Assembly: GCA_035709005.1 (NCBI GenBank)
Contig: DASTFB010000055.1
Coordinates: forward strand, 1-64,000
Direction: 5' to 3'
Origin: Candidatus Methylomirabilota bacterium
GTDB taxonomy: Bacteria > Methylomirabilota > Methylomirabilia > Rokubacteriales > CSP1-6
Length of the DNA: 64,000 nt
The translations under genes were made by a program, and so were the position numbers. Every line of letters starts with the position of its first letter. Position 1 is the first letter of the stretch. Below are positions 1-64,000 of the stretch, piece by piece. Below the pieces are notes generated by a model that did not search any database, was not told the DNA's origin, and was given only the letters and a program-made list of their open reading frames with translations.

Positions 1-1201
1 TCTCGATCGCCCCCAGCGTGCAGAGCTCGTCGATCCGCTCCGGCGCGTAGCCCAGGATCTCGGTGAGGACCTTGTGCGTGTGCTCACCGACCCGGTAGGG
101 CGCGGGGCCGCGCGGGCCGGGCGCCTGCCCGTCGACCCGGACCGGCGTCGCCGTGACCCGCACGCGGCCGCGGGCCGGATGCGGCACCTCGGCGAAGGCG
201 CCGCGGGCGATCATGTGCGGGTGCTCGATCACCTCCTGGGGAGACAGCACCGGGACCGCGGGAAGGCGGGCGCGCGTGAGCGTTTGCACCGCCTCGTCCA
301 CGCTCGCGAAGCGGCCGAGCCAGTCGACGATGATTTCGCGCAGGGCCGGCCAGTTCTGGCGCCGGGCGATCGGCGTCGCGAAGCGCGGATCGTCGTTCAG
401 CTCCGGCCGCCCCATCAATCCGAGCAGCCGCGACCACAGCTGCGGGGCGCCGACCGTCTGCATGGCGAGCTCCCGCTGGCCGATCCGGTGCACGATCATG
501 CCGGGGCGCGGCCCGGGCCAGACGGGGCCGCCGTTCAGCACGCTGCCGAACGTCACGTCCTCGGCCGACACCAGACACTCGAGCATCGAGACGTCCAGCC
601 AGGCGCCAGCGCCGGTCCGGTTCCGGCGCAACAGCGCGGCCAGGATGGCGCCGAAGGCGTGGGTGCCAGCCAGCACGTCGGCCGCCTGCAGGTAGGAAAC
701 CCGGGGGTGCGGATCGGGCTCGCGCTCCAGGTCCATCAGCCCCGACATGGCGTTGATGATGTGGGCGAAGGCTGTCATGGAGGCCAGCGGCCCGGTCTGG
801 CCGAACCCCGAGATCGAGCAGTAGACGAGGTCGGGCTTGATGGCCGAGGCGGTCGCGTAGTCGCAGCCCAGCCGGGTCATGACGCCGGGGGCGAAGTTCT
901 CCACGACCACGTCGGCCACCCGGACCAGATCGAGGGCGACCTCTCGGCCCTTGGGCTGGGCCAGGTCGATGGCGACCCCCAGCTTGCCGACGTTGATGCG
1001 GATGAAGTAGCTGCTCTGATCGTTCCGGACCTCGACGAGCTGGGCCGCGCCCCGGCGCACCTCGTCGCCCTCGGCGGGGCGCTCCACTTTGATCACGCGA
1101 GCGCCCAGGTCGGCGAGCAGGCGCGTGCAGTAGGGACCGGCCAGGACGCGCGAGAAGTCGAGGACGGTGAGGCCTGCGAGGAGGCTCGGGTCGGGGCTCA
1201 C
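1..1201 (-). CDS. CaiB/BaiF-family (class III) CoA-transferase, 3' end cut by window edge
   Basis: About 400 residues are visible, reading minus from a GTG at 1201, and the frame is still open at base 1, so only the last few residues are missing. The N-terminus has the family pattern VLDFSRVLAGPYCTRLLADL followed by GARVIKVERP, and SYLQAADVLAG near residue 170 places Asp175 where the family's catalytic aspartate that carries CoA is expected. Class III enzymes move CoA between organic acids in the cytoplasm. The start is supported by GAGGG just upstream, overlapping the TGA of the cupin gene 11 bases away, so the two are probably co-transcribed. The substrate cannot be read from sequence. Confidence 0.9.
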   Translation of the reverse strand, partial: MSPDPSLLAGLTVLDFSRVLAGPYCTRLLADLGARVIKVERPAEGDEVRRGAAQLVEVRNDQSSYFIRINVGKLGVAIDLAQPKGREVALDLVRVADVVVENFAPGVMTRLGCDYATASAIKPDLVYCSISGFGQTGPLASMTAFAHIINAMSGLMDLEREPDPHPRVSYLQAADVLAGTHAFGAILAALLRRNRTGAGAWLDVSMLECLVSAEDVTFGSVLNGGPVWPGPRPGMIVHRIGQRELAMQTVGAPQLWSRLLGLMGRPELNDDPRFATPIARRQNWPALREIIVDWLGRFASVDEAVQTLTRARLPAVPVLSPQEVIEHPHMIARGAFAEVPHPARGRVRVTATPVRVDGQAPGPRGPAPYRVGEHTHKVLTEILGYAPERIDELCTLGAIE

Positions 1202-1212
1202 GCCGACGACCC

Positions 1213-2298
1213 TCAGGCCTTGAAGGTCGAAATCACCGTCTGGTGGCCGCCGTTCTCTACGAACGGCTCTTCGCGGTACAGGCCCAGGGCCTCCAGGACC
1301 GGCCGGTCCTGGATGGAAAAGAGCACGGCAGGGTCACTCGTGGACACGTTCGCGTGTTCGTGGAGGGCCCAGGCCGGCAGCGCCAGGATGTCGCCCCGGC
1401 CCCAGGCGAAGCGGCAGCCGTCGGCGATCGTCTCCCCGGCGCCCTGGACGACGTAGTACACGGCGCTGCCGGTGTGACGGTGGGCCTTCAATCGCTGGCC
1501 AGGGCGGAGCATCTGAATCCAGCAGGCCATCGTCGGCAGCAGGGAGCGGCCGGTCTGGGGGTGCGTGTACTCGAGGGCGATGCCGTCGTACTCGTCGCCT
1601 TCCACGTCGCGCAGGGCAGCCAGCGACGGCCACGTCTTCGCCCAGGAGTAGAGCAGCAGTGGCGAGGAGAGCTGTCGCTCCTTCACCCAGGTCGGGCTCA
1701 GGCCGACATGGCCGTGGAGCTGAGCCGAGGCGTTGTTCGGCTTGCTCAGCGGCACCCGGGGCTGGTCGTAGAGCTGAAAGAACATGGCGTTGAGGGCCTG
1801 CACCAGGGGGACGTCGAGACCGTCCATCCAGACCACCGGCTTGTCGGTCTCGTTGCCGTGATCGTGCCACGTCCAGCTCGGCGTCAGGATGAGGTCGCCG
1901 GGCATCATGTAGACACGCTCACCGTCAACGGCGGTGTAGGCGCCTTCACCGTCCATGATGAAGCGGATCGCCGTCGGCGTATGACGGTGGGCACGGGCCA
2001 CCTCGCCCGGCAGGAGGAGCTGGACGGCGGCAATCATGGTGTTGGTCGTTGCCCATCGGCCATCGAGGCCGGGGTTGAACAGCTGCAACGCCCGGCGCTC
2101 CTCTCCGACCGGCACGACCTCTCCCGACTCTCGCACCAGCGACTCCAGCAGCGATGACGTCCAGAGGTAGGGGACGGCTCTGGGCTGGGGGTGCCGCGTC
2201 ATCTCGCTGGCGAGCTCCCAGAGGCCGTAGAGGTAGGCAGCGTGCATCCGCTGGTGGAAGTCCTGTTCACGAGTCACGGCAATCTCCTTGCTCGCCAT
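1213..2298 (-). CDS. Gentisate 1,2-dioxygenase-like bicupin
   Basis: 361 residues, close to the usual length of gentisate 1,2-dioxygenases. The N-terminal cupin carries HRH at 104-106 and HDH at 145-147, the pattern of the Fe(II) ligands; a second cupin after about residue 265 contains KAHRHTGSAVYYVVQG and LHEHAN. Members open gentisate to maleylpyruvate, or act on 1-hydroxy-2-naphthoate or salicylate, so the exact substrate is uncertain. GGGGGAG lies 7 bases before the ATG. It sits between MmgE/PrpD (13-base gap) and the CoA-transferase (11-base gap) in a three-gene operon. Maleylpyruvate isomerase and fumarylpyruvate hydrolase are not in the window. Confidence 0.82.
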   Translation of the reverse strand: MASKEIAVTREQDFHQRMHAAYLYGLWELASEMTRHPQPRAVPYLWTSSLLESLVRESGEVVPVGEERRALQLFNPGLDGRWATTNTMIAAVQLLLPGEVARAHRHTPTAIRFIMDGEGAYTAVDGERVYMMPGDLILTPSWTWHDHGNETDKPVVWMDGLDVPLVQALNAMFFQLYDQPRVPLSKPNNASAQLHGHVGLSPTWVKERQLSSPLLLYSWAKTWPSLAALRDVEGDEYDGIALEYTHPQTGRSLLPTMACWIQMLRPGQRLKAHRHTGSAVYYVVQGAGETIADGCRFAWGRGDILALPAWALHEHANVSTSDPAVLFSIQDRPVLEALGLYREEPFVENGGHQTVISTFKA

Positions 2299-2311
2299 GT
2301 GCGCTCCCCCC

Positions 2312-3661
2312 TCAGGCCGGGCTTGCGAGCTCCCGCGCCCGGGTTTTCTCGAGGGTGATCAGCCGGTCGAACAGAGTACTGGCCTGGTGGCCGGCGCCGC
2401 CGGCCTCGAGACAGCCCTGAAACTTCTCGAACAGCTCGGCATCCGAAAGCGGCACGTCGGCGTGGCCGGTGGCGCGGCGGACCTGCGGGCCCTGCAGGCT
2501 CCGGCCGGAGTCGAGCGTCACCGTCACCCGGTCGAAGGGCGCGGCGCCGGAGTTGTCCGTGTCGTACTCGGTCGTCGTGTCGATGGCGACGCGCTCGATC
2601 ATCGCCTGGATGTCATCCCGCCGGACGAACACGTCGCTGAGCTCGGGCAGCCCGACACGGCGGGCGACGAGCGCGCTGCTCATCGCGAACTCCATGCTGA
2701 ACTTGGCCTCGAGACCCGTCCTGGGGCGGTGGTTGCGCAGGATGGTCGCGAAGCGGTCGCTGATCGCGACGCGGATCTCGCGGACCTCCTCCGGGTCGAC
2801 GGGGTGGCTCTTGAAGAGCGCGAGGGCGCCGTCGATCGCCCGATGCGTGCAATAGCACGTCGGATACTTCTTGATCGAGAGCCCTTCGGTGAGGATGCGC
2901 CACTCCTTGCCGAGCGAGGCCGGCTCGGTGGAGCGGTCGACCTCGCCGTGCTGCGAGGTGGCCGACAGGAACCCCTGCGGGTGCTCCAGCGCGTCGAGAT
3001 GGGCGGTGAATCCCGCGGCGGCGAGCCGCGCGGCCAGCAGTCCGGCGTGCGCGGCGCGGCCGGCATGAAACGGCTTCGTCATCGTGCCGAAGTTCGCCAT
3101 CAGTCCGGCGCTCTGTGATGCCCCGAGGGCGATGGCCATCGCCGCCCGGGTCGCGTCGAGCCTGTGCAGCGAGGCGCAGGCCGCGGCGGCGCCGATCGGG
3201 CCAAAGATGCCGGTCGGGTGCCAGCCCTTGACGTGGTGGAATCCGCGTTCCCGCCAGACGAGCTCCGCCCACGCCTCGTAGCCCGCGAGGTACGCGGTGA
3301 GCAAGTCTTCGCCCGAGACGCCGAGCACCTCGCCCTCGGCGAGGATCGCGGGAACCAGCACGGTGCTGGGGTGACCCCGCAGCGCAACGTCATCGTAGTC
3401 GAGCGCGTGCCCCGCCGTCCCGTTGATCCAGGCGGCCTCGGGGGCAGGGGCCCGCAAGGCGCTGAAGTACAGCGTCGCCGGGCCGCCCGAGCCGACATCG
3501 AGCGTGCGGCGGAGGATCTGAGGCGCGGCCTCGTTGCGGCCGGCGATCATCGTGCCGGTGCAGTCGATGAACCCCATGCGGGCCACCCGCACCGCCTCGG
3601 CAGGGATCCGGTCGTAGGTCAGTCCGGCGACGAAGGCCCCGAGCGAGTAGGTCAGTGACAT
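2312..3661 (-). CDS. MmgE/PrpD family protein
   Basis: 449 residues, normal for the MmgE/PrpD family (2-methylcitrate dehydratase, cis-aconitate decarboxylase, iminodisuccinate epimerase and many uncharacterised members). Recognisable segments are GHALDYDDVALRGHPST, GWHPTGIFGPIGAAAA and KPFHAGRAAHAGLLAA. The ATG at 3661 is preferred because AAGGGGGAA lies about 8 bases upstream; an in-frame GTG at 3679 would put that sequence inside the coding region. It is the first gene of the operon with the gentisate-dioxygenase-like cupin and the CoA-transferase. No 2-methylcitrate synthase or prpB is nearby, so a methylcitrate role is not supported. Confidence 0.88.
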   Translation of the reverse strand: MSLTYSLGAFVAGLTYDRIPAEAVRVARMGFIDCTGTMIAGRNEAAPQILRRTLDVGSGGPATLYFSALRAPAPEAAWINGTAGHALDYDDVALRGHPSTVLVPAILAEGEVLGVSGEDLLTAYLAGYEAWAELVWRERGFHHVKGWHPTGIFGPIGAAAACASLHRLDATRAAMAIALGASQSAGLMANFGTMTKPFHAGRAAHAGLLAARLAAAGFTAHLDALEHPQGFLSATSQHGEVDRSTEPASLGKEWRILTEGLSIKKYPTCYCTHRAIDGALALFKSHPVDPEEVREIRVAISDRFATILRNHRPRTGLEAKFSMEFAMSSALVARRVGLPELSDVFVRRDDIQAMIERVAIDTTTEYDTDNSGAAPFDRVTVTLDSGRSLQGPQVRRATGHADVPLSDAELFEKFQGCLEAGGAGHQASTLFDRLITLEKTRARELASPA

Positions 3662-3683
3662 ACCCGTTCCCCCTTGCACCGAA

Positions 3684-3713
3684 AGCTTAGGCCGCGGCGC
3701 TGACCGGGGGCAA
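3684..3713 (-). promoter_or_regulatory. Putative sigma-70-like promoter for the MmgE/PrpD operon
   Basis: Reading the minus strand, TTGCCC (3713-3708) and TAAGCT (3689-3684) are separated by 18 bases; the -10 ends 22 bases before the ATG at 3661. Confidence 0.4.
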
Positions 3714-3730
3714 GAGGGCCCGGGCGGCGC

Positions 3731-3736
3731 TATACT
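3731..3736 (+). promoter_or_regulatory. Putative -10 element for the amidohydrolase operon
   Basis: TATACT, 31 bases before the ATG at 3768; no convincing -35 upstream. AAGGAG precedes the start, so this gene uses an ordinary leader. Confidence 0.35.
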
Positions 3737-3767
3737 CGGGCTCCCGACCCGGGGAAAGGAGCCCTGT

Positions 3768-4970
3768 ATGCGCTACGAGCTCATCTCCGCCGACTGCCAC
3801 GTCGACCTGTGCTGGCTGCCGCCTGATCTGTTCACCACCAACGCCTCGCCCGAGATGCGCGAGCGCATGCCGTACGTCACTGACGGGCCGGCCGGGCCCG
3901 TGTGGACGACGAAGAAGGGCGCCAACCTGGGGCACGTCAACGGGATGGGCTCGGCCGGACGACAGTACGTCCCGGGCAAGATCCATCGGGCCGATCGCAT
4001 GGCTGCCACCGGGCTCTACGAGGACGGCCGGCGGGGCATCCGCCGCCTCACCGATCCCGAGCTCCGGATCAAGGACCAGGACCGTGACGGCGTGCAGGCC
4101 GAGGTCCTCTACGGCGTACTCGGCGCCAGCAGCCGGCTCAACGACCCCGAGGCGTCGGTGGAGGTGATGCGCATCTACAACGAGTGGCTGGCGGACTTCT
4201 GCGCGACGCATCCCGAGCGCTTCGCGGGCCTGGCCTCCATCCCCAACCATCCCGTCGACGCCGCCATCACCGAGGTGGAGCGCGTGGCCAAGCGCGGCAT
4301 ACTACGCGGGCTCGACATCGCCAACTCGCCCGACCTCAAGCCGCTGTGGGACCCGTACTGGAACCCGCTGTGGGAGGCCGTCAATGCCACCGGGCTGCCG
4401 CTGCACTTCCACACGGTGGGCGGCTACACGCCGGACCACATCCGGAAGATCGTCCTCCTGGGCTCCGACCCCACCCGCGCCGCGCTGCCTGACGCGCCGG
4501 CCGTCGAGCTGCCGGTTGCGCGGGCGGCGTTCGCGGTGAACCTCACCGCCTTCCAGATCAATATGGCCAACGTGCTCACCTCGATGGTCTTCGGCGGCGC
4601 GCTCGAGCGCTACCCGCGGCTGAGGCTGGTGCTGGGCGAGGCCGGGATCGGCTGGATCCCCTACGTGCTCTGGCGGATGGACGCCGAGTGGGAGGACCAG
4701 TTCAAGGACCTGTCGCTGAAGATGCCGCCCAGCGACTACTGGCGGCGCCAGTGCTGGGCCACGTACCAGACCGACCCGATCGGGGTCAAGCTGCTGGACG
4801 AGCTGGGCGCGGACAAGGTCATGTGGGGTTCGGACTTCCCGCACCCCGACGGCGTCTGGCCGGACTCGCGCGAGTACATCGAGCGCGAGCTGGGGCACCT
4901 GCCCGCCGACGCGCGTCGCAAGATCGTCTGCGAGAATGCCGCCCGGCTCTACGGCTTTTCGCTCTCGTGA
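3768..4970 (+). CDS. Amidohydrolase 2 family metal-dependent hydrolase/decarboxylase
   Basis: 400 residues. The N-terminal ISADCHVD provides a D-x-H-type metal site, LPLHFHTVGGY near residue 220 the middle histidines, and MWGSDFPHPDGVWPDS near residue 350 the metal-binding aspartate typical of the ACMSD/amidohydrolase 2 family. These cytoplasmic TIM-barrel enzymes hydrolyse or decarboxylate aromatic and lactone-type substrates. AAGGAG lies 8 bases before the ATG. It heads a plus-strand group with two acyl-CoA dehydrogenases (gaps 17 and 2 bases), and is divergent from the MmgE/PrpD operon. Confidence 0.88.
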   Translation: MRYELISADCHVDLCWLPPDLFTTNASPEMRERMPYVTDGPAGPVWTTKKGANLGHVNGMGSAGRQYVPGKIHRADRMAATGLYEDGRRGIRRLTDPELRIKDQDRDGVQAEVLYGVLGASSRLNDPEASVEVMRIYNEWLADFCATHPERFAGLASIPNHPVDAAITEVERVAKRGILRGLDIANSPDLKPLWDPYWNPLWEAVNATGLPLHFHTVGGYTPDHIRKIVLLGSDPTRAALPDAPAVELPVARAAFAVNLTAFQINMANVLTSMVFGGALERYPRLRLVLGEAGIGWIPYVLWRMDAEWEDQFKDLSLKMPPSDYWRRQCWATYQTDPIGVKLLDELGADKVMWGSDFPHPDGVWPDSREYIERELGHLPADARRKIVCENAARLYGFSLS

Positions 4971-4987
4971 GGCCATGACGAGCTAGC

Positions 4988-6178
4988 ATGGAGTTCGGGT
5001 TCACCCGCGACGAGCAGGCCTTCCGCGACGAGGTCCGCCGCTTCGCGACCGAGCACCCCGCGGCGCGCTTCCCCCTCGATGGCATGGACGCCGGCTACGG
5101 CTCCGGCGCCCACTCGCGCGCCTTCCTCGAGGCCCTGGGGGCCCGCGGCTGGCTGGCCATGACCTGGCCCCGCGCCTGCGGCGGCGCCGAGCGCCCGCTG
5201 TTCTTCAAGCTGGTGTTGCTGGAGGAGCTGGCGGGGGCCGGCGCGCCGTTCGGTCCCCTGGCTGGCTGCTGGCAGACGGCCGAGGCGATCATCGCGTACG
5301 GCACCGAGCGGCTGCGGCGCGAGGTCCTGCCCGCCATCGCGCGGGGCGAGGCGACGTTCTGGCAGGGCTACAGCGAGCCTGGCGCCGGCTCCGATCTCCT
5401 CTCCCTCACCACCGAGGCCAGGCGCGACGGAGAGCACTGGATCATCCGTGGCCACAAGATCTGGTCGAGCCACGCCGGCATCGCCACCCACGGCCTCGTG
5501 CTCACGCGCACGAGCCGCCAGGCCCGCCGCAGCCGCGGCTTCACCATGTTCGTGATCCCCAACGGCACGCCCGGCATGGACATCCGGCCGATTCGCAGCC
5601 TCACCGGCGACGTCTACCACTACGAGGTGTTTCTCGACGACGTCCGCGTGCCGGCCGACCTCATGCTCGGTCCCGAGGGCGAGGGCTTCCAGGCGTTGCT
5701 CAACGGCCTCGACTCCGATCGTTTCTGGGGCCGCTACTACAAGGCCCCGGCCCTGGAGCGGGCGCTCCATCAGCTCGTGGAGTACGCCAACACGACCGTC
5801 GTGAACGGCGCGCCGCTGGCGCGCGATCCCGTCGTGCGGCGCCGGCTGGCCGGCCTGGCCACCGAGATCGCCGCCCTGCGCACGCTGTTCTACCGCGCCG
5901 CCTGCCTGCTGCGCGACGGCGCGCCGATCACGTACGAGACCGCGGTTGCCAAGGTGATGGCCGACGAGCTGGGCCAGAAGCTCGCGCGCCTGGGGATGGA
6001 CCTGCTGGGGCCGTGGGGGCCGCTCCGCACAGGATCGCGCCGGGCCCGGCTCGGCGGCCGCATCGCGCACGACTACCTGACGAGCCTGGGCCACACGATC
6101 GCCGGCGGCACCGCCGAGATATTGAGGACGACGGTCGCCGTGCGCGGTCTGGGCCTGCCCGCCGAGCCGCGGGCCTGA
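4988..6178 (+). CDS. Acyl-CoA dehydrogenase family protein (first of pair)
   Basis: 396 residues, usual family length. The order is an N-terminal helical part (MEFGFTRDEQAFRDEVRRF), a middle beta domain with FWQGYSEPGAGSDLLSL and the substrate-facing stretch HKIWSSHAG, and a C-terminal helical part ending in AGGTAEILRTTVA. Such FAD enzymes oxidise acyl-CoA thioesters and pass electrons to ETF. A second, shorter acyl-CoA dehydrogenase follows after 2 bases. Adjacent unequal pairs often form heteromeric enzymes for bulky acyl-CoAs such as steroid side chains; that is inference. The start has only a weak Shine-Dalgarno. Confidence 0.92.
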   Translation: MEFGFTRDEQAFRDEVRRFATEHPAARFPLDGMDAGYGSGAHSRAFLEALGARGWLAMTWPRACGGAERPLFFKLVLLEELAGAGAPFGPLAGCWQTAEAIIAYGTERLRREVLPAIARGEATFWQGYSEPGAGSDLLSLTTEARRDGEHWIIRGHKIWSSHAGIATHGLVLTRTSRQARRSRGFTMFVIPNGTPGMDIRPIRSLTGDVYHYEVFLDDVRVPADLMLGPEGEGFQALLNGLDSDRFWGRYYKAPALERALHQLVEYANTTVVNGAPLARDPVVRRRLAGLATEIAALRTLFYRAACLLRDGAPITYETAVAKVMADELGQKLARLGMDLLGPWGPLRTGSRRARLGGRIAHDYLTSLGHTIAGGTAEILRTTVAVRGLGLPAEPRA

Positions 6179-6180
6179 GC

Positions 6181-7281
6181 ATGGACTTCACCCTCTCCCC
6201 GGCCCAGCAGCTTCTCGTCGCTACCGCCCGGGACTTTCTGGGCAAGCACTGTCCGCCCGAGACAGCCCAGCGCCTGGCCCTGGACACGCGCGGATTCGAC
6301 GAGGGGCTCTGGCGCCGGATGGCCGAGCTGGGCTGGCCGGGACTGCTGATCCCCGGCGACCTCGGCGGCAGCGACGGCACGCTGCTCGACGTGATCCTGC
6401 TGGTGGAGGAGATGGGACGGGCGGCGCTGCCGAGCCCGTTCGTGACGAGCGCGGTGGTGGCCACCTCGCTGCTCGTCGCCGCCGCCAGCGTCGAGCAGCG
6501 CGGGCGTCTGCTGCCGGCCATGGCCACAGGGGAACGGATCGCCACGATGGCGCTCGTCGAAGAGGACGGGTCGTTCGATCCGACGGCTCTGGCGCTGCGC
6601 TGCCAGGCGCCCGGCCGCCTGACCGGCACCAAGCTGTTCGTCAGGGATGCCCACGTGGCCGACGATCTCATCGTGGTCCTGGGTGGCGGCGACCTGCTCC
6701 TGTTACCGGCCGACCGCCCCGGCATCGCGCGGCTGCCCCTCGACACGCTCAGCGGTGAGAGGACGTTCGAGGTGATCTTCGATGCGGTCGAGGTGCACGC
6801 GGGTGACCAGCTGGGCGCGCCTGGGCGCGGCCGGGGCGCGCTGGCCGCGGCGCTGACCGCCGGCGCCCTGGCACGCACGGCCGAGATGGTCGGCGCGGCC
6901 CAGCGGGTGCTGGACCTGGCGGTGGAGCACGCTCGGACCCGCGTGCAGGGTGGCCGCCCCATCGGCGGCTACCAGGCGATCCAGCACGCCTGCGCGGATC
7001 TCGTGCGCGACGTCGATGCCTCGCGCGGACTGCTCCACGTCGCCGCCTGGAAGGTGAGCGAAGGCCTCGAGGCCGGGCTCGACGTGGCCACGGCCAAGGC
7101 GTACGCGGGCGAGGCCTGCCTGGCGGTCGCGCGCCGCGCCCACCAGATCTTCGGCGCCATCGGCTACTGCGAGGAGCACCCCCTGCACCTGCTCCACAAG
7201 CGCATCCAGGCGGCGAGCGTGGATTTCGGCGACACCGCGCTGCACCTGGAGACCGTCGCCCGGCAGATCGGCCTGCGCTGA
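6181..7281 (+). CDS. Acyl-CoA dehydrogenase family protein (second of pair)
   Basis: 366 residues, starting at the ATG 2 bases after the preceding stop; the open frame extends further upstream but that part lies inside the previous gene. It begins MDFTLSPAQQLLVATARDFL and ends with the family's flavin-side helices (HQIFGAIGYCEEHPLHLLHK, then AASVDFGDTALH). The middle domain is short and lacks a clear E-P-x-A-G-S-D segment, as in the weakly conserved partner subunit of heteromeric acyl-CoA dehydrogenases. Probably works with the gene at 4988. Confidence 0.88.
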   Translation: MDFTLSPAQQLLVATARDFLGKHCPPETAQRLALDTRGFDEGLWRRMAELGWPGLLIPGDLGGSDGTLLDVILLVEEMGRAALPSPFVTSAVVATSLLVAAASVEQRGRLLPAMATGERIATMALVEEDGSFDPTALALRCQAPGRLTGTKLFVRDAHVADDLIVVLGGGDLLLLPADRPGIARLPLDTLSGERTFEVIFDAVEVHAGDQLGAPGRGRGALAAALTAGALARTAEMVGAAQRVLDLAVEHARTRVQGGRPIGGYQAIQHACADLVRDVDASRGLLHVAAWKVSEGLEAGLDVATAKAYAGEACLAVARRAHQIFGAIGYCEEHPLHLLHKRIQAASVDFGDTALHLETVARQIGLR

Positions 7282-7304
7282 GGCGCGCCGCATGCCGGCG
7301 CGCC
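7282..7304. terminator. Perfect inverted repeat between convergent genes
   Basis: GGCGCGCCG (7282-7290), 5-base loop, CGGCGCGCC (7296-7304). It starts immediately after the acyl-CoA dehydrogenase stop codon and lies before the convergent stop at 7340. There is no T tract, so it is a candidate bidirectional hairpin rather than a canonical intrinsic terminator. Confidence 0.55.
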
Positions 7305-7339
7305 GATGCGGGGTGCGGCCAGCGTCGGGAGGCCGAGCC

Positions 7340-9676
7340 TCAGGCGGCGGGCGGCCGCGCCGCCTGCGCGCGCCGGATGGCTTCGCGGACGCGACCGGAT
7401 GTCGCCGGCATGTCGATGCTCTCCACTCCCAGGGGGCGTAGCGCATCCAGGATCGCGAGGATGACGGCCGGCGGCGCCCCGACCGAGCCGACCTCGCCCA
7501 GCCCTTTCACGCCCAGAGGGTTCGTCTTGCAAGGAATCTCGGCCAGGGCCACCGTGAAGGCCGGCAGATCGTCGCCTCTCGGCATGCAGTACTCGGCAAA
7601 GGTCGCCGACAGGTTCTGTCCGGACGAGCGGTCGTACACGACGTGCTCGAAGAGGGCCTGGCCGATGCCCTGGGCGAGGCCGCCGTGGAGCTGTCCCTCG
7701 CAGATCAAGGGATTGAGCGCGCGGCCGACGTCGTCCACGATGGTATAGCGCTCCAGCCGCACCTGGCCCGTCTCCGGATCGACCTCGACCTCGCCCACGT
7801 GCGCCGCGTTGGGAAAGTTCGGCGGCTCGGAGCCGAAGCTGCCGCTGGCCTCGAGACCGATGCCGAGCTCGGCCAGCGGCCCCGCCGGCGCGTAGGCCGC
7901 GCGCGCCACCGCCGCGAAGGGCATCGCGCGATCGGTGCCCACCACCCGGAAGGCGCCTGCCGAGAACGCGATGTCGGCGGGCGCGGCCTCCAGGAGGTGC
8001 GCGGCCACGCGGGTGGCCTTCTCGATGAGCGCGTCCGTGGCCGCCCGCAGGGCGTTGCCGCCCACCATGGAGCTGCGCGAGGCGTAGGTGCCCCGGCCGA
8101 AGGGGACCTGGTCGGTGTCGCCCTGCACGAAGCGGATGCTCTCGAACGGCACGCCCAGCCACTCCGAGACCATCTGCGCGTAGACGGTGGCGTGGCCCTG
8201 CCCGTGCGAGAAGGTGCCGGCGACGATGGTGACGGTACCGGAGGGGTCGCAGCGCAGCTCCATGCGCTCGTTGAAGACCCCGCTCTCCTCGAGCGAGAAG
8301 GCCAGTCCGCGTCCGCGCAGCTTGCCCCGTTGCCCGCTCGCCGCCTGCCGCGCCGGGAAGCCCTTCCAGTCCGCCAGGTCCAGACAGTGATCCATGATCC
8401 GGGCAAACTCGCCGCTGTCGTAGGTGAGGCCCGTGGGGATCCGGTGGGGCATGGCGTCGGGCCGGATGAAGTTGCGCCGGCGGATCTCGACGACGTCGAT
8501 GCCGGTGACCAGGGCCGCCCGATCCAGCAATCGCTCGGTGAGATAGACCGCCTCCGGCCGTCCGGCTCCGCGGTAGGGCGCCGTCGGCGAGGTGTGGGTG
8601 AAGACTGCCCGGGTGGTGAGGAAGACCGCCGGCACGGCATAGGCGCTGGGCACCAGCTGCACGGAGAAGAGCAGCGGTGCGACGGCGGCGCCGGCCACGT
8701 AGGCGCCGAAGCCCTGCAGGGCCCGGGCCCGGATCGCCAGCATGCGGCCCTGGGCGTCCAGCGCCATCTCGCCGTACACGACCTGGTCGCGCCCGTGAGC
8801 GTCGCCCAGCAGACTCTCCGATCGCGTCGCCGTCCACTTTACCGGCCGGCCGCAGCGCCGCGACGCCCACAGGACCAGCGCGTCCTCGGGATAGCCGTCG
8901 CCCTTCATGCCGAACCCTCCGCCGACGTCCGGGGCGATCACGCGGAGCTTCGTCTCCGGCAGCCGAAAGACCCGCTGGGCGATCGTGGTGCGGACACCGT
9001 GCGGGTTCTGCGTGCTGGTGTAGAGGGTGGCGGTGCCGTCCGGGTCCCAGGCGCCCAGCGCGCACCGCGGCTCCAGCGCGTTGGCCGAGATGCGGTTGTT
9101 CTCGAGACGCACCGACACCACGTGAGGGGCCCGGGCGAAGGCGGCGGCGGTTGCCGCCTCGTCGCCCATCCGGAGCTCCACGCACACATTGCCCGGGGCG
9201 TCGTCCCAGACGCGCACCGCCCCGTCGGCCACCGCATCCTCCACGTCCACGACGGCGGGCAGCGGCTCGTACTCCACCTCGACCAGCGCGGCGGCGTCGC
9301 GCGCCTGGGCGGCACTCTCCGCCACCACGAAGGCGACCCGATCGCCCACGTGGCGTACCCGATCGGCCGCGAGGATGGGCCGGAAGGTCCGGTGCCCTTT
9401 GGGGCCGCCACGGTCCTCGGGCATGAATAGCGGGGGCAGGCCGCCCAGGCCGTCGGCCACCACGTCGGCGCCGGTCAGCACGGCCAGCACGCCGTCGGCG
9501 GTCATGGCGTGGGACAGGTCGATGCGCGCGATGCGCGCGTGGGGATGCGGGGAGAGCACGACCGCGGCGTAGGCCTGGCGCGGCAGCGTGACGTCGTCGA
9601 CGTACCGTCCGCGGCCCGTGACGAAGCGCTGGTCCTCGACGCGCCGTACCGGCTGACCGATCCCGAAATCGCTCAT
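7340..9676 (-). CDS. Xanthine dehydrogenase family molybdopterin-binding large subunit (paralogue 1)
   Basis: 778 residues, full length for a CoxL/XdhB-type subunit. It has the N-terminal a/b-hammerhead (GQPVRRVEDQRFVTGRGRYV), the Moco-binding segment VGGGFGMKG, an active-site loop PYRGAGR near residue 365 resembling the AYRGAGR of form II CO-dehydrogenase-like enzymes rather than AYxCSFR of true CO dehydrogenase, and KGLGEVGSVGAPP near 726 with the expected catalytic glutamate. It should hydroxylate an aldehyde or heterocycle in the cytoplasm. No FAD (medium) or 2Fe-2S (small) subunit gene is adjacent. GAGG lies 8 bases before the ATG. Substrate unknown. Confidence 0.9.
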   Translation of the reverse strand: MSDFGIGQPVRRVEDQRFVTGRGRYVDDVTLPRQAYAAVVLSPHPHARIARIDLSHAMTADGVLAVLTGADVVADGLGGLPPLFMPEDRGGPKGHRTFRPILAADRVRHVGDRVAFVVAESAAQARDAAALVEVEYEPLPAVVDVEDAVADGAVRVWDDAPGNVCVELRMGDEAATAAAFARAPHVVSVRLENNRISANALEPRCALGAWDPDGTATLYTSTQNPHGVRTTIAQRVFRLPETKLRVIAPDVGGGFGMKGDGYPEDALVLWASRRCGRPVKWTATRSESLLGDAHGRDQVVYGEMALDAQGRMLAIRARALQGFGAYVAGAAVAPLLFSVQLVPSAYAVPAVFLTTRAVFTHTSPTAPYRGAGRPEAVYLTERLLDRAALVTGIDVVEIRRRNFIRPDAMPHRIPTGLTYDSGEFARIMDHCLDLADWKGFPARQAASGQRGKLRGRGLAFSLEESGVFNERMELRCDPSGTVTIVAGTFSHGQGHATVYAQMVSEWLGVPFESIRFVQGDTDQVPFGRGTYASRSSMVGGNALRAATDALIEKATRVAAHLLEAAPADIAFSAGAFRVVGTDRAMPFAAVARAAYAPAGPLAELGIGLEASGSFGSEPPNFPNAAHVGEVEVDPETGQVRLERYTIVDDVGRALNPLICEGQLHGGLAQGIGQALFEHVVYDRSSGQNLSATFAEYCMPRGDDLPAFTVALAEIPCKTNPLGVKGLGEVGSVGAPPAVILAILDALRPLGVESIDMPATSGRVREAIRRAQAARPPAA

Positions 9677-9703
9677 GGGGTCGTCCTCTGAGGGGCTGGC
9701 GAG

Positions 9704-9732
9704 GGTATACCGTCCGGCGACGGCCTCGTCAA
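9704..9732 (-). promoter_or_regulatory. Sigma-70-like promoter for molybdenum hydroxylase 1
   Basis: Minus strand TTGACG (9732-9727), 17-base spacer, TATACC (9709-9704), 27 bases before the ATG at 9676. Arranged back to back with the promoter at 9741-9770; the two -35 elements are only 8 bases apart. Confidence 0.6.
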
Positions 9733-9740
9733 CCGTCGGT

Positions 9741-9770
9741 TTGACAGCGCGCTCGCCGGTCCACTACAGT
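9741..9770 (+). promoter_or_regulatory. Sigma-70-like promoter, probably leaderless transcript
   Basis: TTGACA (9741-9746), 18-base spacer, TACAGT (9765-9770). Only 9 bases separate the -10 from the ATG at 9780, and no Shine-Dalgarno is present, so transcription should start at or next to the start codon. Confidence 0.6.
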
Positions 9771-9779
9771 CGCCGGCCG

Positions 9780-10700
9780 ATGCGGATCGCGGTCCCGCCC
9801 CCGGCCCAGACGCTCGACCTCGTCATGGGCGACGGCGCTGGCATCCGTGTCCGCCGTCACGGGCGGAGCGAGGCCGCCGTGCGGCTCGTCATGTCCAATG
9901 GTAACGGCTTCGCGATCGACGGGTACTACCCGTTCTGGGGCCCCCTCACCGACCGGTTCGAGATCGTCGTCTTCGACTTCCGCAACCACGGTCAGAATCC
10001 GCCCGCCGCGTCCGGGCGCGACGGCCACACGTACGCCCAGATGACGCTCGACCTCGACCGGGTCGTGCGCGAGGTCGGCGCGCGCTGGAGCGGCAAGCCG
10101 TGCGTCGGCGTGTTCCACTCCATGTCCGCCCGCACGGCGATGAAGCACGCCCTCGAGCTCGGCTTCCCCTGGCAGGCCCTGATCCTGTTCGATCCCCCCA
10201 ACGTGCCGCCTCCCGGCCATCGCACGTACGAGCTCATGGATGTCTTCGAGCACCGGCTCGCCGACTGGGCGATGCGCCGGCCGGACCGCTTCGCCGAGCC
10301 GTCGGAGCTGGCCCGGCAGTACGCGGAGACGCGCGCCCACGCCAACTGGGTGCCCGGCGCCCACGAGCTGATGGCCCGGGCCGTCCTGCGCCGCGGCGAC
10401 GCGGACGCCGGCTGGGTGCTGGCCTGCCCGCGGGAGCTGGAGGCCTCGATCTACCTGCAGGCGATGACCCTCAACCTCTGGCCGCCCGCCGACGCCTACG
10501 GCGGGCCGGTCAAGCTGATCGCCGCCGACCCGACGGTCCCCGGCGCCCCGGGTCCCGCCTTCGCCAACCGGGCGCTGGCCGAGGACTTCGGCTACGTGTA
10601 CGAGGCGATCCCGGGGACCGGCCACATGCTGCAGATCCAGAAGCCGGACGAGTGCCGCCGGGCGACGCTCAGCTTCCTCGCGGAGCTCGGCATCCGCTGA
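9780..10700 (+). CDS. Alpha/beta hydrolase fold protein
   Basis: 306 residues from the ATG at 9780. An in-frame start at 9675 is rejected because the extra residues would cross the promoter. The oxyanion region is MSNGNGFAIDGYYPFWGPL, the nucleophile elbow GVFHSMSARTAM (Ser in H-S-M-S, a variant of G-x-S-x-G), and the C-terminal catalytic histidine is in GTGHMLQIQKPDE. Cytoplasmic hydrolase of unknown ester, lactone or C-C substrate. It is divergent from molybdenum hydroxylase 1, and its last 32 bases overlap the convergent Rieske oxygenase gene. Confidence 0.85.
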   Translation: MRIAVPPPAQTLDLVMGDGAGIRVRRHGRSEAAVRLVMSNGNGFAIDGYYPFWGPLTDRFEIVVFDFRNHGQNPPAASGRDGHTYAQMTLDLDRVVREVGARWSGKPCVGVFHSMSARTAMKHALELGFPWQALILFDPPNVPPPGHRTYELMDVFEHRLADWAMRRPDRFAEPSELARQYAETRAHANWVPGAHELMARAVLRRGDADAGWVLACPRELEASIYLQAMTLNLWPPADAYGGPVKLIAADPTVPGAPGPAFANRALAEDFGYVYEAIPGTGHMLQIQKPDECRRATLSFLAELGIR

Positions 10701-12000
10701 CGCCGGCGACGAGGTGGGCCCTGGCGCCCTCCAGCCACGGCACGTCCTTGGGTAGCAGCACCGAGGCGGGGCGGATCAGGAACGAGGCGGCGTCCGTCCC
10801 CGGCGGCGGCGTCCGCCGGTCGCGCAGCGCCGTCGCCGCGTCCAGCAGACACTTGCGCACCCGGATGATGGCGATGTCGGCCTTTCCCAGGTGCTCCCGG
10901 GTGCGGTCGTACACGGGCCCCTGGCTCTCGGTGATCGCCTTGTCCTGGGCGCCCACGCCGGGGACCCCGAAGAACTTGCGGCCCTGGTGCGCCGCCCAAT
11001 CCATCGCGTAGTCGTTGCGCCGATCGGCGCGGGGCCGGATGTCGCCGTACGGCTCGCTGGTGGCGGGCGCGTAATCCAGGATGTGGATGCTGAGCCCGGC
11101 GCCCAACGCCGCTCGCTCCTCGGCCGTCAACGGCCGCGCGCCGTGCCAGGAGATGCACCAGTTCACCAGGTGCTCGTCGTCCACCGGCACCCAGACGTGC
11201 GAGTGCATGAGCGGGTCCGGGGTGGGATCGGTCGGGGGCAGGGTGTGAAACGGCATGTGGAATTGCGTGATGCGCCAGTAGCACATCCCGGCGCCGGTCT
11301 CGCGGCCGGCGGCGATCAGCATGCCGTAGTCGGCGTCCGCCACCTCCACGCGCGGCGCCCGCTCGAGCTGCGCGGCCAGCGCGAACCCGGCCGCGGCTTT
11401 GTCCAGCTCGCCGCGCAGGGCGTCGTCGCCGGCGTCCAGCACACCGTGCAGGAACGAGATGTGGGACGGGTCGATCCCGCCCTCGAGCCCCTGCAGATAA
11501 TTGCACTCCTGGTAGAACTTCGAGACGAAGCGCTGCTCGTCGGGGACCAGCGCCCACTCGAGGTCGGGCACAGCCGGCGGGGGATCGGCCGGCCCCATGT
11601 ACGTCCAGACGACGCCACCGCGCTCGGCGCACGGGTAGGCGGGATGGCGGACTTTGTCCGGGAAGCCGCTCTCCGGCGGCTCGTTGGGCATCTCCAGGCA
11701 CCGGCCGTCCGCGCCGAAGCGCCAGCCGTGGTACACGCACCGCAGGCCGTCCCCGTCGTTGCGGCCGAAGAAGAGCGAGGCGCCTCGATGCGAGCACGAT
11801 TCGCCGAGCAGCCCCACGCCGCCCTCGCGCGAACGGAACGCCACCAGGTCCTCGCCCAGGAGCTTGACGCGCTTGACCCGGCCGCCCGGCGCCAGCTCCG
11901 TCGAGAGCAGCGCCGGGATCCAGTACTGACGCATGAGCTGGCCCATGGGCGTGCCCGGCCCGACGCGGGTCAACAACTCGTTGTCCTGTCGGCTCAGCAT
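10669..12000 (-). CDS. Rieske-type aromatic ring-hydroxylating oxygenase, oxygenase subunit
   Basis: 443 residues. The Rieske 2Fe-2S cluster ligands are Cys69, His71, Cys88 and His91 (C-S-H...C-V-Y-H). The mononuclear iron site begins Asp177-His180-His185 in GGIDPSHISFLH, the D-x2-H-x4-H pattern. Overall it resembles phthalate 4,5-dioxygenase and related demethylases. These enzymes need a separate reductase, which is absent from this window. GGGAGAG precedes the ATG. It is the last gene of a minus operon after the thioesterase and metallo-hydrolase, and its 3' end overlaps the convergent alpha/beta hydrolase. Confidence 0.92.
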   Translation of the reverse strand: MLSRQDNELLTRVGPGTPMGQLMRQYWIPALLSTELAPGGRVKRVKLLGEDLVAFRSREGGVGLLGESCSHRGASLFFGRNDGDGLRCVYHGWRFGADGRCLEMPNEPPESGFPDKVRHPAYPCAERGGVVWTYMGPADPPPAVPDLEWALVPDEQRFVSKFYQECNYLQGLEGGIDPSHISFLHGVLDAGDDALRGELDKAAAGFALAAQLERAPRVEVADADYGMLIAAGRETGAGMCYWRITQFHMPFHTLPPTDPTPDPLMHSHVWVPVDDEHLVNWCISWHGARPLTAEERAALGAGLSIHILDYAPATSEPYGDIRPRADRRNDYAMDWAAHQGRKFFGVPGVGAQDKAITESQGPVYDRTREHLGKADIAIIRVRKCLLDAATALRDRRTPPPGTDAASFLIRPASVLLPKDVPWLEGARAHLVAGVSGCRAPRGS

Positions 12001-12006
12001 GGCTCG

Positions 12007-13047
12007 TCACTCTCCCTTCAGCACGTACATCGCGCCGACCGCGCTCGGCGCATACCGTCCGGGCGCGAAGGCCTGGGCCAGGGCCGCCTTGGCGCGCCAG
12101 CCCGTACAGTGTCCCGGCGCCACCACGCGCGGCCGCACCCGCCGGTCGAGGTCGCCCACCGTCGCCTCGATGCGGCGCTCCATCGCCTTGCCGCTGAGGT
12201 GGAAGCCGCCGAGCACCAGGTCCAGGGGGGCGCCGCCGAACGCGTCGCGGGCGCTCAGGCAGGCGTTGACCATCCCGGCGTGGGAGCAGGCCGAGAGCAC
12301 GCTGACGCCGCGGCCGCGCACCTGCCCGGCCAGGAACCGCTCGTCCAGGATCAGCGGATCGGGCTGGCCCCTGCCGTCGCGGAAGCTCAGATGGCCGACC
12401 AGGCCCTGCTCGTATGCCGTCACCCGCTCGATGGCGCCGCTGACGTAGAAGAAGCCCGCACCCAGCGTGTGCGGTTTGGCCTGCCGGTCCACGCGGGCGC
12501 CGGCCGCCTCGATCGCCTGGAACGTCGGCTCGGGGACGAGCAGGCGGATCGTACCGGTGGGGAGCTCGGTTCCGCGCTGGTCCGGGCGATCGGGGTGCAG
12601 ATCGGCGACCACCGGATCGGCGAGCCCGGCGCGCCGCCGGGCCTCGGTCACGGCCGCCACGGCGGTCGGCAGGGCGCCGCTGTGATCGAAGTGCCAGTGC
12701 GAGAGCACGACGGCCTCGACCCTGGTCAGGTCCACGCCCAGCTTTCGGACGTTCGCCGTCCACAGCTCGGGGTACGGCCCGGCGTCGAAGAGCACGGTGT
12801 GCTCCTCGTCACCGCGACGGCCGGTCACCAGCGCGGAAAAGCCGTGCCCGGCCCAGCACTGGCGATCGATGATCACCTTGCCGGGGTGGCCCTCGTGCAC
12901 CAGGCTCGTCGGGATCCGCGGTTCCAGGTGAGCGAGCTCGGAGAGCTGCGGCAGCCCCTCGTCCACGCTGGAGAGCGTGTCGGTCTCGTTGTCGACGATG
13001 ACCAGCACGCGGAGCTCGTCGAGCGCTACGGTTTGGGCCGGCGGCAT
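12007..13047 (-). CDS. Metallo-beta-lactamase fold metallo-hydrolase
   Basis: 346 residues. The metal-binding motif HWHFDHSG lies at 117-124 (His117, His119, Asp121, His122); later histidines are in SACSHAGMVN, LGGFHLSG and VVAPGHCTGW. The layout resembles the family annotated as 7,8-dihydropterin-6-methyl-4-(beta-D-ribofuranosyl)aminobenzene 5'-phosphate synthase homologues, whose bacterial members are mostly uncharacterised. The ATG at 13047 has GGGGAGA 6 bases upstream; the open frame continues further upstream into the thioesterase gene and is not used. It lies 6 bases from the Rieske gene start, so co-expression is likely. Confidence 0.87.
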   Translation of the reverse strand: MPPAQTVALDELRVLVIVDNETDTLSSVDEGLPQLSELAHLEPRIPTSLVHEGHPGKVIIDRQCWAGHGFSALVTGRRGDEEHTVLFDAGPYPELWTANVRKLGVDLTRVEAVVLSHWHFDHSGALPTAVAAVTEARRRAGLADPVVADLHPDRPDQRGTELPTGTIRLLVPEPTFQAIEAAGARVDRQAKPHTLGAGFFYVSGAIERVTAYEQGLVGHLSFRDGRGQPDPLILDERFLAGQVRGRGVSVLSACSHAGMVNACLSARDAFGGAPLDLVLGGFHLSGKAMERRIEATVGDLDRRVRPRVVAPGHCTGWRAKAALAQAFAPGRYAPSAVGAMYVLKGE

Positions 13048-13079
13048 GGCGTCTCCCCGGATGGCAAGGCTATCACGCG

Positions 13080-13955
13080 CTAGAGCTCGGCGGGCACGAG
13101 CAGCGCGCGGGCCCGGCTGGCCAGCCCGGCGGGCAGCGGAGCCGGCCGGCGCGCGTCCTGATCGAAGTGAACGCCGCTCTGGTGGAGCGTCGCCAGCTCC
13201 GCGCCCGTCCGCGTGTCGCTCATCACGTGGAAGAACCGCAGCGACGACGTTCCCACGTGCGTCACGGCTGAGCGGACGGTGACCAGCGTCCCTCGCGTGA
13301 GCGCGCGGGCGGCGCCGAACTGGAACTCGAACGTCGAGAAGCCGCGGCGGTGCTGGCGCATGTAGCCCGGCGTCAGTCCGAAGGCCGCCGCCACGTGCGA
13401 GTTGGCGGCGGAGAATCGGTGGACATAGGCGGCCAGCGCGCCGGGCAGCGAGCCCCCGGCTTCCCACGGCCGGATGGTGTCCCGCGCGCTCTCGCGCAGG
13501 CCGTCCAGGCTCTTGGGGCGCGCCCGGCGCTCGCGCGCCGGCCCGTCCCAGTCGGCTCGCCGGGCATGGAGCCGCTCGCGGTCGGCCGCCGCCAGCGAGG
13601 CGGGAGCGCCGTCGCGGCCGGTCAGGCGCAGCCGCTGCTCGAACGTCGTGACGACCTCCCCGGTGCCGGTGTCGGTGAGCTTGTGGCCGGCCACCAGACC
13701 GTCCGGCTCCACGGCGATCAGGGCGCTGCTCACGTGGATGATGTCGCCGGCCCGTAGCTCGCGCACGTAGCGCACGTGGCAGTCCGCGGTGACCCAGCTC
13801 TGCCCGTTGCTCTCCGGCGGAAGGCCCAGGGCGTCGAGCAGCGCCAGCGTCGCGTCGCCGAGTCGCGCGAAGTAGTAGGCGACCGTCAGGTGGTCGTTGT
13901 GGTCGACTTCCCAGCGGTAGACGACGCCACGGTAGGTCTCGAGCCAGGCGTCCAC
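13080..13955 (-). CDS. Double hot-dog thioesterase-like protein (acyl-CoA thioester hydrolase family)
   Basis: 291 residues from a GTG at 13955. It contains two 4HBT-like halves: RWEVDHNDHLTVAYYFARLGDA with the typical Asp-x-x-x-His start of a hot-dog domain, and FSTFEFQFGAARALTRGTLVTV near residue 190 followed by RSAVTHVGTSSLRFFHVMSD. The likely role is hydrolysis of an acyl-CoA, possibly a hydroxybenzoyl-CoA type; inference only. The start codon is 8 bases after a TAGAAT and has no Shine-Dalgarno, suggesting a leaderless message. First gene of the operon with the metallo-hydrolase and the Rieske oxygenase. Confidence 0.75.
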   Translation of the reverse strand: MDAWLETYRGVVYRWEVDHNDHLTVAYYFARLGDATLALLDALGLPPESNGQSWVTADCHVRYVRELRAGDIIHVSSALIAVEPDGLVAGHKLTDTGTGEVVTTFEQRLRLTGRDGAPASLAAADRERLHARRADWDGPARERRARPKSLDGLRESARDTIRPWEAGGSLPGALAAYVHRFSAANSHVAAAFGLTPGYMRQHRRGFSTFEFQFGAARALTRGTLVTVRSAVTHVGTSSLRFFHVMSDTRTGAELATLHQSGVHFDQDARRPAPLPAGLASRARALLVPAEL

Positions 13956-13963
13956 GCCGGGGG

Positions 13964-13969
13964 ATTCTA
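13964..13969 (-). promoter_or_regulatory. Putative -10 element, leaderless geometry
   Basis: TAGAAT on the minus strand, 8 bases before the GTG at 13955. No convincing -35 is visible, so support rests on the -10 and its spacing. Confidence 0.35.
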
Positions 13970-14003
13970 CTACGCCGCCGCGCCGCGATCCGGACGCGTG
14001 CGC

Positions 14004-14032
14004 TTGACCGGGGTCGGGCGCTGCCCTAGCCT
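14004..14032 (+). promoter_or_regulatory. Sigma-70-like promoter for the DUF169/HpaB operon
   Basis: TTGACC (14004-14009), 17-base spacer, TAGCCT (14027-14032). The transcript would have a leader of about 30 bases containing the strong Shine-Dalgarno before 14071. Confidence 0.5.
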
Positions 14033-14070
14033 CTGCCCATCGACCACGCCGTCGCACGAGGAGAGGGAGT

Positions 14071-14856
14071 ATGAGCGAGCGCTACGACTGGCAGGCGATC
14101 GTCGCCGGCCTGAACCGTTACCTCCGGTTGAGATCGATCCCCGTGGGCATGAAGCTGTTCGAGACGCAGGAGGCGATGGAGGCGATTCCCCGCATCCGCC
14201 GGCCCACGCGCAAGCACACGACCGACCAGATCGTGGCCCAGGCCCGTCAGCTCGGCTGGACCGTCGGCATCACCATGGCCGACCTGGTCGGGGCGCAGTG
14301 CGGCGCGGTCATCGGACTGCATCCCCAGGACGAGGAGTGGCTCTCCGGCCGCCGCATGGCCGGCGTGTGGTTCCAGACCGTGGAGGACGCCGCCGCCCAC
14401 CAGCGGGCCATGGACTGCGTGCCCCACGGCCGCTACGCCGCCATGGCCGTCTCGCCGCTCACGTCCGGGCGGCTGGACCCGCCCGACATCTGCCTCGTCT
14501 ACGGCACGCCGGGGCAGATGATTTTCTTCATCAACGGCCTGCAGTGGTCGGGCTACCGGAAGCTGTCGTTCACGTCGGTGGGCGAGTCGGCGTGCGCCGA
14601 CTCCTGGGGCCGGGCGCTGCGCACGGGCGAGCCGTCGCTGACGATTCCCTGCTACGCCGAGCGGCGCTACGGCGGCGTCGCGGACGACGAGCTGCTCATG
14701 GCGCTGCCGCCGCACTACCTGCCTCGAGTGCTGGAAGGTCTGGCCGCCCTGGACCGCAACGGCCTCAGGTACCCGATTCCCCCCTGGGGCATCCAGGCCG
14801 ACGCCACTGCCGGGCTGGCGGTCAGCTACGCGGAGAAGGGGACGCCGTCCCGCTGA
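14071..14856 (+). CDS. DUF169 domain-containing protein
   Basis: 261 residues. The DUF169 signature is the C-terminal block GESACADSWGRALRTGEPS followed by IPCYAERRYGGVADDEL; conserved cysteines also occur in GAQCGAVIG. DUF169 proteins have no firmly established function and often sit beside catabolic or transport genes. AGGAGAGGGAG precedes the ATG. It opens a four-gene plus operon with an HpaB-type hydroxylase, an enamidase-like amidohydrolase and a VOC dioxygenase. No signal peptide or membrane segment is visible, so it is probably cytoplasmic. Confidence 0.85.
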   Translation: MSERYDWQAIVAGLNRYLRLRSIPVGMKLFETQEAMEAIPRIRRPTRKHTTDQIVAQARQLGWTVGITMADLVGAQCGAVIGLHPQDEEWLSGRRMAGVWFQTVEDAAAHQRAMDCVPHGRYAAMAVSPLTSGRLDPPDICLVYGTPGQMIFFINGLQWSGYRKLSFTSVGESACADSWGRALRTGEPSLTIPCYAERRYGGVADDELLMALPPHYLPRVLEGLAALDRNGLRYPIPPWGIQADATAGLAVSYAEKGTPSR

Positions 14857-14869
14857 GGGGCGGGGGAGT

Positions 14870-14898
14870 TTGTCATTGCCGGCGCGCTGTGGCAAGGT
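14870..14898 (+). promoter_or_regulatory. Weak internal promoter candidate before the HpaB-type gene
   Basis: TTGTCA (14870-14875), 17-base spacer, CAAGGT (14893-14898), then 9 bases to the ATG at 14908, the same geometry as the leaderless promoters. The -10 is poor. Confidence 0.2.
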
Positions 14899-14907
14899 GG
14901 GCCCGCC

Positions 14908-16347
14908 ATGCGCACCGGGGACGCCTACGTCGCCAGCCTGCGGGACGGCCGGGCGGTGTTCCTGGACGGCGAGCGGGTGAAGGACGTCACCGGGCACCCG
15001 GCCTTCGCCGAGCCCATCCGCCGGATCGGCCGGACGTACGACCGCGCCCACGCCGCGGCAAGCGACCCCACGCTCACGTTCGCCGACGCAGCGGGCACGC
15101 GTCACAGTCACATGTGGCTCGTCCCGCGCTCCCCCGACGACCTGGCCGCGCGCCGCCGCGTGCACCGGTTCTGGGCCGAGCCGTCCTACGGCCTGATGGG
15201 GCGCACCCCCGACCACGTCGCCTGCGTGCTCACGGCCTTCGCGTCCTGGCGGCAGCTCTTCGACCGGGGCGGCCGGCGCTTCGGCGACAGCGTGGTGCGC
15301 TTCTACGAGCGGGCCCGGGACGAGGATCTCTACCTGGCCTACGCGATCGTGCCGCCCCAGGTGGACCGCTCCCAGCCGGCGCATCGCCATCCCGAGCCCT
15401 TCCTGCATCCGGGCATCGTGCGGGAGACCGACGCCGGCATCGTGGTACGGGGGGCCCAGGCCATCGCGACCTCGGCCACCATGGCCGACTGGCTGTTCCT
15501 CTCCTACATCACGCCGCTCGTTCCGGGCGACGAGGACTACGCGATCTCCCTCGTCGTGCCGATGAATGCCCCGGGACTGCGTCTGTACCCGCGCCGGCCC
15601 TACGCCACCACCGCCACCAGCACCTTCGACTATCCGCTCTCGGCCCGGTTCGACGAGGTCGACACCACCGTGGTCTTCGACGACGTGCTCGTGCCCTGGG
15701 AGCAGCTGTTCATCTACCGGAACGTGGAGCTGGTGAACGCGCAGTTCCACGAGACGCCCTCGCACGCCACGGCGAACTTCCAGTCCCTCGTCCGCTTCGG
15801 CGTGAAGCTCGAATTCCTGGCCGGCCTGGCCGTGCGGCTGGCCGAAGTGCAGCGAGCCGAGGGCGACCCCGGCGTGCAGGCCACGCTGGGCGGCGACATC
15901 GCGGCGCTGTGCGCGGCCTTCGACGCGCTGGTGGCGGCGGCCGAGCGCTTCCCGCTCGTCACCGACGGCGTGGCCCGGCCGCACCCGCAGTACATCTATG
16001 CCGGCATGTCCCTGCAGCGCCGGCTCATCGTCGACATGATGCGCACGCTGCGCGAGCTGGCCGGGGGCGCCTTCCAGGCCCTGCCGTCCTCGGAGGCGGC
16101 CTTCCTCGGCGCCGAGACCCGGGCCGACACCGAGCGCTACTACCAGTCGGCCGCGGCCGGGGCCCGCGAGCGCGTCAAGCTGCTGAAGCTGGTCTGGGAC
16201 TTCGTCGGCACCGAGTTCGCCGGACGGCAGCTGCAGTACGAGATGTTCTACTCGGCCTCCCAGCCGGTGGTGAACCGGCGGATGTTCAAGGCCTACGACT
16301 GGCAGGCGGCCAGGGCCGTGGTGGACGACTGCCTGGGCGAGCCCTGA
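14908..16347 (+). CDS. 4-hydroxyphenylacetate 3-hydroxylase (HpaB) family flavin-dependent monooxygenase
   Basis: 479 residues, the size expected for the oxygenase component of two-component FADH2-dependent phenol hydroxylases. Family features are the N-terminal RTGDAYVASLRDGRAVFLDG, the acyl-CoA-dehydrogenase-like core with GLMGRTPDHVACVLTAF, and the flavin-side FDYPLSARFDEVDTTVVFDD. These enzymes ortho-hydroxylate phenolic rings, and relatives dehydrate 4-hydroxybutyryl-CoA. No HpaC-type flavin reductase lies nearby. The start overlaps no upstream gene, and the stop overlaps the next ATG by one base (TGATG), giving tight coupling to the enamidase-like gene. Confidence 0.87.
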   Translation: MRTGDAYVASLRDGRAVFLDGERVKDVTGHPAFAEPIRRIGRTYDRAHAAASDPTLTFADAAGTRHSHMWLVPRSPDDLAARRRVHRFWAEPSYGLMGRTPDHVACVLTAFASWRQLFDRGGRRFGDSVVRFYERARDEDLYLAYAIVPPQVDRSQPAHRHPEPFLHPGIVRETDAGIVVRGAQAIATSATMADWLFLSYITPLVPGDEDYAISLVVPMNAPGLRLYPRRPYATTATSTFDYPLSARFDEVDTTVVFDDVLVPWEQLFIYRNVELVNAQFHETPSHATANFQSLVRFGVKLEFLAGLAVRLAEVQRAEGDPGVQATLGGDIAALCAAFDALVAAAERFPLVTDGVARPHPQYIYAGMSLQRRLIVDMMRTLRELAGGAFQALPSSEAAFLGAETRADTERYYQSAAAGARERVKLLKLVWDFVGTEFAGRQLQYEMFYSASQPVVNRRMFKAYDWQAARAVVDDCLGEP

Positions 16348-17549
16348 TGGCCTCGCTGGGCCTGGTCAACGTCGGCGCCCTGGCCACCGGCATCCTGACG
16401 GCGCCCCGGCTGGAGGCCGAGGCCATCCTGGTGGAGGACGGGCGCATCGCGGCCATCGGCGCCGCCGCGCGGACGGGCGCCAGCGCGGCCGACGTCGTCG
16501 TGGACTGCCGGGGCACCACGGTGATGCCCGGCCTCATCGACTCGCACTGCCACGTGGTGCTGGGCGACTACACGCCGCGCCAGAAGACGGTGGACTTCCT
16601 CGACTCCTACGTGCACGGGGGCATCACGTCCGTCGTCTCGGCCGGCGAGGGCGTGCACGCGCCGGGCCGGCCCCACGATCCGGCGGCGGTCAAGGCCCTG
16701 GCCATCGCCGCCGCCAAGTGCTTCGAGCACTTCCGTCCCAACGGCATGAAGGTGAATGCCGGCTCGGTGGTGCTGGAGCCCGGGTTGACCGACGACGACT
16801 TCGCCGAGATGGCGAGGCACGGCGTCCGTCACGCCAAGTACGGCTTCGGCGGCTACGCCCGGCCCGAAGACGGCGCCCCCGAGGTGCGGCGGGCCCAGAA
16901 GCACGGGCTCTGCGTCATGTCGCACAGCGGCGGGACCTCGATTCCCGGCTCGAGCCCCATCAGCCACGAGATCCTGCTGCAGCTGCGGCCCGACGTGTGC
17001 GGCCACGTCAACGGCGGCACCACCTCGCTGGACGAGGCGGGGCTCGACGCGATCATCCGGGAGACCGACATGGCCCTGCAGGTGGTGCAGGCGGGCAACC
17101 TCCGCTCGGCGCTCTATATATTGAAGCGCTGCCGCGAGGTGGGCGCGCTGCCCCGGCTCTGCGTGGCCAGCGACACGCCCACGGGGACGGGCGTCATGCC
17201 GATGGGGGTGCTCAAGAGCGTCTGCGAGCTGGCCTCGCTCGGCGATCTGGCCCCGGCCGAAGCCATCGCGCTGGCCACCGGCAACAACGCCCGGGCCTTC
17301 CGCCTGGCGTCCGGCACGGGGACCATCGCCGTGGGGGCGCCGGCCGACCTTCTCGTCTGCGACGCCCCGGCCGCCTCGCTGGCCCGCGACGCCTTCGAGG
17401 CCATCGCCCGCGGCGATATTCCCGGCATCTCGTGCGTGATCATCGACGGCGAGGGGCGCGTGGGCCGCAGCCGCAACACGCCGCTGGCCAAGCGCCTGGC
17501 CGGGGTCGACGGCCGGGCCGCCGGCACGCAGAGCCACACCACACACTGA
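16347..17549 (+). CDS. Enamidase-like amidohydrolase
   Basis: 400 residues. The metal site begins GLIDSHCHVV; downstream come SAGEGVHAPGRPHDP, KHGLCVMSHSGGTSIPGSS, CGHVNGGTTSLDE, ASDTPTGTGVMPMGVL and the C-terminal GDIPGISCVIIDGEG then SRNTPLAKR. From memory, these blocks line up closely with Eubacterium barkeri enamidase, which opens a tetrahydronicotinate ring in nicotinate fermentation; the alignment was not computed. The ATG overlaps the upstream stop (TGATG). Its position between a flavin monooxygenase and a VOC dioxygenase suggests degradation of an N-heterocycle or cyclic amide, which is inference. Confidence 0.83.
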   Translation: MASLGLVNVGALATGILTAPRLEAEAILVEDGRIAAIGAAARTGASAADVVVDCRGTTVMPGLIDSHCHVVLGDYTPRQKTVDFLDSYVHGGITSVVSAGEGVHAPGRPHDPAAVKALAIAAAKCFEHFRPNGMKVNAGSVVLEPGLTDDDFAEMARHGVRHAKYGFGGYARPEDGAPEVRRAQKHGLCVMSHSGGTSIPGSSPISHEILLQLRPDVCGHVNGGTTSLDEAGLDAIIRETDMALQVVQAGNLRSALYILKRCREVGALPRLCVASDTPTGTGVMPMGVLKSVCELASLGDLAPAEAIALATGNNARAFRLASGTGTIAVGAPADLLVCDAPAASLARDAFEAIARGDIPGISCVIIDGEGRVGRSRNTPLAKRLAGVDGRAAGTQSHTTH

Positions 17550-17560
17550 AGGAGACGATC

Positions 17561-18508
17561 ATGCCACTCATCAAAGTGACCGACCTCGCGTACGGGCGTC
17601 TGCGGGCGCCGGACCTGGACGTCATGGAGGAGTTCCTGACTCACTTCGGGATGATCCGATCGGCCCGGACGAATACCGCGCTCTACATGCGGGGCACCGA
17701 CCCGCCTCACCACCTCCACGTGACGGAGAAGGGCGATCCGGCCTTCGTGGGCTTCGCGTACTACGCGGCGAGCGAGGAGGACCTGCACCGGGTGGCCCGG
17801 GCGCCGGGGGCCTCGGCGGTGGAGAAGATGGACGAGCCGGGCGGAGGCCAGCGCGTCCGGCTGCGCGAGCCCAACGGCTACCAGATCGAGGTCGTGTACG
17901 GCATCGAGCGACTGGCGCCGGTTGCCGTGGAGCGGGATCCCATGAACACGGGCGCCGAGCCGCTCCGGCGTCCGGGCAAGCTCATGCGGCTGTCGACCTC
18001 ACCGGCGCCGATCAAGCGCATCGGCCACGGGGTGATGGGCTCGCCGAAGGTGCGGGAGACGGTCCAGTGGTTCCGCGAGACGCTGGGGTTCCTCTGCTCG
18101 GATGACGTCTATGCGGGCGACAAGGACAACCTCATCGGCTCGTTCAACCGCTGCGACCGCGGTGACGAGTACGTCGATCACCACGTCTTCTTCTGCGTGC
18201 ACAACGAGCGGGCGGGCCTCAGCCACCTGTCGTTCGAGGTCCCGGACATCGACGCGGTGTTCAAGGATCACGAGTATCTGATGCGCCTCGGGAAGTACGA
18301 GCACATGTGGGGGGTCGGCCGGCACCTGCTGGGCAGCCAGGTCTACGACTACTGGGCCGACCCGTGGCGCCGGACGCACGAGCGGTGGGCGGACACCGAT
18401 CGCCTGAACGCGAAGAGCGGCTCCAACCTGTTGCCGGCGCACGAGGCGCTCCGGAGCCAGTGGGGCACCGATCCGCCGCAGAAGTTCCTGGGCCACGTGA
18501 GCCCCTGA
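17561..18508 (+). CDS. VOC-family protein, extradiol (catechol 2,3-dioxygenase-like) type
   Basis: 315 residues with two vicinal-oxygen-chelate halves (about 1-125 and 145-300), as in type I extradiol dioxygenases. Candidate metal ligands are His in KRIGHGVMGSP, His in AGLSHLSFEVPD and a glutamate in RRTHERW, the usual H-H-E order. AAGGAG sits 7 bases before the ATG, 11 bases after the enamidase-like gene. It would cleave a catechol made by the upstream HpaB-type hydroxylase; this coupling is inferred from gene order. Confidence 0.84.
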   Translation: MPLIKVTDLAYGRLRAPDLDVMEEFLTHFGMIRSARTNTALYMRGTDPPHHLHVTEKGDPAFVGFAYYAASEEDLHRVARAPGASAVEKMDEPGGGQRVRLREPNGYQIEVVYGIERLAPVAVERDPMNTGAEPLRRPGKLMRLSTSPAPIKRIGHGVMGSPKVRETVQWFRETLGFLCSDDVYAGDKDNLIGSFNRCDRGDEYVDHHVFFCVHNERAGLSHLSFEVPDIDAVFKDHEYLMRLGKYEHMWGVGRHLLGSQVYDYWADPWRRTHERWADTDRLNAKSGSNLLPAHEALRSQWGTDPPQKFLGHVSP

Positions 18509-18515
18509 CTCAGGG
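18503..18515. terminator. Palindrome spanning both stop codons of convergent genes
   Basis: CCCTGA-C-TCAGGG: the TGA of the VOC gene and the reverse-strand TGA of the oxidoreductase are one base apart and form the arms. Too short and lacking a T tract to be sure it terminates. Confidence 0.25.
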
Positions 18516-19517
18516 TCGGAGCACGACCTTCCCCGTCCCCGAGCGGTCGGCGACGATCCGGTGGGCGAGCGCCGCCTCGGCCAGCGGGAGCACGCGGTCG
18601 ACGAGCACGCGATAGCGGCCGTCGGCCGCGGCGCGCAGGCTGCGCTCGAGATCCTCCGGCGTGATGCGCCCGACCGAGCCGATGACCGTGATGGAGTTCA
18701 GGTACAGGTGCTTCACGTCGAGGGGGACCGTCCCGCCGCCGTGAGCACCCGCGGTGATCAGCCGTCCGCCCCGGGCCAGGCAGGCCAGGGCCCTGGGGAA
18801 GAGCTCGGCGTCGGCGATGTTCTCGAAGACGACATCGACCCCCCGCCCGTGGGTGATCCGCCGGACCTCGGCCGTCAGGTCCTGCGTCCGGTAGTTGATG
18901 CCGGCCTCGGCGCCGAGATCGACGGCGGCCCGGACGCGTTCGTCGGCGCCGGCCGCCGCGATGGCCCTGGCCCCCAGGCTCCTGGCCAGCTGGACGCCGG
19001 CCGCCCCGAGCCCGCCCGCGGCGCCCATCACCAGCACCCACTCGCCGGCGCCGAGCCGGGCGTCGTCCCGCAGCATGGTCAGCGCGACGGGGGCGTGGCG
19101 CGCGACCACCGTGGCCGTCACGAAGTCGACGCCGTCGGGAATCGGGTGCGTGACCGCGACCGGCACCTTGACGTACTCGGCGTAACCACCCCAGGCGTGC
19201 ACGCCGAGCAGCACCGGACCCGCCGTCGCGGTGGCCGGCTGCAGGAGCTGCATGGTGACGACGCGATCGCCGGCGTTGCGGGCGGTGACGCCGGGGCCGA
19301 CGGCGGCCACCACGCCGGACGGATCGACGCCCAGGACGTGAGGGAGCGTGACCGGCGTCGCGTAGATCCCGGCGCGGACGGCCAGATCGAGCGTCCGGTT
19401 CACCGACACCGCCTGCACCCGGACCACCACCTCGCCCGGGCCGGGCGCCGGCGTGGGGATCTCCTCGAGCCGTAGCACCTCGGGCGGCCCGAATTCGCGC
19501 AGCACGATGGCCTTCAT
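18510..19517 (-). CDS. Zinc-independent quinone oxidoreductase/alcohol dehydrogenase family (MDR)
   Basis: 335 residues from the ATG at 19517; upstream in-frame sequence lies within the permease gene. The N-terminal MKAIVLREFGPPEVLRLEE and the Rossmann motif VLVMGAAGGLGAAGVQLA are typical of NADPH quinone oxidoreductases and crotonyl-CoA-reductase-like MDR proteins. The structural-zinc cysteine cluster is absent. It is the last gene of the minus operon downstream of the sugar-type ABC permeases (5-base gap), perhaps acting on the imported compound or its product. Confidence 0.88.
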   Translation of the reverse strand: MKAIVLREFGPPEVLRLEEIPTPAPGPGEVVVRVQAVSVNRTLDLAVRAGIYATPVTLPHVLGVDPSGVVAAVGPGVTARNAGDRVVTMQLLQPATATAGPVLLGVHAWGGYAEYVKVPVAVTHPIPDGVDFVTATVVARHAPVALTMLRDDARLGAGEWVLVMGAAGGLGAAGVQLARSLGARAIAAAGADERVRAAVDLGAEAGINYRTQDLTAEVRRITHGRGVDVVFENIADAELFPRALACLARGGRLITAGAHGGGTVPLDVKHLYLNSITVIGSVGRITPEDLERSLRAAADGRYRVLVDRVLPLAEAALAHRIVADRSGTGKVVLRP

Positions 19518-19522
19518 GCAAC

Positions 19523-20344
19523 TCACTCGCGGACTGCGCCCGCCAGCAGCCCGCGCACGAGGTGCCGCTGCAGGACGAGCACGATGAGGATGGGGGGAAG
19601 ACTGGCCAGCATCGAGGCGGCCGCGATGTCTCCCCACGGGACCTCGTACACGCCGGGGAAGAGGGCGAGGGCCACGGGCACGGTACGGCTCGCTTCGGTC
19701 GCGGTGAACGTGTAGGCGAACAGGAACTCGTTCCAGCTGAACAGGAACGTGAGGAGCGCCGTGGAGGCCAGGCCAGGGGCCAGGAGCGGCAGCACGATCC
19801 GGCCGAGCGTCTGCGTCGTGCTCGCCCCGTCCACGGCCGCGGACTCCTCGAGGGCGTGCGGGATCTCCCGGATGAAGCCGGCCAGCAGCCAGATGGTCAA
19901 CGGCAGCGCGAATGACGTATGGGCCAGGACGAGCGCCATCCAGGTGTCGCGCAGCCCCAGCGAGCGGAGGATCAGGTAGAGGGGGCTGACCGTGGCGATC
20001 TGAGGAAAGGCCGTGCTCCCCACGATCGCCAGGAGCAGGAGGTTCTTGCCCGGCACGGCCAGGCGGGCGATGCCATAGGCGGCGGGCACGCCGAGCGCCA
20101 GCGCCAGCAGCGTGGTGAGGCTGGCGATGCCGAAGCTGTTGGCCAGCGCCCGGGGAATGAGGCTCTGCTCGAGCACGACTCGATAGTGATCGAGCGTCAG
20201 CCGCGTGGGTAAGAGCGGCGGCAGGCGGAGCAGCTCGGCTTCCGGCTTGAACGAGGTCAGGAGCTGCCAGAAGAACGGCACCGCGTAGGCGGCCAGGCCG
20301 AGCAGGACGAGCGCGTCGGGCAGGGCGTGGACCAGCCGCTTCAC
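19523..20344 (-). CDS. Carbohydrate-type ABC transporter permease (MalG/UgpE-like)
   Basis: 273 residues with about six membrane segments. The EAA loop ALEESAAVDGASTTQTLGRI (about residues 186-205) identifies a CUT1 inner-membrane permease. The GTG at 20344 overlaps the stop of the first permease as GTGA, giving translational coupling. It works with the permease at 20341-21213 and the binding lipoprotein at 21210-22523. No ATPase gene lies in the cluster; in CUT1 systems an unlinked MsmK/UgpC-type ATPase can be shared. Confidence 0.92.
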   Translation of the reverse strand: MKRLVHALPDALVLLGLAAYAVPFFWQLLTSFKPEAELLRLPPLLPTRLTLDHYRVVLEQSLIPRALANSFGIASLTTLLALALGVPAAYGIARLAVPGKNLLLLAIVGSTAFPQIATVSPLYLILRSLGLRDTWMALVLAHTSFALPLTIWLLAGFIREIPHALEESAAVDGASTTQTLGRIVLPLLAPGLASTALLTFLFSWNEFLFAYTFTATEASRTVPVALALFPGVYEVPWGDIAAASMLASLPPILIVLVLQRHLVRGLLAGAVRE

Positions 20345-21213
20345 GTCACCACGCCCTCGCGGCGGAGGAGCCTCAGATACGCCCAGGCCACCGTCATGAC
20401 CAGGGCGAAGACAATCATGCCGATGGCCGAGCCGAAACCGAGCTGGAGCATCTGAAACAGGCTGCGATACGCGTAGACGGTGAGCGTCTCGGTGGCGTTG
20501 GCCGGGCCGCCCCCGGTCAGCACGTACATGATGTCGAAGGCCCGCACGGCGTCGAGCGTCCGGAAGAGCACGGCGATCATCACGATCTGGCGCAGGAGCG
20601 GAAGCGTGACGTGCCGGAGCGTTCCCAGGCGCCCAGCCCCGTCCATCTGCGCCGCCTCGTAGACCTCGGCGGGGATCGAGAGCAATCGCGCGTAGGCCAG
20701 GATCGCCACGAAGGGCATGGTGCGCCAGACGTCGGAGAGGATCACGGCCGGCAGCGCGAGCCGCGGATCGCCCAGCCAGTTGAGCGCCCAGCCGCCCAGC
20801 ACGACGTTCACGAGGCCGGCCGACGGGTGGTAGAGCCACTCGAAGAGCTTGGCGGTGACCACGGCCGGCATCGCCCAGGCCAGCAGGAGCAGGGACAGGC
20901 CGAGCCGGCGCCCGCGCGGCCGGGCCTGCAGCGCCAGCGCGACCAGCAGGCCCAGGCCCAGCTCGAGGAGCACGGAGGCGACCGTGAACAGTCCGGTGGT
21001 CCTCACCGCGCTCCAGAAGCGCGGGTCCTGCGCCAGGAACGCATAGTGGCCGAGGCCGGCGAACTCGGCGATCCCGAACACCGGGACGCGATGCTGGAGC
21101 GAGAGCCAGAGCACGTAGAGGCTGGGGTATCCCGTGAGCAGCAGGAGGACGGCGAGCGCGGGCGCCACCAGCAGCAGGCCCCGGCGTCGGCGCGCGCGCT
21201 GGCCCGCAGTCAC
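20341..21213 (-). CDS. Carbohydrate-type ABC transporter permease (MalF/UgpA-like)
   Basis: 290 residues. It has an N-terminal membrane anchor after RARRRR and six predicted segments; the EAA loop is EVYEAAQMDGAGRLGTLRHV. The GTG start overlaps the stop of the binding-protein gene (GTGA), and its own stop overlaps the next permease start, so the three transporter genes are translated together. The imported solute is probably a sugar or polyol by family, but the sequence does not show which. Confidence 0.92.
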   Translation of the reverse strand: MTAGQRARRRRGLLLVAPALAVLLLLTGYPSLYVLWLSLQHRVPVFGIAEFAGLGHYAFLAQDPRFWSAVRTTGLFTVASVLLELGLGLLVALALQARPRGRRLGLSLLLLAWAMPAVVTAKLFEWLYHPSAGLVNVVLGGWALNWLGDPRLALPAVILSDVWRTMPFVAILAYARLLSIPAEVYEAAQMDGAGRLGTLRHVTLPLLRQIVMIAVLFRTLDAVRAFDIMYVLTGGGPANATETLTVYAYRSLFQMLQLGFGSAIGMIVFALVMTVAWAYLRLLRREGVVT

Positions 21214-22523
21214 AGCAAGGCGCCGAGGAAGTGCTCGAGCCGCTGACGCCCTTCGCGGATCGCCCGCTGCGCAGGCTTGAGGCCGACCAGGACCGCCGAG
21301 AACTCCGGCTGCAGCGTGGTGGACAGCACCAGGTAATACGGCGTGACGGGTCGGGGGCGGCCGGCCAGCATGAGCCCGTGGATCTGCGGCAGCCGCGGGT
21401 GGTCGCGCGTGAGCTCCGGATCGTGATAGACGGCCTGGCGACTGGGGTAGAGCGCGGCTCCGGAGACCATCGCTCGCTGGGCGCGCTCGCTCGTCAGGAA
21501 GCGGACGAGCGCCAGCGCCGCCTCGGGGTGGGCGGTGTGCCGGGAGATTCCCAGGTGTGAGCCCCCGGTGGAGCCGTAGCCGGCGTCGCCCTCGGGGTGC
21601 CGCGGCAGCGCGGCGATGCCCACCTTGCCCCGCACCGGGGAGTCCGGCGCTTCGAACAGATTCAGCGCGTAGGGCCAGTTGCGCAGGAAGATGGCGTGGC
21701 CTTCACCGAAGGCGCGACGGCTGAGCTCCTCGTCGGCCGCGGTCATCCAGGCCGGGCTGATCCGCGTCTCGATGAGGCTGCGCAGGAACGCGAGCGCCTC
21801 CGCCGCCTCCTCGGGTTGCGGGAACAGGTGTCCGTCCTCGCCCAGGAGCCGGGCGCCGTTGGCCCAGAACGCCTCCAGGACGTTCACCACCATGCCTTCG
21901 TACTGCTTGCCCTGCCACAGGTAGCCCTCGAGCTTCGGATCGCCCTCGGCGGCCCGGATGTGCCGCACCTGGCGGACCAGCTCGTCCCACGTCTTCGGGG
22001 GCTCGAACCCGTATCGGCCCAGGAGGTCCGTCCGGAAATACAGCATCCCCACGTTCATGTTCCAGGGCAGGGCCCACACCCGGCCGTCGTACGTCGCCGC
22101 CGCCACGGCGGACGGAAAGTGCGGGTCGGTCTCGCCCGGGGCCAGCCGCGGCGTGAGATCGAGGAGCCACCCGGCCCGGGCGAACTCCGGGACCCAGATG
22201 ACGTCGAGCATCATCACGTCGAACCCCGGGCTGCCCCCTTCCAGGTTGATGGCGTAGAACTGGTGCTGATCGTCGGACGTCCAGGGCAGCGACTCGCTCT
22301 TGACCCGGAGCCCCGGATGCTCGGCTTCGAATTGACGGAGCAGTGTCGGAATCGGATCGCTGGGCCCGAGGATGCGCGAGTGCTTGAACACCAGCGTGGT
22401 GACCCCCGGCGCCGACGACTCCCCAACGCACCCTCCGAGGGCCAGCCCCGCCGCCAGGAGGAGGAGGAGGACGGCCCTGGAGGCCACAAGGAAAGGGCTC
22501 AGCCGCGGGCTCTGTGCACCCAT
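21210..22523 (-). CDS. Extracellular solute-binding lipoprotein, family 1 (sugar ABC importer)
   Basis: 437 residues from ATG 22523. A lipoprotein signal peptide runs AVLLLLLAAGLALGGC, with the lipidated Cys at residue 32. The body shows the family 1 pattern: FDVMMLDVIWVPEFARAGWL, WALPWNMNVGMLYFRTDLL and GYGSTGGSHLGISRHTAHP. It captures the substrate outside the membrane for the two permeases that follow. The chosen start overlaps the methyltransferase gene by 25 bases with only a weak Shine-Dalgarno; in-frame TTG 22490 and GTG 22487 are alternatives that would shorten the signal peptide. Confidence 0.9.
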   Translation of the reverse strand: MGAQSPRLSPFLVASRAVLLLLLAAGLALGGCVGESSAPGVTTLVFKHSRILGPSDPIPTLLRQFEAEHPGLRVKSESLPWTSDDQHQFYAINLEGGSPGFDVMMLDVIWVPEFARAGWLLDLTPRLAPGETDPHFPSAVAAATYDGRVWALPWNMNVGMLYFRTDLLGRYGFEPPKTWDELVRQVRHIRAAEGDPKLEGYLWQGKQYEGMVVNVLEAFWANGARLLGEDGHLFPQPEEAAEALAFLRSLIETRISPAWMTAADEELSRRAFGEGHAIFLRNWPYALNLFEAPDSPVRGKVGIAALPRHPEGDAGYGSTGGSHLGISRHTAHPEAALALVRFLTSERAQRAMVSGAALYPSRQAVYHDPELTRDHPRLPQIHGLMLAGRPRPVTPYYLVLSTTLQPEFSAVLVGLKPAQRAIREGRQRLEHFLGALL

Positions 22524-23374
22524 TGCCTGAGTGCGCGCTGCCAGTCGGCCGGCAGGCGGAACGAGCCGCGGAAGCCCGCCCGCCGGGGCCTTTGCTCCGG
22601 TCGCCAGCCGCCGACGCGAGCCGTGGCCTTCAGCGCCAACGACCGCTCGACGGCAGCGTGTAGCTGCCACTTGTCCAAATCTCCGGTTCCGGGGTCGTCA
22701 CGGGCGGCGCGCAACGCGGACCAGAAGGGCGCCTCAACCACCGTGTGGGGATCGAGCGCGCAACGCCGTTGCAGGATGTCCGCGGGCACCTGCTGCGGGT
22801 CATCGACGACGTAGTCGTGAAGGATCTCGTCATACTTCTCGGCGAGCACCCTGTTGCCGGAATCGGCGCCGAGAACGACCAGGGTTCCGGTGGGCTGGGT
22901 GTCGACGATGATCGTCACCAGGTCGGCTCGATACCGCTGCAGTACAGGCAGGATCTTGTAGACGTCGCCGGCCCAGTCACGGGTGTGACGGTCGCGGGCT
23001 GCCTCGTCGACCCCGCGTGGCAACACGTCGTCGAACACGATCACGCTCGTCCAGTCCGTGTAGCGCTCGACGTTGATGAAGTCCCGGAGAGCGAACTCGA
23101 AGCGATGCATGCCATCGATGAAGGCCAGGTCGACGGGAGCGCCGCCAAAATGCTCGAACGGGTCGTCCCGAAGGAAGAACGCGTCGCTCGTCGCCTTGAC
23201 GAGTTGCAGGTCGCAGCTGATCTCCGAGACCACCTTGAACGCGGGGTCGACGGCGACCGTCGGTACGCGCGAGAGGGCCAGGCTCCGGCCGTATTCGACA
23301 CCGATCTCGAAGTACGTCCGAGGCTGGTAGACCTCGTGCAACTTGCGAAGGAGATCATGACGCAGCAATGGCAT
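22499..23374 (-). CDS. Class I SAM-dependent methyltransferase-like protein
   Basis: 291 residues. The N-terminal FEIGVEYGRSLAL is the SAM-binding glycine-rich motif, followed by VDLAFIDGMHRFEFALRDF and VIVFDDVLPRGVDE, as in the Methyltransf_24 group often found with surface polysaccharide or glycosyl modification genes. The ATG at 23374 is only about one base after TAGGAG; a TTG two codons in (23368) would have better spacing, so the start is uncertain. It opens the operon with the sugar importer, but its biochemical link to transport is unknown. Confidence 0.75.
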   Translation of the reverse strand: MPLLRHDLLRKLHEVYQPRTYFEIGVEYGRSLALSRVPTVAVDPAFKVVSEISCDLQLVKATSDAFFLRDDPFEHFGGAPVDLAFIDGMHRFEFALRDFINVERYTDWTSVIVFDDVLPRGVDEAARDRHTRDWAGDVYKILPVLQRYRADLVTIIVDTQPTGTLVVLGADSGNRVLAEKYDEILHDYVVDDPQQVPADILQRRCALDPHTVVEAPFWSALRAARDDPGTGDLDKWQLHAAVERSLALKATARVGGWRPEQRPRRAGFRGSFRLPADWQRALRQWVHRARG

Positions 23375-23462
23375 ACTCCTACGAGTCTGCGTTGGGTCGG
23401 CGGTAGAGTAGGCGCGGCGGTCTCCGAGATCAAGCGCCCCGACCCCCCAGCAAGGAGCGTGG

Positions 23463-25868
23463 ATGGGCTACGTCGGCCAGAGCCTCAAGCGGCGCGAGGA
23501 TGAGCGGCTGGTGCGGGGCCGCGGCTTCTTCGTGGCCGACGTCCAGCGTCCCGGTTCCCTGCACCTGGCCGTCGTCCGCAGCCCGCACGCCCACGCGCGC
23601 ATTCGCGCCATCGACACCGCCGCCGCGCGCCGGCAGCCGGGCGTCGTCGGCGTCGTGATATTCGCCGACCTGCCCGAGCTGGCCCGCCCGATCCCGATGC
23701 GCATGTCCGATCGCGGCCGCATGCACCGGTACCTGCAGCACCCGCTGGCCAGCGACACGGTCCGCTACGTGGGGGAGCCGGTGGTGGCCGTCGTGGCCGA
23801 GAGCCGCTACCTGGCCGAGGACGCGCTCGACGAGATCAGGATCGATTACGACCCGCTGCCCGCCGTGGTCGACGCGCGGGCGGCCAGCCAGCCCGGCGCG
23901 CCGCTGCTCTTCGAGGCCGAGGCGACGAACGTCGTGGCCACCTACACGATCGCTTGCGGCGACGTCGAGCGAGCCTTCCAGCACGCCGACGTCGTCGTCC
24001 GCGAGAGCCTGGCCGTCCAGCGGCACACGGCGGTCCCCATGGAGACCCGCGGGGCCATCGCCGAATACGACCCCGGCCGGCGGGTGCTCAGCATGTGGGG
24101 CATGACCAAGGTGCCGCACTGGAATCGCGGCGTCATCGCCGAGCACGTGGGGCTGCCCGAGCACTGCGTGCATCTCCTCCAGATGGACGTGGGCGGGGCC
24201 TTCGGCGTGCGGGGCGAGCTCTATCCCGAGGACTTCCTGGTCGCCCTCCTGGCCCTCAGGACGGGCCGGCCCGTCCGCTGGATCGAGGATCGGCGCGAGC
24301 ACCTCATGGCCGCCAACCATTCCCGCGAGCAGCAGCACGAGATCGCCGTGGCCCTCCGTCGTGACGGCACGATCCTCGGCATCCACGACCGGTTCTGGAA
24401 CAACATGGGCGCCTACGTGCGCACCCACGGCGCCACCGCCCCCAACAACACGGCGGGCTATCTCCCCGGACCGTACCGCATCGCGAACTACCGGGCCGAG
24501 GTGACGTGCGTGGTGACCGACAAGACGCCGGCCGGCACCTACCGGGCGCCGGGCCGGTTCGAGGCGAGCTTCGTGCGCGAACGGGTGGTCGACATGGCCG
24601 CCCGCGCGCTCGGGCTGGACCCGGCCGAGATCCGCCGCCGCAATTTCGTCCCGGCCACCGCCATGCCCTACGAGGTCGGTACGACCACGCTGGGACGCAA
24701 GATCGTCTACGACAGCGGCGACTTCCCCCGGCTCTTCGCGTGGGCGCTGGAGCGCGCCGGGTACGCGACGCTGCGCGAGGAGCAGGCCCGCGCCCGGCTG
24801 GCCGGACGGCACGTCGGCATCGGCCTCGCCTACGTCGTGGAGAAGTCCGGCCTCGGCCCCTGGGAGACGGCCCGGGTCCTGATCGACGGCTCCGGCCGCG
24901 TGGTCGTGCACACCGGCGTACCCTCTGTGGGTCAGGGCGTGGAGACGATCTTCGCCCAGGTGTGCGCCGACGTCCTCGGCGTGCGCTACGAAGACGTCAC
25001 CGTGCGGTGGGGCGACACCGACGCGCTGCCCGACGGCTTCGGCGCGTTCGCCAGCCGGGGCACCGTCATGGGGGCCAACGCCGTGGTCCAGGCGGCCGAG
25101 CGCGTGCGCGACAAGGTACTGGCCGTGGCGGCCCGCGAGCTGGAGGCGCATCCCGACGACCTGGAGCTGCGCGACGCCGCCGTGCGGGTGCGGGGCGTGG
25201 CCGACCGCGCCCTCACGCTGCGCGACGTGGCCCGCGCGGCGATGCCGACGCCGGCGCTGGCCGCCGGTCTGGAGCCCGGTTTGGAAGCGCTCGAGTACTA
25301 CCAGCAGGAGAAGATGACGTACGGCCACGGCCTGCACCTGGCCGTCGTCGAGGTCGACGCCGAGACCGGCGTGCCGACGATCCTGCGCTACGTCGTCGCT
25401 TACGACGTGGGCCGGTCGATCAACCCGATGCTGGTGGAAGCGCAGATCGTCGGCGGCCTCGCCCAGGGTCTGGGCGCCGCGCTGCACGAGGAGCTCGCGT
25501 ACGACGCGGCCGGCCAGCTCCTCACGGGGACGCTCATGGAGTACCACATCCCGGCCGCCGCCGACCTGCCACCGCTCGAGGTGTGGATCCGCGAGGAAGA
25601 CCGCTCGCCGGTGAACCCGCTGGGCGTGAAGGGCGCGGGCGAAGACGGGATCGTCGCCGCGGGCGCCGCCGTCGCCAACGCGGTGGCCGACGCGCTGGCG
25701 CCCATGGGCATCGAGATCACCGCGCTGCCGCTCCGTCCGGCCCGGGTGCGAGAGCTGATCCGGGCCGCCGCTCCGAACCCCGACGCGGTCCTCGAGCCCG
25801 CGCGCGCTACGTCTGCTGCCGGAGCTGCGGGTCCAGCAGATCGCGCAGCCCGTCCCCCAGGAAATTGA
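23463..25868 (+). CDS. Xanthine dehydrogenase family molybdopterin-binding large subunit (paralogue 2)
   Basis: 801 residues. It carries VGGAFGVRG (Moco binding), the loop TYRAPGRFEASF near residue 359, VGQGVETIFAQV, and KGAGEDGIVAAG near 724 with the catalytic glutamate. The sequence is visibly closest to the paralogue at 37840; both share WIEDRREHLMA and NHSR. AAGGAG precedes the ATG. No medium or small subunit is adjacent. The last 62 bases, an Ala/Pro-rich tail beyond the normal family end, overlap the convergent permease gene. Confidence 0.9.
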   Translation: MGYVGQSLKRREDERLVRGRGFFVADVQRPGSLHLAVVRSPHAHARIRAIDTAAARRQPGVVGVVIFADLPELARPIPMRMSDRGRMHRYLQHPLASDTVRYVGEPVVAVVAESRYLAEDALDEIRIDYDPLPAVVDARAASQPGAPLLFEAEATNVVATYTIACGDVERAFQHADVVVRESLAVQRHTAVPMETRGAIAEYDPGRRVLSMWGMTKVPHWNRGVIAEHVGLPEHCVHLLQMDVGGAFGVRGELYPEDFLVALLALRTGRPVRWIEDRREHLMAANHSREQQHEIAVALRRDGTILGIHDRFWNNMGAYVRTHGATAPNNTAGYLPGPYRIANYRAEVTCVVTDKTPAGTYRAPGRFEASFVRERVVDMAARALGLDPAEIRRRNFVPATAMPYEVGTTTLGRKIVYDSGDFPRLFAWALERAGYATLREEQARARLAGRHVGIGLAYVVEKSGLGPWETARVLIDGSGRVVVHTGVPSVGQGVETIFAQVCADVLGVRYEDVTVRWGDTDALPDGFGAFASRGTVMGANAVVQAAERVRDKVLAVAARELEAHPDDLELRDAAVRVRGVADRALTLRDVARAAMPTPALAAGLEPGLEALEYYQQEKMTYGHGLHLAVVEVDAETGVPTILRYVVAYDVGRSINPMLVEAQIVGGLAQGLGAALHEELAYDAAGQLLTGTLMEYHIPAAADLPPLEVWIREEDRSPVNPLGVKGAGEDGIVAAGAAVANAVADALAPMGIEITALPLRPARVRELIRAAAPNPDAVLEPARATSAAGAAGPADRAARPPGN

Positions 25869-26745
25869 TGCCGAGCACCGTCACCATGATGGCCAGCCCC
25901 GGAAAGATCGAGATCCAGCCCGCCACGGTCAGGTAGTCGCGCCCCTCGGCGAGCATCCGGCCCCAGGTCGGCGTCGGAGGTGGCACGCCCAGGCCCAGGA
26001 ACGACAGCGCCGACTCCATCAAGATGACGCGCGCCACTTCCAGCGTCCAGATGACCAGCACGGGCGCCAGCACGTTGGGCAAGATGTGGCGGGCGACGAT
26101 CCGGGCGTCGTGCGCCCCCAGGGCCCGGACGGCCTGGACGAATTCCCGCTCGCGCAGCGTGAGCGTCAGGCCGCGCACGACCCGCGCGTAGATCATCCAG
26201 GTGGTGATGGTCATGACGATGACCAGGTTTTTGAGATTCGCGCCCAGCAGCGCCACCACGGCCAGGGCCAGCAGGATCAGCGGGAAGGCGAGGTTCAAGT
26301 CCACGATACGCATGATCACCGCGCCCAGCCGCCCGCCGTGGTAGCCGGCCACCAGTCCCGCCGCCACGCCGACGCCAGCCCCGAGCAGCGCCGCCATCAC
26401 GCTGATCGTCAGTGAGATCTGGGCCCCGTAGATCAGGCGGGAGTAGACGTCGCGCCCGAGATGATCGGTGCCCAGCGGATGCTCCAGGGAGCCCTCGGCC
26501 AGCCAGAAGGGCGGCTTGAGCACGATCGCCAGATCCTGCGCGACGGGATCGGTGGTCGCCAGCATCGGCGCGGCCACGGCGGCCAGGACGACCAGGCCGA
26601 CGATCAGGGCGCCGAGGCTCGCCAGGGGGCTGCGGCGGGCCAGCCGCAGGCCCCGGGCGGTCAGGGAAGGGGCGGACGGCGCGCCGGCGCGCCCGGTCCA
26701 CCCGCGCACGATGCCTCCCACGCTGACCCCGCGCGGCGACGCCAT
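25807..26745 (-). CDS. Dipeptide/oligopeptide-type ABC permease (DppC-like)
   Basis: 312 residues: a cytoplasmic N-terminus, then membrane segments starting near residue 40, then the family block HPLGTDHLGRDVYSRLIYG. The EAA loop is REFVQAVRALGAHDARIVARH, and SALSFLGLGVPPPTPTWGRM is diagnostic of DppC/OppC. It pairs with the DppB-like permease 4 bases upstream. It is the last gene of the cupin, binding-protein, dppB, dppC operon, and its 3' end overlaps the convergent molybdenum hydroxylase gene. No DppD or DppF ATPase follows. Confidence 0.93.
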   Translation of the reverse strand: MASPRGVSVGGIVRGWTGRAGAPSAPSLTARGLRLARRSPLASLGALIVGLVVLAAVAAPMLATTDPVAQDLAIVLKPPFWLAEGSLEHPLGTDHLGRDVYSRLIYGAQISLTISVMAALLGAGVGVAAGLVAGYHGGRLGAVIMRIVDLNLAFPLILLALAVVALLGANLKNLVIVMTITTWMIYARVVRGLTLTLREREFVQAVRALGAHDARIVARHILPNVLAPVLVIWTLEVARVILMESALSFLGLGVPPPTPTWGRMLAEGRDYLTVAGWISIFPGLAIMVTVLGINFLGDGLRDLLDPQLRQQT

Positions 26746-26749
26746 CCCG

Positions 26750-27667
26750 CTAGCCCAACCGGATCCGCGGATCGAGCCAGACGTACAGCAGGTCCACGAT
26801 CAGGTTGATCAGCACCACGCCGGTGGCCAGGACGAACACCGAGGCCTGGACGACCGGATAGTCCCGGTTCAGGATCGCCTGGATCGTGAACAGTCCGACG
26901 CCCGGCCAGGTGAACACGGTCTCGATGACGACCGCCCCGCCCAGGATGTAGCCGAACTGCAGCCCCACCACCGTGACCAGCGGGATCAGGGCGTTCGGCA
27001 GCGCGTGCCGGGTCAGCACCATGATCTCGCGCAGGCCCTTGCTGCGGCCGGTGCGGACGTAATCCTCGGCGAGCACCTCGATCATCGTGGTGCGGACGAG
27101 GCGGGTCAGCAGAGCCATGAGATTGATGGCGATGGCGACGGCCGGCATCACGACGTGGGCCGGCCCCCCGCGCCCCGAGGTGGGCAGCAGGCCCCAGGAG
27201 ACGGCGAAGAGCAGGATCATCATGATCGCCAGCCAGAAATTGGGCACGGACTGCCCGAGGAGCGCGACTCCCATGGCCAGCATGTCGATCGGGCCGCCCC
27301 GGTGGGTGGCCGCCAGCACACCCAGCGGCACGGCCAGAACGATGGCCAGCAGCATGGCCGTCACGGTGAGCTGCAGGGTGGCCGGCAGCCGCGCCGCGAT
27401 GAGGGGCAGCGACGCTTCCCCGTGCCGCAGTGAGACGCCGAAGTCGCCGTGGGCGGCGCGGCTCAGGAACCGCCAGTACTGAACCGGCAGCGGGTCGTCG
27501 AAGCCCCACGCGGCCCGGAATCTGGCGATCTGCTCCGCCGTGGCCCCCTGGGGCAGCATGATCTCGGCGGGATCCCCGGTCAGGAACGTCAGGCAGAAGG
27601 AGACGACCGACACCCCGAGGACGACGAGGACGGCGGTGGCGAGGCGGGCGGCGATGTAGCCGCGCAC
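26750..27667 (-). CDS. Dipeptide/oligopeptide-type ABC permease (DppB-like)
   Basis: 305 residues with an N-terminal membrane segment, LTGDPAEIMLPQGATAEQIA, and the EAA loop DYVRTGRSKGLREIMVLTRH. The C-terminus LLYVWLDPRIRLG is typical of DppB/NikB. The GTG start is one base after the binding-protein stop, with AAGGGG in the end of that gene serving as ribosome binding site. It forms the channel with the gene at 25807. Confidence 0.93.
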   Translation of the reverse strand: MRGYIAARLATAVLVVLGVSVVSFCLTFLTGDPAEIMLPQGATAEQIARFRAAWGFDDPLPVQYWRFLSRAAHGDFGVSLRHGEASLPLIAARLPATLQLTVTAMLLAIVLAVPLGVLAATHRGGPIDMLAMGVALLGQSVPNFWLAIMMILLFAVSWGLLPTSGRGGPAHVVMPAVAIAINLMALLTRLVRTTMIEVLAEDYVRTGRSKGLREIMVLTRHALPNALIPLVTVVGLQFGYILGGAVVIETVFTWPGVGLFTIQAILNRDYPVVQASVFVLATGVVLINLIVDLLYVWLDPRIRLG

Positions 27668-27668
27668 C

Positions 27669-29222
27669 TCACCCCTTCAGCCCCAGCGGGTAGAGCCACT
27701 GGGTCTCGTCCGGCCGGGGCGAGTAGTCGATCCGGGTGCTCATCCCGAACACGGCGTCGGCCTGGAAGAGGAAGATGAACGGCGCCTCGTCCTTGATCAG
27801 CTTCTGGACTTCGCTGTACAGCGGGGCCCGTTTCTGGGGATCGTCGGTGGCCTCGATGCGCGTCAGCATCTGGTCGAGTCTGGCGTTCTTGTAGTGCATG
27901 CCCAGGCCGCCCTGGGTCAGCCAGCGGATCACCCACGAGGGCTCCAGGTAGGCGTTGCCGATGCTGTAGATGAACAGCGGGGCGGTGCGGTTCTGCACGC
28001 GACGCGGCCCGAAGGCGGAGAACTCGAACACGTTCTGCTTGATCTTCAGCCCGACCTTCTCCAGATAGCCGACGATGGCCTCGGCCGGCTTGGAGTGATC
28101 GGCGATGCTGCCGGTGAAGCTGTCGAACTCGGTCTCGAAGCCGTTCGGGAAGCCGGCTTCGGCCAGCAGGGCCCGGGCTTTCTTCGGGTCGTACGGGTAG
28201 GGCTGGACGCCGGGGTCGTAGCCCAGCGCGCCCTTGTCGACCACCGTGGCCAGGCGCGTGCCGTAGCCGAAGTAGAGCGATTTCAGGATGGCGTTGACGT
28301 CCACCGCGTAGTTGAGAGCCTGGCGGACCTTGACGTTGTCGAACGGCGGCTTGCGCACGTCGATGGTGACGTGAAAGATCCGCGGCGCGGGGATCGTCTT
28401 GATCACCAGCTTCTCGTTGCGTTTGAGGTCGGCGATCCGGACGTGAGGCACCGGGGCGATCATGTCGACCTCGCCGGCCTGCAGTGCGGCGATCCGGGCA
28501 GCGTCCTCCAGGATGGGCCGGACGACGATCCGCTTCACCTTGGGCGCGCCCCGCCAGTATTGCTCGTTGGCCTCCAGCACCATCCGCTCGTTCTTCGTCC
28601 AGGCCACGAGCTTGAACGGTCCAGTGCCGTTCGGCTTGGTGGCGATGGTCTGCTTGCCCGCCGCCTTGGTGTGCTTGGGCGAGAGCATCAGGCCGAACAG
28701 CTCGCCCAGGCGCACCGGCAGGAGGAAGTCGGGCGACTTGGTGATCACGTTCACCGTGTAGGGATCCACGATCTCCGTGCGGGTGATCGTGCTCAGCTCC
28801 GAGATGATGGTGGCCTTGGTCTCGGGGTCGATGGCCCGGTCCAGGGTGAACTTGACCGAGTCGGCGTTGAAGTCGTCGCCGTTGTGGAACTTGACGCCCT
28901 TGCGGAGCGTGAACTGCCAGGTGGTGGGGTTGAGCCGCTTCCAGGACGTGGCCAGCGCCGGCACCAGGTTGCCCTTGGCGTCGCGCGCGGTCAGCCCGTC
29001 GTAGACGTTGACGATGAAGATCTGGGTGTTGCGGCCGACGGTCAGATGGGGGTCGAAGGTGTTGGGCTCGGCGGCCAGGCCGATGGTGACCTCGCCGCTG
29101 GGCGCGGCCGCGGCGGGGGCCGGCAGACCGGCGACCAGCCCGACCGCGGCGATGAGCATGCCGAGCAGATGCCGGGCGGCGCGTCGAGTCATCGTGTGGC
29201 CGTGTGGAGTCTCGCTGATCAT
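27669..29222 (-). CDS. ABC transporter substrate-binding protein, family 5 (peptide/nickel type)
   Basis: 517 residues from ATG 29222, chosen because AAGGGAG lies 6 bases upstream. The signal peptide includes RRAARHLLGMLIAAVGLVAG and probably ends near APAAAA; two arginines before the hydrophobic stretch leave Tat export possible. The mature part has EPNTFDPHLTVGRNTQIF, LRKGVKFHNGDDFNADSVKF and NGTGPFKL, standard for family 5. It lies 11 bases after the cupin gene and immediately before dppB. Family members bind peptides, nickel, opines or other small organics. Confidence 0.93.
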   Translation of the reverse strand: MISETPHGHTMTRRAARHLLGMLIAAVGLVAGLPAPAAAAPSGEVTIGLAAEPNTFDPHLTVGRNTQIFIVNVYDGLTARDAKGNLVPALATSWKRLNPTTWQFTLRKGVKFHNGDDFNADSVKFTLDRAIDPETKATIISELSTITRTEIVDPYTVNVITKSPDFLLPVRLGELFGLMLSPKHTKAAGKQTIATKPNGTGPFKLVAWTKNERMVLEANEQYWRGAPKVKRIVVRPILEDAARIAALQAGEVDMIAPVPHVRIADLKRNEKLVIKTIPAPRIFHVTIDVRKPPFDNVKVRQALNYAVDVNAILKSLYFGYGTRLATVVDKGALGYDPGVQPYPYDPKKARALLAEAGFPNGFETEFDSFTGSIADHSKPAEAIVGYLEKVGLKIKQNVFEFSAFGPRRVQNRTAPLFIYSIGNAYLEPSWVIRWLTQGGLGMHYKNARLDQMLTRIEATDDPQKRAPLYSEVQKLIKDEAPFIFLFQADAVFGMSTRIDYSPRPDETQWLYPLGLKG

Positions 29223-29233
29223 GGCCGCTCCCT

Positions 29234-29767
29234 TCAGGTCGCCCTGGCGACCTCGATGATCTTCCCCTTGTCGTCGAGATCGAAGCCCTTCTCGCGCACC
29301 GCCCTCATCACCTTGCTGGCCCAGGCCACGCGGCCGGGATCGTCGCCGCCCACCAGGGACAGCATGTAGGCCTCTCCGGCGCTGTCGTTGCGGAAGCCAC
29401 GCATGATGCCGGTGGGGACGGAGACCACATCCCACTGGGTCAGGGTCAGCTCGTTCTCGCCCTCGTCGCCCCACTGCACGGCCCACGTCCCCGTGAGCGG
29501 CATGAAGACCTCGACGGTCGTATGGTTGTGCAGGCCGGTCCCCTTCCCGGGCCCGGCCTTGATGATGGACATGTGAAAGCCGTCCACGGCGGTGATGGGC
29601 ACCGTCATGGAGGCGTCCTCGGTGACGCCCCGGCCGATGATGTTGAAGATCTCGCGCTGGAACTGGGGCAAGACGGCATCGACGAGCGGGCGTGAGCTCG
29701 GCGTCAACTCCGCGAACCTCGCCACCCGCTGGAGCATTTCTTCTCTGGTCACCGCCTTCGACGTCAT
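29234..29767 (-). CDS. Single-domain cupin protein
   Basis: 177 residues from ATG 29767, with AAGGAGAGG upstream. The first cupin motif is KGTGLHNHTTVEVFMPLTG and the second is DVVSVPTGIMRGFRND; HNH plus the glutamate could bind a metal. The second motif has Gly-Ile-Met-Arg where many cupins keep a histidine, so catalytic activity is uncertain. It is first in the operon with a peptide-type ABC importer and may process or sense the imported compound; that role is inference. Confidence 0.83.
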   Translation of the reverse strand: MTSKAVTREEMLQRVARFAELTPSSRPLVDAVLPQFQREIFNIIGRGVTEDASMTVPITAVDGFHMSIIKAGPGKGTGLHNHTTVEVFMPLTGTWAVQWGDEGENELTLTQWDVVSVPTGIMRGFRNDSAGEAYMLSLVGGDDPGRVAWASKVMRAVREKGFDLDDKGKIIEVARAT

Positions 29768-29782
29768 CGTCCTCTCCTTCCT

Positions 29783-29795
29783 GGTGTCGGACACC
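29783..29795. promoter_or_regulatory. 13-base palindrome, candidate operator for the cupin/ABC operon
   Basis: GGTGTC-G-GACACC lies between the putative -10 (29821-29826) and the ribosome binding site of the cupin gene, at roughly +20 to +32. It could be a repressor site or a short leader hairpin. Confidence 0.35.
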
Positions 29796-29820
29796 GGCGC
29801 GAACGCCGCCGGCGGGGCGA

Positions 29821-29829
29821 AGTCTAGCA
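29821..29829 (-). promoter_or_regulatory. Putative extended -10 promoter for the cupin/ABC operon
   Basis: On the minus strand TGC-TAGACT: a TG one base before a -10 hexamer (29826-29821). No recognisable -35. Predicted leader is about 47 bases. Confidence 0.35.
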
Positions 29830-29876
29830 CACGGCCCCGCGCCCTCACCACGGCGCCACCCGCGCATCGACGCGCG

Positions 29877-29905
29877 TTGAGGTGGCGCCGTCCGCTCGGT
29901 ACAAT
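29877..29905 (+). promoter_or_regulatory. Sigma-70-like promoter, leaderless transcript
   Basis: TTGAGG (29877-29882), 17-base spacer, TACAAT (29900-29905), then 8 bases to the GTG at 29914. No Shine-Dalgarno lies between. Confidence 0.6.
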
Positions 29906-29913
29906 CGCGCGAC

Positions 29914-32271
29914 GTGAGCGACGGGCGACGAGGCTACGTCGGCGCGGCGTTGAGCCCGCGCGAGACGCGCAAGCTGGTCCTCGGGCGGGGCTGCTACGTC
30001 GGCGACCTGACGCTGCCGGGCCTCCTCCACGCGGGGTTCGTGCGCAGCCCCCACGCCCACGCGCGCCTGGGCCAGGTCGACGTCGACGCCGCCCGTCGGT
30101 CGCCTGGCATCGTGACGGTCCTGACCGGCCACGATCTGGCCCGCGCGACCCGACCGCTCAGGATCGCGCCGCCGATCGAAGGGCTGCTGCCGATGGAGAT
30201 GCCCACCCTGCCGACCGACAAAGTGCGCTTCGTCGGCGATCTCGTCGCCTGCGTGATCGGCGAGGATCGGCACCAGGTCGAGGACGCCTGCGCACGCGTC
30301 GAGGTCGAGTACCGGCCGCTGCCCTCTGTCGTGGATCACGCGCACGCCCAGGATCCCGGCCGGCCCCTGGTCGACGAGGCGATCCCGGCGAATCGCGCGT
30401 ACCACGGCGTCTTCGCCCAGGGCGACGTCGCGGCCGCGCTCGGCGCAGCGGACCGGGTGGTCGGGGTACGGTTCCATCAGGCCCGGCAGACCCACGCGCC
30501 GCTCGAGCCCCGCGGGTGCCTGGCCAGCTGGCTGCCCGGCGAGGAGACGCTCACCTTCTGGCACTCGACCCAGATCCCGCATCCGATTCGCTCGGCGCTG
30601 GCCGGGCGGCTCGGAATTCCGGAGAGCGCCGTCCGGGTCATCACGCCCGACGTCGGTGGCGGCTTCGGGCAGAAGATCCCGCTCTACCGGGAGGAGCTGA
30701 TCACGGCCGCGTCCTCGCGGCTGCTGGGCCGCCCGGTGCGCTGGATCGAGACCCGCCGGGAGAACCTGCTCGCCTCGCTCCACGCCCGGGAGGACGTGGT
30801 CGACGTGCGGGCCGCCGTGAAAGCGGACGGCACGCTGCTCGGCCTCGACGTCCAGATCCTCACCGACTTCGGCGCCTACGCCTACTTCCCGGCCAATTAC
30901 ATGGCGCGCGTCGTGGGCATGATGATTCCGGGCGCGTACCGGCTGCGCGACTACCGGTACGCGATCACCGCCGTCCTGACCAACAAGTGCCCGGCCGGCC
31001 CGTACCGCGCGCCGATGCTGATCTGCAGCTGGGTCACCGAGGGCACGATCGAGGCCGTGGCCCGCGCCCTGGGGCTGGACCCGATCGAGGTTCGTCGCCG
31101 CAACATGCTCGGCGAGTCCGACCTGCCGTACACGACGGCGGCCGGGCTGGTCTACCGCTCGGTGTACCCGCGCGACACCCTGGAACGCGCGCTGACGGCG
31201 TTCCCCTACGCGCGGGCGCGCCGGGAGCAGGCCGAGGCGCGCGCGGCCGGCCGGATCGTGGGGATCGGCGTGGCCACCTACGTCGAGCCCAACACGTACG
31301 GCTCGGAGTTCTACAAGACGGCCGGCATCCCCGGCTCGGGCCACGATGCGGCGATCGTCCGCGTCGAGCCGAGCGGCGCCGTCTCGGCCCAGATCGGCGT
31401 CGTCAGCCAGGGCCAGGGCCACCTGACCACGGTGGCCCAGGCCCTGGCCGACGAGCTTGCCGTGCCGATCGAGCTGGTGCGCGTCCACGCCGGCGACACC
31501 GCGGCGGCGCCGTACGGCATGGGCACGCGCGGCAGCCGGGGTGGGGTGGTGAGCGCGGGGGCGGCGGTGGGAGCCGCTCGCATCGTGAAGGACAAGCTGA
31601 TGCGGCTCGCCGCCCACCTGCTGGAAGCCCCGCTCGAAGACCTGGAGTCGTCGGATGGCCGCGTCCACGTGCGCGGGGCCCCCGCCTCGAGCGTGACCAT
31701 CGCGCAGCTCGCCCAGAAGGCGTACCTGGCCCCGACCGAGCTGCCGCCGGGAATGGAGCCGGGGCTGGAGGCGACGTGCGCGTTCGAGCCCCCGGCCCTG
31801 ACCTTCTCGAGCGGCACCCACATCTGCCAGATCGAGATCGACCCCGAGACCGGCCGGGTGACGATCCCGCGCTACGCCATCGTCGAGGAGTGCGGGCGGA
31901 TGCTGAACCCGCGCGTGGTCGAGGGACAGCTCCACGGCGCGACCGCACAGGGGCTCGCCGGTGCCCTCTTCGAGGAGGTGGTCTACGGGGCCGACGGCCA
32001 GAACCTCAGCGCCACGTTCATGGACTACGCGGTCCCCACGGCCTCGGCGCTGCCGTCGTTCGAGGTCGAGCACCTCGAACGGCCGGATCCGGGCACGCCG
32101 TTCGGCATGAAGGGCATGGCCGAGGGCGGCGTGATGGGCGCGTCGGCGGCGGCCTCGAACGCCGTCGCCGATGCCCTGGCTCCCTTCGGCGTCGGTGCCG
32201 GCCGTCAGCCCTTCACGGCACGGCAGATCGCGGAGGCTCTGGCCTCCGCCCGCGGGTCGACCGGACCATGA
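29914..32271 (+). CDS. Xanthine dehydrogenase family molybdopterin-binding large subunit (paralogue 3)
   Basis: 785 residues from a GTG. It has VGGGFGQKI, the loop PYRAPMLICSW near residue 363 (unlike both the CoxL AYxCSFR and the AYRGAGR patterns), SQGQGHLTTVAQA and KGMAEGGVMGAS near 735. In the last motif the usual G-x-G-E reads G-M-A-E, but the catalytic glutamate is kept. The stop overlaps the amidase start as ATGA, so the two are coupled: perhaps hydroxylation of a heterocycle or aldehyde followed by amide hydrolysis. No FAD or FeS subunit genes are nearby. It is the most divergent of the four paralogues by active-site loop. Confidence 0.88.
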   Translation: MSDGRRGYVGAALSPRETRKLVLGRGCYVGDLTLPGLLHAGFVRSPHAHARLGQVDVDAARRSPGIVTVLTGHDLARATRPLRIAPPIEGLLPMEMPTLPTDKVRFVGDLVACVIGEDRHQVEDACARVEVEYRPLPSVVDHAHAQDPGRPLVDEAIPANRAYHGVFAQGDVAAALGAADRVVGVRFHQARQTHAPLEPRGCLASWLPGEETLTFWHSTQIPHPIRSALAGRLGIPESAVRVITPDVGGGFGQKIPLYREELITAASSRLLGRPVRWIETRRENLLASLHAREDVVDVRAAVKADGTLLGLDVQILTDFGAYAYFPANYMARVVGMMIPGAYRLRDYRYAITAVLTNKCPAGPYRAPMLICSWVTEGTIEAVARALGLDPIEVRRRNMLGESDLPYTTAAGLVYRSVYPRDTLERALTAFPYARARREQAEARAAGRIVGIGVATYVEPNTYGSEFYKTAGIPGSGHDAAIVRVEPSGAVSAQIGVVSQGQGHLTTVAQALADELAVPIELVRVHAGDTAAAPYGMGTRGSRGGVVSAGAAVGAARIVKDKLMRLAAHLLEAPLEDLESSDGRVHVRGAPASSVTIAQLAQKAYLAPTELPPGMEPGLEATCAFEPPALTFSSGTHICQIEIDPETGRVTIPRYAIVEECGRMLNPRVVEGQLHGATAQGLAGALFEEVVYGADGQNLSATFMDYAVPTASALPSFEVEHLERPDPGTPFGMKGMAEGGVMGASAAASNAVADALAPFGVGAGRQPFTARQIAEALASARGSTGP

Positions 32272-33698
32272 CGAGCACCGACCTCTGCTTCACGCCCGCC
32301 GCCGCCCTGGCCGACATGATCCGGCGCCGCGCGCTCTCGCCCGTCGAGATCACCCGGGCCGTGCTCGAGCGGATCGAGCGTCTGAACGGTGTCCTGGGCG
32401 CCTACGTGTTGGTCCACGCCGAGCGCGCGCTGGATCAGGCCCGGCGGGCCGAACGGGCGGTGATGGCCGGTGAGCGGCTCGGCCCCCTGCACGGCGTCCC
32501 CGTGTCGATCAAGGACAACCTGTGGACGGCGGGGGAACGCACCACGTTCGGCTCGCGCCTCATGGCGCAGTTCGTCGCGCCGGAAGACGCCCCCAGCGTG
32601 GCCGGCCTGCGCGCGGCCGGAGCGATCTTCGTCGGCCGGACCAATCTGCCGGAGTTCGCCTGGCGCGGCTCCACCGACAATCCGCTGTTCGGCGAGTCGC
32701 GCAATCCCTGGGATCTCACCCGCACACCCGGCGGGTCGACCGGCGGCGGAGCGGCGGCGGTGGCGGCCGGCCTGGGACCGCTGGCGCTCGGCTCCGACGG
32801 CGCCGGCTCCATCCGCATTCCGGCCAGCTTCTGCGGGCTCGTGGGCCTGAAGCCGACCTTCGGGCGGGTGCCGATGTTCCCGGCCGCCGGCCCCCACGAG
32901 CTGGTCGCCCACGTCTGTCCGCTCGCCCGCACCGTGCGCGACGTGGCGCTCATGATGAACGCGATCGCCCGCTACGATCGGCGCGATCCGTTCGCGCTTC
33001 CCGACGACGGCGTCGACTACCTGGCCGCCGCTGACGCCCCGCTGGTCGCGGCCGCGGGGCGTTCGTCCATCCGGGTCGCCTGGTCGCCGGATCTCGGCTT
33101 CGCCCCGGTCGAGCCCGAGACGCGCGAGATCGCCGGCGCCGCGGCGCGCGCCTTCGCCGACGTCGGCCTGAAGCTGGAGGAGGCCAGTCCGGACCTCGGC
33201 GATCCCGGCTCGATCTTACAGACGCTCTACGGCGGCGGCCAGGCGGGCGCTCACGCCGCCCGCCCGCCCGAGCAAAAGGCGCAGATGGACCCCGCGCTGG
33301 TGGCGTACGCAGAGGCCTCGGCGGGCCTGACCGTGGTGGACCTGGTCAAGGCGCTGGTCGCCCGCCAGGCGATGGTCGACACGCTGCGGCGGTTCTTCGA
33401 GGGGTACGACCTGCTCCTCACGCCCACGCTCTGCCTGCCCGCCTTCCCGCTCGGCCTCGTCGGGCCCCGCCAGGTGGCGGGTCGCGACGTGACGCACCTC
33501 GGCTGGACGCTCTGCTACCCGTTCAACTACAGCGGCCAGCCGGCCATCTCCGTCCCGGCCGGCTGGACGGCGAGCGGCCTGCCCGTCGGTCTGCAGATCG
33601 TCGGCCGGCGGCTGGAGGATGCCCTCGTGCTGCGTGCGGCGGCCAGGCTCGAGGCCCTCCGCCCGTGGGCGGCCCGCCGCCCGCCTCCGTCACGCTAG
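32268..33698 (+). CDS. Amidase signature family hydrolase
   Basis: 476 residues from ATG 32268; the open frame extends much further upstream but those residues are out-of-frame translation of the previous gene. The catalytic triad is visible: Lys82 in VSIKDN, cis-Ser157 in GGSTGGG and nucleophile Ser181 in GSDGAGSIRIP. Members hydrolyse diverse amides; relatives include GatA and arylmalonamidases. GatB and GatC are absent, so it is not a tRNA amidotransferase. Translation is coupled (ATGA) to molybdenum hydroxylase 3. Confidence 0.92.
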   Translation: MTSTDLCFTPAAALADMIRRRALSPVEITRAVLERIERLNGVLGAYVLVHAERALDQARRAERAVMAGERLGPLHGVPVSIKDNLWTAGERTTFGSRLMAQFVAPEDAPSVAGLRAAGAIFVGRTNLPEFAWRGSTDNPLFGESRNPWDLTRTPGGSTGGGAAAVAAGLGPLALGSDGAGSIRIPASFCGLVGLKPTFGRVPMFPAAGPHELVAHVCPLARTVRDVALMMNAIARYDRRDPFALPDDGVDYLAAADAPLVAAAGRSSIRVAWSPDLGFAPVEPETREIAGAAARAFADVGLKLEEASPDLGDPGSILQTLYGGGQAGAHAARPPEQKAQMDPALVAYAEASAGLTVVDLVKALVARQAMVDTLRRFFEGYDLLLTPTLCLPAFPLGLVGPRQVAGRDVTHLGWTLCYPFNYSGQPAISVPAGWTASGLPVGLQIVGRRLEDALVLRAAARLEALRPWAARRPPPSR

Positions 33699-33719
33699 GT
33701 CACTCGCCGCCCCCGCGTC

Positions 33720-33748
33720 TTGACAGCCCCGTTGCTGGCGCATAGAGT
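33720..33748 (+). promoter_or_regulatory. Sigma-70-like promoter for the TRAP binding protein
   Basis: TTGACA (33720-33725), 17-base spacer, TAGAGT (33743-33748). This promoter gives a leader of about 55 bases carrying AGGAGG, in contrast to the leaderless ones. Confidence 0.65.
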
Positions 33749-33808
33749 CGCCGCATCCGCTCGGTACCCAGCAGGTCGCTCATACACCCAAGCCTCAGGA
33801 GGTGTTTC

Positions 33809-34894
33809 ATGCAGCGACGAAGATTCCTCGTGAAGGCCGGCGGCGTGCTCGCCGTCGCGGGTGCGGCCACGGCCACCGCTACCCCGAACGTCATCGCCCA
33901 GCCGAAGTTCCGGTGGCGGCTGGCCACCAGCTGGCCGCCGAAATTTCACCCGCCCGGGATCGCCGCCGAGATGATGGCCAAGATGACGGAGCAGATGTCG
34001 GGCGGCCGCCTCCACATCGAGGTGTACGGCGCCGGCGAGCTCGTGCCGGGGCTCGAGAACTTCGAGGCTTGCCGGGCGGGTACCATCCAGGGCGGTCACA
34101 GCGCCGCCTACTACTGGGCGGGCAAGGAGCCGGCCACCCAGTGGTTCACCGCGGTGCCATTCGGCCTGAACGCCCAGGGCACCCAGGCCTGGCTCATGGC
34201 CGGCGGGGGTCAGAAGCTCTACGAGGAGCTGTACAGCGGGTTCAACCTCGTCCCCCGCCGGGGCGGGCCCACCGGGATCCAGATGGGAGGGTGGTTCCGC
34301 AAGAAGATCGAATCGATGAACGACTTCAAGGGGCTCAAGATGCGCATTCCCGGCCTCGGCGGCAAGGTCGTGGCGCGGGCCGGGGGAACCGTGACGCTGC
34401 TCGCCGTCGGCGACATCTTCCCTTCGCTCGAGCGTGGCGTCATCGATGCCACGGAGTGGGTGGGACCGCTGCAGGACGAGCGAGCCGGCTTCTACAAGGC
34501 GGCCAAGCACTACTACTACCCGGGCTGGCACGAGCCAGGGACCTCGGCCGAGTTCTTTTTCAACAAGAAGGCCTACGACTCGCTGCCCGTGGACATTCAG
34601 AAGGCGCTCGACGCCGCCTGCAACTATGCGGACGCGTGGACGCTGGCCGAGCACGAGGCGCAGAACTCGGTGGCCCTGGAACGTCTGACCAAGAAGCACG
34701 GCGTGAAGGTCTACCGGTTCCCCGACGAGGTGTTGAAGTCGCTGAAGAAGCTCTCGGAAGACGTGGTCCGGGAGGAAGCGGACAAGAGCCCGGTCGCCAA
34801 GAAGGTCTACGAGCACTACGAGAAGTTCAAGAATCAGTGGCTCGCCTACTCCGACCTGTCGGAGCGTGCCTACTTCCACATGATGTACCTCTAG
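33809..34894 (+). CDS. TRAP transporter substrate-binding protein (DctP family)
   Basis: 361 residues. A Tat-type signal RRRFLVKAGGVLAVAGAATA leads to cleavage near VIAQ. The mature protein has FRWRLATSWPPKFHPPGIAA, KGLKMRIPGLGGKVVARAGG with the arginine that binds a carboxylate, and WVGPLQDERAGFYKAAKHYY, as in the subgroup for 2-oxo acids, mannitol-type or halogenated acids. AGGAGG lies before the ATG. It faces the two membrane subunits, which are transcribed convergently from the other strand, an arrangement that separates binding protein and permease expression. Confidence 0.93.
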   Translation: MQRRRFLVKAGGVLAVAGAATATATPNVIAQPKFRWRLATSWPPKFHPPGIAAEMMAKMTEQMSGGRLHIEVYGAGELVPGLENFEACRAGTIQGGHSAAYYWAGKEPATQWFTAVPFGLNAQGTQAWLMAGGGQKLYEELYSGFNLVPRRGGPTGIQMGGWFRKKIESMNDFKGLKMRIPGLGGKVVARAGGTVTLLAVGDIFPSLERGVIDATEWVGPLQDERAGFYKAAKHYYYPGWHEPGTSAEFFFNKKAYDSLPVDIQKALDAACNYADAWTLAEHEAQNSVALERLTKKHGVKVYRFPDEVLKSLKKLSEDVVREEADKSPVAKKVYEHYEKFKNQWLAYSDLSERAYFHMMYL

Positions 34895-34913
34895 GCCGTG
34901 TGATCGAGGTGGG

Positions 34914-34930
34914 CCCCGGCTCCGCCGGGG
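34914..34930. terminator. Hairpin after the TRAP binding-protein gene
   Basis: CCCCGGC-TCC-GCCGGGG, a perfect 7-base stem with a 3-base loop 19 bases after the stop codon. No T tract. Confidence 0.45.
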
Positions 34931-34949
34931 ACCACCGAGCGTGGGGGGG

Positions 34950-34974
34950 TTGGGGGCCATTTCGGGGCCCCCAA
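34950..34974. terminator. Hairpin between convergent TRAP genes
   Basis: TTGGGGGCC (34950-34958), 7-base loop, GGCCCCCAA (34966-34974), immediately before the end of the minus-strand DctM gene. With the hairpin at 34914 it forms a likely bidirectional terminator. Confidence 0.5.
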
Positions 34975-34976
34975 TC

Positions 34977-36299
34977 TCATTGGAATACGAGGCGTGGCAG
35001 CCAGAGCGCGAGCTGCGGGAACGCGATGATCGCCAGCATGCCGACGAGCTGGATGGCCACGAACGGGATGATGCCACGGTAGATGTGTCCGGTCGTCACG
35101 TCCGCAGACGCCACCCCCCGCAAGTAGAACAGCGCGTAGCCGAACGGCGGTGTCAGGAACGACGTCTGCAGATTCACGCCGAGCACGACGCCGTACCACA
35201 ACGGGTCGAAGCCCATCTCGGTCAGGATCGGAGCCAGGACCGGGAGGTGGATGAACGAGATCTCGATGAAGTCGAGGAAGAAGCCGAGGAGGAAGACCAG
35301 CACCATCACGCTGCCGAACACGATGGCCGGCGACAGCTGCATGTCGGCGATGAAGTTCCGGATCAGCAGGTCTCCGCCCATCCCCCGGAAGGCGAGCCCG
35401 AAGGCCGACGCCCCCACCAGGATGATGAAGACCATGCTCGTGAGGCGAACGGTCAGCTGCATGACCTGCTGGAGCATCGCCCGCGAGAAGCGCCGGTTCA
35501 CGATCGTGAGGATCAGCGCGCCGGTCGCCCCCATGGCCGCCGCCTCGGTCGGCGACGCGATGCCGAAGAAGATCGAGCCCAGCACCGCCACCATGAGGCT
35601 GAGCGGCGGGACCAGCACTTTGGCCGCCCGGATCGCCAGCGCCCGGCCGGCGACGGCGGCCCGCTCCGCGGCCGGGATGGCCGGCGCCAGCCCGGGCCGG
35701 ACCAGGCAGATGGCCGCCACGTAGGCGACATAGAGCCCGGACAGGATCAGGCCCGGGACGAAGGCGCCCAGGAAGAGGTCGCCGACCGAGACCTGCAGGA
35801 TGTCGGCCACGATGACCAGCACGATGCTCGGGGGGATGATCTGGCCCAGCGTCCCGGAGGCGCAGATGACGCCGGAGGCGAGCTCCTTCTGGTAGCCGCG
35901 GCGGACCATGGTCGGGAGCGCGATCAGGCCCATGGTCGTGACGGTGGCCCCGACGATCCCGGTGGACGCGGCCAGCAGCGTGCCCACGATCACCACCGAC
36001 ACCGCGATGCCGCCGGGGAGGCGGCCGAACACGAGCCCCATGGTGTCCAGCAGCTCCTCGGCCAGGCCGGAGCGCTCGAGCGTCACCCCCATGAAGACGA
36101 ACAGGGGGACCGCGGTCAGCGTGAAGTTCGTCATCACGCCCCAGACGCGGAGGGGCAGCAGGTTGAAGAAGTCCATCCCGAAGCCGTAGAGCCCGAACGC
36201 GAACGCCGTCCCCGCGATCGTGAAGGCGACGGGATAGCCGACCAGGATGAGCGCGGTGAAGATCAAGAACATCCAGGCCGGCAGGAGGTCGTACGTCAC
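34977..36299 (-). CDS. dctM: TRAP transporter large permease (DctM family)
   Basis: 440 residues with 11-12 membrane segments. Family landmarks are LTAVPLFVFMGVTLERSGLA, TGIVGATVTTMGLIALPTM, GTLGQIIPPSIVLVIVADIL and NLQTSFLTPPFGYALFYLRG. It uses an ion gradient to bring in the substrate delivered by the DctP protein. The GTG start overlaps the stop of the small subunit (GTGA); longer in-frame sequence upstream belongs to that gene. Confidence 0.95.
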   Translation of the reverse strand: MTYDLLPAWMFLIFTALILVGYPVAFTIAGTAFAFGLYGFGMDFFNLLPLRVWGVMTNFTLTAVPLFVFMGVTLERSGLAEELLDTMGLVFGRLPGGIAVSVVIVGTLLAASTGIVGATVTTMGLIALPTMVRRGYQKELASGVICASGTLGQIIPPSIVLVIVADILQVSVGDLFLGAFVPGLILSGLYVAYVAAICLVRPGLAPAIPAAERAAVAGRALAIRAAKVLVPPLSLMVAVLGSIFFGIASPTEAAAMGATGALILTIVNRRFSRAMLQQVMQLTVRLTSMVFIILVGASAFGLAFRGMGGDLLIRNFIADMQLSPAIVFGSVMVLVFLLGFFLDFIEISFIHLPVLAPILTEMGFDPLWYGVVLGVNLQTSFLTPPFGYALFYLRGVASADVTTGHIYRGIIPFVAIQLVGMLAIIAFPQLALWLPRLVFQ

Positions 36300-36844
36300 C
36301 GCGGGGGCTCCTTGCTCCTCACCCGGTAGAAGTTCTTGATGATCTCGGAGATGCCCTGAATGCCCAGCAGGAAGAAGGCGAAGGGGATCACGGCCTTGAG
36401 CACGAAGCGCCCGGGGATGCCGCCGGGGTCCGGCGAGCCCTCCAGGTCGGCGAACGACGCCCTGACGAAGGGGATCGAAGTCCAGATGAGCAAGACGACG
36501 GTGGGCAGGAGGAACAGGATCCCGCCGAGGAAGTCGACCCAGGCCCGGATCCGTGGGGGGAAGCGGGCGTAGAAGATGTCGACCCGGACGTGGCTGTCGA
36601 GGAGGTGGGCATACCCGGCGGTGATCAGGAAGATCACGGCGAAGAGGTGCCACTCCAGCTCCTGGATGAAGACGTACGTGATGTTGAAGAGGTAGCGCAT
36701 CACGACGTCGTAGGTGACGACGAGGACCAGCAGCAGCGCGAGCCAGGCCGACCAGCGTCCCACCCGGCCGTTCACGGCGTCGATGCCGCGGACCAGGGCC
36801 AGCATGGATCTCGGCGGATCGGCCCCGGTCGCGTGCGTCGTCAC
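36296..36844 (-). CDS. dctQ: TRAP transporter small permease (DctQ family)
   Basis: 182 residues with four membrane segments and the family features RWSAWLALLLVLVVTYDVVM and QELEWHLFAVIFLITAGYA. It associates with DctM in the inner membrane. The GTG at 36844 has no Shine-Dalgarno; an in-frame ATG at 36805 (MLALVRGIDAV) is an equally reasonable start that keeps the whole membrane domain. Confidence 0.9.
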   Translation of the reverse strand: MTTHATGADPPRSMLALVRGIDAVNGRVGRWSAWLALLLVLVVTYDVVMRYLFNITYVFIQELEWHLFAVIFLITAGYAHLLDSHVRVDIFYARFPPRIRAWVDFLGGILFLLPTVVLLIWTSIPFVRASFADLEGSPDPGGIPGRFVLKAVIPFAFFLLGIQGISEIIKNFYRVRSKEPPR

Positions 36845-36895
36845 GCGGGAGGCCCGGCAGGACCGGCCACGGCGCGAGACGTGGTCACGCGCGGC

Positions 36896-36924
36896 ATGCT
36901 AGCTCGGTGGCCCGGCGGCTTCAA
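36896..36924 (-). promoter_or_regulatory. Sigma-70-like promoter for dctQM
   Basis: Minus strand TTGAAG (36924-36919), 17-base spacer, TAGCAT (36901-36896), about 51 bases before the GTG at 36844. Confidence 0.5.
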
Positions 36925-36971
36925 GCGCGTTCACGTGCACACCGCCTCCAGAGGCCGCCGGCGAGAGGTCG

Positions 36972-37000
36972 TTGACAACCTCTCGTCGATTGTTTAGGTT
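36972..37000 (+). promoter_or_regulatory. Sigma-70-like promoter, leaderless transcript
   Basis: TTGACA (36972-36977), 17-base spacer, TAGGTT (36995-37000), then 8 bases to the ATG at 37009 with no Shine-Dalgarno. Confidence 0.65.
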
Positions 37001-37008
37001 CCGGCCGC

Positions 37009-37803
37009 ATGGATCTCGGCCTGAAGGACAAGGTCGCCCTCGTCACCGGTGGCAGTAAGGGCATCGGCAAGGCGGTGGCTCGCGGGCTGGCCCAGGAAGG
37101 GGCCCGGGTGGCGATCTGCGCCCGGACCCGGACAGAGCTGGACGCCACCGCGGCGGAGCTGTCCCGGGCCACCGGCAGCGAGGTCTTCGCCGTGGCCGGC
37201 GACCTCACCCGTGAGGCCGACGTGCAGAAGATCGTCGAGGGGGCCGTGGGCCGCTTCGGCCGGATCGACATCCTCGTGAACAACGCGGGCGCCGCCCCGG
37301 GCGGTCTGCTGCTCGACCTCACCGAGGAGGACTGGCAGACGGCGCTGCAGCTCAAGTTCATGGGCTACGTGCGCTGCATGAAGGCGGTCATCCCCCACAT
37401 GCTGAAGCAGGGCGGCGGCCGGATCGTGAACATCATCGGCAACGACGGCGTCAAGCCCATCGGCGTCGAGCTGACGCCGAGCGCCGCCAACGCCGCCGAC
37501 CTCGCCGTCACCGTGGCCCTGGCCGAGCAGTACGGCCGCCAGAACATCTGCATCAATGCCATCAACCCGGGGCCGGTGGCCACCGAGCGCTGGGACGGCC
37601 TCATCGGCGGCATCGCCCGGATCCGGAAGATCCCGGTGGCCGAGGCGCAGAAACGGGCCGAACAGAGCATCCCGCTGGGTCGCATCTGCACGCCGGAGGA
37701 GGTCGCCAACGTCGCCGTCTTCGTGGCCTCTCCGCGGGCGAGCTTCATGAACGGCGCGCTCATCACGCTGGACGGCGGCCAGCGCAAGGCCTTGCTCGAC
37801 TGA
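37009..37803 (+). CDS. Short-chain dehydrogenase/reductase-like protein with altered catalytic tetrad
   Basis: 264 residues, normal SDR length. The cofactor motif TGGSKGIG (13-20), the NNAG motif at 91-94 and PGPVATER after the last strand are intact. The catalytic positions are not: where Tyr-x-x-x-Lys is expected after GRIVNI the sequence has Pro157 and Asn161 (TPSAANAAD), the serine position is Gly144, and the usual Asn is Lys116. It may bind NAD(P) without classical oxidoreductase chemistry, or use other residues. Related SDRs with AAN in place of the lysine site occur, from memory, so this may be family-wide. It is followed after 36 bases by molybdenum hydroxylase 4. Confidence 0.85.
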   Translation: MDLGLKDKVALVTGGSKGIGKAVARGLAQEGARVAICARTRTELDATAAELSRATGSEVFAVAGDLTREADVQKIVEGAVGRFGRIDILVNNAGAAPGGLLLDLTEEDWQTALQLKFMGYVRCMKAVIPHMLKQGGGRIVNIIGNDGVKPIGVELTPSAANAADLAVTVALAEQYGRQNICINAINPGPVATERWDGLIGGIARIRKIPVAEAQKRAEQSIPLGRICTPEEVANVAVFVASPRASFMNGALITLDGGQRKALLD

Positions 37804-37839
37804 CGCGGGCGGCGGTCGCCCACGCTTCGTCACGGCGTA

Positions 37840-40161
37840 ATGTCAATGGCGCGGGCCGTCGGACGCTCCGTGCTCCGCAAGGAAGACCACCGGCTCCTCA
37901 CCGGCCGCGGCAAGTACGCGGCCGACTTCCGCCTGCCCGGACTCCTGCACGCGGCGGTGTTGCGCTCCCCGCACGCCCATTCCAGGTTGGGCGCGATCCG
38001 GAGCAAGGCGGCCCTGGCCGCGCCGGGCGTGGTGGCGGTGGTGACGGCCGAGGACCTCGGCCCCGTGGGCCGGATCCCCGTGCGCCTGGGCCAGCGCCCG
38101 AGCGCCAGCGCGGTGGCCTGCCTGCAGCCGCCGCTCGCGCGCGACAAGGTCCGGTACGTCGGCGAGCCCGTGGCCGTCGTCGTGGCCGCGAGCCGTTACC
38201 TGGCCGAGGACGCGCTCGAGCTGATCGACGTCGACTACGATCCGCTGCCGGCCGTGGCCGACGCGCGGCGGGCGACGGCGCGCGAGGCGCCCGTGCTCCA
38301 CGCCGCCATCGACGGCAACGTGGTGGATACGCTGCACACGCGCCGGGGGGACGCCGAGGCGGCGCTGGCCGGGGCCCGCTACCGGGTGAGCGAGCGCTTC
38401 TCCGTCCAGCGTCACACCGGCGTGCCCATGGAGACGCGGGGGCTGACCGCCGCCTTCGACGCCGGCACCGGCGTGCTGGGACTGTGGGGGGTGGCCAAGG
38501 TGCCGCACTTCAACCGCCGGGTGCTCGCCGACCTCCTCGGCCATCCCGAGCACCTGATCCACTTCGTGGAGCTGGAGGTCGGCGGCGGCTTCGGCGTCCG
38601 CGGCGAGTTCTATCCCGAGGATCTGATCGTGCCGTGGGCGGCGCGCCGGCTGGGCCGGCCCGTGCAGTGGATCGAGGACCGTCGCGAGCACCTGATGGCG
38701 ACCAATCACTCGCGCCAGCAGGAGCACGACATCGAGATCGGCTTCGACGGCGACGGCCGCATCGTCGCTCTCGTCGACCGCTTCACGGTGGACATGGGCG
38801 CCTACATCCGCACGCATGGCGTCACCGTGCCCGAGCTGACTGCGGCCCTGCTGCCCGGGCCCTACCGGATCCCCCACTACGCCTGCGAGATCCGCTGTGT
38901 GCTGACCAACAAGACCCCGACCGGGACGTATCGCGGCCCCGGCCGCTTCGAGTGCACGTTCGTGCGCGAGCGGCTGATCGACGTCGCCGCCCGGCGGCTC
39001 GGCCTCGACCCCCTCGAGCTGCGGCGCCGCAACTTCGTCACCCCCGCCGAGATGCCGTACGAGGTCGGCGGCGCCTCCCTGAACCAGAAGACCGTGTACG
39101 ACTGCGGGGACTATCGCTCGGCGCTGGACCAGGCGCTCGAGGCGGTGGGGTACGAGGCGGCCCGGGCCGAGCAGGCCGACGCGCGCCGCCGGGGGCGGTA
39201 CGTCGGGATCGGAGTCGGCTGCCTCGTCGAGAAGGCGGGGCTCGGCCCCTGGGAGTACGCGCGCGTCGAGGTCGACGGCACGGGCCACGTCGTCGTGTAC
39301 TCCGGGGTCGCCGCGGTGGGGCAAGGGATCGAGACCACCCTCGCCCAGGTCACCGCCGACGAGCTGAACGTGTCGCCCGAGGCCGTCACCGTCGTGCACG
39401 GCGACAGCGCCCAGGTCCCGTTCGGAGTCGGCGGCTTCGCCAGCCGCGGCGCCTCGGTGGCGTTGCCGGCCGCCGCCGAGGCCGCGCGCAAGGTGCGGGC
39501 CAAGATCCTCCACGTCGCCGCCTCCCTGCTGGAGGCGGCCAGCGACGACCTCGTCCTCGAGGAGGGCGCGGTCCACGTGCGCGGCCTGCCCGACAGGCGC
39601 GTGACGTTTCGCGAGCTGGCCCGCGCGGCGGTGCCCGGGCCTCCGGGCATGGAGCCCGGCCTCTATGCCGCCCACTTCTTCGAGGCGCCGAGGATGACGT
39701 ACCCCTACGGCACCCACGTGGCCGTCGTCGAGGTCGATCCCGACACCGGCCGCGTGAGGTTGCTCAAGTACGCCATCGCCTACGACATCGGCCGCGCCAT
39801 CAATCCCATGATCGTCGACGGACAGCTCGTGGGCGCGCTCGCCCAGGGCCTGGGTGGGACGCTCCTCGAGGAGCTGGTGTACGACGACCAGGGCCAGCCG
39901 CTGGCCACGACATTCATGGATTATCTGGTGCCGACGGCGATGGAGATGCCGGAGGCGACCGAGGTGCGGATCCTGGAGGAGACGCCCACCCCGCTGAACC
40001 CGCTCGGCGTCAAAGGGGTGGGCGAAGGCGGGAGCTCGGGCTGCGGGGGGGCCATCGCCAACGCCGTCGCGGACGCGCTGGCGCCGCTCGGCGTCTCCAT
40101 CACCGCGCTGCCGCTGTCTCCCGACCGGCTGCTGGCGCTGATCCGCGGCGCCCGGCGCTAG
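37840..40161 (+). CDS. Xanthine dehydrogenase family molybdopterin-binding large subunit (paralogue 4)
   Basis: 773 residues from ATG 37840; a second ATG follows at 37846 and neither has a Shine-Dalgarno. Motifs: VGGGFGVRG, loop TYRGPGRFECTF near residue 363, VGQGIETTLAQV, and KGVGEGGSSGCGG near 727 with the catalytic glutamate. It is the sister of the gene at 23463. Probably expressed with the upstream SDR-like gene and followed after 9 bases by a cNMP-binding-domain gene. No medium or small subunit is present. Substrate unknown. Confidence 0.9.
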   Translation: MSMARAVGRSVLRKEDHRLLTGRGKYAADFRLPGLLHAAVLRSPHAHSRLGAIRSKAALAAPGVVAVVTAEDLGPVGRIPVRLGQRPSASAVACLQPPLARDKVRYVGEPVAVVVAASRYLAEDALELIDVDYDPLPAVADARRATAREAPVLHAAIDGNVVDTLHTRRGDAEAALAGARYRVSERFSVQRHTGVPMETRGLTAAFDAGTGVLGLWGVAKVPHFNRRVLADLLGHPEHLIHFVELEVGGGFGVRGEFYPEDLIVPWAARRLGRPVQWIEDRREHLMATNHSRQQEHDIEIGFDGDGRIVALVDRFTVDMGAYIRTHGVTVPELTAALLPGPYRIPHYACEIRCVLTNKTPTGTYRGPGRFECTFVRERLIDVAARRLGLDPLELRRRNFVTPAEMPYEVGGASLNQKTVYDCGDYRSALDQALEAVGYEAARAEQADARRRGRYVGIGVGCLVEKAGLGPWEYARVEVDGTGHVVVYSGVAAVGQGIETTLAQVTADELNVSPEAVTVVHGDSAQVPFGVGGFASRGASVALPAAAEAARKVRAKILHVAASLLEAASDDLVLEEGAVHVRGLPDRRVTFRELARAAVPGPPGMEPGLYAAHFFEAPRMTYPYGTHVAVVEVDPDTGRVRLLKYAIAYDIGRAINPMIVDGQLVGALAQGLGGTLLEELVYDDQGQPLATTFMDYLVPTAMEMPEATEVRILEETPTPLNPLGVKGVGEGGSSGCGGAIANAVADALAPLGVSITALPLSPDRLLALIRGARR

Positions 40162-40170
40162 GAGAAGTCG

Positions 40171-40683
40171 ATGGACGAAACCTCCCCCCTGCATGGCCCC
40201 GAGGAGGCGGCTCAGCCCGACATCGCCGGGGCCGCGCGCTCCGACGACGCGCGGATCAGACATCTGGAGCGCGTGCCGCTGTTCAGCGGCTTGACGGACG
40301 ATCAGCTTCGTCGCGTGGCGGCGATCTCCAGGCTCGTCGAGGTCCCCGCCGAATCCGTCCTCACGCGGATGGGCGAGCCGGGAGATTCATTCTTCATCCT
40401 GATCGATGGTCGGGCCGCGGTGCAGACGCAGATCGGCGTCAGCGATCCGCTCCAGCCCGGCGACTTCTTCGGCGAGATGAGCCTGCTCGACGGCGAGCCG
40501 CGGTCAGCCACCATCACGGCGACGACCGACGTACGGCTGCTGGTCGTCGAGCGCGCTCACTTCTGGCGTCTGCTGGACGAGACCCCGGAGGTGACCCGGC
40601 GGATCCTGATGGTGCTGTCGCGTCGCGTGCGGCGGCTGGAGCAAGCCGCCAACGCGCTCCTGGGCGGGGTGAGCTGGGTCTGA
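40171..40683 (+). CDS. Cyclic nucleotide-binding domain protein
   Basis: 170 residues consisting of one cNMP-binding domain: VPLFSGLTDDQLRRVAAIS at the start, then GDFFGEMSLLDGEPRSATI, which is the phosphate-binding cassette with the conserved Gly-Glu and Arg. There is no C-terminal helix-turn-helix, so it is not a CRP/FNR regulator. AGGAGA precedes the ATG, 9 bases after molybdenum hydroxylase 4. It may act as an allosteric partner or an effector-sensing protein; no target is visible. It ends 4 bases from the convergent DMSO-reductase-family gene. Confidence 0.87.
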   Translation: MDETSPLHGPEEAAQPDIAGAARSDDARIRHLERVPLFSGLTDDQLRRVAAISRLVEVPAESVLTRMGEPGDSFFILIDGRAAVQTQIGVSDPLQPGDFFGEMSLLDGEPRSATITATTDVRLLVVERAHFWRLLDETPEVTRRILMVLSRRVRRLEQAANALLGGVSWV

Positions 40684-40687
40684 GGGC

Positions 40688-43006
40688 TCAGCGGCCGCGT
40701 TGTTCGATCGGCGGGGGCTCGTAGGCGCGGACCGGCGGCAGCGGCCCGGTCCACCGCTCGACCTCGACCAGCGCGTGCTGTCCCGAGCAGCCCTGGGCCA
40801 GCTTCGAGGTGCCCCGGTCGAACGTGAGCACGTTGGGATTGCCGTGGACGCACATGGCATCGGGGTCGGCGGGATCGAGGGGATCGTACCAGGCCCCGGT
40901 GGCCAGCTGGACCACCGAGGGGCGCACCGCGTCGGTCACGACGGCGCCGGCCAGGCAGCTGCCGCGGTCGTTGAACACCCGCACCACGTCCCCGCTCCGG
41001 ATCCCGCGAGCGCCGGCATCGCTCGGGTGCAGGCGAATCGGCTCCCGTCCCTGGACCTTGGCGGCCTGGCTGAAGGCGCCGACGTCGAGCTGGCTGTGAA
41101 GCCGTGTCGTCGGGTTGTTGGCGATGAGGTGGAGCGGGTAGCGTTGGGCCAACGGCGAGCCGAGCCACTCGGCGGGCTCGAGCCAGGCCGGGTGCCCCGG
41201 GCAGTCGTCGTAGCCGAACTTGTCGATGGTCGACGAGAAGATCTCGATGCGGCCGCTCGGGGTGCTGAGCGGGGTGCCCTCGGGATCGTCCCGGAACCTC
41301 TCCAGCACGATGACATCCTGGTCGGCGTGGGGCACTTCCAGGACGCCGGCGGCCCAGAACGCGTCGAATGACGGCAGCGCCGGGCCACCGGCGCTCGCCA
41401 CCCTCGCCCGCCAGTCGTCGTAGAGGTGCCGCAACCAGGCCATCTCGTCCCGCCCCTCGGTGAACGAGGCGCTCACCCCGAGCGCGGCGGCCAGGTCGGC
41501 GAAGATCGTGAAGTCGTTCCGCGCCTCGCCGTAGGGCTCGATCGCCTGGCGCATGGCGACCAGGCAGGGGTCGTTCGGGGACGCGCCGATGTCGTTGCGC
41601 TCCAGCGTCATCGTGGCGGGCAGCACGACGTCGGCGTGCCGGGCCATCGGCGTCCAGAACGCCTCGTGAACGACGATCGTATCGGGCCGGCCGAGGGCGC
41701 GCCGCCAGCGGCCCAGGTGCTGGTGGTGGTGGAAGGGATTGCCGCCGCACCAGTAGACGAGACGGGTGTCCGGGTACACCGGCCGCTCGCCGTCGAAGTC
41801 GAACGGCGCCCCCGGGTTGAGCAGCATGTCGGCCACCCGGGCGACCGGGATGGCGGCGCGCACCGCGTTGCGCAGCTGAGGCAGGGCCGGCGGGCGGACG
41901 CGCTGGGGCGGGCGGCCCACGTAGCCCAGCGAGCCGTAGCCGTGGCCGAAGCCGCCGCCGGGCAAGCCGATCTGCCCGAGCATCGCCGCCAGCACGACCG
42001 CCATCCACGGCGCCTGCTCGCCGTGCTCCGCGCGCTGGAGGGACCAGTTCACGTTGATGAGCGTGCGCCGGCTCGCCATGCGCCGGGCCAGCGCCCGGAT
42101 CGTCGCCGCCGGGATCCCGGCGAGGCGTTCCGCCCACTCGGGCGTCTTCGCCCGGCCGTCCTCCACGCCGTGCAGGTACGCCTCGAAGTGGTCGAAGCCG
42201 ACGCAGCAGCGCTCCAGGAAGGCGCGATCGTGGAGGCCCTCGGCGACCAGGGTGTGGGCCAGGGCCAGCATCACCGCCACGTCGGTGCCGGGCACGACGG
42301 GGAGCCACTCGGCCTCCACGAACTCGGGGATGTCGTCGCGCAGCGGGCTCAGCAGCACGAACTCCGCCCCGCGGGCTCTCGCCGCCCGCAGGTGATCGCG
42401 CACCGGATGCCGGCTCGCGCCCCCCGGCGTGACCATCGTGTTCTTGAGGGGCAGGCCGCCGAAGCACACGAACAGCTCGGTGTGCCGCTCGAGGACCGAC
42501 CACGCCGTGGCCCGGTCGAGCACGCCCCGCATCGTGCCCAGCACGTGCGGCATGATCACCGTCAGGGCCCCGTTGCTGTAGGTGTGCTCGGAGCGGACAT
42601 AACCGCCCAGGCAGTTCAGGAAGCGGTGGAGCTGGCTCTGGGCGTGGTGGAAGCGACCTGCGCTGCTCCAGCCGTAGGAGCCGCCGTAGACGGCCCGTCC
42701 GCCGTGATCGGTGTAGACGCGACGGAGCTCACGGGCCAGCAGGTCGATCGCCGTGTCCCAGTCGACCGGCACGAAGGGCTCGGCGCCCCGGCGGGGGCTG
42801 GGGCCGGGACCCCGGTCGAGCCAGCCGGCGCGGACCATCGGCTGGCCGATGCGGGCCGGATGCCGCACGCTGCCGGCGATGTTGTCGAGCAGCGGCGAGG
42901 GATCGGGGTCGTGGGGGTAGGGACGGATGGCCACCAACCGTCCGCCGTCGACGCCCGCCTCGAAGACGCCCCAGTGGGAGGTGTGCGACCGCCACTCAGG
43001 AGCCAT
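40688..43006 (-). CDS. DMSO-reductase-family molybdopterin oxidoreductase (BisC/TorA type)
   Basis: 772 residues. The motif GGSYGWSSAGRFHHAQ (108-123) corresponds to the molybdenum-ligand region of the serine-type DMSO/TMAO/biotin sulfoxide reductases, with Ser114 or Ser115 as the probable ligand; there is no N-terminal 4Fe-4S motif. Later blocks are NVNWSLQRAEHGEQAPWMAV, CGGNPFHHHQHLGRWRRAL and the C-terminal MGD-binding domain (HLIANNPTTRLHSQLDVG). With no Tat signal it is probably cytoplasmic like BisC. The start overlaps the deacetylase gene by 11 bases. It is the last gene of the eight-gene minus operon beginning at 49433. Confidence 0.9.
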   Translation of the reverse strand: MAPEWRSHTSHWGVFEAGVDGGRLVAIRPYPHDPDPSPLLDNIAGSVRHPARIGQPMVRAGWLDRGPGPSPRRGAEPFVPVDWDTAIDLLARELRRVYTDHGGRAVYGGSYGWSSAGRFHHAQSQLHRFLNCLGGYVRSEHTYSNGALTVIMPHVLGTMRGVLDRATAWSVLERHTELFVCFGGLPLKNTMVTPGGASRHPVRDHLRAARARGAEFVLLSPLRDDIPEFVEAEWLPVVPGTDVAVMLALAHTLVAEGLHDRAFLERCCVGFDHFEAYLHGVEDGRAKTPEWAERLAGIPAATIRALARRMASRRTLINVNWSLQRAEHGEQAPWMAVVLAAMLGQIGLPGGGFGHGYGSLGYVGRPPQRVRPPALPQLRNAVRAAIPVARVADMLLNPGAPFDFDGERPVYPDTRLVYWCGGNPFHHHQHLGRWRRALGRPDTIVVHEAFWTPMARHADVVLPATMTLERNDIGASPNDPCLVAMRQAIEPYGEARNDFTIFADLAAALGVSASFTEGRDEMAWLRHLYDDWRARVASAGGPALPSFDAFWAAGVLEVPHADQDVIVLERFRDDPEGTPLSTPSGRIEIFSSTIDKFGYDDCPGHPAWLEPAEWLGSPLAQRYPLHLIANNPTTRLHSQLDVGAFSQAAKVQGREPIRLHPSDAGARGIRSGDVVRVFNDRGSCLAGAVVTDAVRPSVVQLATGAWYDPLDPADPDAMCVHGNPNVLTFDRGTSKLAQGCSGQHALVEVERWTGPLPPVRAYEPPPIEQRGR

Positions 43007-43877
43007 GGATCGGCCGCTGGGAGAGGTACCAGTCGAGGATCCGGACGCCGTCCCAGGCCACCACGCCCTTGCGGGCCAGCAGGGTCTCGAAGGCCCGTGC
43101 CACGTGCCGGATGCGATGGGGCATGCCCGACAGGTAACAGTGGCAGGCGATGGCCATGACCTTCGGCCGCTCGGCGCTCTCCTCGTACAGGCACTCGAAC
43201 TGGTCGAGCGCCCGCCGGTAGAGCATGTCCGAGGGCTGCTGTTGCAGCGCCATCATCACGATGTCGTGGATCTCGAAGTTGTAGGGCAGCGCCACCACGG
43301 GCCGCGAGGTCGTGCGCAGCGTGACGGGCTCGTCGTCGAGCACCCAGTCGCCGATGTACGCGATCCCGGCCTCGGCCAGATGGTCGAGCGTGCGCTCGGT
43401 CTGGGTGAGTCCCGGTCCGAACCAGCCGCGGGGCCGGGTCCCCGAGAACTTCTCGATGACCTCCAGCGAGCGCTGGATGACGGCGCGCTCGTCGTCCAGC
43501 TTGTGCATGGGGATCTGCTGGTAGCTGTGCGCGTTCAGCTCCCAGCGGCTCTCCAGGCAAGCTTCCACGACCTGGGGATACGTCTCGCACACCCGGGCAT
43601 TGAGCGTCACCGTGGGCGAGATACCGAGCGCCTGGTACAGGCGGCGCAGGCGCCAGAAGCCCACGCGCATGCCGTACTCGTGCCACGTCCAGTTGGGCAC
43701 GTCAGGGACCACCAGCTGCCCCTGTGGCGGCGGGATGACGGTGCGCGCCATCGGCCGCGCGATGTCCCACTCCTCCAGGGCCAGCACGGGCCAGAGGACG
43801 AGGCGGATCCCGTCGGGCAGCCTGAGTGGCGGTCGTCCCTCGATGGGCGAGTAGTCCAGGCGCTCTCTGGGCAGCAT
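42996..43877 (-). CDS. Polysaccharide deacetylase family protein (PuuE/allantoinase-like)
   Basis: 293 residues. The NodB-type fold is indicated by RVGFWRLRRLYQALGISPTV, SRWELNAHSYQQIPMHKLDD and GWFGPGLTQTERTLDHLAEA. The arrangement matches the cytoplasmic subgroup containing PuuE-type allantoinases and peptidoglycan/chitooligosaccharide deacetylase homologues. The canonical metal-site His-x-x-x-His is not obvious (NAHSYQQIP has one His), so activity is uncertain. No signal peptide. The start overlaps the M20 peptidase stop by one base (TGATG). An amide- or ring-opening role fits its place beside an M20 hydrolase, but this is inference. Confidence 0.8.
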   Translation of the reverse strand: MLPRERLDYSPIEGRPPLRLPDGIRLVLWPVLALEEWDIARPMARTVIPPPQGQLVVPDVPNWTWHEYGMRVGFWRLRRLYQALGISPTVTLNARVCETYPQVVEACLESRWELNAHSYQQIPMHKLDDERAVIQRSLEVIEKFSGTRPRGWFGPGLTQTERTLDHLAEAGIAYIGDWVLDDEPVTLRTTSRPVVALPYNFEIHDIVMMALQQQPSDMLYRRALDQFECLYEESAERPKVMAIACHCYLSGMPHRIRHVARAFETLLARKGVVAWDGVRILDWYLSQRPIHGS

Positions 43878-45169
43878 CACGGACCTCCCTGTCCCGTGCC
43901 CGCCGGCACAGCCACGCCGCACCAGCGTATCAGGAACAGCGCGAGCATGCGCGCGTACGCCAGCACGTCGTCCAGATTCACCCGCTCGTCCACCCGGTGG
44001 GCCCAGTACACGTCGCCGGGCCCCCAGACCACCGTCGGCGTGCCCCCGCCGGCGAGCCAGCCGGAGTCGCAGATGGCGCCCCGGCCGCCTCCGCCGATCT
44101 CCAGCGGGGCGCCCAACACCTGTCGCCCGGTCTCGACCAGCGCCTGAACCCCCGGGTGGGTCGGGTCCACGTCCGAGGGCAAGAAGGCGACGGGGTGCTC
44201 GGGGGGATCCCAGACCAGCTCCGGCGGGTGCTTGCGGAGCCACGCGTCCAGCTCGGCGGCGCGCCGGATCTGCTCTTCCACCTGGCGGCGCACGTCGTCG
44301 CAGCGCTCGCCGGGCAAGTACAGCACGATGACGTCCATCGTGCACTCGTCGGGGAGGAAGAATGGATTGCCGCCTCCGCCGATCGCGAAGGGGTTGATCA
44401 GCGTCTGGGCGGGCGGGATCGCCGGATGGCGCTTGAAGACGGCCCAGTCCCGCTCCAGCTCCTGGAGCGCGGGAACGATGCGGGTCGCCATCTTCTCCAC
44501 GCAGTTGGCCCCCTCGAGCCCGCCGCCCGCGTGCACCGCCAGCCGCCGCGCGTGCAGGTGCAGCGTCTGGGCGCTCCGGATCGTGATTTTCAAATTCATG
44601 CTGCCGACGGCGGCCAGGAGCTGACGGGCCCGCGTGGCCTCGCCCACGATGCCGAAGTCGGCCCGGTAGCCGCGCCTGGTGCAGGCCTCGGTACCCGGCT
44701 CGCCGGCCTCTTCTCCCATGACGCTCTGCACCACCACGTCTCCGCGCAACCGCACCCGAGCCGCCTGCAGACGCCCCAGCACGTAGAGATAGGCCGCGAG
44801 CGCGGACTTCATGTCCGCCGTGCCCCGGCCGTACATGAGGCGGTCCTCGACCACCGGGTCGAAGGGCTCGCGGCGCCAGGCCCCGCGCTGGCGCACCTCG
44901 GCGACGTCGATGTGGCCGTTGAGGATCACCGAGCGCCCCGCACCGCCTCCCCGCCACACGCCCACGGCGTTGGGGCGCCCGGCGAGCGGCTCGAACACGT
45001 CCACCTCCATCCCGAGCGCTCGCATGCGCTCCGCCATCCACTGCTGGGCGGAGGCCTCGTTGTGGCCGGGCGGGTTGTCCGTCTCGAAGCGCACCAGGGC
45101 GGCGAGGAGCGCGATCAGCTCCGGCTCTGCTTCTTCGACGGACTTCAGGACGATCGACTCGACCGTCAC
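43877..45169 (-). CDS. M20 family metallopeptidase (ArgE/DapE-like)
   Basis: 430 residues from a GTG at 45169 overlapping the upstream stop as GTGA. The metal site shows His86 and Asp88 (NGHIDVAEV), Asp119 (RGTADMKSAL), the base Glu pair at 153-154 (MGEEAGEPGT) and a late histidine in VYWAHRVDERV. These cytoplasmic enzymes deacylate N-acyl amino acids or hydrolyse related amides. It lies between the membrane protein and the polysaccharide-deacetylase-like gene; the trio M20, PuuE-like and molybdoenzyme may form a catabolic module attached to the MoxR operon. Confidence 0.9.
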   Translation of the reverse strand: MTVESIVLKSVEEAEPELIALLAALVRFETDNPPGHNEASAQQWMAERMRALGMEVDVFEPLAGRPNAVGVWRGGGAGRSVILNGHIDVAEVRQRGAWRREPFDPVVEDRLMYGRGTADMKSALAAYLYVLGRLQAARVRLRGDVVVQSVMGEEAGEPGTEACTRRGYRADFGIVGEATRARQLLAAVGSMNLKITIRSAQTLHLHARRLAVHAGGGLEGANCVEKMATRIVPALQELERDWAVFKRHPAIPPAQTLINPFAIGGGGNPFFLPDECTMDVIVLYLPGERCDDVRRQVEEQIRRAAELDAWLRKHPPELVWDPPEHPVAFLPSDVDPTHPGVQALVETGRQVLGAPLEIGGGGRGAICDSGWLAGGGTPTVVWGPGDVYWAHRVDERVNLDDVLAYARMLALFLIRWCGVAVPAGTGQGGP

Positions 45170-45696
45170 GGCGGCGGCCCGGAGGGCTCCGCCGGAGCCT
45201 TCAGCAACGCGAACACGCCGACCACGGTCAGCACCGCCCCGAGCGCGGCGACCCCGAGGACCACCGGGAGCGCGGCTCCCTGGAGGAGGGCGGCGAGCGC
45301 GGTCGCCGGCACCGCGAGGACAGCCGCCACCGCGGCGCCGGCGCCCACGACGACCACCCACTGACGGACCTGGGCGGCGATGACCGAGGGGCCGATGGCG
45401 GCACGGCCCAGATGGCCCGCGATGTGGACGAGCGCCAGCAGCAGCACGAGCGTCGCCCCCAGGGCGATCGCCAGCACGGGGTCGGCGGGCGGGCGGACGA
45501 TCGCGAGCGCCAGCGTGTGGGCGATCAACACCAGCGAGCCGCCGAGCGTCACCAGCGGCACGGACAGGACGGCGACGCCGGCGCCCCCCGGGATCAGCGC
45601 GGCCACCACCACCCAGGTGACCGGCGGCGAGGACAGGACAGTGAGCGGGAATGCGGCCAGCACCGCGAGCAGGATGGCGGCGGCCAGGCGCGTCAT
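45166..45696 (-). CDS. Small integral membrane protein of the MoxR operon
   Basis: 176 residues from ATG 45696, overlapping the DUF58 stop as ATGA. It contains about five hydrophobic segments beginning [20 protein letters not shown] and ending VLGVAALGAVLTVVGVFAL. I do not recognise a domain. In comparable operons a gene of this kind after DUF58 often encodes a membrane partner of the MoxR/DUF58 system. Both ends overlap neighbours, indicating obligate co-translation. Confidence 0.75.
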   Translation of the reverse strand: MTRLAAAILLAVLAAFPLTVLSSPPVTWVVVAALIPGGAGVAVLSVPLVTLGGSLVLIAHTLALAIVRPPADPVLAIALGATLVLLLALVHIAGHLGRAAIGPSVIAAQVRQWVVVVGAGAAVAAVLAVPATALAALLQGAALPVVLGVAALGAVLTVVGVFALLKAPAEPSGPPP

Positions 45697-46966
45697 CCCG
45701 CCACCACTCGGCGAAGCCGCGGCCGGCGCAGCGCGGCCAGGGCGGCATCGAGGGGCTCGACGCCGTCCCATTCCACGATGCTCAACCCGCGACGGCGCAG
45801 CTCGGCGACCTGGGCCCGGCGCTCCAGGGCCCACAGCCGGGCGGCCACGTCGGCGACGGGGCTGGGCGGCGCGATGGCCCGTGTCGCGGCCACGGGCGAC
45901 ACGGCGATGACGGTGAGATCGAACCCGCGGGCGGCCAGGTCGCTGGCCGCTCTCACGAAGCGCGGATCGAGCATGGGGCTCAGGGCGAGGACCAGGGCCT
46001 GAGGCGGCAGGATGCGCGGGGGGACGAGGTCGAGGTCTCGATTCACGTAGGTGAAGACGACCGAAGCGTCCAGCAGCGTATCGAGCAGCCGCTGCAGCTG
46101 CGCGCGGCCGGAGCCCGGCTTCACCCAGCGGAGCTGACCGCCGTACTCGATCAGGCCCACGCGGTCCTTGCGGGCGAGATAGGCGGCGGCCAGGGCCGCG
46201 GCGCCGCGCGCCGCCGCATCGAGGACCGTCACGCCCTCGGCCCCCACGTCGGCCAGCGAGTCGAGCAGCAGCACGACGTCGGCGTTGCGCTCGCGGTGAT
46301 GCTGCGTCACGTGCAGCAGGCCCAGCCGCAGCGTGGCGCGCCAGTTCACGTGGCGGACCTGATCGCCGGGGGCGAAGGGACGGATGTCACCCGGCTCGAT
46401 GCCTTCACCGCGCGTCGGCGACACGTAGTTGCCGATGGACGTCTGCGTCCGGACGGGACGGGGCAGGTGGCGGATGGTCGCGACGTGGGGATAGACGGCG
46501 ACGGTGTGCGGAGCCCGAACGCGGGTCTCGGCGGCGGTCAGTCCGAGTGGTCCCCAGAGCCGGACATGCGGGCCGCCCAGCCGCAGGTGCTGGCGGCCCG
46601 CGCAGCGCAGCGCGAAGGTCCACCGCACCTCCTCTCCTGGCCGCAGGGTGAAGAAGGCGTGGTGGCGGCCGCGCTCCAGGTGAACCCGCGGAGGCAGCGG
46701 CTCGAGCAGCTCCACGAGGGGCAGGGGTCCTTCGGCGCGCAGGGTGGCGGTCACCGTCACCCGCTCGTCCTCGAACACGCGGTCGGTGGACACCTCGCGG
46801 GTGAGCTGCCACGCCGGCGGCGCCCCCGTGCGCCGGCCGGCCACGAGCGCGACGACCAGGGGGACGGCGACCAGGATGAGGTCGGCGCGCCCGGCGACGA
46901 CGCCCAGGAAGAGGGCCCAGACGACGAGCGTCAGGCAGGAGACATTGAGCGCCGTCGGACGCCAGG

Positions 46967-46970
<4 letters not shown>
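45693..46970 (-). CDS. DUF58 domain-containing membrane protein
   Basis: 425 residues from a GTG at 46970 overlapping the MoxR stop (GTGA). Two N-terminal membrane segments ([20 protein letters not shown]) anchor the protein. The DUF58 signature follows near residue 215: [20 protein letters not shown], then [20 protein letters not shown]. The C-terminal part resembles a von Willebrand A fold ([13 protein letters not shown]). DUF58 proteins accompany MoxR ATPases and are thought to help in protein-complex assembly or envelope functions. Confidence 0.93.
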
Positions 46971-47919
<949 letters not shown>

Positions 47920-47923
<4 letters not shown>

Positions 47924-48369
47924 GGCTGCTTCTCGATGGCGGCGATCACCTGGCGCAGCCGGGCCAGGCTGGGACCGCGGCCGGGGCGAACCGCCAGGCG
48001 AGCCAGCGGGCCCGACGCCAGCGCGCAGAGGCGAGGCCACAGGACCCTGTCGAAGTGGCGCCGGCTGCGCAGCGCGGTGCGGACGTCGTGGACGAGATCC
48101 TGGAAGCGCAGCGGCACGACGGGCGGCAGCCCGGGGCGGCTGCGGGCCTCGTCGAGCGCGGAGGCCGGACCGGGGGCGAGGCGGTCAGCCACCGCACGCC
48201 GCAGCTGCAGCAGCGTGACGCCCAGGACGAGGGCCACGGCCAGCCGCGCCACCAGGCCACGCCAGGCCGGCTCCACGAAGACGTACGCGGGCACCGCGGC
48301 CATGAGCACGACACCGGCCAGCACCGTGCAGCGGACAGCGATCAACATGAGCGGCCGCTCGCGGCTCAC
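47920..48369 (-). CDS. Small membrane protein of the MoxR operon
   Basis: 149 residues from a GTG at 48369 overlapping the DUF4129 gene stop as GTGA; its own stop overlaps the MoxR start. Two hydrophobic segments lie at about residues 10-30 and 35-48, followed by a basic cytoplasmic tail with [20 protein letters not shown] small protein at this position recurs in actinobacterial-style MoxR/DUF58/DUF4129 operons, as I recall. Function unknown. Confidence 0.75.
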
Positions 48370-49433
48370 GCGCCGAGCTCTGTATCGGAGCGCGAGCCCG
48401 GCCCGACCCGCGGGTGGGCTGGCCCAGGAAGTGGCGGCTGCGTTGTACCGGAGCGCGAGCCCGGCTCGACCCGCGGGTGGGCTGGCCCAGGCGGTGGTGG
48501 CTGCTCCGGATCGGCTGCGTCGGGGGGCGGCGCCTCGGTCGCCAGCGCCGCGGTGATCTCGTCCAGGCAGTCGCAGGCGGCGTCGCGCGCAGCGTCGCCG
48601 AGGGCGCGGTCGCTGAATCGTGCGACCTCGAAGAGCGCCGTCAGGCGCGCCACCGGGGGAACCGGCAGGGACAGCCGGCTCAGGGCTGCCCGCATGAACT
48701 CCATCGGCGTCTGCCACGGCGCCCGCGGCGCGCGAGCGCCGGCCAGGGCCCGCTCGAAGCGGCCGTAGGCGCGGATCACCGCCGCCCGCGCGTCGGGCTC
48801 CGCCCGGAGATCTCCTCCATCGTCGTCGTGGGCGGCGGCGGGCGCCGCGGCCAGGGACGCGGCGGCCGTCCGTCTCCTCCACCAGCGCTCCAGGCGATCC
48901 GCCAGCGCCACCAGGACCATAAGCGCGAAGAGGCCCAGGGCGAACAGGACCAGCAGCGTGCCGATCGTGAAATCGAAGAGTGGGACCGAGGTCGGCGGCT
49001 TGCGGGCGGCCGTCAGCAGCTCCAGCAGCTCGGCGATCGCGGTGAAGGCCTGGTCGATCGGATGGGTGTCCCCGCCGGACCAGTAGTGCCAGACGAGAAA
49101 CCAGAACGCGGCGACCGTGAGCAGGACGGGAAGCACCGCCACCCAGCCGGGACGCCGCGGCGCCGCTCGGGCGATCGGTGGCTCGTCGCCCGTCCGCCGT
49201 CGCGGCGGCCGCTGCACCGCGAGCAGCAGGACCGCGGAGAGCACGAGCAGCGTCAGCACGAGCGTTCGCACCGCGCCGGGTAGCTGGACGGTCAGGCTCG
49301 CCCCGGGCGCGCCGGTCGGCGAGGGGAGCGGAGCGATGGTGGCCCCCAGCGCCAGCAACAGACCGATGCCGATCGCCGTACCCGCCCGGAGCCGGCCCAG
49401 ACCGTGAACAAGGACGTTGCGCCGCGTTGCCAC
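48366..49433 (-). CDS. DUF4129 domain-containing membrane protein
   Basis: 355 residues from a GTG. It has three to four membrane segments (residues about 15-35, 55-72, 98-116, 155-180) and a C-terminal DUF4129 domain recognisable in [30 protein letters not shown] and [13 protein letters not shown] Pro-rich tail of two 21-residue repeats ([26 protein letters not shown]) follows. First gene of the MoxR operon. The start is 8 bases after a -10-like CATCAT and lacks a Shine-Dalgarno, so the message is probably leaderless. Confidence 0.87.
48381..48506. repeat. 63-base tandem duplication in the DUF4129 gene
   Basis: Two direct copies (48381-48443 and 48444-48506), nearly identical over about 48 bases and more diverged at the end. 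The unit is a multiple of three, so it encodes 21 residues twice without breaking the frame. Confidence 0.85.
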
Positions 49434-49441
49434 GCGCGCGG

Positions 49442-49470
49442 ATGATGCAACGGCGGCGCTCGACGGTCAA
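49442..49470 (-). promoter_or_regulatory. Sigma-70-like promoter for the MoxR operon, leaderless transcript
   Basis: Minus strand TTGACC (49470-49465), 17-base spacer, CATCAT (49447-49442), then 8 bases to the GTG at 49433. Confidence 0.5.
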
Positions 49471-49485
49471 CGGCAGCGTGGCCGG

Positions 49486-49515
49486 TTGACGAAGGGCCTG
49501 GCCCGGGGTCACCAT
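49486..49515 (+). promoter_or_regulatory. Weak promoter candidate for the unknown 520-residue protein
   Basis: TTGACG (49486-49491), 18-base spacer, CACCAT (49510-49515). The -10 is poor; the gene has a good Shine-Dalgarno (GGAGGG) before 49556. Confidence 0.25.
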
Positions 49516-49555
49516 GGCGCCCACACGAACGCCGCCTCGCGGCGGAGGGAACGAC

Positions 49556-51118
49556 ATGGCGACGAGCGCCGCGGTCCTGAACGAGCCCCTGCCTGCTGCC
49601 GAGTACGCCCGACTGCAGGAGCGCATCCTCGCCCGCGACCAGAAGGGCGCCAGCGACGTGCTCTACCGGCTCTTGAAGCAGGGGCGACCGGTCACCGAGA
49701 TCACGCGGGAGACGGTGCGCATCCACGCGCCCTACACGCACGTCCCCTACCACCAGCGGCTCGACGACGGCGTCGTGAAGTTCGTGAACAATGACCACTG
49801 CCTGCTGAGCGAGCGGGTCGGCCTGCCGCTGGCGTCGTTGATCCGTCCCGATCTGCGCCTGCTGCCGCTGGCCCAGACGGTCTGGTATCTGCCGACGGGG
49901 CTCGATCCCTGGAACCAGCTCCTGGGCAGGGCGCCGGGCCACTACACGCGGCTCTACAACATCGCGGTGGGCCAGGCCCCGCCGATGCCCGAGGCGCACT
50001 GGCCGGACCAGGAGCCGCTGCACCTCGACGGCCCGCTGAGCGAGCGCCTCAACCACTGGCTCACCCTGGTCCAGCGCGGCGAGGTGCTGGCCTCCTATCA
50101 GGTCTTCCTGGGGTTGATGGACGACGTGCCCAGCCGCCGGGCGGCGCTGGCCCACCTGGCCTTCGCCGGCCTGATCGACGTGCAGGACCGTATGTTCCAC
50201 AATCGCTCGTACACCACCGGCCACAAGGCCTACCGGGCCCGGGCCACCATCGAGCTGGGCGAGACCTTCGGCTGGGACGCCGCCCACAGCGTGCTCTATG
50301 CCGGGGTGCCCGACATGGCGGTGGGGCCGCGCTGGTACTCGACCTACGAGGCGGGGTGCAACATCGTCCAGAACCTGCTCGGGGGCCGCGACGAGGAGCT
50401 CCTGCGCCAGGACACGCCGGTCACGTCAGCCGAGGAGGCGATGCTCGTCGACGCCATCACGCGCCAGCGGGAGGTCTCCGTCATCGAGGCGCTGGTGGCG
50501 CTGCTCAAGGCGGGACGCCAGCCGCGTCGCATCCTCGACGCCATCCAGGTGGCGGCGGCCCAGGTCATCCTGGACACGGGCCAGCCGAACAACTTCTCCA
50601 TGGCCCAGCACGGCTACGAGTACACGAACACGCTCGGGTGGTTCTACGACACCTTCGCCCACCCTCACCGGCTCAAGCTGCTGTTCGTGGCCGCGCTGTT
50701 CATCAACCGCGCCGCCGAGCACCAGGCCAACACCCCGGGCAACGGCCGGCGCGCCATCACGCCATCGGCCGGGTCGGAGTCGTGGTCGGCGAGGCAACTG
50801 CTCGAGCGACTGGACGCGGCCCTGCTGGCCCTGCGGCCCGACGAAGCCGTGGATCTGACGGCCGCCTACCTCAAGGGCGGCTGGGATCGAGCGCCGCTCG
50901 TCGAGGAGCTGGCCACCGCGGCGTGCAAGCTGGGCAACGACCCCCACAACCAGGAGCTGGGCCTCTGTCTCGTGGAGGACTACCTCCACACGAAGGCCCA
51001 CGATCGCGACCGGCTGCTCCTGGCCAGCGCCCAGCACACGGCGGGACACCGCAAGTACGGCGATCCCCTCGAGGCCTACCGCCGCTTTGCCGAGGTCTTC
51101 GACCTCGACGGCCGCTGA
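49556..51118 (+). CDS. Conserved-looking protein of unknown function, 520 residues
   Basis: I cannot assign a family. From ATG 49556 (GGAGGG 6 bases upstream; an earlier in-frame ATG at 49514 lacks one) it encodes a soluble, mostly helical protein rich in His, Tyr and Asn. Striking segments are IHAPYTHVPYHQRLDDG, VKFVNNDHCLLSERVG, DRMFHNRSYTTGHKAYRAR, AVGPRWYSTYEAGCN, MAQHGYEYTNTLGWFYDTF and LFINRAAEHQ. Several His/Glu/Asp could form a metal or cofactor site, and the later part resembles helical repeats. No signal peptide or membrane segment. It stands alone between the divergent MoxR operon and the convergent methyltransferase. It looks like an intact, constrained gene. Confidence 0.85.
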   Translation: MATSAAVLNEPLPAAEYARLQERILARDQKGASDVLYRLLKQGRPVTEITRETVRIHAPYTHVPYHQRLDDGVVKFVNNDHCLLSERVGLPLASLIRPDLRLLPLAQTVWYLPTGLDPWNQLLGRAPGHYTRLYNIAVGQAPPMPEAHWPDQEPLHLDGPLSERLNHWLTLVQRGEVLASYQVFLGLMDDVPSRRAALAHLAFAGLIDVQDRMFHNRSYTTGHKAYRARATIELGETFGWDAAHSVLYAGVPDMAVGPRWYSTYEAGCNIVQNLLGGRDEELLRQDTPVTSAEEAMLVDAITRQREVSVIEALVALLKAGRQPRRILDAIQVAAAQVILDTGQPNNFSMAQHGYEYTNTLGWFYDTFAHPHRLKLLFVAALFINRAAEHQANTPGNGRRAITPSAGSESWSARQLLERLDAALLALRPDEAVDLTAAYLKGGWDRAPLVEELATAACKLGNDPHNQELGLCLVEDYLHTKAHDRDRLLLASAQHTAGHRKYGDPLEAYRRFAEVFDLDGR

Positions 51119-51142
51119 AGCCCGAGCCGGCGTCAGCGGCCG
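51109..51142. terminator. Inverted repeat spanning both convergent stop codons
   Basis: CGGCCGCTGA (51109-51118), 14-base loop, TCAGCGGCCG (51133-51142). The TGA of the unknown gene and the reverse TGA of the methyltransferase are the inner ends of the arms. Candidate bidirectional hairpin. Confidence 0.5.
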
Positions 51143-51699
51143 CCGGCAGGGCGTCCGCGGCGAACGTTCCCCGGCCGTGCGGCCTCGCGCGCGAGCAGCG
51201 CGCGCTTGCGCGGCAGGCCCCAACGGTACCCGGCGAGACCCCCATCCGTGCGCACGATCCGGTGGCAGGGGATAGCCAGGGCGATGGCGTTGGCCGCGCA
51301 CGCCTGGCCCACCGCGCGCACCGAGGTCGGCGCCCCGATGCGCCTGGCCAGCTCGGTGTAGGTCGTCGTCGCGCCCGCCGGAATCTGGCGCAGCGCCTGC
51401 CACACCTTCCGCTGGAAGGCGGTGCCGCGCGCGTCGAGGGGCAGGTCGAGGCGGCGGCTCGGCGCCTCGACGAAGCGGGCCACCCTGCCGACCAGGCGCG
51501 CGAGGCCTCTATCGCCGTGGCCCAGCCGGGCCCTGGGAAAGCGATCCCCAAGCTCCTGCACCAGCGCGGCGGGGTCGTCGCCGAGCAGGATGGCGCAGAT
51601 CCCCCTGTCGGTGGTGGCGACCAGCACCGAACCCAGCGAGCACTTCGCCACGGCGTAGCGGATGGCCGCCCGGCGAGCCACGTCGGTCAACTGTGCCAT
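51133..51699 (-). CDS. Methylated-DNA--[protein]-cysteine S-methyltransferase (Ada-C/Ogt-like)
   Basis: 188 residues from ATG 51699 (GGGGGAC upstream). The active-site Cys145 is in AIPCHRIV; the DNA-binding helix region is TTYTELARRIGAPTSVRAVG, and GLAGYRWGLPRKRALLARE closes the domain. The N-terminus (YAVAKCSLGSVLVATTDRGI, then LLGDDP) resembles the part of Ada next to its C-terminal domain rather than a minimal Ogt. It repairs O6-alkylguanine in a single-turnover reaction. No Ada N-terminal Zn/AraC part is present. Confidence 0.94.
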   Translation of the reverse strand: MAQLTDVARRAAIRYAVAKCSLGSVLVATTDRGICAILLGDDPAALVQELGDRFPRARLGHGDRGLARLVGRVARFVEAPSRRLDLPLDARGTAFQRKVWQALRQIPAGATTTYTELARRIGAPTSVRAVGQACAANAIALAIPCHRIVRTDGGLAGYRWGLPRKRALLAREAARPGNVRRGRPAGGR

Positions 51700-51726
51700 C
51701 GTCGTCCCCCGTTTGCGGATCCCATC

Positions 51727-51732
51727 ATCATA
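51727..51732 (-). promoter_or_regulatory. Putative -10 element for the methyltransferase gene
   Basis: TATGAT on the minus strand, 27 bases before the ATG at 51699; a possible -35 TTGCGA (51753-51748) lies at a short 15-base spacing. Confidence 0.3.
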
Positions 51733-51864
51733 TGAGCAGGGGCGCCCTCGCAACCCCGCGCTTGCTGTCAAATCCGCTGCAGCCGCTTTCCCATCTGGGC
51801 GATTCGTGACCAGCCGGCCTCCTGGGGCGCCGCACCCGGCCCCCCTCTATTTCCTTCTTGCACG

Positions 51865-51873
51865 TGATATACT
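51865..51873 (+). promoter_or_regulatory. Extended -10 promoter for the peptide-type ABC operon
   Basis: TG-A-TATACT (TATACT at 51868-51873). The predicted leader of about 80 bases ends in GGGAGGGAAG before the ATG at 51959. No clear -35. Confidence 0.5.
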
Positions 51874-51958
51874 TCGCCCCGCAGTCGCGTCCGCGGGCTT
51901 GATCGTCGTCCCGTAGTCCCTGTTCCAGAAGAGAGGAAGACAAGGGAGGGAAGAGACT

Positions 51959-53572
51959 ATGCGCTCGCGTTATCCCCACTTCACCCTGATCGTCGTGCTC
52001 GCCGTCCTCGTCTGGATCCTCGCTGCGCCCCCTGTGGCCGACGCCCAAGCGCCGAAACGCGGCGGGACCCTGCGGGTCGCCTACGGTAACGCCATCGCCC
52101 ACCTCGACTTCCACACCGCTCCCGGCTACGAGATGATGTGGGTCGCGATGAACGTCGGTTGCGGGCTGCTGGACATCACGCCCGACGGCAAGTTCGTCGG
52201 CGACGCCGCCGAGTCATGGCAGGTATCGCCCGACAACCTGACCTACACCTTCAAGCTCCGGAAAGGCGTCCTGTTCCACGACGGTACCCAGGTCGACGCC
52301 AAGGCCGTCAAGTTCAGCATCGACCGCTTGATGGATCCCGCCACCAAGTCCGGCATGCGCAGCTTCTATGACTCGGTCCGCGCCGTCGAGGTCGTCGGCC
52401 CGGACACGGTTCAGATCCAGCTGAAGCGGCCCTACGCCTTCCTGCTGCACATGCTCGCCGCGTACCGGACCGGCTTCGTCATCTACTCGCCGACCGCCAC
52501 CCAGAAGTACAGCCTGGAAGACCGCAAGAAGGGCAAGCCCGAGGCCGTGGTGGGGTGCGGGCCGTTCCGGCTGGTCGAGTGGGTGAAGGGCGACCACCTG
52601 GTCATGGACCGGTTCGACAAGTACTACAAGAAGGGCCAGCCGTACCTCGACCGCGTGCACATCCGCATCATCAAGGACCCGGTGACCCAGATGGCCGCCT
52701 TCAAGGCCGGGGAGGTCGACTTCGTCGCGTCGTTCTCACCGGAGCACGTGGATGTCCTCAAGTCTCAGAATCCGAAGGCCCAGATCCTCACCGGCAAGGA
52801 GACCACGCCGATGGTGGTGGCGATGAAGGTCACCGTGCCGAAGGATGGCAAGCCGATGTCCAAGGAGCGGATCCCGCACCCCAAGCTGGGTGACCTCCGG
52901 GTGCGCAAGGCGATTGGCTGCTACGGGATGGACCGGAGCGAGATCGTGAAGATCGCCTTCAAGGGCCAGGCGACTCCGTGGGCGGGGATGATCCCGCCGG
53001 GCACCATGGACACCGTGGACGTCAACGCCAAGTGCCCGTACGATCAGGCCAAGGCCAAGGCTCTCCTGAAGGAGGCCGGCTACGGGCCCTCCAATCCGCT
53101 GACCGTCGATCTCATCGCCGACACGGAGAAGTCGGTGTTCGGCGTCATCGCCACCGTCGTCAAGGAGCAGCTGGCCCGGATCGGTGTGACCGCGAACATC
53201 AAGGCGCTCGACAAGGTGACCTGGATGAACACGACCCTCAACGACGGCCCCTGGGACATGTACGTGGAGGACCTGCTGTCCCTGCTGACGCCGGACAGCA
53301 ACGGCTATCTGTCCAACTCGTACTCGACGTGGAGCCACCCGCGACACAACGACAAGCGCGTGGATGACATCTACGTCAGGTACGCCCAGGAGATGGACCC
53401 GGCCAAGCGCAAGGTCATCGCCCGGGAGCTGCAGGATTTCATGGTCGACAACATGTACTGGAACAACGTCTCCGGCTCGCCCTTCTACATGATCTCCCAG
53501 CCGTGGGTGAAGAACTACACGTACAACGCGGAGTTCGAGGTGAACTGGGGCGAGGTCTGGGTGGACAAGTAA
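51959..53572 (+). CDS. ABC transporter substrate-binding protein, family 5 (peptide type)
   Basis: 537 residues. A Sec signal peptide (FTLIVVLAVLVWILAA) ends near VADAQA. Mature features are KRGGTLRVAYGNAIAHLDF, LRKGVLFHDGTQVDAKAVKF, GCGPFRLVEWVKGD and KAFKAGEVDF-like spacing, as in other family 5 members. GGGAGGG precedes the ATG. It heads a three-gene importer with DppB- and DppC-like permeases, and a strong hairpin follows its stop codon. The substrate could be a peptide, opine or other small organic molecule. Confidence 0.93.
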   Translation: MRSRYPHFTLIVVLAVLVWILAAPPVADAQAPKRGGTLRVAYGNAIAHLDFHTAPGYEMMWVAMNVGCGLLDITPDGKFVGDAAESWQVSPDNLTYTFKLRKGVLFHDGTQVDAKAVKFSIDRLMDPATKSGMRSFYDSVRAVEVVGPDTVQIQLKRPYAFLLHMLAAYRTGFVIYSPTATQKYSLEDRKKGKPEAVVGCGPFRLVEWVKGDHLVMDRFDKYYKKGQPYLDRVHIRIIKDPVTQMAAFKAGEVDFVASFSPEHVDVLKSQNPKAQILTGKETTPMVVAMKVTVPKDGKPMSKERIPHPKLGDLRVRKAIGCYGMDRSEIVKIAFKGQATPWAGMIPPGTMDTVDVNAKCPYDQAKAKALLKEAGYGPSNPLTVDLIADTEKSVFGVIATVVKEQLARIGVTANIKALDKVTWMNTTLNDGPWDMYVEDLLSLLTPDSNGYLSNSYSTWSHPRHNDKRVDDIYVRYAQEMDPAKRKVIARELQDFMVDNMYWNNVSGSPFYMISQPWVKNYTYNAEFEVNWGEVWVDK

Positions 53573-53588
53573 GAGCCACGTGAGTCCG

Positions 53589-53624
53589 CCGGGGCCGTCG
53601 CCGTCGTGACGGCGGCGGCCCCGG
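53589..53624 (+). terminator. Strong intercistronic hairpin after the binding-protein gene
   Basis: Arms 53589-53605 and 53608-53624 pair over about 16 positions with one G-U wobble. It lies between the binding-protein and permease genes without a T tract, so partial termination or mRNA 3'-end stabilisation is more likely than full termination. Confidence 0.55.
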
Positions 53625-53640
53625 GACGGAGCGACTATCG

Positions 53641-54618
53641 ATGCGAACCTACATCATCCGCCGCCTTCTCCAGATCATCCCGACGGTGTTGATGATCACC
53701 TTCGTGGTGTTCATGATGATGCGGTCGGTCCCGGGAGACCCGGTGGTGGCCCTGCTCGGTGATGCCTACACCGAGGAGGACGCCGCCAAGATGCGTGAGG
53801 TCTACGGGCTGGACCGCCCGATCGTCGTCCAGTACGCGATCTGGCTCGGCAAGCTCGTGCAGGGCGACTGGGGCAGCTCGATCATCAGCGGCCACTCGGT
53901 GCTGAGAGACGTGCTCCTGCGACTGCCGGTGACGCTCGAGCTGATCATCCTGGGGATGGCGATCGCGATGCTCATCGCGGTTCCCGCCGCGATCATCGGG
54001 GCCTTGCGCCAGAACCGGTGGCAGGATTACACCGCTACCTCGGCGGCCCTGGTCGGCATCTCGATCCCCGAATTTTTCCTGGGTGTTCTGCTGCTGCTGC
54101 TGTTCTCGGTCGCGTTCAAGGGGCTGCTGCCCAGCTCGGGCTGGGTCTATCTCCCGGGGACCTGCCCTACCATCGTCTGCACCGCGAGCGTCTGGGGGAA
54201 CCTCCAGCACGTGATCATGCCCGCCATCGCCCTCGGGGTGGGCCGGGCCGCCATCCTCACACGGCTCCTCCGCGCCAGCATGCTCGAGGTGATCCGCACC
54301 GAGTACGTGACGAGCGCCAGGGCCAAAGGCCTCAACGAGTGGAAGGTGGTCTTCAAGCACGGACTGAAGAACGCGCTGATCCCGACCGTCACCGTGATGG
54401 GGCTCCAGGTCAGCTTCCTCATCGGCGGGGCGATCGTGATCGAGACGCTGTTCGCTCTGCCGGGGCTCGGCACCTTCGGCATCAACGCCATCATCGCGCG
54501 CGACTACCAGCAGGTCCAGGGATTTGCCCTGCTGACCGCGTGCGCCTTCGTGGTCATGAACCTCGTCGTGGACTTGACGTACACGCTCCTAGACCCGCGC
54601 ATCCGCTACGGAGGGTGA
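53641..54618 (+). CDS. Dipeptide/oligopeptide-type ABC permease (DppB-like)
   Basis: 325 residues. N-terminal YIIRRLLQIIPTVLMITFVV, then MRSVPGDPVVALLGDAYTEE; EAA loop TEYVTSARAKGLNEWKVVFKH; C-terminal VVDLTYTLLDPRIRYGG. About six membrane segments. No recognisable Shine-Dalgarno precedes the ATG (GGAGCGACTATCG). The end of the gene (GGAGGGTGA) supplies the ribosome binding site for the next permease. Confidence 0.94.
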   Translation: MRTYIIRRLLQIIPTVLMITFVVFMMMRSVPGDPVVALLGDAYTEEDAAKMREVYGLDRPIVVQYAIWLGKLVQGDWGSSIISGHSVLRDVLLRLPVTLELIILGMAIAMLIAVPAAIIGALRQNRWQDYTATSAALVGISIPEFFLGVLLLLLFSVAFKGLLPSSGWVYLPGTCPTIVCTASVWGNLQHVIMPAIALGVGRAAILTRLLRASMLEVIRTEYVTSARAKGLNEWKVVFKHGLKNALIPTVTVMGLQVSFLIGGAIVIETLFALPGLGTFGINAIIARDYQQVQGFALLTACAFVVMNLVVDLTYTLLDPRIRYGG

Positions 54619-54620
54619 CG

Positions 54621-55595
54621 GTGGCCAACGGTACCGACAAGCTCGACCTGAAGCCCAAGTCTCTCGGCGCAGCCGCGCTGCGCGAGGCCGACTTTCCTGC
54701 CGCCACGGGGGTCCTCCGGAGCGACGTTCGCACCGCGCGCTCGGAGTCGCCGACGATGCAAGGGCTGCGCCGACTCCGGCGTAGCGTGACGGCGCTCATC
54801 GGCCTGGGCATCGTGGCGACCCTGCTTGTGGTGGCCGCCTTCGCCGACGTGCTGGCACCCCGGAGCCCGATCGTCAGCGACCAGACCCAGACCTTCCAGC
54901 AGCCGAGCCGGGCGTACCCGCTCGGAACGGACCAGCTCGGGCGCGACATGCTGAGCCGCATCATCCACGGCAGCCGGGTCTCCCTCGTCGTCGGCCTGGC
55001 GTCGGTGCTCCTGGCGCTCCTGGTCGGAGTGCCGGTCGGTATGATCGCCGGGTATTACGGGGGCCGGGTCGACATGCTGGCGATGCGGGCGATGGACCTG
55101 ATCCTCGCGTTTCCCATCTACCTGCTGGCCATCATCATCATGGTCATCTTCACGCCGACCGCAGGGTTGCTCGGCACCATCAAGGTCGTGGGGGCTATCG
55201 CCATCGTGCGCATTCCGATCTATGCGCGGCTGGTCCGGGGCAGCGTGCTCTCGATCAAGGAAAAGGAGTACATCGAGGCCAGCCGCGCCCTCGGTGTACG
55301 CGATCCCTGGATCCTGTTCCGTCACGTTCTGCCCAACTCTCTGGCGCCGATCATCGTGACCACCACCCTGGGCATCGCCACCGCGATCATCGTGGAGGCG
55401 ACCCTGTCGTTCCTGGGGCTCGGCACCCAGCCGCCGACACCAAGCTGGGGGTGGGATCTCAAGGCCAACGTCGTCTTCATCCATGACAACCCGTGGCTGG
55501 CGGTCTTCCCGGGCATCGCGATCTTCGTCACCGTGCTGGGCTTCAACCTCTTCGGCGACGGCCTGCGCGACGCCCTCGACCCGCGGCTGAAGTAG
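54621..55595 (+). CDS. Dipeptide/oligopeptide-type ABC permease (DppC-like)
   Basis: 324 residues from GTG 54621, chosen because GGAGG lies 6 bases upstream; GTG 54615 overlapping the upstream stop (GTGA) is the alternative and adds two residues. A long hydrophilic N-terminus (about 55 residues) precedes the first membrane segment. Family motifs: YPLGTDQLGRDMLSRIIHGS, EAA loop KEYIEASRALGVRDPWILFRH, and ATLSFLGLGTQPPTPSWGWD. No ATPase genes follow; the next gene is convergent. Confidence 0.93.
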   Translation: MANGTDKLDLKPKSLGAAALREADFPAATGVLRSDVRTARSESPTMQGLRRLRRSVTALIGLGIVATLLVVAAFADVLAPRSPIVSDQTQTFQQPSRAYPLGTDQLGRDMLSRIIHGSRVSLVVGLASVLLALLVGVPVGMIAGYYGGRVDMLAMRAMDLILAFPIYLLAIIIMVIFTPTAGLLGTIKVVGAIAIVRIPIYARLVRGSVLSIKEKEYIEASRALGVRDPWILFRHVLPNSLAPIIVTTTLGIATAIIVEATLSFLGLGTQPPTPSWGWDLKANVVFIHDNPWLAVFPGIAIFVTVLGFNLFGDGLRDALDPRLK

Positions 55596-55614
55596 CGGCT
55601 CGGCGCCCGCGGGT
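55579..55614. terminator. Inverted repeat between convergent genes
   Basis: ACCCGCGG (55579-55586) and CCGCGGGT (55607-55614) with a 20-base loop containing the DppC stop codon; the convergent LLM gene ends at 55617. Confidence 0.4.
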
Positions 55615-55616
55615 CA

Positions 55617-56747
55617 CTAGAGGTTGGTCACCGCCGGGATGACCTTGGCGCCCATCAGCTCGATCGAGCGCGCGGTCGTCGGGTGGTCCATCCGGGACTC
55701 CTGAGCCTCCAGGAGCAAGTGGCCGATCCCCAGCTCGCGCTGGACCAGGGCGAAGCGGTCGCTCACCTCGTCCGGCGTGCCGGCGATGATGAAGTGCCCG
55801 TCCAGGAGCTCCTCGTAGCTCATCGTGGCCAGCGAGCGCGGGCGGGAGCGCAGCGCGAACTGAGCGCCGGCGCGCGAGCGCATCCCCACCGGCGCGAAGT
55901 ACTCGGCGGGCATGCGCAGCGTCGGGCCCATGCGCCAGACGAAGTGCCGGCCGGCCTCCAGAGCCTTCGCCCGGGTGTCCGCGGTGACCGCGCAGATCAG
56001 GAAGCCGAGCTTGTCCGGTGTCACCGTGCGGCCGGCCTCGGCCGCGCCCCGACGGTAGAACTCGAAGAGCTCCCGGGCGATCTCGAACGGCACCAGGAAC
56101 GGCACATAGGTATAGCCCAGGCGGCCGGCCCACACCGCGGTCTCCGGGCTGGCCGTGCCGGGGATCCAGATCGGCGGGTGCGGCTTCTGCAGGGGCAGGC
56201 ACCAGGGGTTGACGTGACGGAAGTGGTAGTGGCGCCCTTCCCACCGGAAGGGGCCGGGCTCCGTCCAGCACTTGAGGATCAGGTCGTGACACTCCTCGAA
56301 GCGCTCGCGGTTGTGCACGGGATTGGAGTTGGCCCACCAGGTCTCCACGCCGACGCCGCGCACGAAGCCCGAGAGCACGCGCCCGCCCGAGATGAGGTCG
56401 GCCATGGCGATCTGCTCGGCCATCCGCACCGGGTTGTCCTCGATGGGCAGGATGTTGCCGAGCAGGAGGAGCCTGGCGCGCGTGGTGGTGCGGGCCAGGA
56501 TGGCCGCCGTCATGTTGGCGCCCACGTTGACGCAGGACGGCGTGGAGTGGTGCTCGTTGATCATGAGCCCGTCGAAGCCCACCCGGTCGGCCAGCTCGTA
56601 CTCGTCGAGGTAGCGCCGGTAGTTCGCCGCCGCCTTCTCGCGGTCGAAGAAGCGGTTGGGGAAATCGAGGCGGAGCGAGGGATACTTCTCGCCCTCCTCG
56701 TCGGGAAACTCGTGGTGCGGCATCTCGCTGAAGTAGTAGAGCTTCAT
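55617..56747 (-). CDS. LLM-class flavin-dependent oxidoreductase (bacterial luciferase-like)
   Basis: 376 residues from ATG 56747, overlapping the hydrolase stop as ATGA. Typical features are the N-terminal MKLYYFSEMPHHEFPDEEG, VGFDGLMINEHHSTPSCVN, LLGNILPIEDNPVRMAEQIA and DLISGGRVLSGFVRGVG, then PHPPIWIPGTASPETAVWAG. These enzymes use FMNH2 or F420 for monooxygenation or hydride transfer. The alpha/beta hydrolase encoded upstream in the same operon could act on the product, as in Baeyer-Villiger-type routes; that is inference. The cofactor cannot be decided from sequence alone. Confidence 0.92.
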   Translation of the reverse strand: MKLYYFSEMPHHEFPDEEGEKYPSLRLDFPNRFFDREKAAANYRRYLDEYELADRVGFDGLMINEHHSTPSCVNVGANMTAAILARTTTRARLLLLGNILPIEDNPVRMAEQIAMADLISGGRVLSGFVRGVGVETWWANSNPVHNRERFEECHDLILKCWTEPGPFRWEGRHYHFRHVNPWCLPLQKPHPPIWIPGTASPETAVWAGRLGYTYVPFLVPFEIARELFEFYRRGAAEAGRTVTPDKLGFLICAVTADTRAKALEAGRHFVWRMGPTLRMPAEYFAPVGMRSRAGAQFALRSRPRSLATMSYEELLDGHFIIAGTPDEVSDRFALVQRELGIGHLLLEAQESRMDHPTTARSIELMGAKVIPAVTNL

Positions 56748-57550
56748 GGCTGGGCTCTCGCCGGTGCGGGCGCGGAGAGGAAGTCGAGCACCAGGCACGC
56801 GAAGGTGTCGGGCTGCTCGATGGGCGGCAGGTGCCCGCATTTGTCGAGCACCGTCAGCCGGGCGTCGGGCAGCAGCGTGCGATACTGCTCGCCGCAGGCG
56901 ACCGGCACGATGCGATCCTCTCGCCCCCAGACGATCAGGGTCGGGTTGGTCACCCGCGGCAGGAACCAGGGCAAGCGCGGGTTGTGCATGTAGGGCTTCC
57001 AGCTGAGCCGTGCGGCCATCTCCCGGTTGCGGGTGGCGATCTCCTGCTCGGCCGGCGTGGGCGGCTTGCCGAACAACTCCTCCCATTCGGGCACTGTCGC
57101 CGGGGCGTACACGTTGAGCTCGCGGAGCCTGGCCAGCGGATGGTAGAAGATGTCGAGGATCTCCCCCTCGTCGGGCTTGAGCCCGACGGGTGCGGCCAGG
57201 ATGAGCCGGCCGATGGAGCCCGGGCTCATGGTGGCCAGCTCAGCAGCCGTCCACCCCCCCAGCGACTGGCCCAGGACGTGTGGCTTGCCGAGCCCGGCGG
57301 CGTCGATGAACCAGAGGTAGAAGCGGGCCAGGTCGTCGACCCCTTCCATCCACTCGGCGTCCCCCGAGCGTCCGAACCCGGGATGGGTCGGCGCCCACAC
57401 GGTGAACCGCTCGGCCACCCGCGCCACCCAGCGCGTCCACCCCCGGTTGCCGCCGGCGCCGTGGAGCACGAGCAGGGGGTCGCCGTGCCCGCCCACCCAC
57501 GTGTGCACGTCGATCCCGCCGACCGTGATCATCTCTTCGCGTGGTTTCAT
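56744..57550 (-). CDS. Alpha/beta hydrolase (MhpC-like)
   Basis: 268 residues from ATG 57550. Oxyanion region VLHGAGGNRGWTRWV, nucleophile Ser in VLGQSLGGWTAAEL, acid Asp in VWGREDRIVPVA and His in DKCGHLPPIEQPD are all present. Members hydrolyse esters, lactones or C-C bonds of ring-cleavage products. The start is 7 bases after CATAAT and has no Shine-Dalgarno, suggesting a leaderless message; an in-frame ATG at 57532 (MITVGGIDVHTW) is the alternative. Translation of the LLM gene is coupled to it. Confidence 0.9.
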   Translation of the reverse strand: MKPREEMITVGGIDVHTWVGGHGDPLLVLHGAGGNRGWTRWVARVAERFTVWAPTHPGFGRSGDAEWMEGVDDLARFYLWFIDAAGLGKPHVLGQSLGGWTAAELATMSPGSIGRLILAAPVGLKPDEGEILDIFYHPLARLRELNVYAPATVPEWEELFGKPPTPAEQEIATRNREMAARLSWKPYMHNPRLPWFLPRVTNPTLIVWGREDRIVPVACGEQYRTLLPDARLTVLDKCGHLPPIEQPDTFACLVLDFLSAPAPARAQP

Positions 57551-57556
57551 GGCCGG

Positions 57557-57563
57557 TATTATG
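57557..57563. promoter_or_regulatory. Bidirectional -10-like element
   Basis: Minus strand CATAAT (57563-57558), 7 bases from the hydrolase ATG; plus strand TATTAT (57557-57562) facing the gene remnant at 57582. No good -35 on either side. Confidence 0.35.
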
Positions 57564-57581
57564 CTCCAGGCGGGTGCGCAC

Positions 57582-57728
57582 GTGACCCTGGTCGTCATCC
57601 TCACGGTGAGGAGAGAGGCCCTCGAGCAGTTTCGGGCGTTCGAAGCGCAGGCCGCCGCGGTCATGACCACCCACGGCGGCCGCATCGAGCGAACCGTAGT
57701 GGACCGGTTGGGAACACGCTGCTCGTAG
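57582..57728 (+). pseudogene. Truncated small protein, DUF1330/YCII-like N-terminal half
   Basis: From a GTG at 57582 (AGGCGGG upstream) it reads VTLVVILTVRREALEQFRAF, then EAQAAAVMTTHGGRIERTVV, before ending abruptly at a TAG after 48 residues. The pattern of a beta strand, a helix with Phe-x-x-Phe-Glu and H-G-G-R resembles the first half of DUF1330-type dimeric a+b barrel proteins, normally about 95 residues. The expected second half is not found downstream, where the regulatory sites of the sigma-54 cluster begin. Likely a remnant; a genuine small protein cannot be excluded. Confidence 0.5.
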
Positions 57729-57740
57729 CGCTTCGGTCAT

Positions 57741-57774
57741 GAGATCTCGCGAAGCGCGTCACGGGATTTCGCGC
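57741..57774. promoter_or_regulatory. Two upstream activator-like sites (UAS A and B)
   Basis: GAGATCTCGCGA (57741-57752) and GGGATTTCGCGC (57763-57774), starting 22 bases (two helical turns) apart and sharing 9 of 12 positions. They lie about 60-85 bases upstream of the predicted start of the sigma-54 promoter at 57805. The first is identical to the 12-mer at 60122-60133. Confidence 0.6.
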
Positions 57775-57804
57775 ATCGTGGCGTGCCGGCATGGCGCACC
57801 AATC

Positions 57805-57820
57805 TGGCACGTCGTATGCC
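57805..57820 (+). promoter_or_regulatory. Sigma-54 (-24/-12) promoter
   Basis: TGGCACGTCGTATGCC: GG at 57806-57807 and GC at 57818-57819 with exactly 10 bases between, and the full TGGCAC of the -24 box. Only the first T of the TTGC box differs (ATGC). It directs transcription to the small membrane ORF at 57894 and the activator gene beyond. Confidence 0.75.
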
Positions 57821-57893
57821 CTCCCTCACGGCTCGAACGGCGCCGGTGACTCCCCCGGTCAGGGCGGGCCCGGCGCTCGGGGAGGCGTGCGTG

Positions 57894-58310
57894 ATGGCGT
57901 TCGTGCTCATGCACCTGGATTGGCTGACGACCTCGCTGGGACTGACCAGCATGGCGCTGTTGGCTCGTCGCTCACGCTGGGGCTGGGTCGCAGGCATCGC
58001 CAACGACGCGGTCTGGCTCGTCCTCGCATTCGACCGCGGGATGTACGGGACACTGGCCGGCGCCATCGTGATGATCGCCGTGAAGATGTACGGACTCCGG
58101 CGCTGGCTCCCTCGATCTTGTGATGCGCCCGCGCCGGCGTTAAGCTGTGCCCGCCAAAGGGATCTTCGCGCGCGATGGGGCAGCCGCTCGACCAAGCGTC
58201 GGTCATCCGTACCATCCTGGAAGGGACGGCGAGCGCCGTCGGTCAGGAGTTCTTCGAGGCCCTGGTCAAGAACGTCGCGCGCGCCCTGGGCGTCGCCGGC
58301 GCCTGGGTGA
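57894..58310 (+). CDS. Small membrane protein ORF, 3' end uncertain
   Basis: From ATG 57894 (GGGGAGG upstream; GTG 57891 possible) about 72 residues form a plausible three-segment membrane protein: MHLDWLTTSLGLTSMALLAR, then WGWVAGIANDAVWLVLAF and GTLAGAIVMIAVKMYGLRRW. Segments with Trp-Asn-Asp resemble PnuC-like small proteins, without a firm match. The frame then stays open to 58310, reading 136 bases into the activator gene in another frame, where composition looks like out-of-frame translation. A shift of one frame near 58115 would end it at the TGA at 58121-58123. So the true end is probably near 58120, by frameshift or assembly error, or the overlap is real. Confidence 0.5.
   Translation: MAFVLMHLDWLTTSLGLTSMALLARRSRWGWVAGIANDAVWLVLAFDRGMYGTLAGAIVMIAVKMYGLRRWLPRSCDAPAPALSCARQRDLRARWGSRSTKRRSSVPSWKGRRAPSVRSSSRPWSRTSRAPWASPAPG
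58118..58146 (+). promoter_or_regulatory. Sigma-70-like promoter for the sigma-54 activator
   Basis: TTGTGA (58118-58123), 17-base spacer, TAAGCT (58141-58146), about 28 bases before ATG 58175. It would give basal expression of the activator independent of the sigma-54 promoter. Confidence 0.45.
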
Positions 58311-60091
58311 CGGAGTTCCTGGCCGAGCCACGCCGGCTGCACGCGCTCGCCTTCTGGTTCGGCGACCGGTTCATACCTGACTACGAATACGCCATCGCAG
58401 GCACGCCGTGCGAGCCGGTCATCGACCAGAGACGGCTGCTGCACATCCCGGACAACGTCGTCGACCTGTTTCCGCGTGATCCCGATCTTCGGGAGTTCCG
58501 CGCCGTCAGCTACCTCGGCACGCCGCTTCTCGACGGTGACGGCACGATCCTGGGGCACCTGGCAGCCATCGACACGCGGCCCACGCCGCCCGACGACCAG
58601 ATCGAAGCGGTGTTCCGGATCTTCGCGGCCCGGGCCACGGCCGAGCTGCAGCGGCTCCGGGCGGAATCACGGATCCGCGAACGGGAGGAGCAGCTGTCGC
58701 GCCTTCTCGACAGCGCTATGGATGCTGTCATCGAGCTGGACGGTCAGTTTCGTGTCACCAGCGTGAACCCGTCCGCCGTGACGGTGTTCGGGGCCGGGCC
58801 CGCCGAGCTCGGGGGCCGCGACTTTCGCACGCTGCTGGCCCCGGAAAGCCGTGACAAGCTCCAGCGCCTCACCGGCGAGCTCCGCCAGCAACCGGCGGGA
58901 CGGCAGTATGTGTGGGTCTCGGGGGGCCTGCAAGCAATGCGGGCGGATGGAAGAGAGTTCCCGGCGGAGGCGAGCCTGTCGCGGTTCGACGTGCGCGGTC
59001 GAGAGCGGTTCGCCATCATCCTCCGCAACGTTCACGACCAGCTCGTCGCCGAGCAGCGCATCGAGTCGCTGGTGAGCGAGTCGACGTATCTGAAGGAAGA
59101 GATCGAGCAACTGCACGACTTCCGCGAGATCCTCGGCCAGAGCCCGGCGATCACCGAGCTGCGTCGCAGCATCCGGCAGGTGGCCGCCACGACGGCGACC
59201 GTGCTCATCACCGGGGAGACAGGCACCGGCAAGGAACTGGTGGCTCGCGCCCTGCACGCGGCCAGCGGGCGGGCCAGCCGGCCGCTCATCAAGGTGAACT
59301 GCGCCGCCGTACCACCGGCGTTGATGGAGAGCGAGTTCTTCGGTCACGAGAAGGGCGCCTTCACCGGCGCCACTCAGCGGCGTCTCGGCCGCTTCATGCT
59401 GGCCGACCAGGGGACTATCTTCCTGGACGAAATCGGCGAGCTGCCACTGGAGCTGCAGCCGAAGCTGCTCCGCGTGCTGCAGGAAGGCGAGTTCGAGGTG
59501 GTCGGCAGCTCGCAGACCCGGAAGGTCGACGTCAGGGTGATCGCCGCCACGAACCGCAATCTGGAGGAGGCGATCCGGGCAGGGCGGTTCCGTGAAGACC
59601 TGTACTACCGGCTCAACGTCTTTCCGATCATCGTGCCCTCGCTGCGGCAACGGCGAGAAGACATCCTGCTGCTCGCCACCGAGTACGCCCGGCGATACGG
59701 TCAGAAGATCGGCCGGCCGGTGCAGCCTCTGTCTCCGGAGGCTGTCCGGCGACTGACGAGTTGCGGCTGGCCGGGGAACGTCCGGGAGCTCCAGAACGTC
59801 ATCGAGCGCGCGGTCATCACCGCCCGTGACGGTGTGCTGACCTTCGACGCGATCCTGCCCCCGGCGGCGGACGAGGTCCCGCCAAGGCCCCGCGAGTCCT
59901 CCCCGGACGCAGCGACAGTCCGCACGGCCGACGAGCTACGCCATCTCGAGCGAGAGAACATCCTCCGCGCGCTCGAGGCCACGGGATGGCGGGTGGCCGG
60001 GCCGACGGGCGCGGCCCAACGCCTGGGGCTCCCCTCGTCGACGCTTGCTTCCCGCATGAAGGCCCTGGGCATCCGTCGGCCCCGCGCGTAG
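58175..60091 (+). CDS. Sigma-54-dependent transcriptional activator (GAF-PAS-AAA+-HTH)
   Basis: 638 residues. Order: GAF domain (about 15-165), PAS domain (about 172-295, with SAMDAVIELDGQFRVTSVNP), a short coiled-coil linker (295-318), AAA+ domain (319-545) and a Fis-type helix-turn-helix (about 605-636, GAAQRLGLPSSTLASRMKAL). Walker A is GETGTGKE (347-354), the sigma-54-contacting loop GAFTGA is at 394-399, and Walker B is TIFLDE. There is no response-regulator receiver domain, so activity is probably set by a small ligand or redox cue at GAF/PAS. AAAGGGA lies about 11 bases before the ATG. Its likely targets are the sigma-54 promoters at 57805 and 60192, both preceded by related sites. It is the only DNA-binding regulator recognised in the window. 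Confidence 0.95.
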   Translation: MGQPLDQASVIRTILEGTASAVGQEFFEALVKNVARALGVAGAWVTEFLAEPRRLHALAFWFGDRFIPDYEYAIAGTPCEPVIDQRRLLHIPDNVVDLFPRDPDLREFRAVSYLGTPLLDGDGTILGHLAAIDTRPTPPDDQIEAVFRIFAARATAELQRLRAESRIREREEQLSRLLDSAMDAVIELDGQFRVTSVNPSAVTVFGAGPAELGGRDFRTLLAPESRDKLQRLTGELRQQPAGRQYVWVSGGLQAMRADGREFPAEASLSRFDVRGRERFAIILRNVHDQLVAEQRIESLVSESTYLKEEIEQLHDFREILGQSPAITELRRSIRQVAATTATVLITGETGTGKELVARALHAASGRASRPLIKVNCAAVPPALMESEFFGHEKGAFTGATQRRLGRFMLADQGTIFLDEIGELPLELQPKLLRVLQEGEFEVVGSSQTRKVDVRVIAATNRNLEEAIRAGRFREDLYYRLNVFPIIVPSLRQRREDILLLATEYARRYGQKIGRPVQPLSPEAVRRLTSCGWPGNVRELQNVIERAVITARDGVLTFDAILPPAADEVPPRPRESSPDAATVRTADELRHLERENILRALEATGWRVAGPTGAAQRLGLPSSTLASRMKALGIRRPRA

Positions 60092-60094
60092 CCG

Positions 60095-60147
60095 TCGCGA
60101 GATTCCGTCGAAACGAGGCGCGAGATCTCGCGAGCGCCGCGAGACGC
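60095..60147. promoter_or_regulatory. Cluster of activator-like sites upstream of osmC (UAS C, D, E)
   Basis: C: TCGCGAGATTCC (60095-60106), reverse orientation, 10 of 12 matches to GAGATCTCGCGA. D: 14-base perfect palindrome CGCGAGATCTCGCG (60119-60132) containing the exact 12-mer at 60122-60133. E: CCGCGAGACGC (60137-60147), a reverse half site sharing TCTCGCG in part. They lie about 75-120 bases upstream of the predicted osmC start site. Confidence 0.6.
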
Positions 60148-60191
60148 TGCTGGAGTCGACCGCGCGTGCTCTTTCGCCGCCGCTACTTACG

Positions 60192-60207
60192 CGGCACGTC
60201 AGTTTCG
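60192..60207 (+). promoter_or_regulatory. Degenerate sigma-54 (-24/-12) promoter for osmC
   Basis: CGGCACGTCAGTTTCG: -24 GG at 60193-60194, and TTTC at the -12 box where TTGC is expected, so the G of the -12 GC is lost. The GGCACGTC core is shared with the promoter at 57805. Leader to ATG 60276 would be about 58 bases. Confidence 0.45.
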
Positions 60208-60275
60208 GCATCGCCGATGCACTTCCAGTCGCCGTGCGAACCGCCCCACGAGGGCAAACCACAGGAGGAACGGTC

Positions 60276-60863
60276 ATGACGACGGCGACGACGACGCAGC
60301 GGACGGTCAACGGGCTCGACACCAGGCAACTCGTCGACACGGTGAACGCAATCAAGACCCAGCCGGCCCTGGCGCGGTTCCAGTTCCGCAACCGGAACCG
60401 CTGGGTCGACGGCGGCGAGAACCACTCGACGATTCGGGACTTCTACGGCGCCGGGCGCGAAGACGACTCGCGACAGGCGTCGTTCGAGTTCGTCAACGGC
60501 GAGCCCCCGGTGCTGCTCGGCCACAACGAGGGCGCCAACCCGGTCGAGTTTCTCTTGCACGCCCTGGCCGGCTGTGTGACGACGACCTTCGTGCTCCACG
60601 CCACGGCCCGCGGCATCCGCATCGAATCCATCTCCACGGAGATGGAAGGGGACATCGATCTGCGGGGACTGCTCGGACTCGACGACTCGGTGTTCCCGGG
60701 CTACGAGCAGATCCGGGTGAAGATGGACATCCAGGCCGACTGCACAGACGAAGAGCTGGAGGATCTGCTCGCCTATACCGAGAAGCACTCCCCCGTCTGC
60801 AACTCGGTGTGCCGCCCGGTGCCCGTGGTCATCGAGCGGGTCGCCCGCGCCAACGGCAGTTGA
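60276..60863 (+). CDS. OsmC family protein
   Basis: 195 residues from ATG 60276 with AGGAGG 8 bases upstream; an earlier in-frame start at 60234 lacks one. The two redox cysteines are in FLLHALAGCVTTTFVLHATA and HSPVCNSVCRPVPV, with an additional Cys between the usual positions of the second motif. OsmC/Ohr proteins reduce organic hydroperoxides in the cytoplasm; some distant members act on other thiol substrates. It directly follows the sigma-54 activator and the UAS cluster, so it is the most likely target gene, perhaps linking the regulator to oxidative stress. Confidence 0.9.
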   Translation: MTTATTTQRTVNGLDTRQLVDTVNAIKTQPALARFQFRNRNRWVDGGENHSTIRDFYGAGREDDSRQASFEFVNGEPPVLLGHNEGANPVEFLLHALAGCVTTTFVLHATARGIRIESISTEMEGDIDLRGLLGLDDSVFPGYEQIRVKMDIQADCTDEELEDLLAYTEKHSPVCNSVCRPVPVVIERVARANGS

Positions 60864-60888
60864 GCGGCACGCCTCCCACTGCGACGGA

Positions 60889-60918
60889 TCCCCGGCGCCC
60901 CGACAGGGGCCCCGGGGA
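60889..60918. terminator. Hairpin between convergent osmC and MetE-like genes
   Basis: TCCCCGGCGCCCC (60889-60901), loop GACA, GGGGCCCCGGGGA (60906-60918), one C-C mismatch in a 13-position stem. No T tract. Confidence 0.5.
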
Positions 60919-60971
60919 CCGGTCGCGTCGTGACTCAGCCGGCTGGTTCCGCGGAGCCGGCGCCCCGCTGG

Positions 60972-62111
60972 TCAGCGCCAGAGCTTCCGGGAGGCCAGCC
61001 GCGCGCCCTCGGCCATGGCGCGGAACTTGGCCCAGGCGATCTCGGGCTCGACCTGGTTGACCGTGCGCGCGAAGGTGGCGAAGCCGCAGTCGGTGCCGGC
61101 GATGACCCGCTCGCGGCCCACCACCTCGGCGTAGCGGACCAGGCGCTGGGCCACCAGCTCGGGGTGCTCGATGAAGTTGGTCGTCGAGTCGAGCACGCCG
61201 GGGATGATCAGCTTGTCGTCGGGCAGCCGGATCTCCCGGAACACGACCCACTCGTGCTCGTGCCGGGGGTTGGCCCCCTCGAAGGACAGGGCCTGGGGTC
61301 GGGCCTTGAGCACCACGCCGAGGATCTCCCTGAGGGGGATGTCGCGGTGATGAGGACCCTCGTAGTTGCCCCAGCAGAGGTGCAGGCGGAGCCGGTCGGG
61401 CGGGATGTCGCGCAGGGCATGATTGAGGGCCTCGACGTTGGCCGCGGCGATCTTGACGAACTCGGCGTTGCTGAGCTCGGCAAAGGCCAGGTGTCGGCCC
61501 ATGGCCAGGTCGGGACAGTCCACCTGGAGCACGAAGCCGGCCCGGTAGATGGCGTCGTACTCCTCCTTCATGATGTCGACCAGCCGGGCCAGGTACGCCT
61601 CGCGGGTCGGGTAGTGCTCGTTCTTGAGGAAATGGGCGATCACCCCGGGGGACGCGGCCGTCATGAAGGTCTCGGTCGGCGGCGTTTCCTTGACCGCCGC
61701 CTTCAGATTCTCGATGTCCTTCTGCACGGCCGTGCGGTCCTTCCAGTCGATCGCCCCGTTGCACGTCGGCCGGGAGATCGGGGAGGGACGCTCGCCGCGG
61801 GCGGCCGCTTCAGGGAAATCCGCCCAGTCGGCGCGGCGGGGAACCGCGCTCTTGCCCCCGAACCCGGTGAGACGGTGGCGCACGTAGGTCGAGTAGCCGA
61901 CCTTGCCCTGCTCGCCGTCGTTGACGATGTCCACGCCGGCCTCCACCTGCATCCGCACGACCTCGGCCACCGCCTGCCGCACGCGGGCCTCGAACGCGCG
62001 GGGGTCGGGCTCGGTGCCGGCATCGAGCTTCTCCAGCAGGGACGCGAGGTCGGGGGGACGGGGCAAACTGCCCGTGTGCGTGGTGAGGATGCGCTCGGTG
62101 CTGCGCTTCAT
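60972..62111 (-). CDS. Cobalamin-independent methionine synthase C-terminal-type (MetE_C/YxjG-like) protein
   Basis: 379 residues, only the catalytic barrel of MetE without the N-terminal half. N-terminal ILTTHTGSLPRPPDLASLLE is typical. Probable zinc ligands follow the MetE order: His and Cys in LHLCWGNYEG, Glu in LSFEGANPRHEHE and Cys in VIAGTDCGFATF. Such short proteins can methylate homocysteine with alternative methyl donors, or act as methyltransferases in catabolism of methylated compounds. ATG 62111 with AAGG 11 bases upstream; divergent from the LVIVD-repeat protein. Confidence 0.9.
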   Translation of the reverse strand: MKRSTERILTTHTGSLPRPPDLASLLEKLDAGTEPDPRAFEARVRQAVAEVVRMQVEAGVDIVNDGEQGKVGYSTYVRHRLTGFGGKSAVPRRADWADFPEAAARGERPSPISRPTCNGAIDWKDRTAVQKDIENLKAAVKETPPTETFMTAASPGVIAHFLKNEHYPTREAYLARLVDIMKEEYDAIYRAGFVLQVDCPDLAMGRHLAFAELSNAEFVKIAAANVEALNHALRDIPPDRLRLHLCWGNYEGPHHRDIPLREILGVVLKARPQALSFEGANPRHEHEWVVFREIRLPDDKLIIPGVLDSTTNFIEHPELVAQRLVRYAEVVGRERVIAGTDCGFATFARTVNQVEPEIAWAKFRAMAEGARLASRKLWR

Positions 62112-62118
62112 GGCCGCG

Positions 62119-62148
62119 TTGCCTTGCTCATCATGGGCGGAGTATAAG
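62119..62148 (+). promoter_or_regulatory. Sigma-70-like promoter for the LVIVD-repeat gene
   Basis: TTGCCT (62119-62124), 18-base spacer, TATAAG (62143-62148). On the minus strand the overlapping TATACT (62146-62141) is a possible -10 for the MetE-like gene. Confidence 0.5.
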
Positions 62149-62176
62149 CCGAGTAGACGCCCGAAGGGAGACGCGC

Positions 62177-63670
62177 ATGATCCGGCCTGCCCGCGTGCCG
62201 CTGCTGCTCCTCGGCCTCCTGCTCGCCCCGCTCGCGACCAGGCCGGCCTCGTCGCAGGCCCCGGCCCGCGGGCACGGCGCTCAGGCCCACGACATGGAGC
62301 TGGTCGGCCACCACGACCTGCACGGCCGCTCCGCCTATCAGCCGCTGCCGCACCCGCAGGGTAGCCGCTTCATCCTCTACGTCGGCCATCACGGCGGCCG
62401 GGCCCGGAACCCGCTGACCGGACGGGACGAGGACAACGGCACGTCGATCCTGGACGTGACCGACCCCGCCCGCCCGCGCTACCTCGCCCACATCCCGAGC
62501 GTGCCCGGCCCGCGGGGCGGCGCCCAGATGGTGCGCGTGTGCGAGGGCGGCCGGCTCCCGAAGGGCACGCCGGGCAAGACGTACCTGCTGCGCACGGCCG
62601 GCAATGCGGGAGCGGACTCGGGCCACGAAGTCTGGGACGTGTCCGATCCAGCCGCGCCCCAGAAGCTGACCACGGTCGTCTCCGGGCTCACCTCCACCCA
62701 CAAGAGCTGGTGGGAGTGCGACACGGGCATCGCGTACCTGATCTCCGGGGACCTCGCCCGGCAGAATCCTCGCCAGCCCGGTCGATCGGGCTGGCGCACG
62801 TGGCGGATGACCAAGATCTACGATCTGAGCGATCCAGCCAAGCCGGTGTTCGTCCGGGACTTCGGCCTGGCCGGTCAGGAGCCCGGCTCCACCGGCCCCA
62901 TTCCCGTCGCCCACGGCGCCCACGGCCCGATCCGGCTCGGCAATCGCGTGTACTTCGCCCACGGCACCAGCGCCGAAGGGATGCTGCAGATCGTCGATCG
63001 CGACAAGCTCCTCACCGGCCCCCGGGAGCCGACGGCGGCCAACCTCGATTACCCGGAGATCAGCCGGCTGCACCTGTCCCCGGGCTGGGGCGGGCACACC
63101 ACCTTTCCCGTCCTCGGCGTGAAAATTGCCGACTGGGCGGCCAACGCGAAAGGGCGCATCCGCGACTTCGTCGTGCTCGTGTCCGAGGCGACCTCCTACG
63201 AGTGCCGGGAGGTGCGGCACCTGACCTTCTTCGTCGACATCACCGACGAAACCCGGCCGCAGGTGGTGTCGACCTTCCAGGTACCGGAAGCCATGGGGGA
63301 ATTCTGTCGGCGGGGCGGACGCTTCGGTCCCCACTCGAGCAACGAGTCGTTCGCCTCGATCTTCTACCGCAAGCTCGTCTTCCTGGCCTACTTCAACGCG
63401 GGCGTCCGCGCCGTCGACATGCGCGATCCCTTCCGTCCCCGGGAGGCGGCCTTCTACATTCCGGCCACGACCAACCACACGGCCGAGAGCTGCGTGCCGA
63501 CGGAGGCCGGGCGGCGCTGCAAGGTCGCCATCCAGACCAACAACGTCGAGGTCGACGACCGCGGCTTCATCTACCTGGCCGACCGGGCCAACACCGGGCT
63601 GCACATCGTGCGGCTCACCGGCGAGGCCCGGCAGATCATTGAGAATCCCGAGTCCTCGTCAGGACGCTGA
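62177..63670 (+). CDS. Secreted LVIVD-repeat (beta-propeller-like) protein
   Basis: 497 residues. A Sec signal peptide (VPLLLLGLLLAPLA) ends near PASSQA. At least five repeats of the form D-(V/I/L/M)-(T/S/R)-D-P-x-x-P are visible: DVTDPARPRYL, DVSDPAAPQKL, DLSDPAKPVFV, DITDETRPQVV and DMRDPFRPREA, which suggests a propeller. Cysteines in MVRVCEGG, WWECDTG, SYECREVRH, GEFCRRGG and ESCVPTEAGRRC may form disulfides. Function unknown; such proteins are periplasmic or cell-surface. GAAGGGAG precedes the ATG. The last 12 bases overlap the convergent amidohydrolase gene. Confidence 0.85.
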   Translation: MIRPARVPLLLLGLLLAPLATRPASSQAPARGHGAQAHDMELVGHHDLHGRSAYQPLPHPQGSRFILYVGHHGGRARNPLTGRDEDNGTSILDVTDPARPRYLAHIPSVPGPRGGAQMVRVCEGGRLPKGTPGKTYLLRTAGNAGADSGHEVWDVSDPAAPQKLTTVVSGLTSTHKSWWECDTGIAYLISGDLARQNPRQPGRSGWRTWRMTKIYDLSDPAKPVFVRDFGLAGQEPGSTGPIPVAHGAHGPIRLGNRVYFAHGTSAEGMLQIVDRDKLLTGPREPTAANLDYPEISRLHLSPGWGGHTTFPVLGVKIADWAANAKGRIRDFVVLVSEATSYECREVRHLTFFVDITDETRPQVVSTFQVPEAMGEFCRRGGRFGPHSSNESFASIFYRKLVFLAYFNAGVRAVDMRDPFRPREAAFYIPATTNHTAESCVPTEAGRRCKVAIQTNNVEVDDRGFIYLADRANTGLHIVRLTGEARQIIENPESSSGR

Positions 63671-64000
63671 CGGCGCTCCGGCCAGCACCTTGCGCCCCAT
63701 GGGCGTGGCCTCGAGACGGAAGAACCTCAGCATGTTCCCGGCGGCGATCTGAAAGGCCTCTCGAGCCGGGACGCCCGCGAAGAGTCGCTCGGCAAAGGGG
63801 CGGGTGTTCGGCCAGTCGCACTCGATGTGCGGGAAGTCGGTGGCGAACATGATCCGCTCGACCCCCATGTGGTGCCGGAGCTCGACGGCCACCCGTTCCA
63901 CGTGCTGCACGCTGAACAGGATGTGCTGCCGGACGTAGTCGCTGGGGCGCTGCTTGAGCGGCTTGACGTGTAGCAGCCGCTCCGCCCAGTGGCGGTGGCG
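63659..64000 (-). CDS. Amidohydrolase 2 family protein, C-terminal part only (5' end beyond window)
   Basis: About 113 residues visible. The segment MGVERIMFATDFPHIECDWP contains the metal-binding Asp of the amidohydrolase 2 family, followed by AFQIAAGNMLRFFRLEATPM, the usual C-terminal helix. It is related in type to the gene at 3768. The reading frame is open at 64000. Confidence 0.87.
   Translation of the reverse strand, partial: RHRHWAERLLHVKPLKQRPSDYVRQHILFSVQHVERVAVELRHHMGVERIMFATDFPHIECDWPNTRPFAERLFAGVPAREAFQIAAGNMLRFFRLEATPMGRKVLAGAPSAS

Follow-up and report, generated by a model that had tools for sequence, protein, structure and literature searches.

The conserved unit in this stretch of DNA consists of two genes, for an HpaB-type flavin monooxygenase and an enamidase-like amidohydrolase, that are inherited together in a lineage of uncultivated soil Rokubacteria and that probably serve the opening of nitrogen-containing rings. 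Each enzyme carries a residue change with respect to its characterised relatives, a lysine for a glutamate in the hydrolase and a swapped tyrosine/histidine pair in the monooxygenase. The window, the whole stretch of 64,000 nts that was analysed, comes from a Candidatus Rokubacteria genome of 4.59 Mb that is 95% complete. The genes on either side of the pair, for a DUF169 protein and a two-domain VOC protein, are its later neighbours, and the cluster that results is a mosaic, arranged in this way only in this genome.

The preliminary description had presented the four genes as a tightly packed operon. Their presence, positions and families are as it gave them (open frames and Pfam matches agree), and the order on the + strand is DUF169, HpaB-type, amidohydrolase, VOC. 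The TGATG coupling that it reported between monooxygenase and amidohydrolase is confirmed, the stop and start codons overlapping at 16345-16349, and 11 nts separate the amidohydrolase from the VOC gene, which has an AGGAG-like ribosome site before it. Packing is tight for these three genes but not at the 5′ end, where 51 nts lie between DUF169 and HpaB, and this gap holds an element also conserved at the HpaB starts of relatives without DUF169 there. A single four-gene operon is not borne out. The gene set is not conserved, and when 12001-20000 is compared with relatives by BLASTN the similarity falls into three gene-exact blocks, each matching different places, with the DUF169 and VOC orthologues positioned elsewhere. 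The neighbourhood comparison that had been proposed as a check is divided in its outcome: HpaB and the amidohydrolase stay together, DUF169 and VOC do not. Scans for sigma-70 promoters and for terminators found none. The part of the window from 7340 to 43006 is a region dense in catabolic genes.

Table. Positions of the genes, the upstream element, the homology blocks and other catabolic genes in the window.
Feature	Position	Strand	Basis or context
DUF169 (PF02596) protein	14071..14856	+	Pfam; orthologue positions
Element TTTGTCAT-N14-GGCAAGGT, near-dyad TTGTCA...TGGCAA	14869..14898	+	window count, shuffles, relatives
HpaB-type (group D) flavin monooxygenase, R99-H103-Y145	14908..16347	+	Pfam, PDB matches, residue comparison
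Enamidase-like amidohydrolase, Lys164 type	16347..17549	+	Pfam, PDB match, tree, residue alignment
Two-domain VOC protein, type I extradiol dioxygenase-like	17561..18508	+	Pfam, profile models, triad alignment
Homology block 1 (DUF169)	14075-14844		BLASTN vs relatives
Homology block 2 (element, HpaB, amidohydrolase)	14859-17523		BLASTN vs relatives
Homology block 3 (VOC)	17549-18503		BLASTN vs relatives
Xanthine-dehydrogenase-type Mo hydroxylase large subunits (n=4)	7340-9676, 23463-25868, 29914-32271, 37840-40161		
LigXa-like Rieske protein	10669-12000		within 7340-43006 catabolic region
Amidase	32274-33698		within 7340-43006 catabolic region

Orthologues of the DUF169 protein (80-88%; Pfam E 1e-40 for the window protein) are mostly found in an S4-DUF169-CobU-CobT-CobB-BtuD-BtuB locus, and of 20 genomes in which the gene could be placed, 15 have it between the S4-domain gene and CobU-CobT. 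The S4-CobU-CobT locus of the window genome, on contig C51, has no DUF169 in between, and so the gene has moved to its present site. It is a lineage-specific neighbour, relocated from the cobalamin locus, and probably not a core member of the HpaB-amidohydrolase unit; the proposal that it is a functional member of the pathway is weakened by its cobalamin-locus home. A PDB search gave no sequence relative of it, and none of the literature matches gave a function. Its regular membership of a Rokubacteria cobalamin salvage/uptake locus (L128-L136, L151-L153, L155-L158) is a lead to function. At L137 and L154 it is at yet other places, and in two genomes of another genus (L061 and L066) the orthologue adjoins a Glu-type enamidase-like gene. 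DUF169 has moved beside an enamidase-family gene in two genera, once of the Lys type and once of the Glu type.

The VOC gene was recruited downstream of the pair in this genome. It has orthologues in 15 other genomes, and in the six of these that were inspected they are unlinked to the amidohydrolase and near other genes; plasmid relatives accompany fumarylacetoacetate hydrolases. The naming as an extradiol-type dioxygenase holds: besides a Pfam Glyoxalase match (8e-07), HpaD and catechol 2,3-dioxygenase models span the protein, which has two VOC domains, and alignment gives a putative metal triad, H156-H222-E274 (2-His-1-Glu). It is far below all cut-offs of the named equivalogs HpaD, C23O and BphC.

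Conservation is of a different order for the pair. Within the phylum 27 HpaB places were surveyed in 26 genomes, and at 23 of them the downstream sequence is long enough for a verdict. The Lys-type amidohydrolase directly follows HpaB in 18 of these 23, so that the reported juxtaposition of an enamidase-like enzyme with an oxygen-dependent flavin monooxygenase is a conserved feature of Rokubacteria. There are exceptions: the amidohydrolase is missing from at least five HpaB places, and HpaB from the surroundings of a few amidohydrolases. The 30-bp element in the 51-nt gap occurs once in the window and in none of its shuffles. The exact element is just before HpaB at 16 of the 18 loci with the amidohydrolase and at none of the five without; it is missing from L187 and L193 despite their amidohydrolase, and from the amidohydrolase-less L188, L190, L195, L196 and L199. 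It has a near-dyad form and is a candidate promoter or operator of the pair. In the usual Rokubacteria locus a divergently oriented Liv-type ABC transporter precedes the pair, and Mo-hydroxylase genes often follow it. The window genome has no orthologue of that transporter, the best match being 33%.

The amidohydrolase (Pfam Amidohydro_3/1, E 1e-13 and 3e-12) matches the Eubacterium barkeri enamidase (EC 3.5.2.18), PDB 2vun, over residues 6-385 with E 3.8e-113 and 48% identity, and the second-best PDB family is far behind (E 2e-8). Since it matches the enamidase in this way, placement with imidazolonepropionase or another family, which had been named as the finding that would count against the assignment, is not what is seen; 2vun is the only strong PDB match, the HutI model failed and the tree agrees. 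HutI identity is ruled out by a TIGR01224 score of 53.7 against a cut-off of 298 bits (the genome has a separate HutI of its own, on contig C50), and PDB search and profile scores reject any other amidohydrolase family. An AlphaFold model with a mean pLDDT of 53 was left out of the analysis.

What the window enzyme shares with the enamidase of nicotinate fermentation is the family, the ligand residues (the HxH of His67 and His69, His193, His220 and Asp276) and the motifs GDYxPRQK, GGTSIPGS and GN. It differs in having Lys164 (codon 16836-16838) in place of Glu164, an oxygenase as partner, no hydroxynicotinate reductase beside it, and a different clade. Position 164 of enamidase is, we take it, the strand-4 ligand that bridges the two metals and that in the superfamily is usually a carboxylated lysine. 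With the position a presumed metal ligand, the replacement of Glu164 by lysine is plausibly a switch of metal-site subtype. The tree of relatives splits by this residue, with support of 0.988 for the Glu164 clade, which contains the E. barkeri enzyme, genes of Comamonadaceae and Sulfitobacter, and a second Rokubacteria group. Lys164 is found in the window gene, all its group I orthologues and another, third group of Rokubacteria, and likewise in relatives from Thermomicrobium, Rhodococcus, Lentzea, rhizobia and an NC10 bacterium. The root of this tree is soft, as the HutI outgroup is one sequence with an uncertain N-terminus.

Lys164 marks clades found with oxygenases and not with 6-hydroxynicotinate reductase. 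Among the neighbourhoods inspected no such reductase is seen beside a Lys-type gene, and Lys-type relatives are also near Rieske dioxygenases; Glu-type relatives on Comamonadaceae and Sulfitobacter plasmids adjoin 6-hydroxynicotinate reductase or ferredoxin reductase genes, together with Mo-hydroxylase genes. By Pfam, the Glu-type group of Rokubacteria has a Liv transporter, amidohydrolase, DUF1015, AA_synth, luciferase-like monooxygenase and Mo-hydroxylase subunit, and in the third Rokubacteria group a luciferase-like monooxygenase and a Mo-hydroxylase subunit are beside the amidohydrolase. In this phylum enamidase relatives are thus repeatedly found with flavin monooxygenases, and these are of two unrelated kinds. 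(The Glu-type genes at L053, L061, L068 and L070 have AA_synth, PF06684, and a Mo-hydroxylase subunit near them, several also DUF1015 and the luciferase-like monooxygenase.)

The monooxygenase has both domains of its family at full length (HpaB_N 4e-87, HpaB 1e-45), the architecture of HpaB and chlorophenol 4-monooxygenase, which are two-component FAD enzymes, and its best PDB match has E 4e-82. It departs from those enzymes in three ways: its NCBIfam HpaB equivalog scores are below the cut-offs (290 bits against 480, and 260 against 885), no reductase is linked to it, and the catalytic residues are Arg-His-Tyr and not Arg-Tyr-His. In FAD-dependent HpaB, binding of the phenol and removal of its proton fall to Arg100, Tyr104 and His142 (PMC10537072). 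R99-H103-Y145 stands for these residues of the T. thermophilus protein, with the Tyr/His pair swapped. The swapped form is also found in the Rokubacteria orthologues and in the seven more distant relatives examined, from a same-order genome, Arthrobacter, Caballeronia, Roseateles, Thioclava, Paracoccus and Rhizobium; Arg-Tyr-His is present in Thermus HpaB proteins, in chlorophenol monooxygenase 4oo2 and in a Streptomyces relative. Tree support for the Arg-His-Tyr clade is 1.0 around the window protein and 0.15 at the base, so it is the shared residues and not the tree that carry the grouping.

C-N hydrolases adjoin HpaB in six of these seven distant relatives. In Caballeronia, Roseateles, Thioclava and Paracoccus the neighbours are an amidase, a cupin and DUF2848, in Rhizobium an amidase, a CE4 deacetylase and an amidohydrolase, and in the same-order genome aspartoacylase-like, M20 and LamB/YcsF genes. 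Beside the Arthrobacter HpaB (L085) are a cupin, DUF2848 and a flavin reductase, and no amidase was found there. Two control relatives with Arg-Tyr-His have no C-N hydrolase neighbours, and a Thermus HpaB relative adjoins a catechol 2,3-dioxygenase. No flavin reductase is linked to the window HpaB, the only two PF01613 genes of the genome being on other contigs. Clusters of flavin reductase, HpaB, cupin, amidase and DUF2848 are carried by Proteobacteria plasmids (L086, L087, L088 and L170), with a Liv ABC transporter annotated near three of them.

Several described routes resemble the pair in part. In aerobic breakdown of pyridine by PyrA/PyrC of Arthrobacter sp. 68b, ring opening by a flavin monooxygenase is reportedly followed by amide hydrolysis, a likeness in reaction logic. 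The imide hydrolase of Aspergillus is CE4-like. In nicotinate breakdown by Aspergillus a cyclic imide hydrolase acts and then an amidase, and C-N opening of 2,3,6-trihydroxypyridine is reported in some bacteria (PMC9304392). In 4-hydroxypyridine catabolism by the kpi cluster of Arthrobacter sp. IN13 a flavin monooxygenase, KpiA, is likewise followed by an amidohydrolase-family ring opener, KpiC, for which oxygen-dependent ring cleavage is reported and whose sole characterised near relative is enamidase, at 28% (PMC7356986). That enamidase is known from anaerobic nicotinate fermentation, as the preliminary description had it, is correct but incomplete: an aerobic THON route is reported in Azorhizobium and a THON-type cluster in Bradyrhizobiaceae (PMC3511419). 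These systems share with the pair an aerobic host, an enamidase-type step and an ABC uptake system, but a reductase dearomatises the ring there, where the window pair has an oxygenase (PMC3511419). Because the aerobic THON route and the Arthrobacter monooxygenase/amidohydrolase ring opener are already published, the pair is a variation on known kinds and not a wholly new system. No described pathway with an HpaB and enamidase-like pair was found in a literature whose coverage was incomplete.

The reading that is tentatively favoured, at somewhat under an even chance, is that HpaB oxygenates an N-heterocycle, which the amidohydrolase then opens by hydrolysis of a C-N bond. The two enzymes, driven by their own upstream element, would form the functional unit, and a flavin reductase encoded elsewhere would feed HpaB. 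HpaB would hydroxylate an N-heterocyclic or cyclic-amide substrate to a non-aromatic product, or to one with a lactam or imide tautomer such as a di- or trihydroxypyridine (a trihydroxypyridine, whose keto tautomer is a cyclic imide, would agree with known chemistry). The amidohydrolase would then break the C-N bond by hydrolysis, the reaction of enamidase on tetrahydro-6-oxonicotinate, but at a metal site in which a probably carboxylated lysine replaces glutamate. VOC, added behind the pair, may serve to cleave a side product or later product of the catechol type. The gene identities, the conservation of the pair, the two residue changes and the mosaic history are shown by the sequences; the class of substrate, the sequence of steps, the lysine carboxylation and the part played by VOC are inferred. 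Consistent with this are the 2vun match and kept motifs, the 18 of 23 adjacencies and shared element, the C-N hydrolases beside Arg-His-Tyr HpaB elsewhere and their absence beside the Arg-Tyr-His controls, the other Rokubacteria enamidase-like clades with luciferase-like monooxygenases and Mo hydroxylases, and the Liv-type uptake systems beside the usual Rokubacteria locus. Against it count the unpaired HpaB and amidohydrolase places, the lack of a linked flavin reductase, Arthrobacter L085 without an amidase, and the Rieske dioxygenases by Lys-type relatives, which also fit non-nitrogenous substrates; no known reaction was found for any enzyme of either variant subfamily.

Those Rieske dioxygenases are also part of the case for meta-cleavage of a nitrogen-free phenol, in which HpaB would make a catechol, VOC cleave it and the amidohydrolase open a lactone or ring-cleavage product. 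The H-H-E triad of a type I extradiol enzyme, the fumarylacetoacetate hydrolases with plasmid relatives of VOC, and the catechol 2,3-dioxygenase beside the Thermus HpaB relative fit as well. However, VOC is outside the conserved unit, this HpaB subfamily elsewhere associates with amidases and not with ring-cleavage dioxygenases, and the swapped Tyr/His pair is the one that handles the phenol hydroxyl; meta-cleavage is unlikely. It is a little more doubtful still that the pair is a THON-pathway variant, with the hydrolase opening 1,4,5,6-tetrahydro-6-oxonicotinate and HpaB serving a side step. The 48% identity, the kept pocket motifs, the existence of an aerobic THON route (PMC3511419) and the reductase beside Glu-type relatives speak for it, but the window gene is outside the well-supported Glu164 clade, to which the E. 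barkeri enamidase and the genes linked to the reductase belong, and the Lys-type genes inspected have no 6-hydroxynicotinate reductase by them.

The KpiC precedent, an amidohydrolase-family enzyme nearest to enamidase and following a flavin monooxygenase (PMC7356986), raises the prospect that the window amidohydrolase itself carries out oxygen-dependent cleavage of the HpaB product. This is improbable: at 48% as against 28% it is much nearer to enamidase, it keeps all the other hydrolytic metal ligands, and KpiA belongs to a different flavin monooxygenase family (PF01494). Just as poor a prospect is a chance arrangement of the four neighbours in which the HpaB-hydrolase pair alone would be meaningful, in whatever way. 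The three homology blocks, the relocated DUF169 and the missing Liv-transporter orthologue agree with it, but VOC is on the same strand only 11 nts after the hydrolase, and the fact that in another genus, too, a DUF169 orthologue moved beside an enamidase-like gene, there of the Glu type, hints at a link.

Oxygenation followed by hydrolytic C-N opening would, if correct, give uncultivated soil Rokubacteria a concrete and testable means of using nitrogen-containing rings. It is conceivable, on a distinctly tentative footing, that the swapped His/Tyr HpaB and the lysine-type enamidase relative make up an undescribed aerobic ring-opening route, with parallel Rokubacteria versions that use luciferase-like monooxygenases. 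Two functional subfamilies, the Lys-type enamidase relatives and the Arg-His-Tyr HpaB proteins, would also be added to families in which annotation by best hit would mislead on the reaction, and residue 164 (Glu or Lys) together with the Tyr/His swap would be simple sequence marks for its correction.
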